Shown one piece after another: positions 1-50,400 of a stretch of DNA of 50,400 nucleotides. This DNA is from a virus, in IMG/VR virus record IMGVR_UViG_3300007734_000718, positions 1 to 50,400 of that record; one strand, given 5' to 3'. The notes below the pieces were generated by a model that did no database searches, had not been told where the DNA came from, and saw only the letters and a list, made by a program, of their open reading frames with translations. The position numbers and the translations under genes were made by a program. The stretch's first letter is position 1, and each line of letters opens with the position of its first letter.

Positions 1-855
1 CTCAAGCAGCTGACCGAAACCGAGTATCGGTGGCTCGGGTTGGGCGATTGGGATGCCGGCGGAGGATCGTTCTACCCCGAACTTGGCGATTGGCAACGAT
101 TGCTGATTCCCGCCAGTCAAACGCCCGCCTTGTTGGATTGGTACGAGTATTGGGCGAGTTATGACTGGGGCTTTGTGCATCCCGCGTCGTTTACGCAGTA
201 TTGCCGCATCAAAGACACGGTGTATGTGCTGGATACCATGTCGATGCACCGCTATCAGGACGAAGAACAAGCCTCGGCTATCAAAAGCGCGGCAGAAGGG
301 CGGTGTTTACGGACGGTGTTTGCAGGGCATGATGCGTTTGCCAAACGGATGGCGCATAGTGCCGCCGCTGAAACCGTGGCGGATGTGTTTGGGCGGTATA
401 GCATCAACCTCGAGAAAGCCAACATTGATCGGGAAGCGGGCGCGAAGGTCTTGCGCCGGTTCTTTGCCAAACCTAAGCCTGGTCCTCAACCCAAGGGCGC
501 GATGAAGTTGGTCGTCGTGGATACCGTGGGCAATCGGGCAGCATTGATGGAGCTGGCTGCGCTGATCCCCGAAGCAACCCGCCCCAACGTGCCAGCCAAG
601 CGGGATGCCGACGAGAAGGGGCTGAATGGCGATGACTTAGCCGACGGCTGGCGGTACGGATTAGCCACGCCAAGCTTTGAACCGATGGAACCGTTGCCGG
701 TCTGGAAAGAAGGCAATGTGGACACGGGGGTTGACGGCAGACCCCCATGGGAACAAACATTCACCAAGACCACGGACACTGGACAAATCGATAAACGTCC
801 GTTTATCTTCCGCCCCGAGGGGCCTGATGGTGATTTTCCCGAGGACATGACATAA
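1..855 (+). CDS. terL: Terminase large subunit, C-terminal part (module A, 5' truncated)
   Basis: This is the C-terminal nuclease half of a large terminase, the motor that cuts and pumps phage DNA into the prohead. The reading frame is open from base 1, so the ATPase half lies outside the window; the TTG at 40 is an internal codon. The sequence GDWDAGGGSFYPE near the beginning is typical of the linker between ATPase and nuclease in this family. The RNase H-like nuclease follows, with an acidic ASYDWG strand near residue 55 and a final GDDLADGWRYGL helix supplying the last acidic residues. The stop overlaps the next ATG by one base. It does not align by eye with the large terminase at 39605, so the two appear to be different subfamilies. 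Confidence is high for the family and low for the packaging mechanism. Confidence 0.88.
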   Translation, partial: LKQLTETEYRWLGLGDWDAGGGSFYPELGDWQRLLIPASQTPALLDWYEYWASYDWGFVHPASFTQYCRIKDTVYVLDTMSMHRYQDEEQASAIKSAAEGRCLRTVFAGHDAFAKRMAHSAAAETVADVFGRYSINLEKANIDREAGAKVLRRFFAKPKPGPQPKGAMKLVVVDTVGNRAALMELAALIPEATRPNVPAKRDADEKGLNGDDLADGWRYGLATPSFEPMEPLPVWKEGNVDTGVDGRPPWEQTFTKTTDTGQIDKRPFIFRPEGPDGDFPEDMT

Positions 856-1292
856 TGGGCTACGATCCTCGCACGGCTGGCAGATTCGCGTTCAATGCGC
901 GACGCGCAGCGCGTCCCTCCGCGCCCGCCGCATTGTTAGACGATGCCACAACGCTTGCCACGCAATCCGACAAAGCCTCGGTGTGCGCGGTATTGCTGGT
1001 GTCGTTTTCGGAAGATGACGGACCCGTGCCTGATGATTTTCGGGCTATCACCGACAAACGGGCGATCAAAAACTATGTGCGCCCCGATGGCGCCGTGTAT
1101 CGTGGCGCGTTCGAGTCGAACGGCGTCGATTGTGTGATGGTGTGGGGTGATCCCACGACACCAGAATCTGTCATCAAACGGGTGGCAGAGTTGGAACGTC
1201 CCGCGCTGCAACAACGCTATCGAGCGTGGAAGCTTGGGCCGTTCGCATTTACTCGTCCGTCCACTGTTTCCTCGGAGAAAGTTTCCTTATGA
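855..1292 (+). CDS. Hypothetical protein, 145 aa
   Basis: I do not recognise this protein. It starts at the ATG that overlaps the terminase stop by one base and ends in an ATGA overlap with the next gene, so it is part of the same tightly packed late operon. The first 45 residues are Arg/Ala-rich and look disordered. The remainder is a mixed alpha/beta globular stretch with no membrane segment and no catalytic motif I can name. Position between terminase and portal suggests a packaging or head accessory protein, which is inference only. Confidence 0.7.
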   Translation: MGYDPRTAGRFAFNARRAARPSAPAALLDDATTLATQSDKASVCAVLLVSFSEDDGPVPDDFRAITDKRAIKNYVRPDGAVYRGAFESNGVDCVMVWGDPTTPESVIKRVAELERPALQQRYRAWKLGPFAFTRPSTVSSEKVSL

Positions 1293-1612
1293 AGTTGACT
1301 GTTGCACACCGATTCGTTGCCCTCGGCTTGCTGCCGACGGAGGGATCGTTCGTTACGCTCCGCACCGTCCGTGATGCCCAGGCGGTGCTGGCGCCCTCGG
1401 CAGAGGAAGTCGAAAAGTTTCAGATTACGCAGGACGGCGAACAAGTGCGGTGGGTCGGTGACACGTCGGTTGATGTGCCGTTATCCGATGCTGTCGTCAA
1501 GTTGATTTGTGCCAAACTGAAAAGCCTTGATGAATCCAATGCGCTCAAGATGGAGCATTTGTCGCTCTACGATATGTTGACGAATACGTCTGACGCCACT
1601 ACGTCCGCCTAA
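1289..1612 (+). CDS. Hypothetical protein, 107 aa
   Basis: The start was placed at the ATG in the ATGA overlap with the upstream stop; CGGAGAAAG upstream is a good ribosome binding site. A longer frame from 1226 would run 60 bases into the previous gene and is less likely. The product is a small mixed helix/strand protein beginning MKLTVAHRF with a helical C-terminal half (KLICAKLKSLDESNALKM). No membrane segment or known motif is visible. Function unknown; it lies in the head-module operon. Confidence 0.68.
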   Translation: MKLTVAHRFVALGLLPTEGSFVTLRTVRDAQAVLAPSAEEVEKFQITQDGEQVRWVGDTSVDVPLSDAVVKLICAKLKSLDESNALKMEHLSLYDMLTNTSDATTSA

Positions 1613-1625
1613 TCTGGAGTATGCG

Positions 1626-1958
1626 ATGAAACAGATTTCCAAGAACCGCACAATGTCAACCGCCCCTACCCGCGAGTCTATCGTCAGTAAGTTGGCGATG
1701 GCTTCGGGCAGCAAGGGAAAAACTGGACCAGCGACTCCGACGCCGATGCGTCCGACCAGTATTCCTGCCCCTGCTGCCTCAAAGCGCCGTGCTGCCCCCA
1801 TGATGTCGACGAAAGGCGTCAACGAAGAAGTGGGCGAGCCGAAGATGTCCCGCAAAGCCGAATCGCAGGAAGAAGCAATGGAACTGAACCGCAAGGGATC
1901 CAGCGGTGGGAAAGGCGACGGCGGCGTGCATATCCATTTGCATATGGGTGGTTGGTAA
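1626..1958 (+). CDS. Hypothetical low-complexity protein, 110 aa
   Basis: This small protein is rich in Pro, Ser, Thr, Lys and Gly and is probably disordered over most of its length. It ends in a short His-rich tail (HIHLHMGGW) that could bind metal or form a short strand, which is a guess. CTGGAGTATGCG precedes the ATG and includes a plausible ribosome binding site. The stop overlaps the next start by one base. I do not recognise a family. Confidence 0.6.
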   Translation: MKQISKNRTMSTAPTRESIVSKLAMASGSKGKTGPATPTPMRPTSIPAPAASKRRAAPMMSTKGVNEEVGEPKMSRKAESQEEAMELNRKGSSGGKGDGGVHIHLHMGGW

Positions 1959-2215
1959 TGGCGGGCAAGGTGGGACGCCCGCGCAAAAACCCATTGCCTG
2001 ACGCCGTGGTGGAATCCACGGATGTCGTCGAGGTCGAGGAGCCGTCGTTCTACAAGACGCCCGACCCCGTGGTGTTTGCCGACGTGGGTGCGTTGATTCA
2101 GCGCGACAATGCCGGCGAACCGCGCAATGAACCGGTGCAGGAAGGCGCGAACTATATGTCCACGATTTACCAGAACGCATTGGCGGCGGTTGCCGCGCTC
2201 AAGGAGAGTGAATAA
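1958..2215 (+). CDS. Small protein with AT-hook-like motif, 85 aa
   Basis: The start is the ATG overlapping the previous stop (TAATG); a GTG two codons earlier is possible but less likely. Residues 3-10 read GKVGRPRKNP, which matches the GRPRK core of AT-hook minor-groove DNA-binding motifs. The rest is acidic and ends in an Ala-rich helix. It overlaps the following gene by one base. A DNA-binding role is inferred from the motif alone; short Arg/Lys/Pro stretches can mimic AT-hooks. Confidence 0.6.
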   Translation: MAGKVGRPRKNPLPDAVVESTDVVEVEEPSFYKTPDPVVFADVGALIQRDNAGEPRNEPVQEGANYMSTIYQNALAAVAALKESE

Positions 2216-2622
2216 TGGCGCAGGCAATTGTGACCCTCGGCCCTGTGGTGAATACACAGTCCGATAAACTGCTGTACGGTCAGCCCGATTGGTCGATTGT
2301 CAACACTGGCACCAACGCATCTATTGCGTGCGTCTTGGCAGCGGTGACAAACGTCCAGCACTTCTGCACCGAGCTTGATGTGTCGTTTGCCACGGCGCCC
2401 AGTGCGGGCGGGGTAATGACCATCAAGGATGGCACCACGGTGATTTGGCAAGCCTCGTTCGGTGTGGGATCAGGACAGTTCTTTCACATTGACTTTGCGC
2501 GTCCGTTGCGTGCGACGAACAGCGCGGCATTGACCGCGACCGTTGATGCGGCTGGCTCAAGCGTGGCAGGCACGGTGACAATGATTGGGTTTTCCAGCGT
2601 GTCGATTACCTCGTTTACATGA
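2215..2622 (+). CDS. Beta-rich putative virion accessory protein, 135 aa
   Basis: The protein is rich in Thr, Ser, Val, Ala and Gly with alternating hydrophobic residues, the pattern of a small beta-sandwich. The same type of protein occurs at 41325-41699 in module B, also between large terminase and portal, with shared features such as an NTG/TNT strand, an xxGxTxIxxF hairpin and a C-terminal TVxxxG strand. This conserved placement suggests a capsid-decorating or head-fibre-like protein. No residue identifies a precise role, and the homology was judged by eye. Confidence 0.65.
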   Translation: MAQAIVTLGPVVNTQSDKLLYGQPDWSIVNTGTNASIACVLAAVTNVQHFCTELDVSFATAPSAGGVMTIKDGTTVIWQASFGVGSGQFFHIDFARPLRATNSAALTATVDAAGSSVAGTVTMIGFSSVSITSFT

Positions 2623-2981
2623 TGACGCTGTTGGTTTTTGCAAGCGTGTGCGCCATAGCCGTCTGTGGATTGGGCTATCGGTTTGCACTGCACGTCAGCC
2701 AGCAATGGGTGGCGTTACACTCGCGTCGGCTTGATTTGGATGAGCGCGTGATTGTGTTGCAAGAAGTCAAATCTCGACCGCAGCGGTCGCCGTCTATCCC
2801 GCCTGACTTGTTGCGACGTGTTACGCGCTGGGTGGATCCCGACGCGCAGGATGCGGAACGCAAGGCGATTTTGGATTTGTATGCGGAGTTTGCGGATGAC
2901 AGTGATCCGTGGGTCAAGGTGCGCCAGAACCTGTCTGCGGAACCCCGCGATGATACTTCCTCTGACATCTTTCTCCAGTGA
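2619..2981 (+). CDS. Small membrane-anchored protein upstream of portal, 120 aa
   Basis: The N-terminus (LLVFASVCAIAVCGLGYRFAL, split across residues 4-24) is one hydrophobic transmembrane segment. A charged region with helix-forming segments follows, ending in an acidic tail. Two adjacent ATG codons (2619 and 2622) can serve as start, the first in an ATGA overlap with the previous gene. The end overlaps the portal start by four bases. A short membrane protein also precedes the portal area in module B (43590-43859). Its role is unknown. Confidence 0.65.
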   Translation: MMTLLVFASVCAIAVCGLGYRFALHVSQQWVALHSRRLDLDERVIVLQEVKSRPQRSPSIPPDLLRRVTRWVDPDAQDAERKAILDLYAEFADDSDPWVKVRQNLSAEPRDDTSSDIFLQ

Positions 2982-5443
2982 CCAGTCCGTTCCTGAATCC
3001 GTCGTATGACACGGGCAGTGGCACGCATCTCGTGCCTACGCCCGAAGGGTTGCTCGGCGGAGCGCAGAATATGCAAGCGTTGCCCCAGGAAACCGCAGGG
3101 TTGACGCCAGAAGCCGCCGAACTGCTTGCCCAGCAGCTCAAGGCGTTGCAACTCGAAGATATGGAAAAACGTCGGCGGGCGTTGCGTGCGATGTTCGGCG
3201 AAGATTTTCCGTTGGCTGAGGAAGCGGAACCCGACGATAATGCGTGGACGCGCTGGGCGGAGAATCGGTGGGAAATGCACCGCGCTGGCGTGTCGCAGAA
3301 CATCTTGTGGGCAGAGCGCAATCGGTTGTTCCGTGCGGGACAGCAGCATTTGTCGCCCTATGGCTCGTCGGGCGTGTGGCGTCCCGCGCCTGCACCCAAA
3401 GATGCCGTGCGGATTATTGACAACCGGATTCGTCCGTCGTTGTCGTGGGCGTTAGAAGTCTTAGCCGAGCAACGTCCCGGTTGGCGGTTTCAGCCTACCA
3501 ATACGGATGCCGATCGCCAGAAGAAAGCCGAAGCCCAGCAACGCGCCACGGAGTATCAGTATTCCGCGCAGAATATGCGGAAGATTATGGCAGAGATGGG
3601 GTTTTGGGCGCAAACCGATGGTGTGTCGTTTGCGATGACCTATTGGGATGCCGAGCGTGGTCCGTGGGAAGAACTGGAATCGGGCAAGTCCCCTGTTCCC
3701 CTTGGCGATTGCGGCACGCGGGTGTATCGCATTGAGCAAGTGCGCGTGTCGTCGGAAGCCACGGCGTCGGTCGCGCCGATGTATTGGATTTGCCGCGACA
3801 TTATGCCAAAGCAACAGGCGGTGTCGATGTATGGTCCCGACATTGTAGATGCGCCCGACCAGCAGTTGATGGCGCAACAGACCACACAGTTGTCGCAAAT
3901 CAATCAGTTTGCGTACACGCCGCTGTACCAGAACCAAGATACCGTCGCACGGTACACTTGCTATTGCGAAAAAAGCCAGTGGTTGCCAGAGGGCATGACC
4001 GTTATCATTGTGGGCAAGAAGGTGATTTACGGTCCTCGTGGATTGCTGATGGGGCGGGTGCCAATGGTGCGCCTGACGGACGGAAGCGAAGATCCCAACT
4101 TCTATCCGACACCCAAGATGAACACGTTGATTCCGCCGCAGATGCGGATCAACCAACTGTTGTCCAAGTGGTATGAGTCCATCCGCAAGAACTCTGGTGG
4201 ACGGTATGCGACCAAGACGGGTGCGGTCAGCGCAGAAACGCTGATTGGTGGCGAAGTCTCAATGCTGGAAGTGCGGACTACGGGCGACATCCGTGAGTCG
4301 CTGATGCCTGTGCAAGGGTTTTCGGTCGGCAGCGACATCAAAGAAGCCCTCCGCAACGAAATCAAGATTATTGAAGATCAAACGGGCTACAACGACCAAG
4401 CGCGGGGACAGTTTACCAGCGACCAGTCGGGGCGTGCCATCCTCGCCATCCGCGAGCAGTTAGAGCGCGTGTTTGCCCCATTTGTCGGCGCGATGTCCGA
4501 TGCCATGACCGAATGGGCAAAGCAGACCATTGGGTGGATGCGCTTTGGCTATCGGATGCCGCGTCAAGTGGCAGTCATGGGCAATGACCGCTCCGACCTT
4601 GCCGTGGCGCTATCCACCGAAACGCTCGACGGCGTAGTGGACATTAGCGTGGACCCCGAAACGTTGGTGCCGCAGCCGAAGGCGCTCAAGCAGTGGATTC
4701 TGGACAACGCCTACGACCGCAAGCTGTTGACCAAAGAACAGTGGCTCGACCGTTCCCCGATTGGGGATGTGCGCGATATGCAATCGCCCGACAAGGTGCA
4801 ATATGACAAGGGGATGCGCGTGGTCGAGCAGATTCTGCTGGGACAGCCGCAGGAACCCCTTGTGTGGCAGGATAACGAGTCGATTCAACAGTCCGTGTTG
4901 GATAAGGAGTTGATCCTCAATGGACAAACCGACCAACGGGTACGGGCGGATGCGCAAAAGCGGTGGCAAGCACTGGCGCAACAGGCCCAGAAAAAGGCTG
5001 CCCCGCCGAAGATTGACCCCAACTCCCCGGCTGGGAAATACAACGATTTCTTGCAAAAGATTCAGAACCAGGCGGTAGCAACGGCGGAAAGCGTGATTGT
5101 CAGCGCCATAGATGCGGTGGACTACGCCAATGCCGAACACGCCGCATTGATGGCGGCGTCTGGTATGACCCCGCCCAACGGTCCTCAAGGCCCCGCTGGC
5201 GGCCCGCCGATGGGGGGACCCCCAATGGGTGGTGCGCCCCGTCCAATGGCTCCACAGGGCGGGCAGGGGCTTCCTCAAGGGCGTGGGATGGTCAAAGGCA
5301 ATCCCCAAGATGCTCGCGTCGCCCCCATCTTTGGCGGGGGAGTGACGCCCTCAGTCGCGGCTGCACCGGTAGACTTTGCAAACGGTGCTGCATCCCGCGA
5401 TCTCATCCGTGCGGCGGGGTATTCACCCCCTGCCCCACAATAG
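2978..5443 (+). CDS. Portal protein (module A)
   Basis: This 821-residue protein forms the dodecameric portal ring at the capsid vertex through which DNA is packaged and ejected. The start is a GTG inside a GTGA overlap with the preceding stop. Several blocks are shared with the protein at 45054: WAxxRW, ERNRLFRxGQQ, EQRPGWRFQPT, FWAQTDGVSF, YWDAERGPW, RVEQVRVSS, and a late block SGRAILAxREQLERVFAP. Length and architecture suggest the long portals of P22-like podoviruses, but I could not run a profile search. The last 110 residues are Pro/Gly/Met-rich and probably disordered. It sits directly before the scaffold gene, the usual order portal, scaffold, capsid. Confidence 0.9.
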   Translation: MTSPFLNPSYDTGSGTHLVPTPEGLLGGAQNMQALPQETAGLTPEAAELLAQQLKALQLEDMEKRRRALRAMFGEDFPLAEEAEPDDNAWTRWAENRWEMHRAGVSQNILWAERNRLFRAGQQHLSPYGSSGVWRPAPAPKDAVRIIDNRIRPSLSWALEVLAEQRPGWRFQPTNTDADRQKKAEAQQRATEYQYSAQNMRKIMAEMGFWAQTDGVSFAMTYWDAERGPWEELESGKSPVPLGDCGTRVYRIEQVRVSSEATASVAPMYWICRDIMPKQQAVSMYGPDIVDAPDQQLMAQQTTQLSQINQFAYTPLYQNQDTVARYTCYCEKSQWLPEGMTVIIVGKKVIYGPRGLLMGRVPMVRLTDGSEDPNFYPTPKMNTLIPPQMRINQLLSKWYESIRKNSGGRYATKTGAVSAETLIGGEVSMLEVRTTGDIRESLMPVQGFSVGSDIKEALRNEIKIIEDQTGYNDQARGQFTSDQSGRAILAIREQLERVFAPFVGAMSDAMTEWAKQTIGWMRFGYRMPRQVAVMGNDRSDLAVALSTETLDGVVDISVDPETLVPQPKALKQWILDNAYDRKLLTKEQWLDRSPIGDVRDMQSPDKVQYDKGMRVVEQILLGQPQEPLVWQDNESIQQSVLDKELILNGQTDQRVRADAQKRWQALAQQAQKKAAPPKIDPNSPAGKYNDFLQKIQNQAVATAESVIVSAIDAVDYANAEHAALMAASGMTPPNGPQGPAGGPPMGGPPMGGAPRPMAPQGGQGLPQGRGMVKGNPQDARVAPIFGGGVTPSVAAAPVDFANGAASRDLIRAAGYSPPAPQ

Positions 5444-5452
5444 GAGTTTTGT

Positions 5453-6667
5453 ATGACCGCACCCGCTGTGTCCGCTCCAAGCGCTCCGGCTTCGGCACCG
5501 AGCGCCCCCACGTCCGTCCCGACGGCACCGCTGTCTGCGCCCAGCCCGACGCAACCGGGCATGGTCCCTGGCTCCGTGCGCGAAGCGATTGCGCGGGTGG
5601 CCAACAAAACCAGCGTCGGTCCCGATGCGCCGGCGGCGGCAGAACCGTCCGTCAAGTTTGTGCGCGATCAGGACGCGCCCGCGCCTGAGCAAGCACCAGT
5701 GCAAGAGGCGTTCTCCGATACGCTCGATGTGGCGGATGACCAAGGCGGCATGGCCAACCTCGGGTCGGAATCCGATGGACAGGTGCCGGATAGCAACTCC
5801 GTGGCGGAACCCGTCAGCGAAATGTCGATGGAGGATGGCAGCATCATCCTGCGGGCGGAGCGCAATGCCGACGGGACGTACAAAACCAAGATGGACCCGA
5901 AAGCCAAGTTGGAACTGATTATCAAAGACCCCGAGACTGGCGAAAATCGGGTGTACCATAAGACGTTGCCCGAACTGACGCGCATGGCGCGGGATGGCAT
6001 TTGGGGGCAGAAAGTGCGCGGCGAAGTCAGCTATTACCGCGATAACCTGCCGGCGTGGCAACAGCAGCACCAAGACTTGCAAGCCAATCACCAGACCACC
6101 GCCGAGTTGGCGCGTGAGCTGTTGACGGCTTCCGAGGAAGTGGTGATTGCGCGGCGGGAGGAGTTTGCCGCCAGTCAGAGTCCCGAACGGCGGCTGGCCG
6201 AACTGGAACACCAGTTGCGGCAGAAGGCCGAGCAACAAATGCAGGTACAGCAGCAACAGCAGCAAGCCGCCCAAGCGAACGCTTTCCTGACATCCCGCAT
6301 TGCGCCGGTTGTCACACAGGCAGAGCAGACGCTTGGCGTGGATCGTGTGGCAGGAAAGATTGCGCGGGACACGATGGCGTTGACGGTCAACGGCAAGATT
6401 CCCCCGCAGAACTGGCAGAAACTTGATAGCTATTTCCAAAATCACTTCGCCCAATGGGCCAAGCAAGAGATTGGAAAGGTACAGCGGCAATCCAAGCAGC
6501 AAGATGAAGCGGTACGCAGGTCGCAGGCCGTCGTCAACAATGCCACGCGGGCGATTGCCCCCGTTGGCCGTGCTGCCGCCGACACGCCTCCCAAGCAGGC
6601 CGCGCCGACCAATGTTCGGAACGCGATTGACCGATTGGTCAACCGTCCGTTACCGAGTGGCTTCTAG
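5453..6667 (+). CDS. Capsid scaffolding protein (module A)
   Basis: This 404-residue protein is predicted to template procapsid assembly and then leave the head. TAGGAG lies 7 bases before the ATG. Residues 1-90 are Pro/Ala/Ser-rich and disordered. The middle is strongly helical with long coiled-coil stretches rich in Gln, Glu and Arg, around residues 195-280. The C-terminus is basic and ends in a small helical domain. This layout, and placement between portal and major capsid gene, fit a scaffold. The protein at 47322 has the same plan and a related C-terminal helix (ANxRNAIDRL versus RPIRNVDDAM). The TAG stop overlaps the stop of the opposite-strand HNH gene within one CTAG. Confidence 0.85.
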   Translation: MTAPAVSAPSAPASAPSAPTSVPTAPLSAPSPTQPGMVPGSVREAIARVANKTSVGPDAPAAAEPSVKFVRDQDAPAPEQAPVQEAFSDTLDVADDQGGMANLGSESDGQVPDSNSVAEPVSEMSMEDGSIILRAERNADGTYKTKMDPKAKLELIIKDPETGENRVYHKTLPELTRMARDGIWGQKVRGEVSYYRDNLPAWQQQHQDLQANHQTTAELARELLTASEEVVIARREEFAASQSPERRLAELEHQLRQKAEQQMQVQQQQQQAAQANAFLTSRIAPVVTQAEQTLGVDRVAGKIARDTMALTVNGKIPPQNWQKLDSYFQNHFAQWAKQEIGKVQRQSKQQDEAVRRSQAVVNNATRAIAPVGRAAADTPPKQAAPTNVRNAIDRLVNRPLPSGF

Positions 6668-7254
6668 GTGGGCAGAGCGGCAAGGGCTTTGGCCTTCTGC
6701 CGCTCGCGGTATCGTCGTGTTGCCTCTTTTGCCTTGTCGCGATACGCTTCACGATATGCCGCACAATGTTCGGAGTTTTTGTCTCGATATTGTTGCATAG
6801 CTTTTCGTTGATACGATCGAGTTTTTTCTGGATTCTTTGACCGGTATTGTGCTTGACGAATCGCACCGCATTGTTTGCAAAATCGTCGCCCCGATTCAAG
6901 TCGCGGCGCACTCAGGTTATCGCCACTCAAGGGATGCCCGCGCTTACAATGGGTTTTGTTCAGCATCGACATTCGGTCAACCCGCCGATGTTCTGCATCT
7001 GTGACAGCAATCAAATGGTGCGGATTGCAACACCGTTTGTTTTCGCAGATGTGGTGCAGGTGGTGGTTTTCTGGGATAGGCCCGACGTACAACTCGTAGG
7101 CCAACCGATGCGCTCGGGTGGACGTTCGCGGTTTCAAGGTCAATTGTCCGTATCCTCGGTTCAATGCGCCGATAAAGTTCCAGCATTGAGTCACGGGATC
7201 ATGGCAAATCTTGGAAATCAGCCGCTCTTTGGCGGTCATCCGATGGTGTGTCAT
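6664..7254 (-). CDS. HNH homing endonuclease, free-standing, 196 aa
   Basis: Read on the - strand, residues near 30-50 show the CWNFIGA..GYGQL lead-in, then AHRLAYELYVGPIP, then the HNH core HHICENKRCCNPHHL with the catalytic His pair and zinc-type cysteines. A second Cys/His cluster follows (HCKRGHPLSGDN ... RFCKQCG) and then a basic helical tail. This is the typical layout of phage HNH enzymes that cut DNA and spread by homing. The start is at the ATG at 7254; an in-frame ATG at 7239 is possible. Neither has a strong ribosome site. The open frame that continues upstream to 8421 is shadow over the capsid gene. The gene fills the whole scaffold-MCP gap and has no counterpart in module B. Confidence 0.9.
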   Translation of the reverse strand: MTHHRMTAKERLISKICHDPVTQCWNFIGALNRGYGQLTLKPRTSTRAHRLAYELYVGPIPENHHLHHICENKRCCNPHHLIAVTDAEHRRVDRMSMLNKTHCKRGHPLSGDNLSAPRLESGRRFCKQCGAIRQAQYRSKNPEKTRSYQRKAMQQYRDKNSEHCAAYREAYRDKAKEATRRYRERQKAKALAALPT

Positions 7255-7299
7255 ACCAAGAATATACACTGAATGTGTGAATAACACAAGGACGGCTTT

Positions 7300-8622
7300 C
7301 TGGCCCAGAATACGACGTACATTACGGAAACCGAACTGACGGGTGATCTGAAGAATCTCTATACAGACATCCGTCAGGAACTGGTTCCGATCATCACGCC
7401 GCTGGTGGCGTCGATGCAGAAGATTGGCCCGTCTGGCGGTGGTCGCGTCCAGTGGGGCGGCAACAACCTGTATTTCGACACGGTGGTGAATCCTGAGGTG
7501 AACTGGTCGTTTAGCACGACCGGTCAGCTTCCGTATTCGACCGACGCGCAGGAAGTGCAGGGCAACGTGGGCATCTCGCGGTTCTATGTGACTCGTCAGT
7601 TTGACAACCTTGCCATCGTGGGTACGCAGTCCAAGCAGGCCGCTTTCGTGTCGCTCCGCGAGAAGATTACTCGCGCCTTCGCGCAGGCGCTCCAGCTGGG
7701 CATGGAAGAAGCATTGCAGGGCAACGGCACGGGCGTGCGTGCGGTCATTGCGACTGCCTCGACGACCGTCAGCATTGTGGTCAATGCCCCCTACGGCATC
7801 TCGGGCGCAGGCCCAGGCGGCTTGTGGGTGCAGCCCAATATGTACATTACCGTCTATGATGCGACGGGCGTGACCAACCGTGGCACCGCCAAGATTTCGG
7901 CGGTCTCCAACGTGTTGACCACGGCGACGGGTGTGGCAACCGTAACGCTGGCAACGGGCATCACCGCTATGGCGGCGACCGACATCATTGTGCAGGCCAA
8001 CCTGTCGGGTGATGCGCTGAACGCCTATTGCAACGGACTGGTGAACATCACCAACCGTGGCTCGGCGTACACCACGCTCCACGCCATCAGCGCGGCGACC
8101 TACAGCCGTTGGGATGCGCTCAAGTTCACCGCTGGCACGCAGGTTGGCACCACGCCGCAGGAAATGGACATCTGGTCGCTGGCGACCTTGCTGTTCACGC
8201 GCTCCGGCTTCAATGCCACGCTGAATCCGAAGGAGTACATGATTGTCACGACCTTCGGCGTTGGCAAGCAGTTGATCCAGAGCGTCCTCGGCCAGCGCAC
8301 GATGCCGACCACACCGGGCGGCAAGATTGGCCTGCCGGGTGGCTACGAGGTGGATACCATCCTTGGCATCCCGATTGTCATGGATCCGTATTGCCCGCTT
8401 GGCACCGTGTACCTGCTTCACCTTCCGTCGCTTCAGTGGGTCGATGCGATGGATTGGTCGCCGGTGCAGTACGAGAACTCGGGTGCGGTCCGCTTTGTGG
8501 ATGGCGCGGACGCCTTCAACACCTCGTACAAGCAGTATTTCAACGTGATGACCCGTCAGCGCAATGCGCTCGCGTCCATCACGGGCTACACGGACACGCA
8601 GGGCTTCAACTGGGTTGTCTAG
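7300..8622 (+). CDS. Major capsid protein (module A), apparent CTG start
   Basis: This is the HK97-fold coat protein, 440 residues if begun at CTG 7300. The first conventional start in the frame is GTG 7405, but the 35 codons before it encode LAQNTTYITETELTGDLKNL and onward, which aligns with the N-terminus of the module B capsid (MPAPTVISDSDLSGLLKNL). AAGGA at 7288-7292 lies 7 bases before CTG 7300, a correct Shine-Dalgarno distance, and a TAA at 7282 closes the frame. The resulting length matches the 442 residues of the module B protein. Shared C-terminal blocks include YLxHLPSxxWVDAxDW and NALAS-like ends. The unusual start lies just downstream of the HNH gene. GTG 7405 would remove a conserved arm. 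Confidence 0.88.
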   Translation: MAQNTTYITETELTGDLKNLYTDIRQELVPIITPLVASMQKIGPSGGGRVQWGGNNLYFDTVVNPEVNWSFSTTGQLPYSTDAQEVQGNVGISRFYVTRQFDNLAIVGTQSKQAAFVSLREKITRAFAQALQLGMEEALQGNGTGVRAVIATASTTVSIVVNAPYGISGAGPGGLWVQPNMYITVYDATGVTNRGTAKISAVSNVLTTATGVATVTLATGITAMAATDIIVQANLSGDALNAYCNGLVNITNRGSAYTTLHAISAATYSRWDALKFTAGTQVGTTPQEMDIWSLATLLFTRSGFNATLNPKEYMIVTTFGVGKQLIQSVLGQRTMPTTPGGKIGLPGGYEVDTILGIPIVMDPYCPLGTVYLLHLPSLQWVDAMDWSPVQYENSGAVRFVDGADAFNTSYKQYFNVMTRQRNALASITGYTDTQGFNWVV

Positions 8623-8630
8623 TGACTAAC

Positions 8631-8664
8631 GGGGAGGGGGTGATACTTCCTTCACCTTCTCCCC
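8631..8664 (+). terminator. Stem-loop after capsid gene, candidate terminator
   Basis: GGGGAGGGGGTGA pairs with TCACCTTCTCCCC around an 8-base loop; the two central mismatches are G-T wobbles. There is no T-run, so it may be a weak terminator or an mRNA-stabilising hairpin that raises capsid expression. A comparable hairpin follows the capsid gene of module B at 49799. Confidence 0.6.
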
Positions 8665-8698
8665 ATTCGTCGTCATCATATCTATGGAGACTTAGACA

Positions 8699-9163
8699 AT
8701 GCCCAATGGACTTGCCCCATGGCCGTATAACTTTGAGCCAGTACCGCCGAACACCCTGCAAACAAACTTCCAGACCCTCCACGCCTCGTTGGGTGGCACT
8801 GGGCAGACGTTTACGGGAACGGCGACCACACCGGTGTATGTGTCCATCCCGCGCACGCGCACATTCTATGTGATGGCGGCGAACATTCAGGGTGGCACCG
8901 CAGCGGCAGGCTCGGGTGCGATTACTGCCCAGCTAATCCGTTACAACAGCGTCACCGCCGCCGATGTGGCGCTGACCGCTGCGTATGACCTGACCACCGC
9001 GATTGCGGCGGCTGGGACGAATGTCAACATCCCGATTACCGCCACGGACAGCAATGCCGTGTGTGTGCCAGGCGATACGTTGCGCTGGGCGGTGGTAGCG
9101 GCTGGCACGATTACGACCCAGCCAAAGACGGTAACGTCGGTTGAAGCATCGGTGATGGCGTAA
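8699..9163 (+). CDS. Capsid decoration / head accessory protein (module A), 154 aa
   Basis: A TGGAGACTT ribosome site precedes the ATG. The protein is Thr/Ala/Val-rich with repeated strand-turn patterns and no charged helices, as expected for a small beta-sandwich. It lies immediately after the major capsid gene, where cementing or decoration proteins are usually encoded. The gene at 49855, in the same position after the second capsid gene, encodes a protein with the same pattern (xxVxxSIPR/ATPMR strand, DVxLTAxxxL, FxAGDxLRxxVVAAGTxxTQP). The decoration role is inferred from position and fold pattern. Confidence 0.75.
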   Translation: MPNGLAPWPYNFEPVPPNTLQTNFQTLHASLGGTGQTFTGTATTPVYVSIPRTRTFYVMAANIQGGTAAAGSGAITAQLIRYNSVTAADVALTAAYDLTTAIAAAGTNVNIPITATDSNAVCVPGDTLRWAVVAAGTITTQPKTVTSVEASVMA

Positions 9164-9164
9164 G

Positions 9165-9665
9165 ATGGCGAACGCCTCGTTGCTGGTTTCGCTACGGGGC
9201 GACCCCGTGCCACCACAGTCCGTGGTGGCGCGGCTTCGCGCCTTGACGGGGGAGAAAGTCAAGATTGAATGGGTGGCAGGCGCCCATGTCCCCTACTGGG
9301 GCTACAAAAAGCGGTGGGACGAGGGCGACCCGCGCTGGCAAAACGTGCGGTCGGGACAGATGCCGACCGAAGCCGCCTATGATCTAGAAATGATGTTTCC
9401 GCAGGATTGTTCCGTGCAAGACCTTGCCGCCTATGTGGAATCGCGGTATTCGGACACTCGCCATCGGTCGTCATCCCCTAGTCAGGATGCGGAGAAGATG
9501 GTGGAGGATGCCAAGCGTCGCATGGACCAGACGCGGGAATCGCAGGTCATGACCGCCACCACCAATAGCTTGGAACGCCACGAACGGGAAAGCCGTCATG
9601 CGTTGCGGGTACGGGCGGGGGCGGAACGCGCTCATCCGATGGTCAAGGGAGGGTTTGGACCGTGA
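9165..9665 (+). CDS. Hypothetical late protein, 166 aa
   Basis: The ATG is one base after the previous stop. The N-terminal third carries a GDPVPPQSVVARLRAL segment that is matched by the partial gene at the window end (GTPEPPSDLLARLR), confirming that the order is kept in module B. The middle has many aromatic residues. The C-terminal half is a charged, probably coiled helix rich in Arg, Glu and His. It overlaps the adaptor gene by four bases. Function unknown; a head-completion or structural role is likely from context only. Confidence 0.68.
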   Translation: MANASLLVSLRGDPVPPQSVVARLRALTGEKVKIEWVAGAHVPYWGYKKRWDEGDPRWQNVRSGQMPTEAAYDLEMMFPQDCSVQDLAAYVESRYSDTRHRSSSPSQDAEKMVEDAKRRMDQTRESQVMTATTNSLERHERESRHALRVRAGAERAHPMVKGGFGP

Positions 9666-10366
9666 GTATGACGCGAGCGCAGTTGACATCGATGGCGCGA
9701 GAGGTGGCTGATGCGGTGGGTTCCCCGCGTTGGTCGGATAGCACCATCCAGTCGTGGCTGGGGTTGGCGCAGTGGCAAGAGTTGGGCAACCTGCTCAACG
9801 CCAACCGCCAATACTACATGAACGTGGTGCAGCCGTACATGGATGCGGATGGACGGTTCTTGATGTCCGCGTTGACCACGGGAACCGGCGACAGCACGAA
9901 GAACTTTTATCGCGTGTTGACCATGAGCCAGCCGAACAACTCGGCGGCGACGGCGCAGGTCTATTACCGCAAAGTCAACTACGAAGAATATCCGAACCCC
10001 CAGCCCTCGACCTCCCTGCCATATGTGTGGTACGACTACGGGGACGAGATTCAGATTCTGCCGGCGGTGGGGGGATTGCAAATGAACGTGGTGTGCAACT
10101 ATCGCCCAGCGCGGGTCGATCAGTTGGTGGCGGATTCCTCCGTGGTGCCGTTTCCTGATGGCTATGAGTCCCTCCTGGCGTTGATGGCAGGGGCGCGGAT
10201 GCTGGACAAGGGCGGCGCGGAAGCCAATGCGGCGGCAATCTTGCGCGGGGAAGCCACGCAGATTCGGGAACAGATGTTGATGGACTTGGGTCGTCGGTCG
10301 TCGATGCCCATTATTGCCCGTGCCTTTGATGATCCCATGGGGTGGGGATCGGCGATGGCGGGCTAG
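9662..10366 (+). CDS. Head-to-tail adaptor-like protein, 234 aa
   Basis: The start is GTG in a GTGA overlap. The N-terminal helical part (MARExADAVGSPRWSDSTIQSWL) resembles the opening of podovirus connector proteins (gp4 of P22 or gp11 of T7 type), where a helical body binds the portal. A mixed region with YYRKVNY and a C-terminal helical AGARMLDKGGAEANAAAI follow, similar to gp4/gp11-type ends. Order after capsid and before a nozzle-like protein supports the assignment. I could not verify homology by search. Confidence 0.6.
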   Translation: MSMTRAQLTSMAREVADAVGSPRWSDSTIQSWLGLAQWQELGNLLNANRQYYMNVVQPYMDADGRFLMSALTTGTGDSTKNFYRVLTMSQPNNSAATAQVYYRKVNYEEYPNPQPSTSLPYVWYDYGDEIQILPAVGGLQMNVVCNYRPARVDQLVADSSVVPFPDGYESLLALMAGARMLDKGGAEANAAAILRGEATQIREQMLMDLGRRSSMPIIARAFDDPMGWGSAMAG

Positions 10367-11901
10367 TGGCGGCGCGTCCGGTCGTACAAGACCGCAATAC
10401 GCGGTTTGACGGGGGGCTGAACATCTCAGCCGACCCGTCCCAGTTGGCACCCAATCAAGTGCGTCGGGCAGAGAACTGCCGCCTGACCGTGTTTGGGGGC
10501 ATTATCAAACGGTTGGGGAGTCGCAAGATTCACCCCACGGCGCTGCAAACGGCGTCGGTGGTCCGCGCAGGGTTTGCGTGGATCAAGGATGACGGCACCC
10601 AGCAGTTGTTAGCGGTTGCCGCCGGCAAGCTGCACACCGCCACTTACAGCTCGTCGGTCACTTGGGTGACGGTTAGCTCGACGGTCACGATGACCACCTC
10701 GGCGTACCCCAGCTTTGTGTCGTTTCGGGATGCCACCGAAGCCGTGGTGTATATCGCGGATGGCGGCAAGCTGATGAAGTGGAATGGCACCAACTTGACG
10801 CGCAGTACCAGTAGCCCCAACGTCACGTCGATTTGGCTCTACAATCAACGGTTGTATGGGGTGACGGGGACGGATGTCATCTTGCTGGTGTCGGGCATTA
10901 ACAACGGCGATGACCTTGGGGATGCCAGCTTGGATGGCGCCCAGTTCCCGATTATTACGTTTGGCGAGTCCTCGTTAGTCAACGGCGTCGCGTTGGGCGT
11001 AATGAACTTGTTGTTTCACAAGAACGGCATCAGCAAGTTCGTGGGCGTGACGCAAGACGATATTGCCATTCGGGCAGGCACCTTGGGCTTGTCGCCTGAC
11101 GTTGGCACCATTCAGCCCAAAAGCTTGCTGGCGACGGAAACGGAAGCCTATTTCCTGTCCGATCGCGGGTTTTATGCCGCCAATGCGTATGGCGTGCGCC
11201 GGATTAGCACCAACTTAGACCCCGACATCCTTGGGTTGTTTACCAACGCCAACAACTTGTGCGTGGTGCATAACCGCTTTTACCGCGAAGTCGCGTGGTA
11301 TCTGCCCAATGTCGGCTTTTACGTCTACAACTATCAAGCGCAAGCGTGGGTCGGACCGTGGAATAACGGGTATGTGTCCCCTGTCACGCATTGCGCGTGG
11401 CAAGCCGTGGATACCGCAACGAGCAAGCCGATTGTGTTGGTCGGGGATGCGGCGGGCTATGTCAAGCAGATGGACTACCCCAATACCTACAAAGACAACG
11501 TGGCGTCCACGGGATCGGGCGGCACCACGGTTACTATGACGGCGCAGTTGCGGCGGCTGTTTTTTGGCAACCCCGCCAGCACCAAAGCCCTGCGGTTCTT
11601 GTATGCCCTCACCAATCTGGGCGGGGCGACCAATACGGCGGTGGCGTGGTCAACGCAAACGTACAGTGGACAGACTAATCTGCCCCTGACGTCGGCGGGG
11701 GTATGGAACGCGACGGGCGCCACATGGAACAGTGGGGCTGTGTGGGGGGCATCGGGTAGTGATATGTTTCGGGTGCAGGCGGCAGGCAATGGAGAGTTTG
11801 TGGACATCTCGTTCACGGATTCCAGCACCAATGCCATCCCCCTGTTATCCGCGATGACGGCAGAAGCGTACGACTACGGTCAAGCGCACTCCTTCAACTA
11901 G
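10366..11901 (+). CDS. Tail nozzle / DNA-stabilisation protein, 511 aa
   Basis: The start was set at GTG 10366, which overlaps the previous stop by one base (TAGTG); a frame from 10342 would overlap by 25 bases. The opening NTRFDGGLNISADPSQLAPNQVRRAENC is characteristic of the short-tail nozzle/stabilisation proteins (P22 gp10 and T7 gp12 type). Regularly spaced beta segments with xxVYIADGGKLMKWNGT and AYFLSDRGFYAAN blocks, as in a beta-propeller, follow. The length is close to that of gp10 (about 470). It probably forms the end of the short tail that retains packaged DNA. It lies directly before the tail-fibre gene. Confidence 0.72.
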   Translation: MAARPVVQDRNTRFDGGLNISADPSQLAPNQVRRAENCRLTVFGGIIKRLGSRKIHPTALQTASVVRAGFAWIKDDGTQQLLAVAAGKLHTATYSSSVTWVTVSSTVTMTTSAYPSFVSFRDATEAVVYIADGGKLMKWNGTNLTRSTSSPNVTSIWLYNQRLYGVTGTDVILLVSGINNGDDLGDASLDGAQFPIITFGESSLVNGVALGVMNLLFHKNGISKFVGVTQDDIAIRAGTLGLSPDVGTIQPKSLLATETEAYFLSDRGFYAANAYGVRRISTNLDPDILGLFTNANNLCVVHNRFYREVAWYLPNVGFYVYNYQAQAWVGPWNNGYVSPVTHCAWQAVDTATSKPIVLVGDAAGYVKQMDYPNTYKDNVASTGSGGTTVTMTAQLRRLFFGNPASTKALRFLYALTNLGGATNTAVAWSTQTYSGQTNLPLTSAGVWNATGATWNSGAVWGASGSDMFRVQAAGNGEFVDISFTDSSTNAIPLLSAMTAEAYDYGQAHSFN

Positions 11902-11911
11902 AGACACACGG

Positions 11912-14080
11912 ATGACAACGGGACTCGTCGGACAAAATCAGATTGCGCCCTTTACATCGCCTATTCCCGGCGGTTCGCTGGATGCGACCGTGGTGTTGGG
12001 CAATGACAACAGCACCGTCACCAGTTATGACGCGCACGACAACGACAGCACGATTCATTTCCAATCGTCTACGTTAGCCAATCGTCCGCCTGCGAGTACG
12101 GCGGGACAGAAGTGGCTGACCACGGATGCGGCGGCTCGCTACCTCTACTACGATAGCGGATCGGCGTGGGTCGAAGTCAACTATTTCCGTGATTCGGGCG
12201 GCATTATTACGGGTGCCGTCACCATCTCGGACACGACCGAAAGCACCAGCACGACCACGGGCGCGTTGATTGTCAGTGGCGGCGTGGGCATTGCCAAGAA
12301 TGTGTTTATCGGCGGCACATTGAACGTGACGGGCGTTGCTACGTTCACGGCACAACCGATTGTGTCCACGTTGACGGCAAGCCTCGCGGTCTTTTCGGAT
12401 AGCGTCAAAGGGTTGGTCTCGAACGCGCTGACGGGGACGGGCAACGTCGTGATGAGTGCCAGCCCGACGTTGACGGGTACCATTGGCGCAGCATCGATGA
12501 CCTTGAGCGGGACGCTGGGCGTGACGGGCGTTGCTACGTTCACGGCACAACCGATTGTGTCGTCGCTGACCGCCTCGAAGCCCGTCTTTACCGATGCCTC
12601 CAAGGGGCTGGTCAGCACGGGAACGCTCGGCACGGATCAGGGCGGCACCAACCTGACGACCTACACAACGGGCGACATTCTCTACGCCAGCGCGACCAAC
12701 GTGCTAAGCAAGTTGGCGATTGGCACCACGGGGCAGCACTTGATTGTGACGGCGGGATTGCCGGCGTGGGGTACCGATACGGCACTCGGTACCGTCACCT
12801 CCGTCAGTTGGACGGGTGGGTTGGTGTCGGTGGCGACGGCGACCACAACGCCTGCCTTTACCGTGGCTGGCACCTCGGGTGGCATCCCGTACTTCTCCTC
12901 GGCGTCCACCTGGGCATCCTCCGCAGCGTTGACGCAGTATGGCATTGTGTATGGCGGCGGAGCGGGCGCAACGCCTGTGGCGACCGCCGCAGGCACGACG
13001 GGACAAGTGTTGACCGCCGTGACCAGTGGAGCGCCAGTCTGGAGTGCGACCTACGCGGGTACGGTTACGTCCGTCGGTTTTACGGGCGGCTTGATCTCCG
13101 TCGCGACCGCCACGACAACCCCCGCGCTGACCGTGGCGGGCACCTCGGGCGGCGTGGTGTATTTCTCTAGCGCCTCGACGTGGGCAAGTTCGGCGGCATT
13201 GACCGCCAGTGCGCTTGTCTTGGGCGGGGGCGCGGGTGCGGCTCCTGCCACGACCACGACGGGGACAGGCGTGGTGACGGCATTGGGCGTCAACGTCGGC
13301 ACAGCGGGCGCGTTTGTGGTCAACGGTGGCGCACTCGGCACGCCGTCCAGTGGTGCCGTGGCGGCCTCACTGATCACCGCTGGCACGTTCGGCACGGGGT
13401 CGTACACGTTCCCCGGTGCGCTGGCGATTACGGGCGCGTTCACGGGAGCCACGACGGGCGCGTTTAGTGGAAAGATAACGAGTACGGTCGGCAACAATGC
13501 GATTTATTTTGAGAGCGTATCGGCAACGACTGGATATCAATCTACGCAAATCAAGAATACTGGCGCGTGGATGATTCTGGGCATTGAAGGAAGCACGCCA
13601 TCAAGTCTTGTCACAAACGATACTGCATATTCAACGGTACTTGTCACGCAAAACGCTACTGACCTGATTCTCGGTACGAATCAGACGATGAACTTGAAAA
13701 TTGCCAGCGGTGGTGCCGCCACGTTCTCCAGCACCCTCGCCGTGACGGGAGCCGCCACGTTTTCCAGCACGGTGACGGCGACCAACTATACAACCATTCG
13801 CGCTACAGCAACGATTCCTGCGTCGAGTACGGCTACAATCTTGACGTTATCATCGTCGGTCACTGGCGTGTATATCGTCAACGCAAACTTCAACGGGCAA
13901 GGCAATAACGTGTACGGCGGTATGTTGATTGTCGTGGCAAATGCTGGCAGTTTCCGAATCATCACAAACGGTGGCGGCACAAGCAGTGTCTTGTCGTTGT
14001 CTGGCGCAAACGTCCAAATCGCCAACGCGATTGGTAGTGCGCTTGATGCAACGGGTACGGCTGTACTGATTGGCAACTAA
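11912..14080 (+). CDS. Tail fibre / receptor-binding protein with repeats, 722 aa
   Basis: Residues 75-200 contain strand-rich modules including two copies of a VTGVATFTAQPIVS block. Residues 290-440 hold two larger tandem units, each with GTVTSVxxTGGLxSVATATTTPAxTVAGTSGG, an SSASTWASSAAL segment and GGGAGA. Such Gly/Thr/Ser repeats are common in trimeric tail fibres. The C-terminal part, roughly residues 520-720, has no repeats and is lower in GC with different codon use, as expected for an exchangeable receptor-binding tip. The DNA around 13470-13690 and 13780-14060 shows this shift. It follows the nozzle gene, a normal position for a fibre. Confidence 0.78.
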   Translation: MTTGLVGQNQIAPFTSPIPGGSLDATVVLGNDNSTVTSYDAHDNDSTIHFQSSTLANRPPASTAGQKWLTTDAAARYLYYDSGSAWVEVNYFRDSGGIITGAVTISDTTESTSTTTGALIVSGGVGIAKNVFIGGTLNVTGVATFTAQPIVSTLTASLAVFSDSVKGLVSNALTGTGNVVMSASPTLTGTIGAASMTLSGTLGVTGVATFTAQPIVSSLTASKPVFTDASKGLVSTGTLGTDQGGTNLTTYTTGDILYASATNVLSKLAIGTTGQHLIVTAGLPAWGTDTALGTVTSVSWTGGLVSVATATTTPAFTVAGTSGGIPYFSSASTWASSAALTQYGIVYGGGAGATPVATAAGTTGQVLTAVTSGAPVWSATYAGTVTSVGFTGGLISVATATTTPALTVAGTSGGVVYFSSASTWASSAALTASALVLGGGAGAAPATTTTGTGVVTALGVNVGTAGAFVVNGGALGTPSSGAVAASLITAGTFGTGSYTFPGALAITGAFTGATTGAFSGKITSTVGNNAIYFESVSATTGYQSTQIKNTGAWMILGIEGSTPSSLVTNDTAYSTVLVTQNATDLILGTNQTMNLKIASGGAATFSSTLAVTGAATFSSTVTATNYTTIRATATIPASSTATILTLSSSVTGVYIVNANFNGQGNNVYGGMLIVVANAGSFRIITNGGGTSSVLSLSGANVQIANAIGSALDATGTAVLIGN

Positions 14081-14116
14081 CGCACCGCACATCACATCTT
14101 TTTGAGGAACTCAACA

Positions 14117-14365
14117 ATGCCAAAACAATATTTCAACTCGGCGGTCATTACCATCAATGACGAAATCATCGTCAACGTGACCAAAGTGTACGAAGATGGT
14201 GGTCAACTGAGCAACGGAATGTATTTGTCCGACGCCGCCCTGACCGCTCGCGCCGTGGCGGATGGGCGCACGACGTGGGACAACAGCGACCTGTACGCGC
14301 TCACGCCGTGCGAGCCGTGGCCGACCGCTGCGACGGTTCCTGAGCAGGTCGAGGACGCGGTCTAA
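14117..14365 (+). CDS. Hypothetical small late protein, 82 aa
   Basis: The ATG at 14117 follows TTTGAGGAAC, a good ribosome site; an in-frame start at 14102 would lack one. The protein has a beta-rich first half (FNSAVITINDEIIVNVTKVYED) and an acidic tail. Its position right after the fibre gene suggests a fibre-associated or assembly protein, but this is speculation. I do not recognise a family. Confidence 0.6.
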   Translation: MPKQYFNSAVITINDEIIVNVTKVYEDGGQLSNGMYLSDAALTARAVADGRTTWDNSDLYALTPCEPWPTAATVPEQVEDAV

Positions 14366-14435
14366 CCGATGACGAGTCCCGTGGGAGGCGACGCACGGGT
14401 ATGCACGTATTTATATATTATGCAAGGAGATGTGT

Positions 14436-15251
14436 ATGTCGTGGCTGAGTAGCTTTGTCAATAACAACCGCAACTTTGCGGGGAACGCACTCAAGAATGT
14501 TGCGCCATTGCTGGCGTTGACGGGACTTGGTTCCATTCCCGCTGGCTATTTGCTTGCGGGAGGGGCAGGTGCGCTGGGACAAGGCATCAAGAAAGGCTCG
14601 AACATTGGGGACATTCTCCACGCTGGCGTTGATGCGGGGTCAATGGGCAGTGGCTTGCAGACTGGCGCAGGGATGCTTGCCAAGTCGGGGTTAGCGGGTG
14701 GGCAGTCTGCCGCCCTGCAACAGATGGCAAATCAGGGGTCGGGGATGGCGGGACTCAAGAATGCGTTTGCGCCAAGCTCGCAAGTGGCTGGCGCGGCCCC
14801 AAATATCGGCCCCGTGGGAATGGGCGGCGATATTGGCGCGCAATATCCGGGGCAATTGGGTGACCCCCGGATGGCTGACATTGCAAAAAGTGCGGGAATG
14901 GGCGGTGGCCCCGGCATTCAAACGGGGATGTCTTCGTTGAACCCCGCAATGGCTCCGGGCGTTGGGGCGTCGATGAAGGCTCCGCTTCCATCTTCGCTTA
15001 CCTTTCCAACACCATCGCCGTGGTACAAGCAAATAGGCGAAAACGCATTGAACAAAGCAATGCAAGACCCCCTTGACACTTTTGGGAACATTGCGTCGCT
15101 TCCATACAAGACACAACTCAATGACGCAAGTGTACGCAAATTGCAAGCTGGCGCAGATGTTGATGAAATGACGGCAGAGCAACTGCGCCAGCAAAAAGCC
15201 AATATGGATGCATTGCGAACCGCAATGACGGCTCGTTATAACAACCGCTAA
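14436..15251 (+). CDS. Gly/Ala-rich internal virion or ejection protein, 271 aa
   Basis: AAGGAG at 14424-14429 is spaced six bases from this ATG, so it is preferred over the ATG at 14430 that overlaps the ribosome site. Residues 20-45 are hydrophobic (LLALTGLGSIPAGYLLAGGAGAL). A long Gly/Ala/Met/Ser-rich stretch follows, and the C-terminal 60 residues form a charged helix (DEMTAEQLRQQKANMDALRTAM). Membrane-active, Gly-rich proteins in this position are often ejected with DNA in podoviruses. CAA and GCA codons become common from this gene onward. The upstream gap 14366-14435 holds a 6-bp CCCGTG/CACGGG hairpin and an AT-rich TATATT stretch that could be a weak promoter. Confidence 0.62.
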   Translation: MSWLSSFVNNNRNFAGNALKNVAPLLALTGLGSIPAGYLLAGGAGALGQGIKKGSNIGDILHAGVDAGSMGSGLQTGAGMLAKSGLAGGQSAALQQMANQGSGMAGLKNAFAPSSQVAGAAPNIGPVGMGGDIGAQYPGQLGDPRMADIAKSAGMGGGPGIQTGMSSLNPAMAPGVGASMKAPLPSSLTFPTPSPWYKQIGENALNKAMQDPLDTFGNIASLPYKTQLNDASVRKLQAGADVDEMTAEQLRQQKANMDALRTAMTARYNNR

Positions 15252-15263
15252 CAGGACATTCCC

Positions 15264-17687
15264 GTGACCGCCCCAGCCGATTACAGCAATTTGTACAGCA
15301 GAACGCGCCGTCCTCGGTCGCCGCAAGGCGATGGGGCGTATGACGCTAACGGAATGGCCCAATCAACAGGTCAACAACAGGGTGGGGGGTACAACCCGCA
15401 AACGTCGCACCCACGCGCTCCGCAACAACAGGGACGGGGGTTTCAAGCGAATACCCCGCCGGGGCCGGGCAATGTAGGCGGGCCGCAAACGTTTTCGCAG
15501 ATGCAAGCGCAAGGGCAGGCGCGTCCGTTGCCCGCGCAACAAGCAGGCCCAAGCTCGCAGACACCGACGTATCAACCCAGCCAACAGCAAAACCAGTTGG
15601 GCAATCAGTTGCAACACGCCGTGTCGCAGACGCTTGCCGCGCCAACGCGCTATGATATGCCGCAAGTGCAACAGGTGCGTGATGCGTTGACCAATCAACT
15701 GCAAACGCAGTATGCAGGTCAGCAAAAGCAAATCAACGACCAGTTGGCAAGTCGCGGGTTGCTGTCGTCGTCGATTGCTGGCGGGTATTACGGCGATTTG
15801 GCGACCAATCAAGCAAATGCGCTAGCCGATATGAACGCCAAGTTGATTCAGGATGCGGCGGCTACCAATGCGGCAGACCGTTCCTCGGCGTTGGCATCTG
15901 GGCAAAACCTGTCCAACTCGCAGTCGGCACAAGGTATTGCGGGATACAATGCAAACCTTGCGGGGCAGAATCAGGCTCAACAGTTTGGCATCCAGCAAGG
16001 TGGTCTGACGGGAATGTATGGGGGGCAACAGACGCTGGCAGGACAAGCGCAAGCTCAACAGAACGCCGTACAGGTGGGCGGGCTGACCGGACAATATATG
16101 GCACCGGGGTCAACGGGCGCGGGGCAGAATACGCTGGGCGCTCAACAATTGTCGCAGAGTGGTCAGCAGTTTGCACAGAACCTTGCGTTGCAATCGCAGT
16201 TAGGGCAGGGCAATCTTGGCGTCGCGCAACAACAGGCCAACACGGGAGCCGCCGCACAGCAAGCGCAATCCCAGCAAGCGCAACAGCAATTGAACGCGCA
16301 AACTCAGCAGTTTGGGCAAACGTATATGTTGCAACAAGCCGCGCAAAACCTAAATGCTCAAGTGCAAACGGGGCAATTGTCGCTTGCTCAAGCGCAACAG
16401 CAACTGGCGCAATTGAGCAATAGCCAGCAATACGGACTGGCGCAGGGCAGTCAAGGCATTGCTCAACAACAAGCCAATACTCAACAACAACAAGTGACAG
16501 GACAGCTTGGGTTGGGCCAAGCACAATTGGCGCAATCGGGTCAACAGTTTCAACAAAACTTTGCGCAAAATGCGTCACAGTTTGGGCAGACGTATGCGTT
16601 GCAACAAGCCCAGCAAGACCTCAACAAACAAGTGCAAACGGGGCAGTTGACTATTGCACAGGCGCAACAAAAGCTGGCCGAACTATCCAATACGCAACAG
16701 TTTGGGTTGGCACAAGGCAGTCAAGGCATTGCGCAACAGCAAGCCAATACCGCAACTGCCGCGCAACAAGCGCAAGCACAATATCAGCAAGGACAGTTGG
16801 GCGTAGCAGAAAAGCAAGTGGCGCTTCAAGACGCGCAGTTCCAACAAAACTTTGCACAAAACGTCAGTCAGTTTGGACAGACGTATGCACTGCAAAAAGC
16901 CGCTTCTGACTTGCAAAACAAGGTGCAGTTGGGGCAACTCGACAACCAGACAGCGCAACAGGCGCTTGCCGAACTTTCGCAAAAAGCACAGGCGTCGCAG
17001 TTTACGTCGGGCCTCAATCAAAATCAAACGCAGTTTACGCAGAACCTGACGGCGCAACAACAACAAAACGCCGCGCAGAATGCAATGCAAGCCGGGTCAT
17101 TGACCGGGCTATATGCTGGGGTCACGGGGTATTCTGCGAATGGACAGCCGATTTATGGTACGCCATCAGCAACCCTTGCATCGCAACAACAAACCGCACA
17201 GAATGCGCTACAGGCGGGGTCGTTGACGGGCACATATGACGGCAAGCAAACGCTAGGCGCACAACAGTTGACGCAACAAGGTCAGCAAAATGCAATGAAT
17301 AACAACTTGTCGTTTATGCAATTGCTCAACAGCCCGACCGGGGCGCTTGCATCATCGACCAATTCAACATTTGCGCCCGATTTTATCGCGCAATTGTACA
17401 AGTCGCTGGGCATTGATACAACTGCCAAGGTCAAAAAGTCTGACAGTAATACAACGGGTACCACAACAACGAGTACCCCGAATGCTGGTACGAAGGGTAC
17501 TGGTAGCACTGAAACTGGCGCGGGCGATGAAATCTTCAACACGCGCAGGAATAATGTGGGCGAAGATACCAATCCCGCTAATTCTACGCAACCAGATTTG
17601 AGTCAGATGGGATTGACGCCAGAACAACTCGCGCAGTTGCAACGAATGCTAGGGATTGGCGACGCGCAAATGGCACCGGACTTCTAA
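15264..17687 (+). CDS. Gln-rich repetitive internal virion protein, 807 aa
   Basis: GTG start at 15264 with AACAGGACA upstream. The first 130 residues are disordered and rich in Gly, Pro and Gln. The core is dominated by Gln, Ala, Asn, Leu and Gly and looks like long amphipathic helices or coiled coils. Three tandem copies of a unit starting QFGQTY lie at about residues 349, 440 and 537, giving periods of about 90 and 97 residues, each with QVQTGQLxxAQAQQxLAxLSN followed by SQGIAQQQAN in the first two. A separate YxxQQTLxxQAxAQQNAxQxGxLTGxY motif also recurs. The order places it among ejection proteins. Most Gln codons are CAA. I do not recognise a named family. Confidence 0.68.
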   Translation: MTAPADYSNLYSRTRRPRSPQGDGAYDANGMAQSTGQQQGGGYNPQTSHPRAPQQQGRGFQANTPPGPGNVGGPQTFSQMQAQGQARPLPAQQAGPSSQTPTYQPSQQQNQLGNQLQHAVSQTLAAPTRYDMPQVQQVRDALTNQLQTQYAGQQKQINDQLASRGLLSSSIAGGYYGDLATNQANALADMNAKLIQDAAATNAADRSSALASGQNLSNSQSAQGIAGYNANLAGQNQAQQFGIQQGGLTGMYGGQQTLAGQAQAQQNAVQVGGLTGQYMAPGSTGAGQNTLGAQQLSQSGQQFAQNLALQSQLGQGNLGVAQQQANTGAAAQQAQSQQAQQQLNAQTQQFGQTYMLQQAAQNLNAQVQTGQLSLAQAQQQLAQLSNSQQYGLAQGSQGIAQQQANTQQQQVTGQLGLGQAQLAQSGQQFQQNFAQNASQFGQTYALQQAQQDLNKQVQTGQLTIAQAQQKLAELSNTQQFGLAQGSQGIAQQQANTATAAQQAQAQYQQGQLGVAEKQVALQDAQFQQNFAQNVSQFGQTYALQKAASDLQNKVQLGQLDNQTAQQALAELSQKAQASQFTSGLNQNQTQFTQNLTAQQQQNAAQNAMQAGSLTGLYAGVTGYSANGQPIYGTPSATLASQQQTAQNALQAGSLTGTYDGKQTLGAQQLTQQGQQNAMNNNLSFMQLLNSPTGALASSTNSTFAPDFIAQLYKSLGIDTTAKVKKSDSNTTGTTTTSTPNAGTKGTGSTETGAGDEIFNTRRNNVGEDTNPANSTQPDLSQMGLTPEQLAQLQRMLGIGDAQMAPDF

Positions 17688-17699
17688 GGAGATATTACA

Positions 17700-18722
17700 A
17701 TGTCATTTGCAGGATTTGGCGCGGCCCTTGGCGATTTGTTTACAGGAATGTCGCAAGCTGACAAAGAACGCGAAAAAGTAAGACGCGCGCAACTAATGCA
17801 AGATGCTCAGATTAGCGACATTGGTTCGCAGGGGCGTGAGCGCGATGCAATGGCGGCGCAACGGCTGGCGCAAGCAAAACGCGATGAGCAACTGGCGTCT
17901 CCAGAGTTTGCCTCGCATCTTACTCGCGCTATTACGGACGGCAACGTTGACGATATAGCGTGGATAACACAACGCCGCCCAGAGCTTCTTTCAACCCTGA
18001 GCCGCAATCCCCCGACTCCCAAGTCGTTGCAATCCGCAGAGTTTATGCTTGGCAACAAAGCGGTAAAAGGATATTACGACGGTACAGTCGGCGGGTATTT
18101 TTACAACGGAGTTCGGGTTCCTAACCCCGGAGTAATCCCGCCATCTTCGGCGGGTGCGGATAATCTTGCAGAGTATCGTAAATTTGAAGTTGCCAAAGAT
18201 ATGCTTGCCAATGCAAATCGTAATGTCCCGCAACCCGGCAAGGCATTTCCTGCGGGGTATGGTTCTGGAAAACGAGAAATCAATGCTAAACTCTTGACGC
18301 CCGACCAAACCGCATTGGCAAGTTCCTTGCATATGCCAATTCCGCAAGCAAGTGAAAAAAATCCTATTGCGGTTATGCAAAACCCGCAATACGCAAAAGC
18401 CTTGCGCGATTCTTCTGCGTATGTCAACAGTCCGGCATACCAGAATGTACAAACAATGTATCAAAACGCGGCAATGAACGCGGCGGGGAATAACGCAGGT
18501 GGCGCTCCGCAAGCATTGCCAGCCGCCCCACCAGTCCTGCCAGCCGCCCGGCCTATGCCTCCGGTGCCGCAAAACAATCAGCAACAGCAAGCGCAACATT
18601 TAGATAAAGACCCCGGATTTGTCGCATTGGTAAATTCCCTCAGAGGAAAGCCTTATGCCGATATTGTTCGGGCAGTAACAGCGGCTGGTTATGATGTAAA
18701 CACTGGTCGAAGGAAACAATAA
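17700..18722 (+). CDS. Putative internal virion protein, 340 aa
   Basis: AAGGAGATATTACA gives a strong ribosome site before ATG 17700. The N-terminal 70 residues begin MSFAGFGAALGDLF and continue as a charged helix rich in Gln, Arg and Glu, like other podovirus ejection proteins. The middle has no recognisable motif. Residues 260-300 are Pro/Ala-rich and disordered, and the C-terminus is a short globular segment with SLRGKPYADIVRAVTAAGYD. It is between the Gln-rich protein and the giant polyvalent protein and probably belongs to the same ejected complex. Function unknown. Confidence 0.6.
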   Translation: MSFAGFGAALGDLFTGMSQADKEREKVRRAQLMQDAQISDIGSQGRERDAMAAQRLAQAKRDEQLASPEFASHLTRAITDGNVDDIAWITQRRPELLSTLSRNPPTPKSLQSAEFMLGNKAVKGYYDGTVGGYFYNGVRVPNPGVIPPSSAGADNLAEYRKFEVAKDMLANANRNVPQPGKAFPAGYGSGKREINAKLLTPDQTALASSLHMPIPQASEKNPIAVMQNPQYAKALRDSSAYVNSPAYQNVQTMYQNAAMNAAGNNAGGAPQALPAAPPVLPAARPMPPVPQNNQQQQAQHLDKDPGFVALVNSLRGKPYADIVRAVTAAGYDVNTGRRKQ

Positions 18723-18725
18723 ACA

Positions 18726-21700
18726 ATGGGAACCAGCGCCCTTGATGACGTGCTGGGTCGTTCGCAAAGCCGCAAGCAAACGGCCCTTGATGAAGTGCTG
18801 GATACCGCGCCATCACCTGAGCGCGTGTACGGCAGTGCAACCCCTGCCAAGCCTATTACTATCACGGCGCAGGCTCCGTCTGCGCTAGAACAGGGGTTGG
18901 CGCGGCGAATGTCACCAACCGCCGCGCAAGCCGCCCAAGACCGCGACGAATCGCAACACGGAAGTAAAGGCAATCAGATTGCAGAATCGTTGTATGCAAC
19001 AACGCACGGCGGCACTCCGTTTCATCAAGCGCCCGCAATTCACATTGTTGCCCCGCGGCGAACGCAATTTATTGACCCGGAGCGCATCAACGCCCGCACG
19101 AATTTGGGTATGGATGCAAACTTGCGACCACGTTCAGCAGAAGATATGGCACAAGCAATGCTGGCGGGAACAGCATTGAGTACGGAAGAAGCCGCTATAC
19201 AGCCTGTTGTGGCGGCGTCTGACCTTGGCGCTCGCGTTGTGCAGGGCGGTGCAAACATCCTAAAAATGGGCGGTGTGCCCTATGCAAAGGATGTTGCAGA
19301 AGAACTGCAACGGTTTCGAGATACAGCCAATAGGATTACAAAACCGACAACCGACGTTGGCAATGTTTCGCGCACCGTTTCACGGGCGGGTGCAAACTTT
19401 TTGCCGTATATGACACTACCCCTTACCGGGGGCGCGGGGATTGCTACAATGACAGGGCTTGGCGCGCTAGAAAAAGCGTCAGATAACAACGCAACGGCGA
19501 CTGACGTACTGGAAAGTGCCGCAATAGGCGGAACGCTTGGGGCTGTTTTTGAAGGGTACAACCCAGTCAAGCGGGCTATCGCCAAGCGCCTCAATGCGTT
19601 TGCAGAAACGCGAGGATTTACGCCCGGCTGGAAGGTGCCTAGCGGTGCGCGCGACTTTGTTGCACCCACGCCAACCGTACAATACGGCGGCGCGGTTGGC
19701 CCGTTTGAACCGGAATTGTCGTCAGAGATTGTCAACAATCGCCTTGCACGGGCCGCCGAACAAGCGCCTGTTCTTGGAGCAGAAGAAATAGTACCGGGGT
19801 TGGCGTATGATGCGCGGTCGCCGCAATTGCAATCTGCGCGCAAACGGTCAATCGCCAGAACCGGAGCGCCGCTAGAATACGCACGGCGAATCGCGGTCAG
19901 CCCAGAAGAAGCGGCGCAATTGCGGCAAGCGGGAGCAGACGCCAGCAACCGTGCGCTTCCCGTCGTCAACGAAAACGCAGTTTCCGCGCTAGAAAAAGCC
20001 GCACAAGAAGGAGCAAATGCGCGCACGGCGACGCAATCTCCAATCATTCGCACTCGCACTGGCGCAATTGCACCAGAAATCTTGCAAGCATTGGGCGGAA
20101 CTGGCGCTGGAGCATTTGCCGGGGGAATGGTAGGCGATACTCCTGAAGACAGAATTCGCAATGCCGCGCTTGGCGGATTAGCGGGAGCATTTGCCCCGTC
20201 AGCAATGCGACGGTTGGTGCGCGAAGAAATTCCGTCTACGGCTGGTCAAGAATGGCTGGCGCAACAAACGGCACGGGGAGAACAGCGCGGGGTAGCATCT
20301 GCCCGTTCCGTACTTTCGCAATATCCGCTTGCGGGGTCGGCAGACTTGCTTCCTTCCGTAACGGCAATTGACAAACCGTTTCAACGGTCAGTCGCAGACT
20401 GGTTTGACCAAGCGCAAAGTGACCCAACAAATCCAGCGGTAATCTCAGCATACCGCAAAATGGCAGATGAAACGCGCCAGCAGTTTCAGCATATGCTGGA
20501 CAACGGCGTCAAGGTCGAGTTTACAGCAGAAGACCCGTATAAAAATAGCGCGGAAATGATGCGCGATTTGGCTGAAAACAATCGCCTGAAGGTGTTTTCG
20601 TCACAAGAAGGACATCATCCAATACTGTCGCCCGATGAAACCAATATGTTTCGGGCAGTCCACGACTACTTCGGTCACGCGCCTTACGGAAATCAGTTTG
20701 GCCCGATTGGAGAGGAAAACGCTTATCGCGTTCACAGCGCGATGTATTCGCCTGAAGCGCGACAAGCAATGGCGGCAGAAACACGCGCTCAAAATTCGTG
20801 GGTCAATGTTCAGCCCGAAAACATTGCAAAGCCGGGCGCACGATATGCTGACCAAAAAGCCGTATTGGTGCCGCAGGAAATGCTGGGCGATTATTCGCGC
20901 CCAAGTGGGTTCAAGGCATACGACATTGGCGGTGCGGTTGGCGATGCGTTCAAACAATGGTCGCGGCAAGACGCAACGGGACGCGCAATTCGTGGAGCTA
21001 CAATTGTAGGGACGGGCGTGGGCCTTGGGCAATCGGATGACGCCACGGCAAGAAAGATTGGCACGGCACTGATGGTGGGGGGTGGTACCTATGGGCTAGG
21101 AGGTTTCACAAGCGAAACCGGCAAAGCGTTTGGAGACCTTGCGGAACGGGTATTTGCTCCCGCATCTCGCACCGCAGAAACAGAAGCGATGTCGCACATT
21201 TTTCGTGCAAACCAAGGCGATGCTCGAAGGGCGTTTGAGCAATCTGTTGCAGGAACGGAAGATTTTGCAAAATTTCTCAATCAAAACCTCACCGCAGGCC
21301 AGCGGATGATGTACATCGATGACATTGAGAAAGGTCGCGCGTTTGCAACAAACCGGCTCAAGCAGGGCACTGGACTGATTCGGGAAATGCTGGACAATAC
21401 GCGCAATCAAATTCAAGCGTTAGATGTTGGGAAACTCAAAACATTTTACGAAAATTATTTTCCGCACATTTGGGAAGACCCCCGTAGCGTTGGACAAGCC
21501 GCGCAAGACGCGATTGCACAGGCAACGGGTCGCCGTCCTCTTGGCGGAGCAAGGTCATTTCTCAAGCAACGCACAATTACCGACACATTTAGTGGGATGT
21601 TTCCGCAGGGTGTTCCTGAAAACCTTGCACAACTAGACGAACAAGCGTTGCGGGCGGAGGTTGCACGGCAAGGCGGGTTGATGCCTCCAACGACTGACCC

Positions 21701-23519
21701 GATTCAACTGGCGCTTATCAAGACCCGCGAAATGCAAAAATTCTTGATGGATGTCAAGTCGATTCAAGATGGGGAACGGCAGGGCATTATTCAATTGGTC
21801 ACTGAACCAAGCCTCGCTCCAGAGGGATGGGTGCGTATCAACAATCCCCTTGGCACGGTTACAGGGTCACGGGATGCGGCGGGGAAAGCCGTCATTACGG
21901 GACAGTATTATGCTCCTGCTCCCGTGCAACAATTGATTGATAATTATTTGTCGCCCGGATTGCGGGGCAACAAGGCATTCGATATGTACCGTACCGTGGG
22001 AAATGGCCTCAATCAAATGCAATTGGGGTTATCGGCGTTCCATTTGGGAATGACAAGCGTTGACGCAATTGTCAGCCAAAATGCGCTGGCAATAGAAAAG
22101 CTGGCGGCGGGAGATATTGCAGACGCACTCAAGTTAGCAGTCACATCCCCTGCCGCGCCCGTCCTCAACTACCTCAGGGGCAAGCAGGTTGCAGAAGCGT
22201 ATTTGAGCAAAACAATGACGGGCAAGGGATACGATGCAATCGCGCAAGCCGTTGCTGATGCTGGTGGCGCAATGAAACAAGACTCGTTTTACAGAGGAAG
22301 TGCCCCTGAAAAAATGATTCAAGCGTGGAAACAGGGGAATATGCTTGGCGCAGTTGGCAATGCCGCGATTGCACCGTTTGAACTGGCGGCAAGGCCAATG
22401 ATGGAACATATTGTGCCAATGCAGAAACTAGGCGTGTTTGCAGATTTGGCGCAGTTTGAATTGGAGCGCCTTCCCGCGCAAGCCACAGATGCCGAACGTC
22501 GTGCGGTTTTGGCAAAAGTGTGGGATTCCGTGGACAACCGAATGGGTCAGTTGGTGTATGACAATATGTTCTGGGACAGGACGTTCAAAGATTTGGCAAT
22601 GGCCTCTACGCGCTCCGTCGGGTGGAACGTCGGCACTATTCGTGAACTTGGTGGCGCAGTCGCAGACGTTGCGACAGGCAAGGGGCTGACGCATAAAGTT
22701 GCGTATGCCGCCAGTTTGCCAATTTCCGTGGGAATGATGGGGGCGGTATATCAATATCTTGCTACCGGACAAGGGCCGCAAGAATTGAAAGATTATTTTT
22801 ATCCCAAAACCGGAACGTATGATTCAAGCGGCAACCCTAATCGAGTGCAACTGCCGTCATACATCCGCGATGTGCGCGACTATGCAACAGATGTCCCCAA
22901 GACGCTAAAACACAAAGTCCATCCGCTCCTGCAAATTGGATGGGATTGGGCCACAAATGAAGATTATCGCGGCGACCAAATCTATAATCCTGACGATAGT
23001 TATGTGCAAAATATGCAACAGGTTGGCTCGTATTTTCTCAAGAATGCGTCGCCATTTGGGATTTCCAATTTGCTTGAACAACAAAAGCGTGGCGCATCAA
23101 TAGGGCAACAAGCCGCAGGGTTTGCTGGCGTAACCGCCGCGCCTCGTGATGTGCAAATGTCACGCGCTCAGCAATTGATGTCGGTTTTGACGCGAAAGGG
23201 CGGTGGTGGATTGACGCCAGAAGATGCCGAAGCGCAACAGCAACGTCGGGATGCGTTGGCTCAACTGCGTGGTGGGAAAGACGCAAATGCCATTGACAAG
23301 GCGCTGTCGTCTGGAGCGCTTGTGCCCAAGCAATTAGAAGATTTGATGCGTCGTGCGGAAATTGACCCGTTAGAGGAAAAGTTCAAACGCCTGTCTTTGC
23401 GCGATGCAATGCGCGTGTACAAGCTGGGCGACCAGCGCGAGCAGGCGCTTTGGGCAGAGGCGCTAGACAATAAAATCAATGCCGCACTAAACGCTGGCCT
23501 TTCCATTCCCAATCCGTGA
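18726..23519 (+). CDS. Giant internal virion / polyvalent protein, 1597 aa
   Basis: This is the largest gene in the window and is predicted to encode a protein packed in the capsid and delivered with DNA. Glycine-zipper hydrophobic segments lie near residues 225-250, 455-495 and 755-800, as in membrane-inserting ejection proteins. Around residues 640-720 is a conserved-looking block, FRAVHDYFGHAPYG then GEENAYRVHSAMYSP then ETRAQNSWVN, that I associate with large phage polyvalent proteins. Around 1270-1440, FWDRTFKDLAMASxRSxGWNxGTIRELGG and a following DYFYPKTG segment resemble the large polyvalent-protein-associated domain LPD38. I see no clear peptidase, transglycosylase or polymerase motif. 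ATG start four bases after the previous stop. Confidence 0.75.
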   Translation: MGTSALDDVLGRSQSRKQTALDEVLDTAPSPERVYGSATPAKPITITAQAPSALEQGLARRMSPTAAQAAQDRDESQHGSKGNQIAESLYATTHGGTPFHQAPAIHIVAPRRTQFIDPERINARTNLGMDANLRPRSAEDMAQAMLAGTALSTEEAAIQPVVAASDLGARVVQGGANILKMGGVPYAKDVAEELQRFRDTANRITKPTTDVGNVSRTVSRAGANFLPYMTLPLTGGAGIATMTGLGALEKASDNNATATDVLESAAIGGTLGAVFEGYNPVKRAIAKRLNAFAETRGFTPGWKVPSGARDFVAPTPTVQYGGAVGPFEPELSSEIVNNRLARAAEQAPVLGAEEIVPGLAYDARSPQLQSARKRSIARTGAPLEYARRIAVSPEEAAQLRQAGADASNRALPVVNENAVSALEKAAQEGANARTATQSPIIRTRTGAIAPEILQALGGTGAGAFAGGMVGDTPEDRIRNAALGGLAGAFAPSAMRRLVREEIPSTAGQEWLAQQTARGEQRGVASARSVLSQYPLAGSADLLPSVTAIDKPFQRSVADWFDQAQSDPTNPAVISAYRKMADETRQQFQHMLDNGVKVEFTAEDPYKNSAEMMRDLAENNRLKVFSSQEGHHPILSPDETNMFRAVHDYFGHAPYGNQFGPIGEENAYRVHSAMYSPEARQAMAAETRAQNSWVNVQPENIAKPGARYADQKAVLVPQEMLGDYSRPSGFKAYDIGGAVGDAFKQWSRQDATGRAIRGATIVGTGVGLGQSDDATARKIGTALMVGGGTYGLGGFTSETGKAFGDLAERVFAPASRTAETEAMSHIFRANQGDARRAFEQSVAGTEDFAKFLNQNLTAGQRMMYIDDIEKGRAFATNRLKQGTGLIREMLDNTRNQIQALDVGKLKTFYENYFPHIWEDPRSVGQAAQDAIAQATGRRPLGGARSFLKQRTITDTFSGMFPQGVPENLAQLDEQALRAEVARQGGLMPPTTDPIQLALIKTREMQKFLMDVKSIQDGERQGIIQLVTEPSLAPEGWVRINNPLGTVTGSRDAAGKAVITGQYYAPAPVQQLIDNYLSPGLRGNKAFDMYRTVGNGLNQMQLGLSAFHLGMTSVDAIVSQNALAIEKLAAGDIADALKLAVTSPAAPVLNYLRGKQVAEAYLSKTMTGKGYDAIAQAVADAGGAMKQDSFYRGSAPEKMIQAWKQGNMLGAVGNAAIAPFELAARPMMEHIVPMQKLGVFADLAQFELERLPAQATDAERRAVLAKVWDSVDNRMGQLVYDNMFWDRTFKDLAMASTRSVGWNVGTIRELGGAVADVATGKGLTHKVAYAASLPISVGMMGAVYQYLATGQGPQELKDYFYPKTGTYDSSGNPNRVQLPSYIRDVRDYATDVPKTLKHKVHPLLQIGWDWATNEDYRGDQIYNPDDSYVQNMQQVGSYFLKNASPFGISNLLEQQKRGASIGQQAAGFAGVTAAPRDVQMSRAQQLMSVLTRKGGGGLTPEDAEAQQQRRDALAQLRGGKDANAIDKALSSGALVPKQLEDLMRRAEIDPLEEKFKRLSLRDAMRVYKLGDQREQALWAEALDNKINAALNAGLSIPNP

Positions 23520-23725
23520 TTGCAATGACGCCTGTAGAACGCTTTGACCTGTGGCTTCAGCGCCACGCCCTCACATTGTTGCTGGCGCTTGCGTGGGTGT
23601 TTCTCACAATGCAGGTGTCCAACAAAGCTGACCGTTCTGCGGTTGAGCGGCTTGAGTATAAAATGGACGCAATTCTCAAATTGTCGTGCAAGGCAAATCC
23701 CGGAGACTCTGTATGTCCACGCTAA
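23516..23725 (+). CDS. Small membrane protein, holin/antiholin candidate, 69 aa
   Basis: The start is GTG in a GTGA overlap, or ATG at 23525. One hydrophobic segment (LTLLLALAWVFLTMQV) is followed by a charged amphipathic helix and a C-terminal tail with two cysteines. Small single-span proteins next to a CHAP endolysin are commonly holin partners or antiholins. It overlaps the next frame by 13 bases. The lysis role is inferred from location and topology. Confidence 0.6.
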   Translation: MIAMTPVERFDLWLQRHALTLLLALAWVFLTMQVSNKADRSAVERLEYKMDAILKLSCKANPGDSVCPR

Positions 23726-23946
23726 TGTCGTTTTCTGCAAACTTTTTTCGCAGACACACGCCAGAAAGTATGGCGCGACTGCTGGCGTTTTGCTGGTTTC
23801 TAGTGGCGGCAGGGTATGCGACCCTAAAATCTGCGCCCGACGTAGCGATTTTTGGATTGATGTCTGCAAACTGCCTGACGTGCCTTGGGTTACGGGGTAA
23901 GCCAATGGCAGGCGAGTCTGCGGGAGCGACAGCCGATGCCAGCTAA
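23713..23946 (+). CDS. Holin candidate, 77 aa
   Basis: This protein has a basic N-terminus (FFRRHTPESMARLL) and two hydrophobic segments, about residues 22-40 and 43-62, the topology of a class II holin. The ATG at 23713 has CGGAGACTC upstream. It overlaps the previous gene by 13 bases and the endolysin by 11 bases, a compact lysis cassette. Holins assemble in the inner membrane and open it so the endolysin reaches peptidoglycan. Family membership cannot be checked here. Confidence 0.62.
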   Translation: MSTLMSFSANFFRRHTPESMARLLAFCWFLVAAGYATLKSAPDVAIFGLMSANCLTCLGLRGKPMAGESAGATADAS

Positions 23947-24373
23947 TTCGGTCGATGTGGCACGGTTGTTTTTGCACATCCGCGAAGCAGGGCCAAACAC
24001 AGGTCAGCGCGTGGAAGCTATACAGAAATGGAGTGGTGGCATCGCCGGGCAATCGTGGTGCTGTTATTTTGTGACGATGGTGCTCGACTTGTGCTACGGC
24101 GGCAAGTCCCCTATCCCCCGGCAGGGCGCGTGTCAGGGGGTCTATGACTTAGCCAAGCAGAAAGGCTGGGTGACGGCGACCCCGAGCGTCGGGGACATCT
24201 ATCTGTATGTGACCGCCGCCGACGACCACGCGCATCATATTGGCCTTGTGACGGGCGTCCACCCGCTGGTCGGCATTAGCGGGAACACGTCAGCCGATGG
24301 CACCTCCAGCAACGGCGACCGTGTTGCCGAGCACGGCATTGCGGCAAAGGTTTTTGTCGCGTACCCCCGCTAA
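23936..24373 (+). CDS. CHAP-domain endolysin, 145 aa
   Basis: The ATG at 23936 follows GCGGGAGCG; the frame upstream to 23885 is shadow over the holin gene. The sequence GQSWCCYFVTMVL supplies the CHAP catalytic cysteine (near residue 42), HHIGLVTG near residue 103 the catalytic histidine, and GISGNTS an Asn/Asp-type third residue. Spacing and length fit a single-domain CHAP amidase/endopeptidase that cleaves peptidoglycan crosslinks at lysis. There is no signal peptide and no separate cell-wall-binding domain. It lies after two holin-like genes, as expected for a lysis cassette. Confidence 0.8.
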   Translation: MPANSVDVARLFLHIREAGPNTGQRVEAIQKWSGGIAGQSWCCYFVTMVLDLCYGGKSPIPRQGACQGVYDLAKQKGWVTATPSVGDIYLYVTAADDHAHHIGLVTGVHPLVGISGNTSADGTSSNGDRVAEHGIAAKVFVAYPR

Positions 24374-24380
24374 CCGAACA

Positions 24381-25871
24381 ATGACTGCTCCATACACGCA
24401 AGGTGATTGGGATTCGTTGATGCGCTTGTTGAAGGGGGGAACCCCAATTCAACCCGTGCATATCACTGCCCCAAAACCAAATCCGATTGAGCAAGCATAC
24501 GCACAAAAGCAATTGGGATTGAATGATGGACAAACGGTGCAAATGCCGAGCGCCCAGCGAATGCTGGCGTCGCAGTTAGTTGGCGGCGCGCGCGATGTAA
24601 TGCAGTCGTTCAACCCCGTAGAATGGGGCAAGCAATTTGCCGAACAAACAAACGAAGGTATTGGAAACTGGAAGTTTGGCAATAAAACGGATGCGTTGAA
24701 AAACTTCGGCGGCGCGGCATTGGCAACAGGTGGGCTAATCGGTATGCCCGAAGGTGGGGTGCTTGAAGAAGGGCTGGTACCCAAATACCGCGCAATGGCA
24801 GAGAATGCAATTGCAAAGGCAAGGGCATTTACAGCGGCGAACGATGCAAAACTTGCACAATGGGGGCAAACAAATGCTATCCCAATGTGGCATTCTTCAC
24901 CTGTGCGCGACATTGACCGATTTACGTTGTCCAAAACTGGCACCGGACAGGGCGCGGCGGTGTATGGACACGGGCTGTATCAAGCGGAATCGCCGTTGGT
25001 ATCAGGGCCGGGAGGTCAGTATGATGCAGAAATGACTAGTAGGTCGTTGACACGGGGAGACGTCCCGCTGGCAAATAGTTGGAGCCGCGATGATTTGGGC
25101 GAGGTGTTGGGACATTTGCGTGACCCGCAATCTGACTTTTCGCGTAATGACCTTGCAGAAATGTTTGCTGACCGCGATAACTTCGGGCGCACGATATTGC
25201 AACCCACAAGCGAGTATCTCAACGACATTGACGAAATTTGGCGACATCGTGGCGGCGTTTATCGCACGGCTATTCAGGCATCGCCTGAACAATTTCTCAA
25301 CCTTGATGCGCCATTTAGCTATCAACCGCCGCCTGTGCAGGAAGCCTTGCAACGGTTGACCGTTCGACGACCGCGTGAGTTTGGTGCAGGAAGTAGAAAC
25401 TATGGCAATCTAAAAAACTTGCTTAGTGACCAATTGCAAGACGGCACTTACGGTCACGAAATTTACAACACCGTAGATAATTTGATGCAGGCCGATGAGT
25501 TCCCCGGCTATGGCAATCATCAAAAACCTGCGGGTGCCCGTGCCAGCGACGCCTTGGCGCGGCGTGGCGTTGTGGGCAATATCTATTGGGATGGGCAAAG
25601 CCGGTATGTGCCGCACGATATTGGCACCGCACTTCAAAGCATAAAAGAAAATATGCCTTTTGTGACTTCGCAAATTGAACAACATCGACTTGCATCGCTA
25701 CGCACCATTGAAAGCGAAGCCGCCAAAATTGACGGGTTGGTCAAATGGCCTATAACGCGCAATACTGCAACCTTTTCCCCATCGCGCATCAAGATTCTAG
25801 AAAAACTTGGGTTGCTCGGTCTTGTGGGTGGCGCATCTCAAATTCCCCAATTGCCAAACAACCAACCGTGA
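24381..25871 (+). CDS. ADP-ribosyltransferase-like polyvalent protein, 496 aa
   Basis: The ATG at 24381 is preferred; the earlier frame overlaps the endolysin. Residues 1-150 are low complexity with a short hydrophobic glycine segment. From about residue 170, WHSSPVRDIDRF..SKTGTGQGAAVYGHGLYQAE is the opening of the ADP-ribosyltransferase domain found in phage polyvalent proteins (ART-PolyVal type), with a His/Ser strand, GTGxGA and YGHGLY block. Near residue 420 a RRGVVGNIYWDGQSR segment matches the usual C-terminal part of these proteins. Such enzymes move ADP-ribose from NAD to a target and may be injected to modify host proteins. The catalytic glutamate was not pinned down, so activity is unproven. 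Confidence 0.7.
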   Translation: MTAPYTQGDWDSLMRLLKGGTPIQPVHITAPKPNPIEQAYAQKQLGLNDGQTVQMPSAQRMLASQLVGGARDVMQSFNPVEWGKQFAEQTNEGIGNWKFGNKTDALKNFGGAALATGGLIGMPEGGVLEEGLVPKYRAMAENAIAKARAFTAANDAKLAQWGQTNAIPMWHSSPVRDIDRFTLSKTGTGQGAAVYGHGLYQAESPLVSGPGGQYDAEMTSRSLTRGDVPLANSWSRDDLGEVLGHLRDPQSDFSRNDLAEMFADRDNFGRTILQPTSEYLNDIDEIWRHRGGVYRTAIQASPEQFLNLDAPFSYQPPPVQEALQRLTVRRPREFGAGSRNYGNLKNLLSDQLQDGTYGHEIYNTVDNLMQADEFPGYGNHQKPAGARASDALARRGVVGNIYWDGQSRYVPHDIGTALQSIKENMPFVTSQIEQHRLASLRTIESEAAKIDGLVKWPITRNTATFSPSRIKILEKLGLLGLVGGASQIPQLPNNQP

Positions 25872-26500
25872 CCGTATTGCGTTGGCTGGCTATTACGCTA
25901 ATGCTGGCGTTAGCGTTGACGGTGTATCGGCTAGAGTCTGCAAGCCAGCAGGCGCTGGTGCGGGCGGAACACGTCGCAGACTCCAGTCACGCCGTTGCAA
26001 TGCGGGCGGTGAGTCTGCAAAAGCGGGCGGAGCAGGCGTTAGTTGGGCGTTATGCGACGGCGCAGGCTCACGCCAGCGTCTCTGTCGCAGACTTTCAGGC
26101 GATGTTGCAGACTCTCTCGCAGACTGTCGCAGACTCCGTTGCAGACTCTCGGTTGCCGGTATTGGGCAACCCGCCGGGTTTGACAATTGTGGGTCTGCCA
26201 CTGGCTCCGCTTGACACGGTTGTGACGCTGGGGTATGTTCGCAGACTCGCAGATGCAGGGCAGGCGGCAGTCGATAGCCTATTGACCGAGCGGTCAGTAG
26301 CGGTGTCGCGTATTGGGGTTTTGGTGGCGCTTGCCGCCGCGCAAGATACGGCGCTGGTTCGTGCGGATACGCTGATTGCGGCGAACCGTCGGCTGGTTGC
26401 CTTGCCGTGCCGTGTGCTGGGGATGCCGTGCCCGTCGCGGCGTGTTAGTTTTGGGTTGGGCGTAGCCATTCCCGTATTCGTGCGATTACTACTGCGATGA
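25868..26500 (+). CDS. Spanin-like inner-membrane protein candidate, 210 aa
   Basis: GTG start in a GTGA overlap. Residues 5-20 are a transmembrane segment (LAITLMLALALTVY), followed by about 130 residues of charged helical sequence and a Pro-rich hinge. A small second hydrophobic patch lies near the C-terminus. Membrane anchor plus long helix next to an endolysin is the layout of an i-spanin. The gene is crowded with the word GCAGACT, seven copies plus two of its complement, read in two frames as QT or AD(S). This encodes the run LQTLSQTVADSVADS. Confidence 0.5.
   Translation: MTVLRWLAITLMLALALTVYRLESASQQALVRAEHVADSSHAVAMRAVSLQKRAEQALVGRYATAQAHASVSVADFQAMLQTLSQTVADSVADSRLPVLGNPPGLTIVGLPLAPLDTVVTLGYVRRLADAGQAAVDSLLTERSVAVSRIGVLVALAAAQDTALVRADTLIAANRRLVALPCRVLGMPCPSRRVSFGLGVAIPVFVRLLLR
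25935..26247. repeat. Cluster of the dispersed word GCAGACT
   Basis: Seven copies of GCAGACT (25976, 26087, 26107, 26119, 26129, 26141, 26241) and two of its complement AGTCTGC (25935, 26012) lie in this stretch of the spanin candidate. They are read in at least two frames, as Q-T and A-D(S), so the repeat is conserved at DNA level. Confidence 0.7.
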
Positions 26501-26829
26501 CCAAGTGCGCCGCGACACGCTGGCCTGCCATTCCCCGCACTATTCGCGGGGCGGGTGGCCCTATCCGGGTGCGCCAAATCCTGCGGGTGCGGTCTGAGGG
26601 CGAGGAATGCTGGGGGACGTGGAGTGCGGAGGAACGCATCATCCGCATCGAGCGGGGCGCAAAAGCCGAGCATAAATGGCGGGTGTTCTTTCACGAATGG
26701 GCACACGCCGCCCTTGATGATGCGGGAGTTTCTAACTTATTTTCGTTGGATGGCAACGAAACGCTGTGTGATGCGATTGCGTCGGCGCGTGTGCAAGAAA
26801 TGCGTGGCACACTAGGATTGACGGAGTAG
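26497..26829 (+). CDS. Small HExxH metallopeptidase-like protein, 110 aa
   Basis: ATGA overlap with the spanin candidate. Residues 67-75 read HEWAHAALD, a zinc-binding HExxH helix, and ETLCDAIASA about 20 residues later supplies a Glu in the position of the third zinc ligand of ImmA/IrrE-like peptidases. The first 60 residues are basic and beta-rich. It ends the late operon, just before a terminator. The target is unknown; ImmA-type enzymes cleave repressors or antitoxins, but no partner is visible here. Confidence 0.62.
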   Translation: MTKCAATRWPAIPRTIRGAGGPIRVRQILRVRSEGEECWGTWSAEERIIRIERGAKAEHKWRVFFHEWAHAALDDAGVSNLFSLDGNETLCDAIASARVQEMRGTLGLTE

Positions 26830-26906
26830 CACACCCCGTGGGCCTACACGGGTGATGCACCGGTTTGGGGCGCGGCGCTCAACAGGTCGGACGCGCCAAG
26901 AATAGC

Positions 26907-26942
26907 ACAAGCCCCGCCACAAAACACGTTGGCGGGGCTTGT
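26907..26942. terminator. Strong bidirectional stem-loop terminator
   Basis: ACAAGCCCCGCCA and TGGCGGGGCTTGT form a perfect 13-bp GC-rich stem around a 10-base loop. It lies between the end of the late operon on the + strand and the tRNA gene on the - strand, so it can end transcripts from both sides. The stem ends in T/G-rich sequence rather than a long T-run. Confidence 0.8.
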
Positions 26943-26955
26943 TGTGTGGGTGTCA

Positions 26956-27026
26956 TTCCCCGCCGTGGACTCGAACCACGATTCACGGCTCCAAAGGCCG
27001 CTGTCCTGCCATTAGACGAACGGGGA
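26956..27026 (-). tRNA. tRNA-Gln (anticodon UUG)
   Basis: On the - strand the sequence folds as a tRNA. A seven-pair acceptor TCCCCGT/GCGGGGA contains one G-T pair. The D arm is GTCTAATGGCAGGAC, the anticodon stem is GCGGC/GCCGT around loop CTTTGGA with anticodon TTG, and the T arm is CGTGG-TTCGAGT-CCACG with discriminator A. No CCA is encoded. It decodes CAA. It is transcribed against the flanking genes and lies beside the CAA-rich ejection genes. Confidence 0.93.
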
Positions 27027-27044
27027 TTGCCTCTGCGTTGTCAT

Positions 27045-27073
27045 ATAATAGAGGTGTGCCAGAGCAACCGCAA
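27045..27073 (-). promoter_or_regulatory. Candidate promoter for the tRNA gene
   Basis: On the - strand TTGCGG (27073-27068) and TATTAT (27050-27045) are separated by 17 bases, near sigma70 consensus. Transcription would begin about 10 bases before the tRNA 5' end at 27026. Confidence 0.5.
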
Positions 27074-27082
27074 GCGGGGGTA

Positions 27083-27111
27083 TTGACACGCCGTTGCGTT
27101 GGTGGTAGACT
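27083..27111 (+). promoter_or_regulatory. Sigma70-type promoter for the replication block
   Basis: TTGACA (27083-27088) and TAGACT (27106-27111) are separated by 17 bases. The first gene starts at 27158 after a good AGAGGA ribosome site. This is the best host-type promoter in the window and probably drives the early/middle block 27158-33127. Confidence 0.75.
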
Positions 27112-27157
27112 AGTGGCGCGGCACTCACGCCGCATCACTTTTTCAGAGGACACCACA

Positions 27158-27628
27158 ATGGCGATTCACAAGCTCGCAAACGGCCCCATCACAATGACCA
27201 TCGCGTCGGTCGCGGCAAAAGAGGGCAACTTTGGGCCGCAGTTTTGTTTTACGGGGATTGACGGGACGGACGTGTATGTATCCGAGACGGCTGGCGAACA
27301 GCAGTTGGGGCGGCTCAACCTGTCCATTGAATCCTGTATTGGCGCGACCATTACGATGGGGCAAGTCAAGAAAGATAACAAGACGTTCACGAACTTTGCA
27401 TTGGCGAGCGCCGATGCCGCTGGGACTCCTGCGCCTGTTGCCGCGACTCCCGTGCCTACCGCGCCAAAGATGACGCTGGAGGAATTGGTCGCGCTGTATA
27501 GCCAGTGTGTGCAGAACAGCGTGATGATTCTGGGCGCGCAGTGCGAGGCGGCGGGGATTCCGATGGATGCCAGCGCGATTCAGGCGGGTGCCGCGACGTT
27601 GTTTATTGCCGCGCGGAACGTCAAGTGA
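27158..27628 (+). CDS. Putative ssDNA-binding / early protein, 156 aa
   Basis: The ATG at 27158 follows CAGAGGACA; the longer upstream frame crosses the tRNA and promoter and is shadow. The first 90 residues are beta-rich with FGPQFCFTGIDGTDVYVSE and a TFTNFALA strand, compatible with an OB-fold. A Pro/Ala linker and a helical C-terminal half (LEELVALYSQCVQNSVMIL) follow. It is the first gene after the promoter and precedes a recombination nuclease, where phages often place single-strand binding proteins. The assignment rests on position and fold pattern, not a motif. Confidence 0.5.
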   Translation: MAIHKLANGPITMTIASVAAKEGNFGPQFCFTGIDGTDVYVSETAGEQQLGRLNLSIESCIGATITMGQVKKDNKTFTNFALASADAAGTPAPVAATPVPTAPKMTLEELVALYSQCVQNSVMILGAQCEAAGIPMDASAIQAGAATLFIAARNVK

Positions 27629-27822
27629 GCGACGAACAGACCATCGAGTTAGTCGCCCTGCGAACGGATGTCGAGGACATCAAAGCCGTGTGCGTGGAGT
27701 TGCAGGGGCAGACGATGCGAATGCTTTCGTATATAGTAGAGCAGGGTCGGATGCTGGAGACGATGAACGCCATCGAAGCGCGCAACCCGATGGGCGGCAA
27801 AATTCATTTGCTGGGCGAATAA
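27625..27822 (+). CDS. Small coiled-coil protein, 65 aa
   Basis: GTG start in a GTGA overlap with the previous gene; the earlier frame is shadow. Nearly the whole protein is a heptad-patterned helix (LVALRTDVEDIKAVCVELQ onward). It overlaps the nuclease start by one base. Function unknown. Confidence 0.62.
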   Translation: MSDEQTIELVALRTDVEDIKAVCVELQGQTMRMLSYIVEQGRMLETMNAIEARNPMGGKIHLLGE

Positions 27823-28685
27823 TGCCGACGATTACGAACCATTACAACCTTCCCGCCGCACTGGTCGCGGCGGTGACAAACGACCCGTACCGTGGGGGTG
27901 GCGACATTTCTGCCACCAAGCTGATTGACTCGCCCCAGCGCCGTGTGCTGGGGATGCGTCACGTCGAGGCGGTCAGCGTGGACGTGTCGGAGCGCATTTG
28001 GGCGCTATTGGGGCAAGCCGTCCATAACATTCTGGAACGGGCAGGGACGGACACGCTGGTCGAACAGCGGCTGTTTGCCGAGGTTGAGGGCTGGCAACTG
28101 TCGGGACAGTTTGACCGACTGCACTTGGGGGAGAAGACCCTAAGTGACTATAAGGTGACCAGCACCTACAAGGCAGGGGGCGACGAGCAGTGGACGCGCC
28201 AGCTCAACATTCTGCGCTGGCTGGCGCACAAGAACGGGATGGAGGTCGAGAAGCTGGAGATTGTCGCCATCTTCCGCGACCATCGTGGAAGCGAGGCGCG
28301 GCGCAATCCCGACTACCCACAGCAAGCGGCGGCGGTCATTCCCGTCCCGCTGTGGACGCTGGAGGACACCGAGGCGTTCATTCGCGAGCGGGTCACGGCG
28401 CACCAGATGGCGCAGAACGGCGTAGATACGCCCTGTACGGACGAAGACCGGTGGTACAGCGGTACGACCTATGCGTTGATGAAGAACGGCGGCAAACGGG
28501 CGCTGAAGGTCGCAGACGACGTGGCAGGCGTGGGCATCCCAAACGACGACCAGCACATCGTCACCCGTCCCGGCATCTATCGGCGGTGCGAGTCGCATTG
28601 TGACGTTTCGGCGTTTTGTTCCCAGTGGCAACAGCACCTTGTGCAAATGGGAGGGAATAATGCGCCAGTCACGGACGCCGAGTGA
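27822..28685 (+). CDS. Cas4/RecB-like PD-(D/E)XK exonuclease, 287 aa
   Basis: The ATG overlaps the previous stop by one base. Residues near 90-110 read GQFDRLHLGEKTLSDYKVTS, the D...(D/E)xK core of the PD-(D/E)XK nuclease fold, preceded by a LLGQAVHNILERA helix that carries the usual His. Cysteines at about residue 205 and a C-terminal CESHCDVSAFC cluster suggest an iron-sulfur cluster as in Cas4 and AddB. Such phage enzymes resect DNA ends for recombination or replication. It lies in the replication operon before an HTH protein. Four cysteines are present, but cluster binding is inference. Confidence 0.75.
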   Translation: MPTITNHYNLPAALVAAVTNDPYRGGGDISATKLIDSPQRRVLGMRHVEAVSVDVSERIWALLGQAVHNILERAGTDTLVEQRLFAEVEGWQLSGQFDRLHLGEKTLSDYKVTSTYKAGGDEQWTRQLNILRWLAHKNGMEVEKLEIVAIFRDHRGSEARRNPDYPQQAAAVIPVPLWTLEDTEAFIRERVTAHQMAQNGVDTPCTDEDRWYSGTTYALMKNGGKRALKVADDVAGVGIPNDDQHIVTRPGIYRRCESHCDVSAFCSQWQQHLVQMGGNNAPVTDAE

Positions 28686-28857
28686 GGCGTATCGTCAGAC
28701 CGTGCGTACCCTGTACGCTGAGGGGATGAGTCTGCGGATGATTGCCGAGCAATTGGGCAAGTCGCGGCAGTCCATTCAGCAGTTATTGGCACGGATGGGG
28801 GTAGCGCGGCGTCCCCGTGGCGGCAATCAAGGGGCACACTCCCGCCATCGCCGCTGA
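28660..28857 (+). CDS. Small helix-turn-helix protein, 65 aa
   Basis: The ATG at 28660 follows GAGGG and overlaps the nuclease gene by 26 bases. Residues 14-45 read VRTLYAEGMSLRMIAEQLGKSRQSIQQLL, a clear helix-turn-helix like those of resolvases and small phage regulators. The basic tail RRPRGGNQGAHSRHRR could also touch DNA. It ends in a TGATG overlap with the initiator. It may control the replication operon, which is inference. Confidence 0.7.
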   Translation: MRQSRTPSEAYRQTVRTLYAEGMSLRMIAEQLGKSRQSIQQLLARMGVARRPRGGNQGAHSRHRR

Positions 28858-29585
28858 TGCCGAACCTGTGCATCATCCCGTTTCGGGCGCTGGAGGATGG
28901 CACAATGACTCCCGCGCAACTGCGTGTGTTGTGCGCGATTGGCGCACATACGGACAGGTTTGGGGCAGGGGTGTGGGCAAGCGCCCAAACGCTCGCAGAT
29001 GAGGCGCGGTGCGAACGCTCGACGTTCTTTCGGGCGGCGACCTATTTGGAAAAGATGGGATTTGTGTCGCGGACGGCGCGGTGGTCGGAGACAGACGGGC
29101 ACCAGTTGACCAGTATGTATCGGGTGTTGCTGGACGCCCCCACAAGCGACGGGGGGAGTCGCATAGCTATGCGACGGGGGGGTCGCAAAGCTGTGCCACC
29201 CAAACGACTCAGTGAACGACTCCCAACAGCAATTGCGCCAGACCATCAAGCGGTGGTGCGCGAGTGTTGGGATGCGTACCCGCCGCGCAGTGAGCCGCAC
29301 CATTGGCTGTCGGCGCAGACGGCGATTGTCGCCGTCCTTCGGGCGGGGGAATCCCCGACGAATCTGGTGTGGGCGGCGAAAGGCTATGCCGCCTATTGCG
29401 ACACTGAGGGCAACACGGGCACCAAGTTTGTGCGGTCAATTGCACGGTTTTATGCCGAGGATTTTTGGAAGGGCTATGCGATTGTGCGCGTGTACGGACG
29501 CACCCGCGACGAATGGGCGCGGTCAGGGCAGGACGTAGCAGAGTTTGACCGACTATCCACCACGACAGGAGCTACCGATGACTGA
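28857..29585 (+). CDS. Replication initiator / replisome organiser, 242 aa
   Basis: Residues 17-75 form a winged-helix DNA-binding domain of the HTH_36/RepO type (TPAQLRVLCAIGAH ... WASAQTLADEARCERSTFFRAATYLEKMGFV). A low-complexity linker at about residues 95-120 is encoded by the palindromic repeats at 29158-29199. The C-terminal region has WAAKGYAAYC and GTKFVRSIARFYAEDFWKGY, like the C-terminal part of phage replisome organisers that bind the helicase. Iterons inside an initiator gene recall lambda O. It sits upstream of the primase-helicase. The likely role is origin binding and helicase loading. Confidence 0.7.
   Translation: MPNLCIIPFRALEDGTMTPAQLRVLCAIGAHTDRFGAGVWASAQTLADEARCERSTFFRAATYLEKMGFVSRTARWSETDGHQLTSMYRVLLDAPTSDGGSRIAMRRGGRKAVPPKRLSERLPTAIAPDHQAVVRECWDAYPPRSEPHHWLSAQTAIVAVLRAGESPTNLVWAAKGYAAYCDTEGNTGTKFVRSIARFYAEDFWKGYAIVRVYGRTRDEWARSGQDVAEFDRLSTTTGATDD
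29158..29199. repeat. Iteron-like palindromes separated by a G-run, candidate origin
   Basis: GTCGCATAGCTATGCGAC (29158-29175) is a perfect 18-bp palindrome. After a G-run, GTCGCAAAGCTGTGCCAC (29182-29199) is a related imperfect copy, with centres 24 bp apart. A half-site AGCGACGGGGGG precedes them. Both fit the consensus GTNGCANAGCTNTGCNAC, which recurs at 39525. The arrangement resembles initiator-binding iterons in a replication origin. Confidence 0.65.
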
Positions 29586-29952
29586 TTTAGAAGAAACGTG
29601 GGAAAACCCACAGGGGGACATCCCCGCCGAGTTGCCCGTGCAAAAGCCCCGCCGCAGAACCTACAACTGGCGGGAGTTAGAGTTGAGCAAGGCGTATCTG
29701 TACGATGCGCGAGCGGAAAATGACAGGCTGTTGGTGGAGTTAGCCGAGGCACGACGGCAGATTGTGAATCAAACACGGATGGCGCAGGGGGAGTACGAAA
29801 CGGCAGAACACGCCATTGCCGAAATGTTTTCTGCCAAATCCGAGCTGGCTGACCGTGCGCGGGGCACCGTGATTGCGTATGCGTTGCTGGGGATGGGCAG
29901 TATTGTGGCGTGGGAGATGGTGTGGAGCATTGCGCGGTGGTTTCACGGATGA
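29578..29952 (+). CDS. Coiled-coil protein with C-terminal membrane segment, 124 aa
   Basis: ACAGGAG lies six bases before ATG 29578. Residues 30-95 are a charged, heptad-rich helix (LYDARAENDRLLVELAEARRQIV). Residues 100-120 are hydrophobic (VIAYALLGMGSIVAWEMVWSI), giving a tail anchor. It overlaps the initiator by eight bases and the next gene by four. Function unknown; membrane attachment of replication is one possibility. Confidence 0.62.
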   Translation: MTDLEETWENPQGDIPAELPVQKPRRRTYNWRELELSKAYLYDARAENDRLLVELAEARRQIVNQTRMAQGEYETAEHAIAEMFSAKSELADRARGTVIAYALLGMGSIVAWEMVWSIARWFHG

Positions 29953-30449
29953 CATACCCCGTCGTGATGCTCGGTGCGGGAGAAGTGGCAGTTGCCGCTG
30001 TCGTGGCAAGTCTGCGACAAGCCGTCAATCGGGAGGCGGGGGTTGCGAATCGCAAGGCTGGCACACAGGATGTAATGACAACCGAACTGGTTGGGCTGTA
30101 CGGCGAAATTGCATTCGCACGATGGGCGAACCTGTACCCCGACCTGCGGGTGCATCTGCGAACGGGGTCTGCGGATGCGGTCTGGCGCGGCTGTCGCATT
30201 GATGTCAAAGGCACCCGCGCCGTGGGTGGGCATTTGTGGGTTGATGAACGGTCGGTCAGAAAGGGCGATGCCGACGTGTATGTACTCGCGCACGTCAACT
30301 ACGCCACCGTCACATTGGTAGGCTGGTGCTACGCGCACGACATTCCCCGTCTGGGGGTCGCGCTTCCTATCCGCAAAGTGTATCGTGTTCCACCCGATAC
30401 CCTACGTCCGATGCAGGACGTTCCTGTGAACATTACTCCAGAGACATAA
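29949..30449 (+). CDS. PD-(D/E)XK-like nuclease, 166 aa
   Basis: ATGA overlap with the upstream gene. Residues 45-60 read TTELVGLYGEIAFARW, a helix with the conserved Glu of many PD-(D/E)XK proteins. TGSADAVWRGCRIDVKGTR supplies the Asp and the (D/E)xK (DVK) pair. The following LWVDERSVRKGDADVYVLAHV matches the usual core strands and helix. It is likely a DNA endonuclease acting in recombination or host DNA breakdown. Substrate is unknown. Confidence 0.65.
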   Translation: MTYPVVMLGAGEVAVAAVVASLRQAVNREAGVANRKAGTQDVMTTELVGLYGEIAFARWANLYPDLRVHLRTGSADAVWRGCRIDVKGTRAVGGHLWVDERSVRKGDADVYVLAHVNYATVTLVGWCYAHDIPRLGVALPIRKVYRVPPDTLRPMQDVPVNITPET

Positions 30450-30451
30450 CA

Positions 30452-30703
30452 ATGCGTATTTACACGGCTGAACAACGCGCACGGGCACTCGCACACGTCA
30501 ACGAGACGGTTATTGCCGCACTGCCCCGCAGTCCCCGCGATACCGAAGGCGCGGGGCGGGTCAATGTGCTGGTTGCCGCTCGCACGGATACCCAGCGCGG
30601 GATAGACGAATACCGCCACCGGCGCACGAAGGTGCTGGCAGAGGCTCGCAGTCTGTCCACGGAAATTCGTGCGCTGACCCGCATTCAACAGGCGGCGCTA
30701 TGA
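30452..30703 (+). CDS. Hypothetical helical protein, 83 aa
   Basis: ATG at 30452 two bases after the previous stop, with no strong ribosome site. The protein is mostly helical and basic, with RALAHVNETVIAAL and a C-terminal VLAEARSLSTEIRALTRIQ helix. It ends in an ATGA overlap. No family is recognised. Confidence 0.58.
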   Translation: MRIYTAEQRARALAHVNETVIAALPRSPRDTEGAGRVNVLVAARTDTQRGIDEYRHRRTKVLAEARSLSTEIRALTRIQQAAL

Positions 30704-30915
30704 CCGCCGACCGCGAACTGTCTGTGCTGATGGCGTGGCTGGAACGCTACCCCGCGACCGTCGCGCCGCCGAACCCGCACAACGAGTTGTGGTGGGTGTC
30801 TGGTGGGCAGTTTATAGGGGCTGGGGACAATCCCATCGCCGCCCTGCGGATGTATCGCAAGGCGATGATGGCACACCGCCGCCGTAAAGCCGCGCCGACT
30901 GACGGTGCGGTATGA
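30700..30915 (+). CDS. Hypothetical protein, 71 aa
   Basis: ATGA overlaps at both ends tie it to the helicase gene. The product has an N-terminal helix (ELSVLMAWLERYP), a WWVSGG turn and a basic helical tail (ALRMYRKAMMAHRRRKA). This resembles small phage proteins encoded next to replication genes. Function unknown. Confidence 0.58.
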   Translation: MTADRELSVLMAWLERYPATVAPPNPHNELWWVSGGQFIGAGDNPIAALRMYRKAMMAHRRRKAAPTDGAV

Positions 30916-32654
30916 ACGGAATGGATGCGCGGGGCGTATTGGCGGCGGCGTTGTTTCGCAGTAGCCGCAAGCCCAAGAAGTCGGGCAAGTCGATTGCGTT
31001 TTGCTGTCCCCGTCACGCTGACTCGCACGGGTCGGCGTGGCTGGGGGAGTATCAATGGGGATGCAGTGCGTGTGGATTCACCGAGCATTTTGACACGCTG
31101 GCAGATGCGCTTGGCGTGGCGTTGCCCGACGACGCGACGGCGACCAAGAAAGGGCTGACCGTCGCAGAGTACGCCGCGCGGAAGGGTCTGCGACTCGACA
31201 CGTTGGCGGCGGCAGGGGTGCGGGATGCGGTCGGCAAGTACGGCGATGCGATTATTGAAATGCCGTATCGGGATGCAACGGGCGCAGTGGTTCGCACAAA
31301 AGTTCGCACTCGCACGGGCACGTTTTGGTTGCGGGATGGCGAGGGAACGCCGCTCTACGGGCAGGACATTCTTGCACAAAGCCAGCGCCCTGTGTTGATT
31401 GTCGAAGGCGAATCCGACTGTCACGCTGGTTGGGAGCGCGGGCTGTGCGTGGTCGGGCTTCCCGGTGCGTCGCAGTGGCGCACGGAGTATGCGAGTCTGC
31501 TAACAGGTCGCACCGTGTATGTGTGGCAGGAGCCAGACGAAGGTGGGGCGACACTGGTTGCCGCTGTTGCCAAAGACGTACCGAAGGCGCGGGTGATTAG
31601 CGAGGTGATGCATCGCGGCGATGTGGTGAAGGATTTGTGCGACTTGCATCAGCGCATTCAAGCCGACGAGGATTTTGCAGACGTGTGGCAGGGCATTACC
31701 GACTCTGCGACACCGATTGGCGCGGAAGGCCCGACGGTGGTGTTTGATAGCATCAGCGGTTCGACGCTGGTGCAAATGCTCGATGAAAAACTGGCTCCGA
31801 TTGACGCTGTGCCGACGATGTTGCCGCAATGGAATACGCTGTGCCGTGGCGGGGGCGGGGGTGTGGGGCTGGCACGGGGCTGGATGATTACGATTGGCGC
31901 AAATACGGGCACCGGCAAGTCGTTGATTGGGTTGAATCTGGCACGGTCTGCGATTGAGCACGGCGAGGTTGTGACGTTTCTGTCGCTGGAGATGGGGCGC
32001 AGTGAGTTGGGCACCCGCTTGCTGGCGATTGCGAGCGGGGTGCCCGTCAACAAGCTGGAGCAGGGGCCGATGTTTGACCGTGCGAGTTACGACCGTGCCG
32101 CCGAGAGTCTCGACAACATTCGCAGTCGCACAGGGGGGCACGTTTTGGTCAACCGCCGCCCGTTGTCGAAGCTTGCAGACGTAGCAAACTGCATCAAATT
32201 CTACGCCGAGAATCACGGGTCGAAATACTTCGTGATGGACTACTTGCAGTTGGCGGCAACGGCAAACGCGCATAGCATCTACGACCGGATTGAGTTAGTC
32301 GCGCATAAAATCCGCGACTTGACGCAGACGCACAATATCACAATGGTCGCGCTGTCGCAGTTCAATCGGCAGACGAGCGCGGCGCGCATCGAACGTCCGG
32401 TGTCGCAGGGATTGATGGGCGGGTCTGCGATTGAGAACGATTCGCACCAAGTGTTGCTGTTTGACCACTCGCGGTTTAGTCGCAGTGGCACAACTGCCGA
32501 TACGTGGTTGATTGTTGACAAGAATCGCCACGGCGGGGTCGCAGACATTCCCGTGCGGTGGGATTTTGAGTGTCTGCGACTGTTGCCGCGCTTGCCCACG
32601 ATTGACGAGAGCGAGAAAATCCACGGCGCGTTGACGCGCAAGGGTCGGATGTAA
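30912..32654 (+). CDS. Primase-helicase (T7 gp4 / DnaB type), 580 aa
   Basis: Zinc-finger cysteines and histidine lie at C31/C32, H35, C51 and C54. A Toprim primase core shows VEGESD at about residues 164-169 and WQEPDEGG at 205-212. The DnaB-like helicase half has Walker A GANTGTGKS (329-337), Walker B FVMDYLQL (440-447) and the motif ALSQFNRQ (480-487), followed by DKNRHGG. The enzyme unwinds the fork and makes primers. The separate initiator and absent polymerase suggest use of the host replisome. ATGA overlap upstream and one-base overlap downstream. Confidence 0.9.
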   Translation: MNGMDARGVLAAALFRSSRKPKKSGKSIAFCCPRHADSHGSAWLGEYQWGCSACGFTEHFDTLADALGVALPDDATATKKGLTVAEYAARKGLRLDTLAAAGVRDAVGKYGDAIIEMPYRDATGAVVRTKVRTRTGTFWLRDGEGTPLYGQDILAQSQRPVLIVEGESDCHAGWERGLCVVGLPGASQWRTEYASLLTGRTVYVWQEPDEGGATLVAAVAKDVPKARVISEVMHRGDVVKDLCDLHQRIQADEDFADVWQGITDSATPIGAEGPTVVFDSISGSTLVQMLDEKLAPIDAVPTMLPQWNTLCRGGGGGVGLARGWMITIGANTGTGKSLIGLNLARSAIEHGEVVTFLSLEMGRSELGTRLLAIASGVPVNKLEQGPMFDRASYDRAAESLDNIRSRTGGHVLVNRRPLSKLADVANCIKFYAENHGSKYFVMDYLQLAATANAHSIYDRIELVAHKIRDLTQTHNITMVALSQFNRQTSAARIERPVSQGLMGGSAIENDSHQVLLFDHSRFSRSGTTADTWLIVDKNRHGGVADIPVRWDFECLRLLPRLPTIDESEKIHGALTRKGRM

Positions 32655-33127
32655 TGACAGACGTGTTGCGATTTACGGTGCCGTGGTCGGCGTTGTGTTC
32701 GGACAACCGCAAGTTTTTATCAGGCAAGTTCATTTTGACCAACGAATATCGCGCCAGCAAGCAGGCGCTCGCAGACTTTTCTGCAAAAGCCGCACGAAAA
32801 CACAAGTGGAAACAGGCGACGTGCGCGCTGGCGTTGCGGGTCACCGTCTGCGAACCCGACCGTCGCAAACGCGACCTGAACTGGTCAAAAAACCTGAAGG
32901 ACGGCATCACGCTAGGCGAAAAGGTGTGGTGGGACGACTGCCAAGTGCGGGACGAGCACTGGCGGTTCGCAGACTGCGACGACGACCGGCTGTCGCTCGC
33001 AGACTGCGGCGTCCTGCAAGACGGCGGAGCTTTTGTCGAAGTGTGGGCGATTGGAAATGCGCCCGTGACTCCTAAACGTCGGCGCGTTCGCACAAAAGCC
33101 ATTGCCCTAGAGTCTGCGACCGATTAG
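32654..33127 (+). CDS. RusA-like Holliday junction resolvase, 157 aa
   Basis: The ATG overlaps the helicase stop by one base. Residues 70-105 read CEPDRRKRDLNWSKNLKDGI ... VWWDDCQV, matching the RusA signature in which a PDxDN-type Asp/Asn, a Lys, and a DDxxV segment form the metal site. RusA enzymes cut four-way junctions before packaging. The C-terminus is basic. It is the last gene of the + strand replication block, and two GCAGACT words lie inside it in addition to copies nearby. Confidence 0.78.
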   Translation: MTDVLRFTVPWSALCSDNRKFLSGKFILTNEYRASKQALADFSAKAARKHKWKQATCALALRVTVCEPDRRKRDLNWSKNLKDGITLGEKVWWDDCQVRDEHWRFADCDDDRLSLADCGVLQDGGAFVEVWAIGNAPVTPKRRRVRTKAIALESATD

Positions 33128-33217
33128 CTTTCGGGTGCCCTGTGGTGGGGCGTTCGTCTCTCTGGCACACGACCTCGGCGCTCGCGTCGGGGTCGCTGTG
33201 TTTGCAGACGCACAAAA

Positions 33218-33251
33218 GCCCCGCCTTCTGCCAAGTGGCAGACGACGGGGC
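33218..33251 (-). terminator. Rho-independent terminator at convergent gene ends
   Basis: GCCCCGCCTTCTGCC (33218-33232) pairs with GGCAGACGACGGGGC (33237-33251) around a four-base loop, with two mismatches. On the - strand the stem is followed by TTTT, so it terminates the - strand operon and perhaps the + strand block as well. Confidence 0.75.
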
Positions 33252-33257
33252 AATGTG

Positions 33258-33638
33258 CTAGGACTGCGACAATCTGCGCTTGGCGTACATACGCTTGAGC
33301 TTGGCACTGCGTTGCAACTGCGATTTGCGGTCGTGGTATTTGCGCTGGGTTACCGTGCGAGCCAATCGTTGCTCGCGCTTGGCAACAATCGTCGCGGCGC
33401 GCTTGGCTTGCACGTCTGCGCGCTGTGCCGCTTCGGTCGCGGCGGCGGTGCGCGTAACGCGTTCCACAATATCGGCAATATCAATAAACGCCGCCGCCGA
33501 TAACGTGCCGTGCGGATACTGTGGATAGAAACCGTGCGCCTGTGCAACCGCCGCGTTCGCAGACTCTGCGGCGAGCTTGGCAATCAGGCGCGGCAGGTGC
33601 GGGAGCGGGGGCGCGTAGGTGATGTGATAGTTTGGCAC
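33258..33638 (-). CDS. Hypothetical basic helical protein, 126 aa
   Basis: This is the last gene of the - strand operon and starts at GTG 33638, two bases after the preceding stop. The N-terminal 50 residues are Ala/Pro-rich. The C-terminal 65 residues are strongly basic and helical (KRAATIVAKREQRLARTV ... KRMYAKRRLSQS) and could bind nucleic acid. It has no recognised domain. The start lies in a GGGGGACTGACGGTG junction like those of the two genes upstream. Confidence 0.6.
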   Translation of the reverse strand: MPNYHITYAPPLPHLPRLIAKLAAESANAAVAQAHGFYPQYPHGTLSAAAFIDIADIVERVTRTAAATEAAQRADVQAKRAATIVAKREQRLARTVTQRKYHDRKSQLQRSAKLKRMYAKRRLSQS

Positions 33639-33640
33639 CG

Positions 33641-34006
33641 TCAGTCCCCCGTCTGGTCAGAAAGTTCATTGCCCGTCGGGAAGCAATCGACGTTTGGCTC
33701 TGCAAGCACGGCGCGGTAATAGTTCCGCTTGCACTCCCATTGCCGCGTTTGCCGTTCGCGTTGGCGGGGCGCTATCCACTCGTTCCAATCGGCGGCTTCC
33801 TCGGCACGGCTTGCGTCGAGTGACGCAACCATTTGTTTGATTTCGCGTGTACAGTGGTCGATATAATCGCGGCGGCGTGTGCGCTCGCGGGTGCTTTCTG
33901 CAAACTCATTTTTGTAGTCGGCGGCAATCGCGGCGCGCGCGGCTTCGTATGCGGCGGTCAGTTCTTGTGCTTTGGCGCGAGCGGTTAGGGCGGCAATAGT
34001 AAGCAT
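33641..34006 (-). CDS. Hypothetical charged helical protein, 121 aa
   Basis: ATG start at 34006 in a GGACTGACCGATG junction. The protein is almost wholly helical, with alternating Ala, Glu and Arg (AYEAARAAIAADYK, ESTRERTRRRDYIDH) and a Trp-containing segment. It resembles a coiled coil. No catalytic residues are evident. Function unknown. Confidence 0.6.
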   Translation of the reverse strand: MLTIAALTARAKAQELTAAYEAARAAIAADYKNEFAESTRERTRRRDYIDHCTREIKQMVASLDASRAEEAADWNEWIAPRQRERQTRQWECKRNYYRAVLAEPNVDCFPTGNELSDQTGD

Positions 34007-34009
34007 CGG

Positions 34010-34204
34010 TCAGTCCTCCTGTGCGGAAGCCACAGCTTTTTTTGCGGCGTGTAACGCTTGCCGCGCCAAAAGGAGCGGACGCGCAATTTCATAGTGCGCT
34101 TTTGTGTTCTGTTTTCCTGCGGCAAAAAACGTCTGATTTTGCTCACTCAGCGCCGCAATTTGCGCTTCCAGTTCTGCAATCGTCGCAGTGTTTGGTGTCG
34201 GCAT
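34010..34204 (-). CDS. Hypothetical coiled-coil protein, 64 aa
   Basis: ATG start at 34204 in the same type of junction, its upstream neighbour ending four bases before. The sequence TIAELEAQIAALSEQNQTFF is a canonical leucine/isoleucine heptad helix, and a second helix follows (LLLARQALHAAKKAVASA). It probably dimerises. Function unknown. Confidence 0.6.
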   Translation of the reverse strand: MPTPNTATIAELEAQIAALSEQNQTFFAAGKQNTKAHYEIARPLLLARQALHAAKKAVASAQED

Positions 34205-34207
34205 CGG

Positions 34208-34357
34208 TCAGTCCTCTGTGTCGGTGTCGTCGTGGCAGATATGCGCGGGTGTCGGCGCGGCGGTCGCGGTGGCAAGGGCAAGTTCGTACTGTGTCCACTG
34301 CGCGGGGGTCACGGTGCGAAGGTTGAGCGCGGGAAGAACGGTTGCAGTGCTAGTCAT
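34208..34357 (-). CDS. Hypothetical small protein, 49 aa
   Basis: ATG at 34357 is preceded by ACAGCGAGGCACCAA, a leader shared with the VWA and AAA+ genes. The product has a short beta/helix segment (LNLRTVTPAQWTQYELALATA) and an acidic tail. A longer frame from 34552 overlaps the VWA gene and is shadow. Confidence 0.55.
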   Translation of the reverse strand: MTSTATVLPALNLRTVTPAQWTQYELALATATAAPTPAHICHDDTDTED

Positions 34358-34413
34358 TTGGTGCCTCGCTGTGGTGGTAGGGGCGGCGGGAGTGCCGCCC
34401 CTGTGGGGGTCTG

Positions 34414-36078
34414 CTAGTGGCTCACAATGTACTGCACAATCGCGGTCGCAAGTTCCTCGCCGCTCGCCGCCATTATTGCGCGGGAAAAATACTTGGTCAG
34501 TGCATCGCGCACAATCTTTGCAGAGTAGTCCGTGTTCGGGGTCACGGTGCATCCGATAAGGTCAACGCCCTGCGACCGCCAGTGCCCAGCGTTCACGTCC
34601 CCATCGGTCAACTGTCCGTCCGTGTAAATAAGCACGGTGTCGGCGGCGAGTAGATTTGGCTTCCACTTGGTCAGGGTGCGGTCAATACTTTCGCACCCTT
34701 CGCTACACGCGAACCGCCCGAACAAGCGCGCCGGAAATGCGCGCGGCACTTTCGCAGAGCGGTGACCGCCCGTCAAAATAATATCAACATCCACCACGCC
34801 GCGCTGTGCGAGCGTCTGCAAGGCGGCGGCGAAGACTGCGCCGTGCTCGCGCCAGTCGTGCGACATCGACCCGCTCTGGTCGAAGATGGCAACGATGCGG
34901 CGCTTGCCGTGTGTCGCAGTCGGAGTGCGGAATGCCATTGGCTCCCCAAGCACCGCATTCAACGGCACCACGCGCGCGCCGCTCTGTGCGAGTCGTTGGC
35001 GCGGCGAGTCCACGGCACCCAGCAACCGCGCCAGTCGCCCTGCCACGTTCGCAATGCGGCGGGTGTCTAGTTCGTAGTACCCAGCGATGCGTTCGGTGTC
35101 TGCACCGACTGCGGCAGAGCACCCGAAGCGGTCGCGGAAGTCGTCGTCGGACAGCGTGACACAGTTCGTGCCGCCCTGCAAGAACCCGCCCAGTGACGCA
35201 AGTTCGTACGTGGGCAGACTGCCGATTTCGGCAGTGGTGAACGTGCCCGTGTACGCGGTGGGCGCGGTGATTTTTCCAGCGCCCGTGTTGTTGGGACTGT
35301 AACCGCACCCGCTACTTGTGATGCCGAGCTCTTCGGGCGTCTTGGCTTCGGGAAACGTCGCGACCCAGTCCACGCAGAGCGCGAGCGCGTCCAACGTCGT
35401 CGGCGCGGCGATAACTTCGCGGTAGAATGCGTCGATAACTTCTGCCGTCCGTGTCGCAGACTCTGCGACGCCGCCGCGCAGTCGTTGCACGGTTGCCGCG
35501 CCGCTCCAGCGGCACCGATAGGGTGAATATACGGTGCTTGCTTCGCGCTTGATGCGGTCAAAAAATAACTCGGCAGGGTGTGCCGTTTCTTCGCGTAACT
35601 TATTCCAACGATACCAATCGAACGGTACCTTCTCTGCCACGCGCGCGCCGTGCTCAATGCGCGCGTCTTCGAAGATATTCAAGAGCGAAAACGGCACTGC
35701 CGCCAGCGCGACTTCTTCGCGAATCTTGGCAAAATCGCGCTCGGTCAACTCGCCGTGCCAACGCTCGTGCCGAATCATTGCCGTGCCGTAGGCGATATAG
35801 GCGCGCCGACTGTGCGCGGAGCGCGCCTTGCGGCTCACGGTGTCGGTATAGTTCGGGTCAAGAGTGATGCGGTGGCACTTTGCGGCAGTGTCCCACGTCC
35901 ACGCCGCCGTACCGCCGCACGGCTCTGCGGCAAGCATACACGGTGCGGCGGTGCTTGCTACCAGCAAGGTCACGTGTCCATCGGCGCGCTTCGCCTTGCG
36001 GAGCACGGCAGTCGTGAGCGGAAGCACCGTGCGCGCGCGCTTGGGTGCGGGTGTAGGTGTAACGGTTGGTGCGGTCAT
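34414..36078 (-). CDS. VWA-domain protein with N-terminal HExxH segment (CobT-like), 554 aa
   Basis: ATG 36078 follows the leader ACACAGCGAGAGACGAA. Residues 104-108 are HERWH, an HExxH-type zinc motif, and NIFEDARIE at 134-142 lies where a third ligand is found in CobT-like and DUF2201-type proteins. The C-terminal VWA domain has a metal-ion-dependent adhesion site: DQSGSM at 400-405 and YTDGQLTDGD at 485-494. Paired with the adjacent MoxR-like ATPase, it fits a chaperone or chelatase-like machine in which the VWA protein binds a client that the AAA+ ring remodels. The client is unknown; no cobalamin genes are present. Confidence 0.75.
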   Translation of the reverse strand: MTAPTVTPTPAPKRARTVLPLTTAVLRKAKRADGHVTLLVASTAAPCMLAAEPCGGTAAWTWDTAAKCHRITLDPNYTDTVSRKARSAHSRRAYIAYGTAMIRHERWHGELTERDFAKIREEVALAAVPFSLLNIFEDARIEHGARVAEKVPFDWYRWNKLREETAHPAELFFDRIKREASTVYSPYRCRWSGAATVQRLRGGVAESATRTAEVIDAFYREVIAAPTTLDALALCVDWVATFPEAKTPEELGITSSGCGYSPNNTGAGKITAPTAYTGTFTTAEIGSLPTYELASLGGFLQGGTNCVTLSDDDFRDRFGCSAAVGADTERIAGYYELDTRRIANVAGRLARLLGAVDSPRQRLAQSGARVVPLNAVLGEPMAFRTPTATHGKRRIVAIFDQSGSMSHDWREHGAVFAAALQTLAQRGVVDVDIILTGGHRSAKVPRAFPARLFGRFACSEGCESIDRTLTKWKPNLLAADTVLIYTDGQLTDGDVNAGHWRSQGVDLIGCTVTPNTDYSAKIVRDALTKYFSRAIMAASGEELATAIVQYIVSH

Positions 36079-36116
36079 TTCGTCTCTCGCTGTGTATGTG
36101 GTGGGTGTGTGATGCG

Positions 36117-37622
36117 TTAGATAGCGCGGAGTAGTGCCGCCCACGGCTCGCAGGCTTTCGCAGACTGCGGGTCGGTGTCGCCTGTGTCGGCATTCCAGTG
36201 CGCGCAGTTATCGGTGAGTCGCTCTGCGATTTTCTGCGCCGTGTCTGCGGCGGTGCCGTTACTGCGAGCGGCGGCGCGTTCGACGGTGCGAATATCGACG
36301 GCGAAGCGCACCGCGCCGCTTGCCATTTGCTTCCGGCTCTCGGCAATCACGTTGCCGACACACTGTGCCAGCACGTTGCCTGTGTCTGTGACGCCCTGTG
36401 CGGCGAGCACGGCGGCGGCGACACTCGCCGCGATTTTCGGCGTAAACTCGAATCGCACCGTTTCCCAGCGTGACCAAAACGCTTCAATAATCGGCGCAAT
36501 GCCCAGATTTGTCGCGCCGACAATGTGCAGGTGTTCCACGGCGCACGACACGACTTCTAGGTTACCATCGGCACCGACTCTGCGCGTTCGCAGGTAGTAG
36601 CGCCCGTCTCTCGGCACCAAGAATGCCAGCAGAAACTCCATCGGCGTTTGCCCAAGTCGCAAAACTTCATCTAAGAATAACAGCACCGTTTTTTCGTCGC
36701 TCGCGGCGCGCACGGCTTGCGTTAGTACGCCATCAATGCCCGTCCACCCGCCGTGCCCGTCCGGGAGCACCGACCCCAGCATTGTTGCCACTTCGTCCAT
36801 ATCGTTACTGCAGTTATGCTCCAAATACACGTCATAGTTTGCGGCAAACTTTCGCACCGCATACGACTTGCCGAGTGACGGCGGCGATGCGAGCAATAGA
36901 TTCCCTGCGGATGGCACACCCGCCGTGTACCAGCCTGCCAGCGCGTCTGCGATAGGCGAGCCAGTCGCCGCTGGGACTCCCAGCGCGGCGCGCACGGCGC
37001 GCTTCGTGGCGGGTGTCGCCGTGTCTAAAATATCGAGCGCGGTGTGCAACGTGTCTGCGAGTGTCGCGACCGTCTCGCCTAACGGGTGCAGAGACGTAGC
37101 GGTTACGTCCTCTGCAATTTCGCGCACTTGTTCGGCGGTGAGTCCACCGCCGCGCAAAATATCGAGCAGTGCGCGCTCGCGGTCGTTCGTGTCCAGCGGT
37201 GCAACGGGCGTGATACGTGTCACGGTGTCCCCTGTGGTGGTGGGTGTAGTGGTGGGTGTTTCGTCGGTGTCGCTCGCAGACTCTGCCGCAGACTCGCTTG
37301 CAGACTCTGCGACTGCGGCGGTGGTGGTCGTGGTGCGCGCGGCGGGGCCGTGCCCTCGCCGTTCGTCGTGTCCTCGCACAAACGGCTTGCCGCGCACAAC
37401 GGTGATATCCGCGGCGCGTACTTTTGCTTCGACGGCGGCGCTCCCAGCGTGCAAAATGAGGCATTCATAGTCGCCGTCTCCCCATATGCCAGTAATATCG
37501 GCATATTCGTTCGTGACGGTGTGCAACGAATATGCTGGTGCTGGTGGTGTGTCGCTCCCAGTGTCATTCCGCGTCACGGTGCCTGTGACCAGCACCCGCT
37601 GTCCTACTCGTAACTGTGCCAT
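36117..37622 (-). CDS. MoxR/CobS-like AAA+ ATPase, 501 aa
   Basis: ATG 37622 follows ACACAGCGAGAGACGAACA. Residues 1-85 form a small beta-rich domain (VGQRVLVTGTVTRND ... VVRGKPFV). A low-complexity linker rich in Ser, Ala, Glu and Thr follows, then a helical segment. The AAA+ core has Walker A SPPSLGKS at 246-253, Walker B LLFLDEV at 314-320 and a sensor VGATN at 368-372. This is the MoxR/CobS branch that works with VWA partners; the next gene in the operon is such a partner. The linker DNA carries three GCAGACT words read on the + strand. It is the first gene of the - strand operon. Confidence 0.78.
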   Translation of the reverse strand: MAQLRVGQRVLVTGTVTRNDTGSDTPPAPAYSLHTVTNEYADITGIWGDGDYECLILHAGSAAVEAKVRAADITVVRGKPFVRGHDERRGHGPAARTTTTTAAVAESASESAAESASDTDETPTTTPTTTGDTVTRITPVAPLDTNDRERALLDILRGGGLTAEQVREIAEDVTATSLHPLGETVATLADTLHTALDILDTATPATKRAVRAALGVPAATGSPIADALAGWYTAGVPSAGNLLLASPPSLGKSYAVRKFAANYDVYLEHNCSNDMDEVATMLGSVLPDGHGGWTGIDGVLTQAVRAASDEKTVLLFLDEVLRLGQTPMEFLLAFLVPRDGRYYLRTRRVGADGNLEVVSCAVEHLHIVGATNLGIAPIIEAFWSRWETVRFEFTPKIAASVAAAVLAAQGVTDTGNVLAQCVGNVIAESRKQMASGAVRFAVDIRTVERAAARSNGTAADTAQKIAERLTDNCAHWNADTGDTDPQSAKACEPWAALLRAI

Positions 37623-38000
37623 TGTTCGTCTCTCGCTGTGTAAGGTGTGTGTGGTGTGTGTGGTGTGCGGGTGGTGCATTTTCGCACTGCGGCGACACCC
37701 GTTTATGGGCTGTCTCATTTCAGGATATCCGCGCCGTCTCGCTCCCCGTTTGCTATCACAGGGCACCGTGGCTAGGACGTACCTAGCAGACGATGTAGAC
37801 GGCTCGCGCCTCTCGCAGTGGTGTTCGCCGTTCGCACTCTGTGGAGCCGTCCTCGGCTACCAGTCGCTCTCTGTGTCCGTTCATCCCATACGGGCGGCGG
37901 CGCTGGTTGCACACGGTGCGTGAACTCGGCAAACGATTGTCAAACAGCGTGATACGGTGCTCGTCCTACTGAGTGTAAATATGGGGGATGTTGCATTGTA

Positions 38001-38104
38001 GCGCAAATCGAAAACCCGAACAAAACCCGAACCTTTGATTAGTTTTCGATTACGGTTATTTTGCCGCGTGTTCGGCATTTGTTCGGGTTTGGGGGGATTT
38101 GCGC
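38001..38104. repeat. Nested inverted repeats
   Basis: GCGCAAAT (38001) pairs with ATTTGCGC (38097), AATCGAAAAC (38006) with GTTTTCGATT (38042), and AAACCCGAACAAA (38012) with TTTGTTCGGGTTT (38078), all perfectly. The alternatives are mutually exclusive folds of about 50 or 100 bases. The stretch is AT-richer than its surroundings. It could be a protein-binding region, an origin element or an attenuator. Confidence 0.65.
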
Positions 38105-38137
38105 CCATATAATGATTGTCGGTTGAACGTATCCCCG

Positions 38138-38260
38138 AAAACGCCAAGTCGTTGAACCACAAGCGCTTGGGACGCTTGGGCTTTGCTGGCGTTCTGCGGC
38201 ACCGCCACGAGGCGCAAACCATTTTGGGCGGTATCGGTGCCTTGAAACGCTAAGTCGTTG
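38138..38260. repeat. Direct repeat pair AAACGCYAAGTCGTTG
   Basis: AAACGCCAAGTCGTTG (38139) and AAACGCTAAGTCGTTG (38245) are direct copies 106 bases apart; both are followed a few bases later by CACAA. They lie between a TATAAT at 38108 and one at 38295, so they may be regulator sites or remnants of a duplicated control element. Confidence 0.5.
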
Positions 38261-38272
38261 CGGCACAACAAC

Positions 38273-38300
38273 TTAGCTAAAACGCTACAGGGGCTATAAT
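38273..38300 (+). promoter_or_regulatory. Candidate promoter, TATAAT
   Basis: TATAAT at 38295-38300 with a weak -35 TTAGCT at 38273-38278 (spacing 16). It points toward the three operators and the second terminase genes. The -35 matches consensus in only three positions. Confidence 0.4.
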
Positions 38301-38340
38301 CGCCTCCTGCGAATCCGTACAAAGTTACTCGGGATTCCCC

Positions 38341-38401
38341 GTGTCATTTGGACACGGAAACGTGTCATTTGGACACGCGCCCCCTGTGTCATTGTGACAC
38401 A
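38341..38401. promoter_or_regulatory. Three operator-like palindromes
   Basis: GTGTCATTTGGACAC occurs twice identically (38341-38355 and 38362-38376, 21 bp apart), followed by TGTGTCATTGTGACACA (38385-38401), with a shared GTGTC-N5-GACAC core. Equal helical-face spacing of the first two suggests cooperative dimers of a repressor or activator. No matching regulator is identified in the window. Confidence 0.7.
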
Positions 38402-38548
38402 GCGCAGGGTCGTGGTGCGAACGCCGCGCGCTGGTGCTCGCTCTGTCCGTGCCGCGCTCTTGCTGATTCATCGCGCCGTCCGTGACACTCGCACCCGCGC
38501 GCGTTCATACGGTGGCGCTATGGTGGCGCTTGTGTCTCGCAGTCTCTC

Positions 38549-38606
38549 GCAGACTGCGTTCGCGGTGCTCGCAGACTCTTGCAGACTGGACAAGCTCTCG
38601 CAGACT
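38549..38606. repeat. Non-coding cluster of the dispersed word GCAGACT
   Basis: GCAGACT occurs at 38549, 38571, 38581 and 38600, mostly as TCGCAGACT, in the non-coding control region upstream of the small terminase. The presence outside genes shows the word is not a product of codon preference. Confidence 0.65.
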
Positions 38607-38788
38607 GTGCGGCGCGCCGTGCGCTACTGGCGTGGAACGCGCGCGAGGCGGGGCGCAAACGGAGGGGGTTCTGGGAAAAAGTCCGGTTTGCGCGGGCGCC
38701 GGTAGTAATCAACCCCTCCCACGCCCCCCTTTCGCTTGGTACAAGACAAGACTAGTGTACAAGGCAACCAGTGACCCCGGAGGGCACG

Positions 38789-39247
38789 ATGGCGGAGACG
38801 TATAGCGCAGAACGCAAAGACGCGGTGCTAGAGGCCGTGTTGGCGGGAATGAGCGAGGGCAAGACGGTGTCGGATGTGGCGCGCAGGGAAAAGGTCAACG
38901 TCGGAACGGTGCGCCAGTGGATTGCCAACGATGAACAGATGTTTGCGCGGTATCAGCGGATGCGACCCCTTCTTGGGGCCAGTTTTGCCGAAGAAGCGGT
39001 CAGAATTGCGCGAGATTCGCAAAATGCGAATGTGCCGGTTGACCGGTTGTTGGTGGAAACGCTGAAGTGGGCGGCGGCAAAGAATGCGCCGTTGGACTAT
39101 GGCGAGAAGCAGACGGTGGAACACCAAGGCGCGCAGGAGTTGCGGGTGCGCGTGGTGGAGGAGGATGCGCCGATGCAGGTACGCGCAGGAGCCAGCGCCG
39201 TGGCGCTGTTGGCGGCAAACGTCGTAGAATCGCATTACACGCCCTAA
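38789..39247 (+). CDS. terS: Terminase small subunit, 152 aa (module B)
   Basis: ATG 38789 follows GGAGGGCACG; a GTG at 38771 is in frame but lacks spacing. Residues 15-50 read AVLAGMSEGKTVSDVARREKVNVGTVRQWIAND, a helix-turn-helix DNA-binding domain typical of small terminases. A helical oligomerisation region follows (SFAEEAVRIARDS ... LLVETLKWAAAK), then a basic/valine-rich C-terminus. The subunit recognises the packaging site and delivers DNA to the large subunit, encoded 358 bases downstream. The spacing leaves room for a packaging site. Confidence 0.75.
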   Translation: MAETYSAERKDAVLEAVLAGMSEGKTVSDVARREKVNVGTVRQWIANDEQMFARYQRMRPLLGASFAEEAVRIARDSQNANVPVDRLLVETLKWAAAKNAPLDYGEKQTVEHQGAQELRVRVVEEDAPMQVRAGASAVALLAANVVESHYTP

Positions 39248-39341
39248 AAGTGCGAAAGGGTGTCAGGGGATGGGGAACGCCCTAAAACGCCCGCAGAACG
39301 GATACTGGCGCAATCCAGCCCTACAAAATCAATGGTCATCC

Positions 39342-39374
39342 CACCGCCCCAGCGCAGTATGGGCTGGGGTGGTG
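39342..39374. repeat. Stem-loop
   Basis: CACCGCCCCAGC pairs with GCTGGGGTGGTG (one mismatch) around a nine-base loop. No T-run follows, so termination is uncertain. Confidence 0.5.
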
Positions 39375-39428
39375 CCGCCGGAGGCGGAATGTGTACACAA
39401 AAATGCGACGGGGATGTTGTAGTTAGTA

Positions 39429-39501
39429 ACTAGGAACTAGAAACTAGAGAACTGTTGTTCGTAAACGAGTTCACTAGGTACCTAGTACTCTTATTACCTA
39501 G
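39429..39501. repeat. CTAG-rich block with 7-bp repeats and a 14-bp palindrome
   Basis: CTAG occurs at 39430, 39437, 39444, 39474, 39482 and 39498. The first three form AACTAGG-type heptamers in direct repeat. ACTAGGTACCTAGT (39473-39486) is a perfect palindrome. CTAG is usually rare in phage and bacterial DNA, so six copies in 72 bases suggest a protein-binding site. Confidence 0.6.
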
Positions 39502-39524
39502 GGGCTGACCTGCGGGGAGGGGGG

Positions 39525-39570
39525 GTAGCACAGCTATGCGACGGGGGGGGTCGCATTGGTACAATGCTAC
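39525..39570. repeat. Second copy of iteron-like palindrome with G-runs
   Basis: GTAGCACAGCTATGCGAC (39525-39542) fits the consensus GTNGCANAGCTNTGCNAC of the repeats inside the initiator gene. After eight G residues comes GTCGCATTGGTACAATGCTAC (39550-39570), a related imperfect palindrome, and then another G-run. The structure is the same as at 29158-29199. Confidence 0.65.
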
Positions 39571-39604
39571 TTGCGGGGGGTGTACGGCACCGATAGGTTG
39601 GGGG

Positions 39605-40930
39605 ATGGCCCGTGGGAAGCCGACCAAGCCCGGAGCCGTGGAAGTTGTCCTCCACCGTTTGCATCCGGGTCAGCAAAAGATTGTTTCACACCCGGCGCGG
39701 TTCAAGGTCGTGATGTGTGGGCGTCGCTTCGGCAAGACCGCGCTGGGTATTCGATGCGCGTGTGATACGGCGATTGCGGGCAAGTTAGTCGGCTGGTTTT
39801 CGCCTACGCACAAATACGCGCTGGAAGTGTGGCGCGAATTGCTCAATCGGCTTGCGCCAATTATTGCCAACAAAAGCGAGCAAGACAAACGCATTGAGTT
39901 AGTCACGGGCGGCGTCATTGAAATTTGGACGTTTGACACGGATGACCCGGCGCGTGGACGCAAATACCATCGCGTTATTGTAGACGAAGCCGGGCTAGTG
40001 CCTGAACTAGAGCGCGTCTGGCAATCGGCTATCCGATTGACGCTCGTGGATTACCAAGGCGATACGTTGTTTTTGGGGACTCCCAAAGGGCGTCAGCACG
40101 GGTTTGTGTTGTTGTTTGCCAAAGGGCAAAGCGGCAATGCCGATTGGATGAGTTTTCGCGCCTCCACACGCGATAACCCGTACATCCCGTTGAGCGAGAT
40201 TGAAGAAGCGCGCAAAGATATGCCTGCCGCGATTTTTGCTCAAGAGATTGAGGGCATTCCCGCTGACGATGGGGGCAACCCGTTTGGGCAAACGGCGATT
40301 GCGGAATGCACCAAATCCAAAATGCCGGATGCCGATGACCCCGACCATATGCCGGTGGTGTGGGGGTGGGATTTAGCGCGCGCGCAAGATTGGACGGTGG
40401 GCATTGCGCTGGATATGGCGGGCAACGTCGTGCGCGTCGAACGGTGGCAACTGCTTCCGTGGAGCGACACGGTCAAAAAGATTAGCCAATGCACGGGCGA
40501 CACCCCAGCGTGGGGCGACGCGACGGGCGTGGGCGACCCCATTATTGAGCGGTTACAGGAATTTGGGGTGCCAATTGAGGGATTTACGTTTGGCAGTAAA
40601 TCCAAACAAGCGTTGATGGAACGGCTGGCAAGCGTCATCCAGCACAAGGAAATCACGTTTCCGATGGGCGTGATTGCCGCTGAACTGGAGACGTTTACGT
40701 ACCAGTACACGGCAACCGGGGTGCGGTACACGGCTCCCAGCGGATTGCACGATGATGCGGTGATGGCGCTGGGGCTGGCGGTGTATGGGTATGACCGGGT
40801 GCGCCCAATGATGCAAGCCCTGCCAATGCGCCCCCGCTTGACAGGTGACCCCAACCGAGTAGAAGATTACTATGGGGAAAACGGCGGTCACGTCGAAGGG
40901 TTCGACGCGCAGTTGCCGTCGCAGTGGTAA
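39605..40930 (+). CDS. terL: Terminase large subunit, 441 aa (module B)
   Basis: The ATG at 39605 follows AGGTTGGGG; the frame from 39536 adds a repeat-encoded extension and is rejected. Walker A is CGRRFGKT at residues 38-45, Walker B VIVDEA at 124-129, and motif III FLGTPKG at 156-162. The RNase H-like nuclease has GWDLARAQDWT (Asp256), DATGVGD (Asp305) and HDDAVMALGL (Asp383/384). It is a complete ATP-driven packaging motor and headful or site-specific nuclease. It differs clearly from the truncated large terminase at the window start, which lacks these C-terminal motifs in this form. Confidence 0.93.
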   Translation: MARGKPTKPGAVEVVLHRLHPGQQKIVSHPARFKVVMCGRRFGKTALGIRCACDTAIAGKLVGWFSPTHKYALEVWRELLNRLAPIIANKSEQDKRIELVTGGVIEIWTFDTDDPARGRKYHRVIVDEAGLVPELERVWQSAIRLTLVDYQGDTLFLGTPKGRQHGFVLLFAKGQSGNADWMSFRASTRDNPYIPLSEIEEARKDMPAAIFAQEIEGIPADDGGNPFGQTAIAECTKSKMPDADDPDHMPVVWGWDLARAQDWTVGIALDMAGNVVRVERWQLLPWSDTVKKISQCTGDTPAWGDATGVGDPIIERLQEFGVPIEGFTFGSKSKQALMERLASVIQHKEITFPMGVIAAELETFTYQYTATGVRYTAPSGLHDDAVMALGLAVYGYDRVRPMMQALPMRPRLTGDPNRVEDYYGENGGHVEGFDAQLPSQW

Positions 40931-40947
40931 CCCAACAGGAGATGGCA

Positions 40948-41325
40948 ATGCGGAAAATGGTGGGCAAGCGTCCAAGCCTGATGATTGCAATTGGGATGAA
41001 ACCCAAAAGCAATGCGTCGGAAACAGAAAAAAGCGACACTATGTCGGATGACAAAACGTCTGACGGCGACTGGTCAAAGCACACGGTGTTGTGCAAAGTG
41101 TGCGACACGACCATCGACACGGAGACCGGCGAACCGGTCGAAGATGCCAAGAATGAAAAAGATGCACAGGACGAAAGCAAAGACGAAGACGATACAATGT
41201 CTGCGCCAATTGACAAGGGCGAAAGTAGCTATCCGACGCCGGGCAAGTTCGGAGCCGCCGCTGATGCGGCGCGTGGCGAAGATGCCATCAGCCGCGCGCT
41301 AGAAATGCTGGGAGGCAAGCGATAA
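40948..41325 (+). CDS. Acidic hypothetical protein with CxxC, 125 aa
   Basis: ACAGGAG lies before ATG 40948; ATG 40942 sits too close to that site. The product begins with a basic stretch, then CKVCDT near residue 49, then a very acidic run rich in Asp, Glu, Lys and Ser, and ends in a short helix (AISRALEMLGGK). A single CxxC is not enough for a zinc finger by itself. Function unknown. One-base overlap with the next gene. Confidence 0.6.
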   Translation: MRKMVGKRPSLMIAIGMKPKSNASETEKSDTMSDDKTSDGDWSKHTVLCKVCDTTIDTETGEPVEDAKNEKDAQDESKDEDDTMSAPIDKGESSYPTPGKFGAAADAARGEDAISRALEMLGGKR

Positions 41326-41699
41326 TGAATATCAATCAGATTGGCCTTGGCCCAACGACGTGGAGTGTCATTGCCACTGCGACCAACGCGACGGCAACGG
41401 CAACTAAAGCGGGCGTTACCATTACCAACACCGTGCCCGCACAACGGCACGTCATTACGGGATTTACGTTTTCAGGAAGCACAGGCGCGTACACGGGCAG
41501 TCCAACGCTAACGGTCAACAATGGCGCAACCGCCATTTACACGTTTCAGTTGGACAGCACCAGCCACGCCCCTATCAATGTCGAACTCGCCAATCCGTTT
41601 GTGTGCGCGCAAGGCGCGGCGTGTTCGATTGTAGCCACCGCGCTGGGGTCGGGATTATTGGCGACGGTGTGCATTCGTGGAATGACGGTCAGCGACTAA
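41325..41699 (+). CDS. Beta-rich putative virion accessory protein, 124 aa (module B)
   Basis: The start overlaps the previous stop by one base (TAATG). The protein has alternating Thr/Ala/Val strands, GGSxxATA-type turns and an NNGATAIYTFQLD hairpin, as in a beta-sandwich. It resembles the protein at 2215-2622 in composition, length and location before the portal. A decoration or head-fibre role is inferred. Confidence 0.62.
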   Translation: MNINQIGLGPTTWSVIATATNATATATKAGVTITNTVPAQRHVITGFTFSGSTGAYTGSPTLTVNNGATAIYTFQLDSTSHAPINVELANPFVCAQGAACSIVATALGSGLLATVCIRGMTVSD

Positions 41700-41714
41700 T
41701 TTTTGAGGAGATTT

Positions 41715-41966
41715 ATGGAACTCGTACAGGATGCCCCGCAGGTAGACACGTCCGCCACCAAAACGGACTTCGTACTGACGGCGACAGAATCTGCGTTTGT
41801 CAAAATGGTGTTTGAAGAATTTCAGGCGTTGGTAGCGCAAGCGGAAAAGCACCGCAATGCGCGATTGACGCCGTTGCTTGAGGAGCATAAAACGGTGGGG
41901 CAGGTGACCTTTGCCGAAAATGCCGACAAGCGCGTGGTAATGACCGACACGGTGGAAACAAAGTAA
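41715..41966 (+). CDS. Hypothetical protein, 83 aa
   Basis: GAGGAG lies eight bases before ATG 41715; MRRF codons upstream lack a site. The protein has a charged central helix (FVKMVFEEFQALVAQAEKH) and an acidic C-terminus. It overlaps the next gene by one base. Function unknown. Confidence 0.6.
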   Translation: MELVQDAPQVDTSATKTDFVLTATESAFVKMVFEEFQALVAQAEKHRNARLTPLLEEHKTVGQVTFAENADKRVVMTDTVETK

Positions 41967-42334
41967 TGGCACATCACGTCGTCGAGTTTGTGTCTGTGCT
42001 GTTCAACAGCCGTCAACAGGCACATATCTTTCACTTGCAAACGCGGTCGTTTGCTAAGCATAAGGCGCTCGGCGCGTTTTACGAAAGCATTGCAAACTTG
42101 GCAGACAATTATGTGGAAGCCTATCAAGGAACGCACGGCATTGTCACGGGATACACGCCAATGCCGTCGTTTTTTGAGGAGGAGTCTGAGGTGTTGCCAT
42201 ATTTTGATAAACTGGAACAGTATATTACGGCGGTGCAAGACCAGTTGCCAAAGCAAACGGATTTGCAGAATATCGTGGCAGACGTGTTGCATTTGATTCA
42301 TTCCACGCAGTACAAACTCACACACTTGCAATGA
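41966..42334 (+). CDS. DUF5856-like helical protein, 122 aa
   Basis: The sequence FNSRQQAHIFHLQTRSFAKHKALGAFYESIANLADNYVEAYQG, about residues 13-55, matches my memory of the phage DUF5856 family, which has a four-helix ferritin/Dps-like pattern. The family's function is not established. Length is close to the family norm. It overlaps the glycosyltransferase gene in ATGA. No module A gene corresponds to it. Confidence 0.6.
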   Translation: MAHHVVEFVSVLFNSRQQAHIFHLQTRSFAKHKALGAFYESIANLADNYVEAYQGTHGIVTGYTPMPSFFEEESEVLPYFDKLEQYITAVQDQLPKQTDLQNIVADVLHLIHSTQYKLTHLQ

Positions 42335-43593
42335 CCGCACATTTGTTGTCCGACGCTGAAGACATCGCATTGACGGCGATGCAGGAAGCGCACGACACAA
42401 AACAGTGGATACCGTTGCTTGATGTCGGGGATGCGTGGATTGCTGACAAAGGCGAAATGCCCGCGATTGCCGCAACGCTGTATGCAGAAGGTTTGATGGT
42501 GGCGGGGCGCGTAGAAGAAGCTGTAGTGTGGGCGGGGCGAGCGGTCAAAGCGATTCCCAAAGATTTTACGGTCGCAAAAATTGCCGCCCTGACCACCTAT
42601 GGTCGCGCGTTGGCGCGCGCAGGGGATTTTACTCGCGCACGAATGGCGTTAGCAAAATCGGCGTGTATGCACACGGACAATCCAGAAACGCAAGAAAAGC
42701 AGGGACACATCTTGTGCGCGATTAGCGACAAATGGCGCAAGGGGTGGCAGTTGCAAGAATCGCGATTAGCGGAACCCAGCAAAGCGTTGCCGCCAAATAT
42801 GCGACAGTGGGACGGAAAAGAAAAAGTGCCCGTCAGTGTGTTGCACGAACAAGGCATTGGCGATGCGGTATTGTTTGCGCGATGGATTCCGTTGATTGCC
42901 AAACGCACGGGGCAACCCGTGACGTGGTATGGCCCCAGGATTTTGGAATCGTGGATGAGCGGAATTCCCGGCGTCACGGTTGGGGACATTGCCAGCGTTG
43001 AGCAATTAGACGATGCCGGTGCAGGCATCCGCGCAATGTCGTTGCCACATTATTTGCAGTGCAATAGCAAATACGACGTGCCAAATCCTGTTGCCCCTAC
43101 AATGTTGCACACCGTGCGCGACAACCGTGCGTCAAAAAAGACGTTTACCGTTGGCGTGTGTTGGAAAGGGTCAGCAAGCGGATGGCACGATTTTGAACGG
43201 TCGTATTCAACAGAACAATTTGCGCCGGTGTGGGCACCGTTGAATAACGTCACGTTTGTCAATTTGTCCCACGATGCCGACATTCCCGCCAGCGCGCCAT
43301 TTGCGCGGCAAAAGTTTGCCGACATTTATGAGGCAGGCGTTGCCGTTGCCAAGTGCGATATGGTGATTACCGTGGACACCAGCATTGTGCATATCGCCGG
43401 GTCGTTGGGTGTGCCAACTGTATGCTTGACACCAACTGTTGCCGATTGGCGCTTTGCGTGGCCCCACGGAGGCACGTCGCCATTTTATGCAAGCATAACG
43501 GCATTGCGTCGTCGCAACATTCGCGATGAGACGTTGCCCGTGGTTGCGCGGGGAATGCTGGAACAACTCTTGCCTGCATTGGTGCGTCAATGA
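42331..43593 (+). CDS. TPR-glycosyltransferase (GT-B, family 9/41-like), 420 aa
   Basis: The first 150 residues are helical repeats of TPR type (AATLYAEGLMVAGRVEEAVVWAGRAVKAIP, ALARAGDFTRARMALAKS). A GT-B domain follows: LHEQGIGDAVLFARWIP near residue 170, then GVCWKGSAS near 272, and CDMVITVDTSIVHIAGSLGVPTVCLTP near 348-374, the donor-nucleotide-binding region of O-GlcNAc-transferase- and heptosyltransferase-like enzymes. It probably transfers a sugar to a protein or glycan. It sits inside the head-gene operon, so modification of a capsid protein is one possibility; cell-surface modification is another. Confidence 0.75.
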   Translation: MTAHLLSDAEDIALTAMQEAHDTKQWIPLLDVGDAWIADKGEMPAIAATLYAEGLMVAGRVEEAVVWAGRAVKAIPKDFTVAKIAALTTYGRALARAGDFTRARMALAKSACMHTDNPETQEKQGHILCAISDKWRKGWQLQESRLAEPSKALPPNMRQWDGKEKVPVSVLHEQGIGDAVLFARWIPLIAKRTGQPVTWYGPRILESWMSGIPGVTVGDIASVEQLDDAGAGIRAMSLPHYLQCNSKYDVPNPVAPTMLHTVRDNRASKKTFTVGVCWKGSASGWHDFERSYSTEQFAPVWAPLNNVTFVNLSHDADIPASAPFARQKFADIYEAGVAVAKCDMVITVDTSIVHIAGSLGVPTVCLTPTVADWRFAWPHGGTSPFYASITALRRRNIRDETLPVVARGMLEQLLPALVRQ

Positions 43594-43859
43594 TACCGCA
43601 CATTATTTGGGCGCTCGTTGTGTTATACGCGATTGACCGCGCTGAAAGATTGTTGACGCGCCTTATCAATTTTCGCGACCCAACAGCAAGTGACCCAGAA
43701 GCCGTTGTTATTCCCAATGATTTGGAAGCGTTTGCTTTGCTAGAATCCGAGTTACACGCGCAAGAATCTGTGCGCGATGTTATCCGCGACCGCTACGCAG
43801 AGTTGCAAAACTGGAACCTTGTACGCCGGGCAATTGGCGTGGGAACAATTGACGAATGA
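43590..43859 (+). CDS. Small membrane protein upstream of portal, 89 aa
   Basis: ATGA overlap with the glycosyltransferase. Residues 2-17 are hydrophobic (IPHIIWALVVLYAID), followed by a basic helix and an acidic helical tail (ELHAQESVRDVIRDRYAEL). Its topology recalls the 120-residue protein before the portal in module A. Function unknown. Confidence 0.6.
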   Translation: MIPHIIWALVVLYAIDRAERLLTRLINFRDPTASDPEAVVIPNDLEAFALLESELHAQESVRDVIRDRYAELQNWNLVRRAIGVGTIDE

Positions 43860-45061
43860 CAATTCCGGGACAAATGATTTCGCCAAAGGCGCTGGAACTT
43901 TTGCGGTTGTTGATGACAGCGGCAGAAAATCCCGCAGTGATGCAAAGTGCCCGTGGAATGGCAGAACACGAATTGCCGTGGGCTGGAGCGTTGTCAAATG
44001 GCAAAATGATGTTCAACGGAACACGCGAAACTGTTCCCGGATTGGGAACGGGCAAACTTGCCGATGCGTTGTTGTCTGCGTCACCAGAAATGCGTCAAGC
44101 ATATCACGATGCGGCGGGCGACGTTCCAACGTGGCAAGCCATTGGGCGTCAATCTGCGCCATCTTTACAGGGAACGGGAAGTTTTCAAAAAACGCCAAGT
44201 TCCCCGTGGGAAACAAATCCGCTTTCAATCAACCGCCCATTTGTTGAAACTGCGCTAACCAAACCCAATCTTCGTGCAAAAATTCCCGGCAATGAAATAA
44301 CGCTCAAGCAAGGGGAATTGCCGTTAGCAAAGAAAATGGAAGCATTGGCGGGATTTGCAGATATGCAAAATGGTGCCGCTGGGCACGTTATGTTGCCGGG
44401 CGGCGGCAGTGGATTTTCCGCATTGTCTCGCGGCACAACGCCCGATGAAATGAAAGCATTGCTCAACACTTATGCGCCAGCAGGATACTCTCCCGTTGAT
44501 ACGGGGAAAGGCGTTTCATTGATGAATTTTGGTGAAGATTCAGAAACGGCGTTGATGTCAAAATTGCCAAAGTTGAATGAACAAATGCAACAAATGATTC
44601 CAGACGCATCTGCAATTGTACCTACGCATTTTCAAAAAACCATTCCGCAGGGAATGGGATATTTTGATGCGGGAAAAGCAATTCCAGAATCGGCAGTGTA
44701 CACAGATTTTAGTCGAGAATTTTCTGAAGGTAATCAAGGGAATCGGTCAGCTTCAAGAAAATTGGCTGATATGTTTAGCGGCAAAGAAAGCAAAGATATT
44801 GTCAAAAAGCTCAATCAAAGCGATGCGTTGTCGCAGTCAATGCTTGACCGCAATGCACGGGATGAAGAATTTGCAGGCTTGCTTGGCGTAAAAAATCGCA
44901 AAGACATAACGCTTGTTCGCAAGATTATTGGCGAAGACGGATTCAAAGCATTTATGAAAGCCGTGCAAGATGGAAAGATTGCTTTGCCAGCGGCAACAGC
45001 TATGATTACTAAGGTTGTTGACCAATACGGCGGAAGCGAGGGAGTCGATACAAATGAGTAG
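43856..45061 (+). CDS. Hypothetical protein, possible internal virion protein, 401 aa
   Basis: ATGA overlap upstream and an eight-base overlap with the portal start. The protein is globular, with a conserved-looking GYSPVDTGKGVSLMNFGED segment near residue 217 that I associate with phage polyvalent-type proteins, and a helical C-terminus (MFSGKESKDIVKKLNQSDALSQSM). DNA here is lower in GC and A-rich compared with the neighbours, a sign of separate origin. No enzymatic motif is visible. Confidence 0.58.
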   Translation: MTIPGQMISPKALELLRLLMTAAENPAVMQSARGMAEHELPWAGALSNGKMMFNGTRETVPGLGTGKLADALLSASPEMRQAYHDAAGDVPTWQAIGRQSAPSLQGTGSFQKTPSSPWETNPLSINRPFVETALTKPNLRAKIPGNEITLKQGELPLAKKMEALAGFADMQNGAAGHVMLPGGGSGFSALSRGTTPDEMKALLNTYAPAGYSPVDTGKGVSLMNFGEDSETALMSKLPKLNEQMQQMIPDASAIVPTHFQKTIPQGMGYFDAGKAIPESAVYTDFSREFSEGNQGNRSASRKLADMFSGKESKDIVKKLNQSDALSQSMLDRNARDEEFAGLLGVKNRKDITLVRKIIGEDGFKAFMKAVQDGKIALPAATAMITKVVDQYGGSEGVDTNE

Positions 45062-47282
45062 CCCGCTATCGTTTCCAATGGAAATGCCCGACATTGAAGG
45101 GCAAATTGAACAAATGGCGCGCGATGCGGCGCAACAGGTGTTGCAACCGGAACTGTCGCAAATGGCAGAACCCAGCAAGGCCAATGACATTGTTGCGCCG
45201 AATCCGCCCGATAACATTTCGTTGCCTGCTGATGACCAAGTTCACGCTTTAGCGCGCACGTTGTACGGGGCTGATTTTCCCCTGTTGCTTCCCGGACAAG
45301 AAGAAGAAGGACGGGCGTGGGCGTCGTGGGTACGGGGCCGTTGGGTTGCACACCGTGGAGCAGTTGAACGCCATTTGCATTTGGTGGAGCGCAATCGGTT
45401 GTTCCGCATTGGACAACAGTGGGTGTCGTCCCGTGGACGTGGCCCGTGGCGCGAACCGCTCAAACCCGTTGATACGGCGCGAGTGGTGTATAATATGGTG
45501 GACAAGTCGCTTGACCAGCGCCTCCAGATTATGAGCGACCAACGCCCCGGTTTCAAAGTTGAACCAACAACGGTTGACCCCGAAGAAAAGCGCAAGGCAG
45601 AAGCGCGGCAAATTGCGCTGGAATACCAGTACGATGAGCAAAATATGGACAACATCCGCCGCACCGCCGGATTTTGGGCGCAGACGGATGGCGTGTCGTT
45701 TTTGCACACGTATTGGGACGCCGAAAAAGGGCCGTGGGATTCGCGTATGGCGGATGGGCATATGCCATCAAAACCGTTGGGCGACCTTGCAACCAAGGTG
45801 TTGCGTGTCGAGCAAGTGCGCGTGTCGTCAAATGCGACATCTACGGATACGCCGTATTACGTCATTTCCCGTGAAGTGCTGTCTGCAACAGAAGCGGCGT
45901 GGCGGTATGGTGTGAGTGGTGCGTTGGCGTCGCACAATAGCGATGCAATTGTTGGCACCAGCGATTTGGCAACCGATGCGGGAATGAATCGTTGGGTGCT
46001 TGACCAGACCACGATTGGCGAAGGCGACCGTTTGCGAATGCAAGAAACGGTGGAACGGTTTACCATTTACGTAGACCGCCACCCGGACTTGTTGCCCAAC
46101 GGATTGCAAATTGTTATTGTGGGCGACACGATGGTCAGTGGCCCATTGCCATTGCTGTTTGGCGTGATTCCGGTGGTGCCGTTTCGGGACGGCTCGGCTG
46201 ACCCCTCGTATTACCCGCGCCCAATTATGGAACAATGGCTTGACCATCAAGTGCGTATCAACGCGCTGGTGTCCAAGTGGGTAGATTCGGTGCGCGTCAA
46301 CGCCGCAGGGCGATTCCTGACTCGCGCAGGCACGATTGTCACCGAAACCATTGTGGGTGGTGGCACGTCGTTGATGGAAGTCAATTCGGGCCGTGCGTTG
46401 GACGATATTATGCGTCCGGTGCCCGGATTTAGCGTTGGACAAGACTGCAAAGATTTGCTCAGCCTTGAAAAGAAAGCATTTGAAGACGCTTCTGGGTACA
46501 ATGACACGAGCCGGGGGCAGATTTCGGGCGATGCGTCGGGTCGCGCTATCCTTGCGGCGCGTGAACAACTCGAACGAGTGTTTGCACCGTGCGTTGGGGC
46601 GGCGGCAACGGCGTTGACGGCGTGGGCAAAGGTACAAGTTGCGGGAATGGCGTTCGGTTATGATGTGCCGCGCGACCTCGGCGCAGTGGGCAACAGCCGA
46701 CCCGACTTGGCACACGCTTTGACCCGCGATATGTTTGATGGGCCGGTGTCGTTGCGTGTGGAACCTGAAACATTGATGCCAATGCCTCGCGTGTATCGTC
46801 AGTTTTTGCTGGATTCGTGGCTTGACAAGGGCGTGATTACGCAACAGCAGTATTTGCGTCGTCAGCCTACGGCTATGATTTCGGATATGGACACGCCAGA
46901 CGAAGACCAGTCGGCGCGGGCAAAGCGTATCTGCGAAAGTCTGCGACTCAAACAACAACCGCCTGAAATGCGGTGGCAGGACAACGAAGCCATTCATCAA
47001 GACATCTTGGAACGCGAGATTATCCTGCGGGATGACCTTGACCCAACGATTGTGCAAGCGGCACAAGACCGCTGGGGGCAGTTGGCCCAGCAGTCGCAAA
47101 TGAAACAGGGGGGTGGGCCGCCGCAAGGCGGTACGCCTCTAATGCCCGAAGGAAACGGCGGGCCAAGTCCGTTCCAACCCTCCCCACAGGCACAACCTCT
47201 AGCGACGATGAATCCGTCTGCTGGTGGCGCACCGCCCCAGATGGTTCCAACGGGCGTTGGGCAACCACCGCAGATGGGCTAA
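45054..47282 (+). CDS. Portal protein, 742 aa (module B)
   Basis: The ATG at 45054 has GAGGGAG about ten bases upstream and overlaps the previous gene. It shares ADFPL, WxxGRW, ERNRLFRIGQQ, DQRPGFKVEPT, EYQYDEQNM, FWAQTDGVSF, YWDAEKGPW, RVEQVRVSS and SGRAILAAREQLERVFAP blocks with the portal at 2978. It is the dodecameric DNA gate. The C-terminus is again Pro/Gly/Gln-rich but shorter than in module A. It is followed by a scaffold gene. Confidence 0.9.
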   Translation: MSSPLSFPMEMPDIEGQIEQMARDAAQQVLQPELSQMAEPSKANDIVAPNPPDNISLPADDQVHALARTLYGADFPLLLPGQEEEGRAWASWVRGRWVAHRGAVERHLHLVERNRLFRIGQQWVSSRGRGPWREPLKPVDTARVVYNMVDKSLDQRLQIMSDQRPGFKVEPTTVDPEEKRKAEARQIALEYQYDEQNMDNIRRTAGFWAQTDGVSFLHTYWDAEKGPWDSRMADGHMPSKPLGDLATKVLRVEQVRVSSNATSTDTPYYVISREVLSATEAAWRYGVSGALASHNSDAIVGTSDLATDAGMNRWVLDQTTIGEGDRLRMQETVERFTIYVDRHPDLLPNGLQIVIVGDTMVSGPLPLLFGVIPVVPFRDGSADPSYYPRPIMEQWLDHQVRINALVSKWVDSVRVNAAGRFLTRAGTIVTETIVGGGTSLMEVNSGRALDDIMRPVPGFSVGQDCKDLLSLEKKAFEDASGYNDTSRGQISGDASGRAILAAREQLERVFAPCVGAAATALTAWAKVQVAGMAFGYDVPRDLGAVGNSRPDLAHALTRDMFDGPVSLRVEPETLMPMPRVYRQFLLDSWLDKGVITQQQYLRRQPTAMISDMDTPDEDQSARAKRICESLRLKQQPPEMRWQDNEAIHQDILEREIILRDDLDPTIVQAAQDRWGQLAQQSQMKQGGGPPQGGTPLMPEGNGGPSPFQPSPQAQPLATMNPSAGGAPPQMVPTGVGQPPQMG

Positions 47283-47321
47283 CCGCGCAATGAGTCTTCT
47301 GCCTCAGTTATGGAGTTTGCA

Positions 47322-48431
47322 ATGACCGCACCTGTTGGAAGTAGCTCCGCACCGTCAACTGACATCAACGATGTGATGGCAAGCATTGCCGGTGATAGCA
47401 TTCAGCAAACGATGGATGAGCAGTCTGCCACGCCTGACACGCCCCGCGACGAGCGAGGGAAGTTTGCGCCACGGGAGTCTGCAAAGTCTGCGAATGAGAA
47501 TGTAGCACCAGCGTATGCAAAGGATGATGCAGAGTCTGCGAATGAACCCGCCAGTCTGCCAGAGGGAATGGTAGCGGTGCCGTCCATTTCGCGGGAACTA
47601 GCAACAGCCTTTACGGTTGCTGACGCAGAAGGAGCCATTGAGCCACCCGATTTGACCATTGAGTTTACCGCGAACGGGAAAACCCGCCGCGAGCCATTGG
47701 ATAAAGTCGTCAAACTCGCCCAATGGGGGGTGTACAACCACGATAAACAGCAACAGGCAGAAGCCGCGATGGGTGAAGCACAACAGCTTCGTACCCAGAT
47801 GGCGCAATACGACCAAGCGTTACGTCAGTTGCAGGCAGAACGTCAGCAATTGCTGTCTAACGACGAAGTGTATTTGAATGCCCGTGCCCAGTATGAACAA
47901 CAAAATACGCCCGAAGCGCGCTTGCAAATGGAACGTCAGCAAGTGCAAATGGAACGGGCGCAGATGGATTTCCAACAGGCGCAGAGTGTTGGCACCAGTT
48001 TCCTTGATACGAAGGTCGAACCCGCACTGGAATTGATTGCCAGCGCACTCCCCTCGGTTAGCAAGGAAGAACTCGCCGCTCGCGTATTGTTGGTTGCTAA
48101 TCAATTTACGGTACAAACGCCTTTTGGCGCTATTATTCACCCGCAAGCGCATCAGAAAATTGCTGAAGCGATTCGTGATGAAGTAGTGCCGTGGGCGCAA
48201 CAAGTTCACGACTCCCGCAATGCCCAGCGCGACCAAGTGACCGCTGGACACGCGAAAAAGACGGAATCTCTGCAAGTAGAAGCGCAACGTGCCAAGAATA
48301 TGGCGGCGCGTTCGATGAAACCTACCGGAAACGTCGGCAGTCAAAATAAAGCAAAACGCCCTATTCGCAATGTGGACGATGCAATGAATGACGTGTTGCA
48401 ATCGGCCCTTGAGTCTGTGGGACTTCGGTAA
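47322..48431 (+). CDS. Capsid scaffolding protein, 369 aa (module B)
   Basis: TATGGAG precedes ATG 47322 by seven bases. The protein has a disordered N-terminus rich in Ser, Ala, Pro and Glu, a long Gln/Glu/Arg-rich coiled coil (residues 150-225) and a basic C-terminal helix ending PIRNVDDAMNDVLQSALESVGLR, like the module A scaffold. Five copies of AGTCTGC lie between 47415 and 47560, in the disordered part, read in more than one peptide context. It precedes the capsid gene. Confidence 0.83.
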   Translation: MTAPVGSSSAPSTDINDVMASIAGDSIQQTMDEQSATPDTPRDERGKFAPRESAKSANENVAPAYAKDDAESANEPASLPEGMVAVPSISRELATAFTVADAEGAIEPPDLTIEFTANGKTRREPLDKVVKLAQWGVYNHDKQQQAEAAMGEAQQLRTQMAQYDQALRQLQAERQQLLSNDEVYLNARAQYEQQNTPEARLQMERQQVQMERAQMDFQQAQSVGTSFLDTKVEPALELIASALPSVSKEELAARVLLVANQFTVQTPFGAIIHPQAHQKIAEAIRDEVVPWAQQVHDSRNAQRDQVTAGHAKKTESLQVEAQRAKNMAARSMKPTGNVGSQNKAKRPIRNVDDAMNDVLQSALESVGLR

Positions 48432-48455
48432 CTTTTTACTCAACGGTAATTTACA

Positions 48456-49784
48456 ATGCCAGCACCTACTGTAATTTCTGATTCCGACCTTAGTGGTCTG
48501 TTGAAGAACCTGTATAACAACTATCGTGAGAAGGCGCAGAACCTTGTCACTCCGTTTTTTGCCCAGCTTCAGAAGGCAAAGGCCGGTGGCCCGCGCAATC
48601 TGCGATGGGGCGGGAACGGCGCGTATTGGGATGTGGTCACGGGCCGTCCGGCTGGTGGCACCATCTCGTCGAGCGGGTATTTCCCGCCCGATACGTTCGC
48701 GCAGGAAAAGCAAGCCAACACGGGCGTTGCTCGTGCGTATGTGACCCGTCAGATTGACGGCCTTGCGTTCCTTGGCACCCAGTCCAAGGATGCCGCGTTT
48801 GCGACCATCGCAGAAAAGACCCTTCAGGAAATCCGTGAAGCGTCTGCTCTGTTGATGGAAGGCGCGCTCAACGGCTCCGGTCAGGGTGTGCTTGCCACGG
48901 TGGGCACCGTGACGGATACCGTGACCATCATCATTGCCAACCCCTACGGCGTCACTGGCGCTGGTCAGGGTTCGCTTCTGTTGGCTCCGGGCGACTACAT
49001 TGCCGTCCGTAACTCAACGGGCGCAACCCTGCGCGGCAAGGCGAGCATTTCGTCCATTGCCGTGTCGGGCACCAACTCGACCCTAACGTTGTCGGCGTCG
49101 GTGGGCGGTATGGTTGCCGCTGACATTGTGGTCAAGGCGACCACGTCGGATGATGCGTTCTCGGCTACGTCGGGCGTGAACCAAATCAACGGCCTTATCA
49201 ACATCACCAACCGTGGTGGAAGCTACGGTACCTTGCACGGTCTTGCCGCCAGCACCTATCCGATTTGGGATGCGGTGCGTCTTGTGGCAGGCACGGATAC
49301 GCCTGATGCGAGCCAGCCGACTGAATCGGACATCTGGACGCTGATGCAACGTGTGAAGGGCTTGTCGGGTAAAGACCCGTTCAGCCGTCCGCAGGAGTTC
49401 CTGCTGATGTCCACGCCGGGTATGGCAAAGGCGCTGATGGAGTCGATGATTGCCCAGCGTCGTTTTGAAGCGCGTGATGCGGCGGTTGAGCTGAAGGGTG
49501 GCTACAAGGCCGTCAGCATCTGCGGCATTCCGATGTTTGAGAACTACTACTGCCCGGCGGGCACCATCTATCTCGTCCATCTTCCGTCGATGGCGTGGGT
49601 GGATGCAAAGGATTGGGGCTTTGTTGAGTTTGAAGGAGCAGGCCCGTGGCGTTGGATTCAAGGCCGCGATGCGTTTGAGACGACCTACGGGTACTACGGT
49701 AACCTTGCGTCGCTGACTCGTAACGCTCACGGTTCTATCACGTCGTACACGAACGACACCACGTTCTACACCCACGTTATCTAA
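48456..49784 (+). CDS. Major capsid protein, 442 aa (module B)
   Basis: This HK97-fold coat protein starts with ATG 48456 and aligns throughout with the module A capsid. Shared blocks include SDLSGLLKNLY, RWGGN, RAYVTRQIDGLAFLGTQSK, NITNRGGSYGTLH, IWDAVRL and YLVHLPSMAWVDAKDWGF. It provides a clean ATG reference for the CTG-started module A gene. It forms the capsid shell. A stem-loop follows the stop, as in module A. Confidence 0.92.
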   Translation: MPAPTVISDSDLSGLLKNLYNNYREKAQNLVTPFFAQLQKAKAGGPRNLRWGGNGAYWDVVTGRPAGGTISSSGYFPPDTFAQEKQANTGVARAYVTRQIDGLAFLGTQSKDAAFATIAEKTLQEIREASALLMEGALNGSGQGVLATVGTVTDTVTIIIANPYGVTGAGQGSLLLAPGDYIAVRNSTGATLRGKASISSIAVSGTNSTLTLSASVGGMVAADIVVKATTSDDAFSATSGVNQINGLINITNRGGSYGTLHGLAASTYPIWDAVRLVAGTDTPDASQPTESDIWTLMQRVKGLSGKDPFSRPQEFLLMSTPGMAKALMESMIAQRRFEARDAAVELKGGYKAVSICGIPMFENYYCPAGTIYLVHLPSMAWVDAKDWGFVEFEGAGPWRWIQGRDAFETTYGYYGNLASLTRNAHGSITSYTNDTTFYTHVI

Positions 49785-49798
49785 CCGATAACGGCGCG

Positions 49799-49826
49799 GC
49801 AGGGTGGGGGCAACTCCCCATCCTGC
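49799..49826 (+). terminator. Stem-loop after capsid gene, candidate terminator
   Basis: GCAGGGTGGGG (49799-49809) pairs with CCCCATCCTGC (49816-49826), one G-T wobble, around a six-base loop. It stands in the same place as the hairpin at 8631. Confidence 0.6.
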
Positions 49827-49854
49827 TTCGCAGGGTTCACCTAGGAGAACTGGA

Positions 49855-50310
49855 ATGAGTGCTTTTACGTCGATGTTCCGTCCAAAGCCGGGGAATTTTG
49901 GTCAAAATCTGACCGTCGAATCCGCGGCTCTTGGCACGGGTGGGACTAGCGTAGCAAATACCGCAACTACGTCGGTGTGTATTGCGACGCCAATGCGGAA
50001 ATGCCAATTGATTGGTTTAGCTATCAATGGCTTGGTCGCCGGTGCGTCAACGAGCGCCCTGACGATTCAGGGGTTCAAACGCGATAACAGCATTGCATCC
50101 CCGGCGGACGTGACGCTGACCGCAACCAAGAGCATCAAGTCGGATGTAATTTCGACCCTGCAAAAGTCGTACACCGTAGCGATTACGGGCACGGACGCGC
50201 AGACGATTTTTCAAGCGGGTGACATTCTGCGCGTTGACGTGGTGGCGGCGGGTACGGTTTCGACGCAACCCACGGTCAATGTTGTTGCCACGTTTGCGAT
50301 GATGAACTAA
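49855..50310 (+). CDS. Capsid decoration / head accessory protein, 151 aa (module B)
   Basis: CTAGGAGAACTGG gives a strong ribosome site before ATG 49855; the earlier GTG frame overlaps the hairpin and is rejected. It is a Thr/Ala/Ser-rich beta protein corresponding to the gene at 8699, sharing DVTLTATxS, FQAGDILRVDVVAAGTVSTQP and a C-terminal MMN-like strand. A decoration or cement role is inferred from position after the capsid gene. Confidence 0.75.
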   Translation: MSAFTSMFRPKPGNFGQNLTVESAALGTGGTSVANTATTSVCIATPMRKCQLIGLAINGLVAGASTSALTIQGFKRDNSIASPADVTLTATKSIKSDVISTLQKSYTVAITGTDAQTIFQAGDILRVDVVAAGTVSTQPTVNVVATFAMMN

Positions 50311-50312
50311 GT

Positions 50313-50400
50313 ATGGGCATCGTGCTCAATCAGCACGGCACCCCGGAGCCGCCCAGCGACCTGCTGGCGCGGCTTCGGCGTGTCCACCCCGCGCTGTCCC
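50313..50400 (+). CDS. Hypothetical late protein, 3' truncated by window end
   Basis: ATG at 50313, two bases after the decoration stop. The visible 29 residues include GTPEPPSDLLARLRRVHPAL, which matches GDPVPPQSVVARLRALTG in the 166-residue protein at 9165. This confirms that gene order after the capsid is kept in module B. The rest is outside the window. Confidence 0.65.
   Translation, partial: MGIVLNQHGTPEPPSDLLARLRRVHPALS

What the first reader, a model, noticed from the sequence alone, without database searches (positions are those of the whole stretch)
34414..37622. Phage-encoded MoxR-like AAA+ / VWA pair with a zinc-peptidase-like HExxH segment
The ATPase has complete Walker A/B and sensor motifs; its partner has an intact MIDAS (DQSGSM, YTDGQLTDGD) plus HERWH and NIFEDARIE in its N-terminal half. 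Established knowledge: MoxR/CobS-VWA pairs act as chaperones or metal-insertion machines. No cobalamin gene is near, and the pair heads its own - strand operon with four small helical proteins. It may be a host-directed remodelling or counter-defence system and is the best candidate here for an undescribed module.
Basis: partly seen in the sequence, partly recalled or inferred. Interest (0 to 1): 0.7.

Follow-up and report, generated by a model that had tools for sequence, protein, structure and literature searches.

The report
Divergent phage MoxR–zincin-VWA gene pair
An uncultivated phage carries an intact two-gene machine, an ATP-driven ring protein and a partner that joins a zinc-protease-like domain to a metal-binding adaptor domain; it is a far-diverged member of a gene pair already reported in many phages, whose job has never been tested.

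Summary
At 34414–36078 (−) there is a 554-aa protein with an N-terminal HExxH…N-x2-ED-x3-E domain and a C-terminal VWA/MIDAS domain. At 36117–37622 (−) there is a 501-aa MoxR-type AAA+ ATPase. Both have relatives in about 23 IMG/VR contigs, adjacent in the order AAA then VWA. They are under purifying selection, their distances co-vary (r=0.95), and the HExxH, ED and MIDAS residues are invariant.

The pair is not an undescribed kind of system. MoxR plus metallopeptidase-vWA pairs in jumbo phages were described in PMC7824862, and viral 'cobST' clusters in eight host orders in PMC8651126. HHTV-2 and Microcystis phage Mae-Yong1326-1 carry the same HExxH…ED motifs.

What is new is a divergent subfamily: no isolate phage matches by tblastn, the P-loop is mostly [SA]PPSxGK[ST], and it lies next to terminase genes. 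Viral partners keep HExxH; the S. meliloti CobT checked here lacks it; no CobN or ribonucleotide reductase was found in 23 records. This argues against a cobalt chelatase and for an ATP-driven chaperone/metallopeptidase, probably acting on virion or packaging proteins. The client is unproven. The four small downstream genes are not conserved with the pair.

The parts
36117..37622 (-). MoxR/NorQ-type AAA+ ATPase, 501 aa: variant P-loop SPPSLGKS, Walker B LFLDE, sensor-1 ATN, R445; N-terminal beta-rich domain (residues 1-80), disordered linker 82-163, ATPase 203-501
34414..36078 (-). zincin-like + VWA partner, 554 aa: HERWH (104-108), NIFEDARIE (134-142), linker, MIDAS DQSGS/TD (400-404, 486-487)
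34208..34357 (-). small ORF, 49 aa; weak coding signal; not conserved
34010..34204 (-). small ORF, 64 aa; tightly coupled to its neighbours; no homologue found
33641..34006 (-). small ORF, 121 aa; no convincing homologue found
33258..33638 (-). small ORF, 126 aa; marginal similarity (E about 0.4 with low-complexity filtering) to genes downstream of the pair in L003/L004
38340..38401 (.). three operator-like palindromes GTGTC-N5-GACAC, 21 and 24 bp apart, between the AAA gene and the divergent terminase small-subunit gene
38771..39247 (+). terminase small subunit, divergent neighbour (synteny marker)
39536..40930 (+). terminase large subunit, divergent neighbour (synteny marker)

Best explanation
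The two genes encode one ATP-driven remodelling machine. Inferred mechanism: the AAA+ protein forms a MoxR/NorQ-type hexamer; the VWA domain docks on it and presents a client; ATP hydrolysis pulls or twists the partner; and the N-terminal zincin domain of the partner cuts, or at least grips, the remodelled client. The client is most likely a virion or packaging-associated phage protein. Shown here: intact and conserved catalytic and metal-site residues, predicted MoxR and VWA folds, adjacency, co-divergence, purifying selection, and conserved location beside the terminase genes. Inferred from related systems: hexamer formation, coupling and substrate remodelling. Inferred only: peptidase activity and the client. 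I put the two-protein machine at about 0.85, an active zincin at about 0.5 and a virion/packaging client at about 0.4.
For: The AAA model matches CbbQ2 and NorQ (Z 17-18, about 250 residues). The VWA model matches midasin-MIDAS and NorD-VWA (Z 14-15). HExxH, N-x2-ED-x3-E and MIDAS are invariant in 22 proteins. HExxH and the ED motif lie in two predicted helices (92-112, 131-150) preceded by beta strands, as expected for a gluzincin-like site. The PHROG 'peptidase' family 459 matches the same N-terminal region in relatives. Pairwise distances co-vary between the two proteins (r=0.95, Mantel p=0.0001; some of this reflects shared descent of the genomes) and dN/dS is 0.08-0.29. A terminase homologue lies upstream on the opposite strand in 19 of 23 records; the other four are cut by contig ends. 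No S78 or ClpP prohead-protease family was found in the window or 12 relatives. Literature: a MoxR-vWA pair was reported to be required for tail development in Acidianus two-tailed virus, and a virion-assembly plus peptidolysis role was proposed for the jumbo-phage pair (both as told in PMC7824862); NorQ is modelled to twist NorD (PMC13036017).
Against: I found no report of a client, hexamer or peptidase activity for any pair of this zincin-vWA architecture. The terminase synteny may simply be inherited genome organisation. The genes are divergent from the late block, and in HHTV-2 they coexist with a separate prohead protease. Hardycor1 has its pair in the replication/accessory module. Most tailed phages assemble without such a pair (general knowledge).
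Confidence: 0.45

Rival explanations
1. Viral cobaltochelatase CobST: the pair works with host CobN to raise cobalamin production for viral DNA synthesis.
For: Published for viral cobST clusters (PMC8651126). The VWA profile aligns to S. meliloti CobT over the VWA domain. Predicted folds match phage proteins named CobT-like and CobS.
Against: No CobN or ribonucleotide reductase in the window or 22 relatives. The CobT N-terminal profile PF06213 matches none of 17 records, and neither CobT profile is listed for any member. S. meliloti CobT lacks HExxH (CHDARVH at the corresponding place) while all 22 aligned viral proteins keep it. CobN would have to come from an unknown host.
Confidence: 0.1
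2. Host takeover or counter-defence: the pair unfolds or cleaves a host protein, for example a defence or regulatory protein.
For: The pair forms its own unit apart from the structural genes, followed by small non-conserved ORFs as is common in accessory regions. MoxR-vWA modules are used in bacterial conflict systems (PMC7159879).
Against: Accessory anti-defence genes usually come and go. This pair is kept beside the terminase genes through deep divergence with all catalytic residues fixed. No specific link to a defence system was found; the PADLOC library was not searched.
Confidence: 0.2
3. Non-proteolytic metal-insertion or maturation chaperone of the NorQD kind: the HExxH domain holds and delivers a metal to a phage or host metalloenzyme instead of cutting.
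For: Closest solved relatives are NorQ/NorD and CbbQ, and NorQD drives metal insertion (PMC13036017).
Against: No target metalloenzyme gene was recognised near. A fixed Glu in HExxH plus a downstream Glu is the signature of hydrolytic zincins rather than of a carrier (general knowledge); the S. meliloti CobT, from a metal-inserting system, has no HExxH.
Confidence: 0.2

Closest known systems
MoxR AAA+ / N-terminal metallopeptidase-vWA pair of group 2.2 jumbo phages (PMC7824862; ASV44729.1/ASV44728.2)
   Same: MoxR ATPase paired with a vWA protein that carries an N-terminal metallopeptidase domain
   Different: Found here in a record of about 50 kb, with sequences not detected by tblastn in 50,697 phage records, a variant P-loop, and a terminase-linked position. 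I did not fetch the jumbo-phage proteins themselves.
Viral cobST clusters (HHTV-2 gp2/gp3/gp10; Microcystis phage Mae-Yong1326-1; Gordonia phage GMA7; Lactococcus phage KSY1)
   Same: HExxH plus a downstream N-ED-I[ED] motif in HHTV-2 and Mae-Yong1326-1 (HExxH with looser downstream motifs in GMA7 and KSY1), a VWA domain, and an adjacent AAA gene in Mae-Yong1326-1, GMA7 and KSY1
   Different: Very low sequence similarity; profile matches mostly cover the VWA domain, the P-loop region or the HExxH motif only; P-loop differs
Cellular cobaltochelatase CobS/CobT (S. meliloti)
   Same: AAA gene followed by VWA gene; VWA domain alignable
   Different: CobT N-terminal profile not matched; HExxH absent from S. 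meliloti CobT; CobN partner absent from the viral records
NorQ/NorD and CbbQ/CbbO
   Same: Among the best structural matches of the ATPase (Z 17-18) and VWA (Z about 14) domains
   Different: The NorD entries matched over their VWA part only; the known clients, nitric oxide reductase and Rubisco, were not seen here

Membership tests
MoxR-like AAA+ ATPase | P-loop Lys, Walker B DE, sensor-1 Asn, AAA+ fold of the CbbQ/NorQ type | tested here: met
   K252, D318/E319 and N372 invariant in 24 proteins; CbbQ2/NorQ Z 17-18; PF07728 matches 13 of 24 members, best 4.6e-12, though not the window protein itself; first P-loop Gly replaced in most members
vWA/MIDAS protein | DxSxS, Thr and Asp MIDAS residues in a vWA fold | tested here: met
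   D, S, S, T and D invariant in 22 proteins; vWA matches Z 12-15
Zincin metallopeptidase | HExxH plus a candidate third metal ligand in a downstream helix | tested here: met
   HExxH and N-x2-ED-x3-E, 29-32 residues on, in all 22 sequences; predicted helices
Zincin metallopeptidase | Zincin fold of the N-terminal domain | tested here: inconclusive
   Structural comparison of the whole model listed only vWA matches; the domain could not be folded and searched alone
Zincin metallopeptidase | Zn binding and peptide hydrolysis | not testable with these tools
   Needs protein
Cellular CobT (cobaltochelatase) | Match to PF06213 (N-terminal) and PF11775 (C-terminal) | tested here: not met
   PF06213 in 0 of 17 records at E<=0.001; neither family listed for the 22 proteins; both match S. 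meliloti CobT at E<1e-96
Cobaltochelatase CobNST | CobN subunit available | tested here: inconclusive
   0 of 23 viral records, but a host CobN is possible and many records are fragments
Viral MoxR / metallopeptidase-vWA pair ('cobST') | AAA gene next to a gene for an HExxH...ED domain plus linker plus vWA | tested here: met
DUF2201 metallopeptidase-VWA family | Match to PF13203 | tested here: not met
   0 of 17 records
VMAP/iSTAND ternary conflict systems | Conserved third component (VMAP or iSTAND) beside the pair | not tested
   No conserved third gene common to all lineages appeared in the neighbour clustering apart from terminase, but the VMAP profiles themselves were not run

The most novel reading that the evidence does not exclude
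The viral 'cobST' clusters as a whole are not cobaltochelatases but ATP-driven metalloproteases or processing chaperones (a MoxR ring with a zincin-vWA adaptor), with this terminase-linked subfamily acting on packaging or virion proteins. Cellular CobT would then be a relative that lost its zinc site and was reused for cobalt insertion.
Probability: 0.35. Interest if true: 0.65.

Novelty: new member of a known kind. Interest (0 to 1): 0.38.

Why it matters
Viral 'cobS/cobT' genes are counted as cobalamin metabolic genes, including as core genes of T4-like cyanophages (PMC8651126). The fixed HExxH in the viral partners examined here, its absence from S. meliloti CobT and the lack of CobN or ribonucleotide reductase in these records suggest that label may be wrong for at least this branch. 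A single mutant of the HExxH glutamate could decide between chelatase, chaperone and protease.

Tried and rejected
tblastn of both window proteins and of several relatives against 50,697 phage records found nothing at the limits used (1e-5 or 0.01); at E<=10 only weak local matches. A genome scan with the AAA profile found nothing; with the VWA profile it found one MAG contig, L043, where the two genes are apart. PDB sequence search reaches only NorQ, CbbQ, midasin and marginal vWA matches. Thermus phage P74-26 has an AAA/VWA pair but no HExxH, so it is not the same architecture. The HHTV-2 N-terminal protein aligns to the profile exactly at the motifs but without statistical support as a single sequence. 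The idea of a conserved six-gene operon was rejected.

Full report
What is there. The window is a 50.4-kb IMG/VR virus record of a tailed phage (terminase, portal, major head protein, DnaB-like primase/helicase). On the minus strand lie the AAA gene (36117-37622) and, 38 bases downstream, the VWA gene (34414-36078). The AAA protein has a beta-rich N-terminal domain, a disordered linker and a MoxR-type ATPase. The partner has a predicted N-terminal domain of strands followed by two helices bearing HERWH and NIFEDARIE, a disordered middle and a VWA domain with MIDAS.

Is it real. Relatives came from IMG/VR scans. In 22 aligned VWA proteins, the relatives being 20-44% identical to the window protein, all HExxH, N-x2-ED-x3-E and MIDAS residues are invariant. 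In 24 AAA proteins the catalytic residues are invariant, but the P-loop is mostly [SA]PPSxGK[ST] rather than GxxxxGK[ST]. The AAA gene precedes the VWA gene in every viral record that covers both. Pairwise protein distances of the two families correlate at r=0.95, Mantel p=0.0001, and dN/dS between close relatives is 0.08-0.29. The correlation partly reflects vertical inheritance of the genomes. The pair is under selection, not decaying.

Surroundings. In 19 of 23 records a terminase homologue lies upstream on the opposite strand; the other four records are cut by contig ends. These terminases match different PHROG families (phrog_2, phrog_15 and, for one group, phrog_5902 with a weak terminase match and a clear small-subunit neighbour), so the arrangement is kept across distinct packaging modules. 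In the window the intergenic stretch carries three operator-like palindromes. The four small downstream ORFs are probably genes in three cases but have no convincing homologues in relatives. Neither CobN nor ribonucleotide reductase was found in the window or 22 relatives. No S78 or ClpP prohead-protease family was found in the window or 12 relatives.

What it is. The ATPase model is closest to CbbQ2 and NorQ (Z 17-18), the VWA model to midasin-MIDAS and NorD (Z 14-15). Against predicted viral structures the whole partner aligns end to end with phage proteins named VWFA-domain or CobT-like (TM-scores are low, probably because the domains are flexibly linked), and the ATPase with phage MoxR/CobS proteins. 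HHTV-2 gp2 has HEVQH...NVLEDNHID with a separate VWA gene product gp3 and AAA gp10. Mae-Yong1326-1, annotated CobS and CobT, has HETLH...NCLEDVRIE, linker and MIDAS, with the AAA gene first. GMA7 and KSY1 proteins also carry HExxH. The PHROG 'peptidase' family 459 hits the HExxH...ED region of several relatives.

Prior knowledge. PMC7824862 describes a MoxR-vWA pair with an N-terminal metallopeptidase domain in group 2.2 jumbo phages and proposes virion assembly with peptidolytic processing. PMC8651126 reports cobST clusters in tailed viruses of eight host orders, calls the peptidase annotation mistaken, and proposes hijacking of host CobN. PMC7911831 notes AAA/vWA pairs in haloviruses. The kind is therefore known; this subfamily is not annotated in Pfam, NCBIfam or PHROGs beyond weak matches.

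Mechanism. Related machines suggest a MoxR hexamer whose ATP cycle twists a vWA partner (PMC13036017). The added zincin domain suggests cutting. S. meliloti CobT, which belongs to a real chelatase, has CHDARVH and no HExxH, and the window family fails the CobT profiles, so the chelatase reading is weakened for this branch, though host CobN cannot be excluded. Only one cellular CobT was examined. A virion or packaging client is favoured by the terminase linkage, the lack of a recognised prohead protease and the archaeal virus precedent, but this is inference.

Verdict. Observation confirmed; 'undescribed module' not supported; a divergent, well-conserved member of the viral MoxR/zincin-vWA pairs whose function is open.

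Noticed in passing
window 38340-38401: Three copies of the palindrome GTGTC-N5-GACAC spaced 21 and 24 bp in the divergent region between the AAA gene and the terminase small subunit; found nowhere else in the window and more than any of 100 shuffles gave. Looks like a repressor operator array; the relative L001 (98% identical AAA) keeps two.
   Followed up: partly
window 2978-5443 and 45015-47282: Two portal-like proteins (both phrog_156) in one phage record, 43% identical over 618 residues.
   Followed up: partly
window 38012-38090 and 38139-38268: A 21-nt inverted repeat and an imperfect 24-nt direct repeat in the same intergenic region.
   Followed up: no
L013 2449-4132: The VWA protein is split into two consecutive ORFs (341 and 218 aa), reminiscent of the split pair in HHTV-2; could also be a sequencing frameshift.
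   Followed up: no
L043 (Sulfurimonadaceae MAG contig) 5347-7026 and 9685-11067: The only match in the genome-contig scans; VWA and AAA genes lie about 2.7 kb apart instead of adjacent. The contig may be viral.
   Followed up: partly
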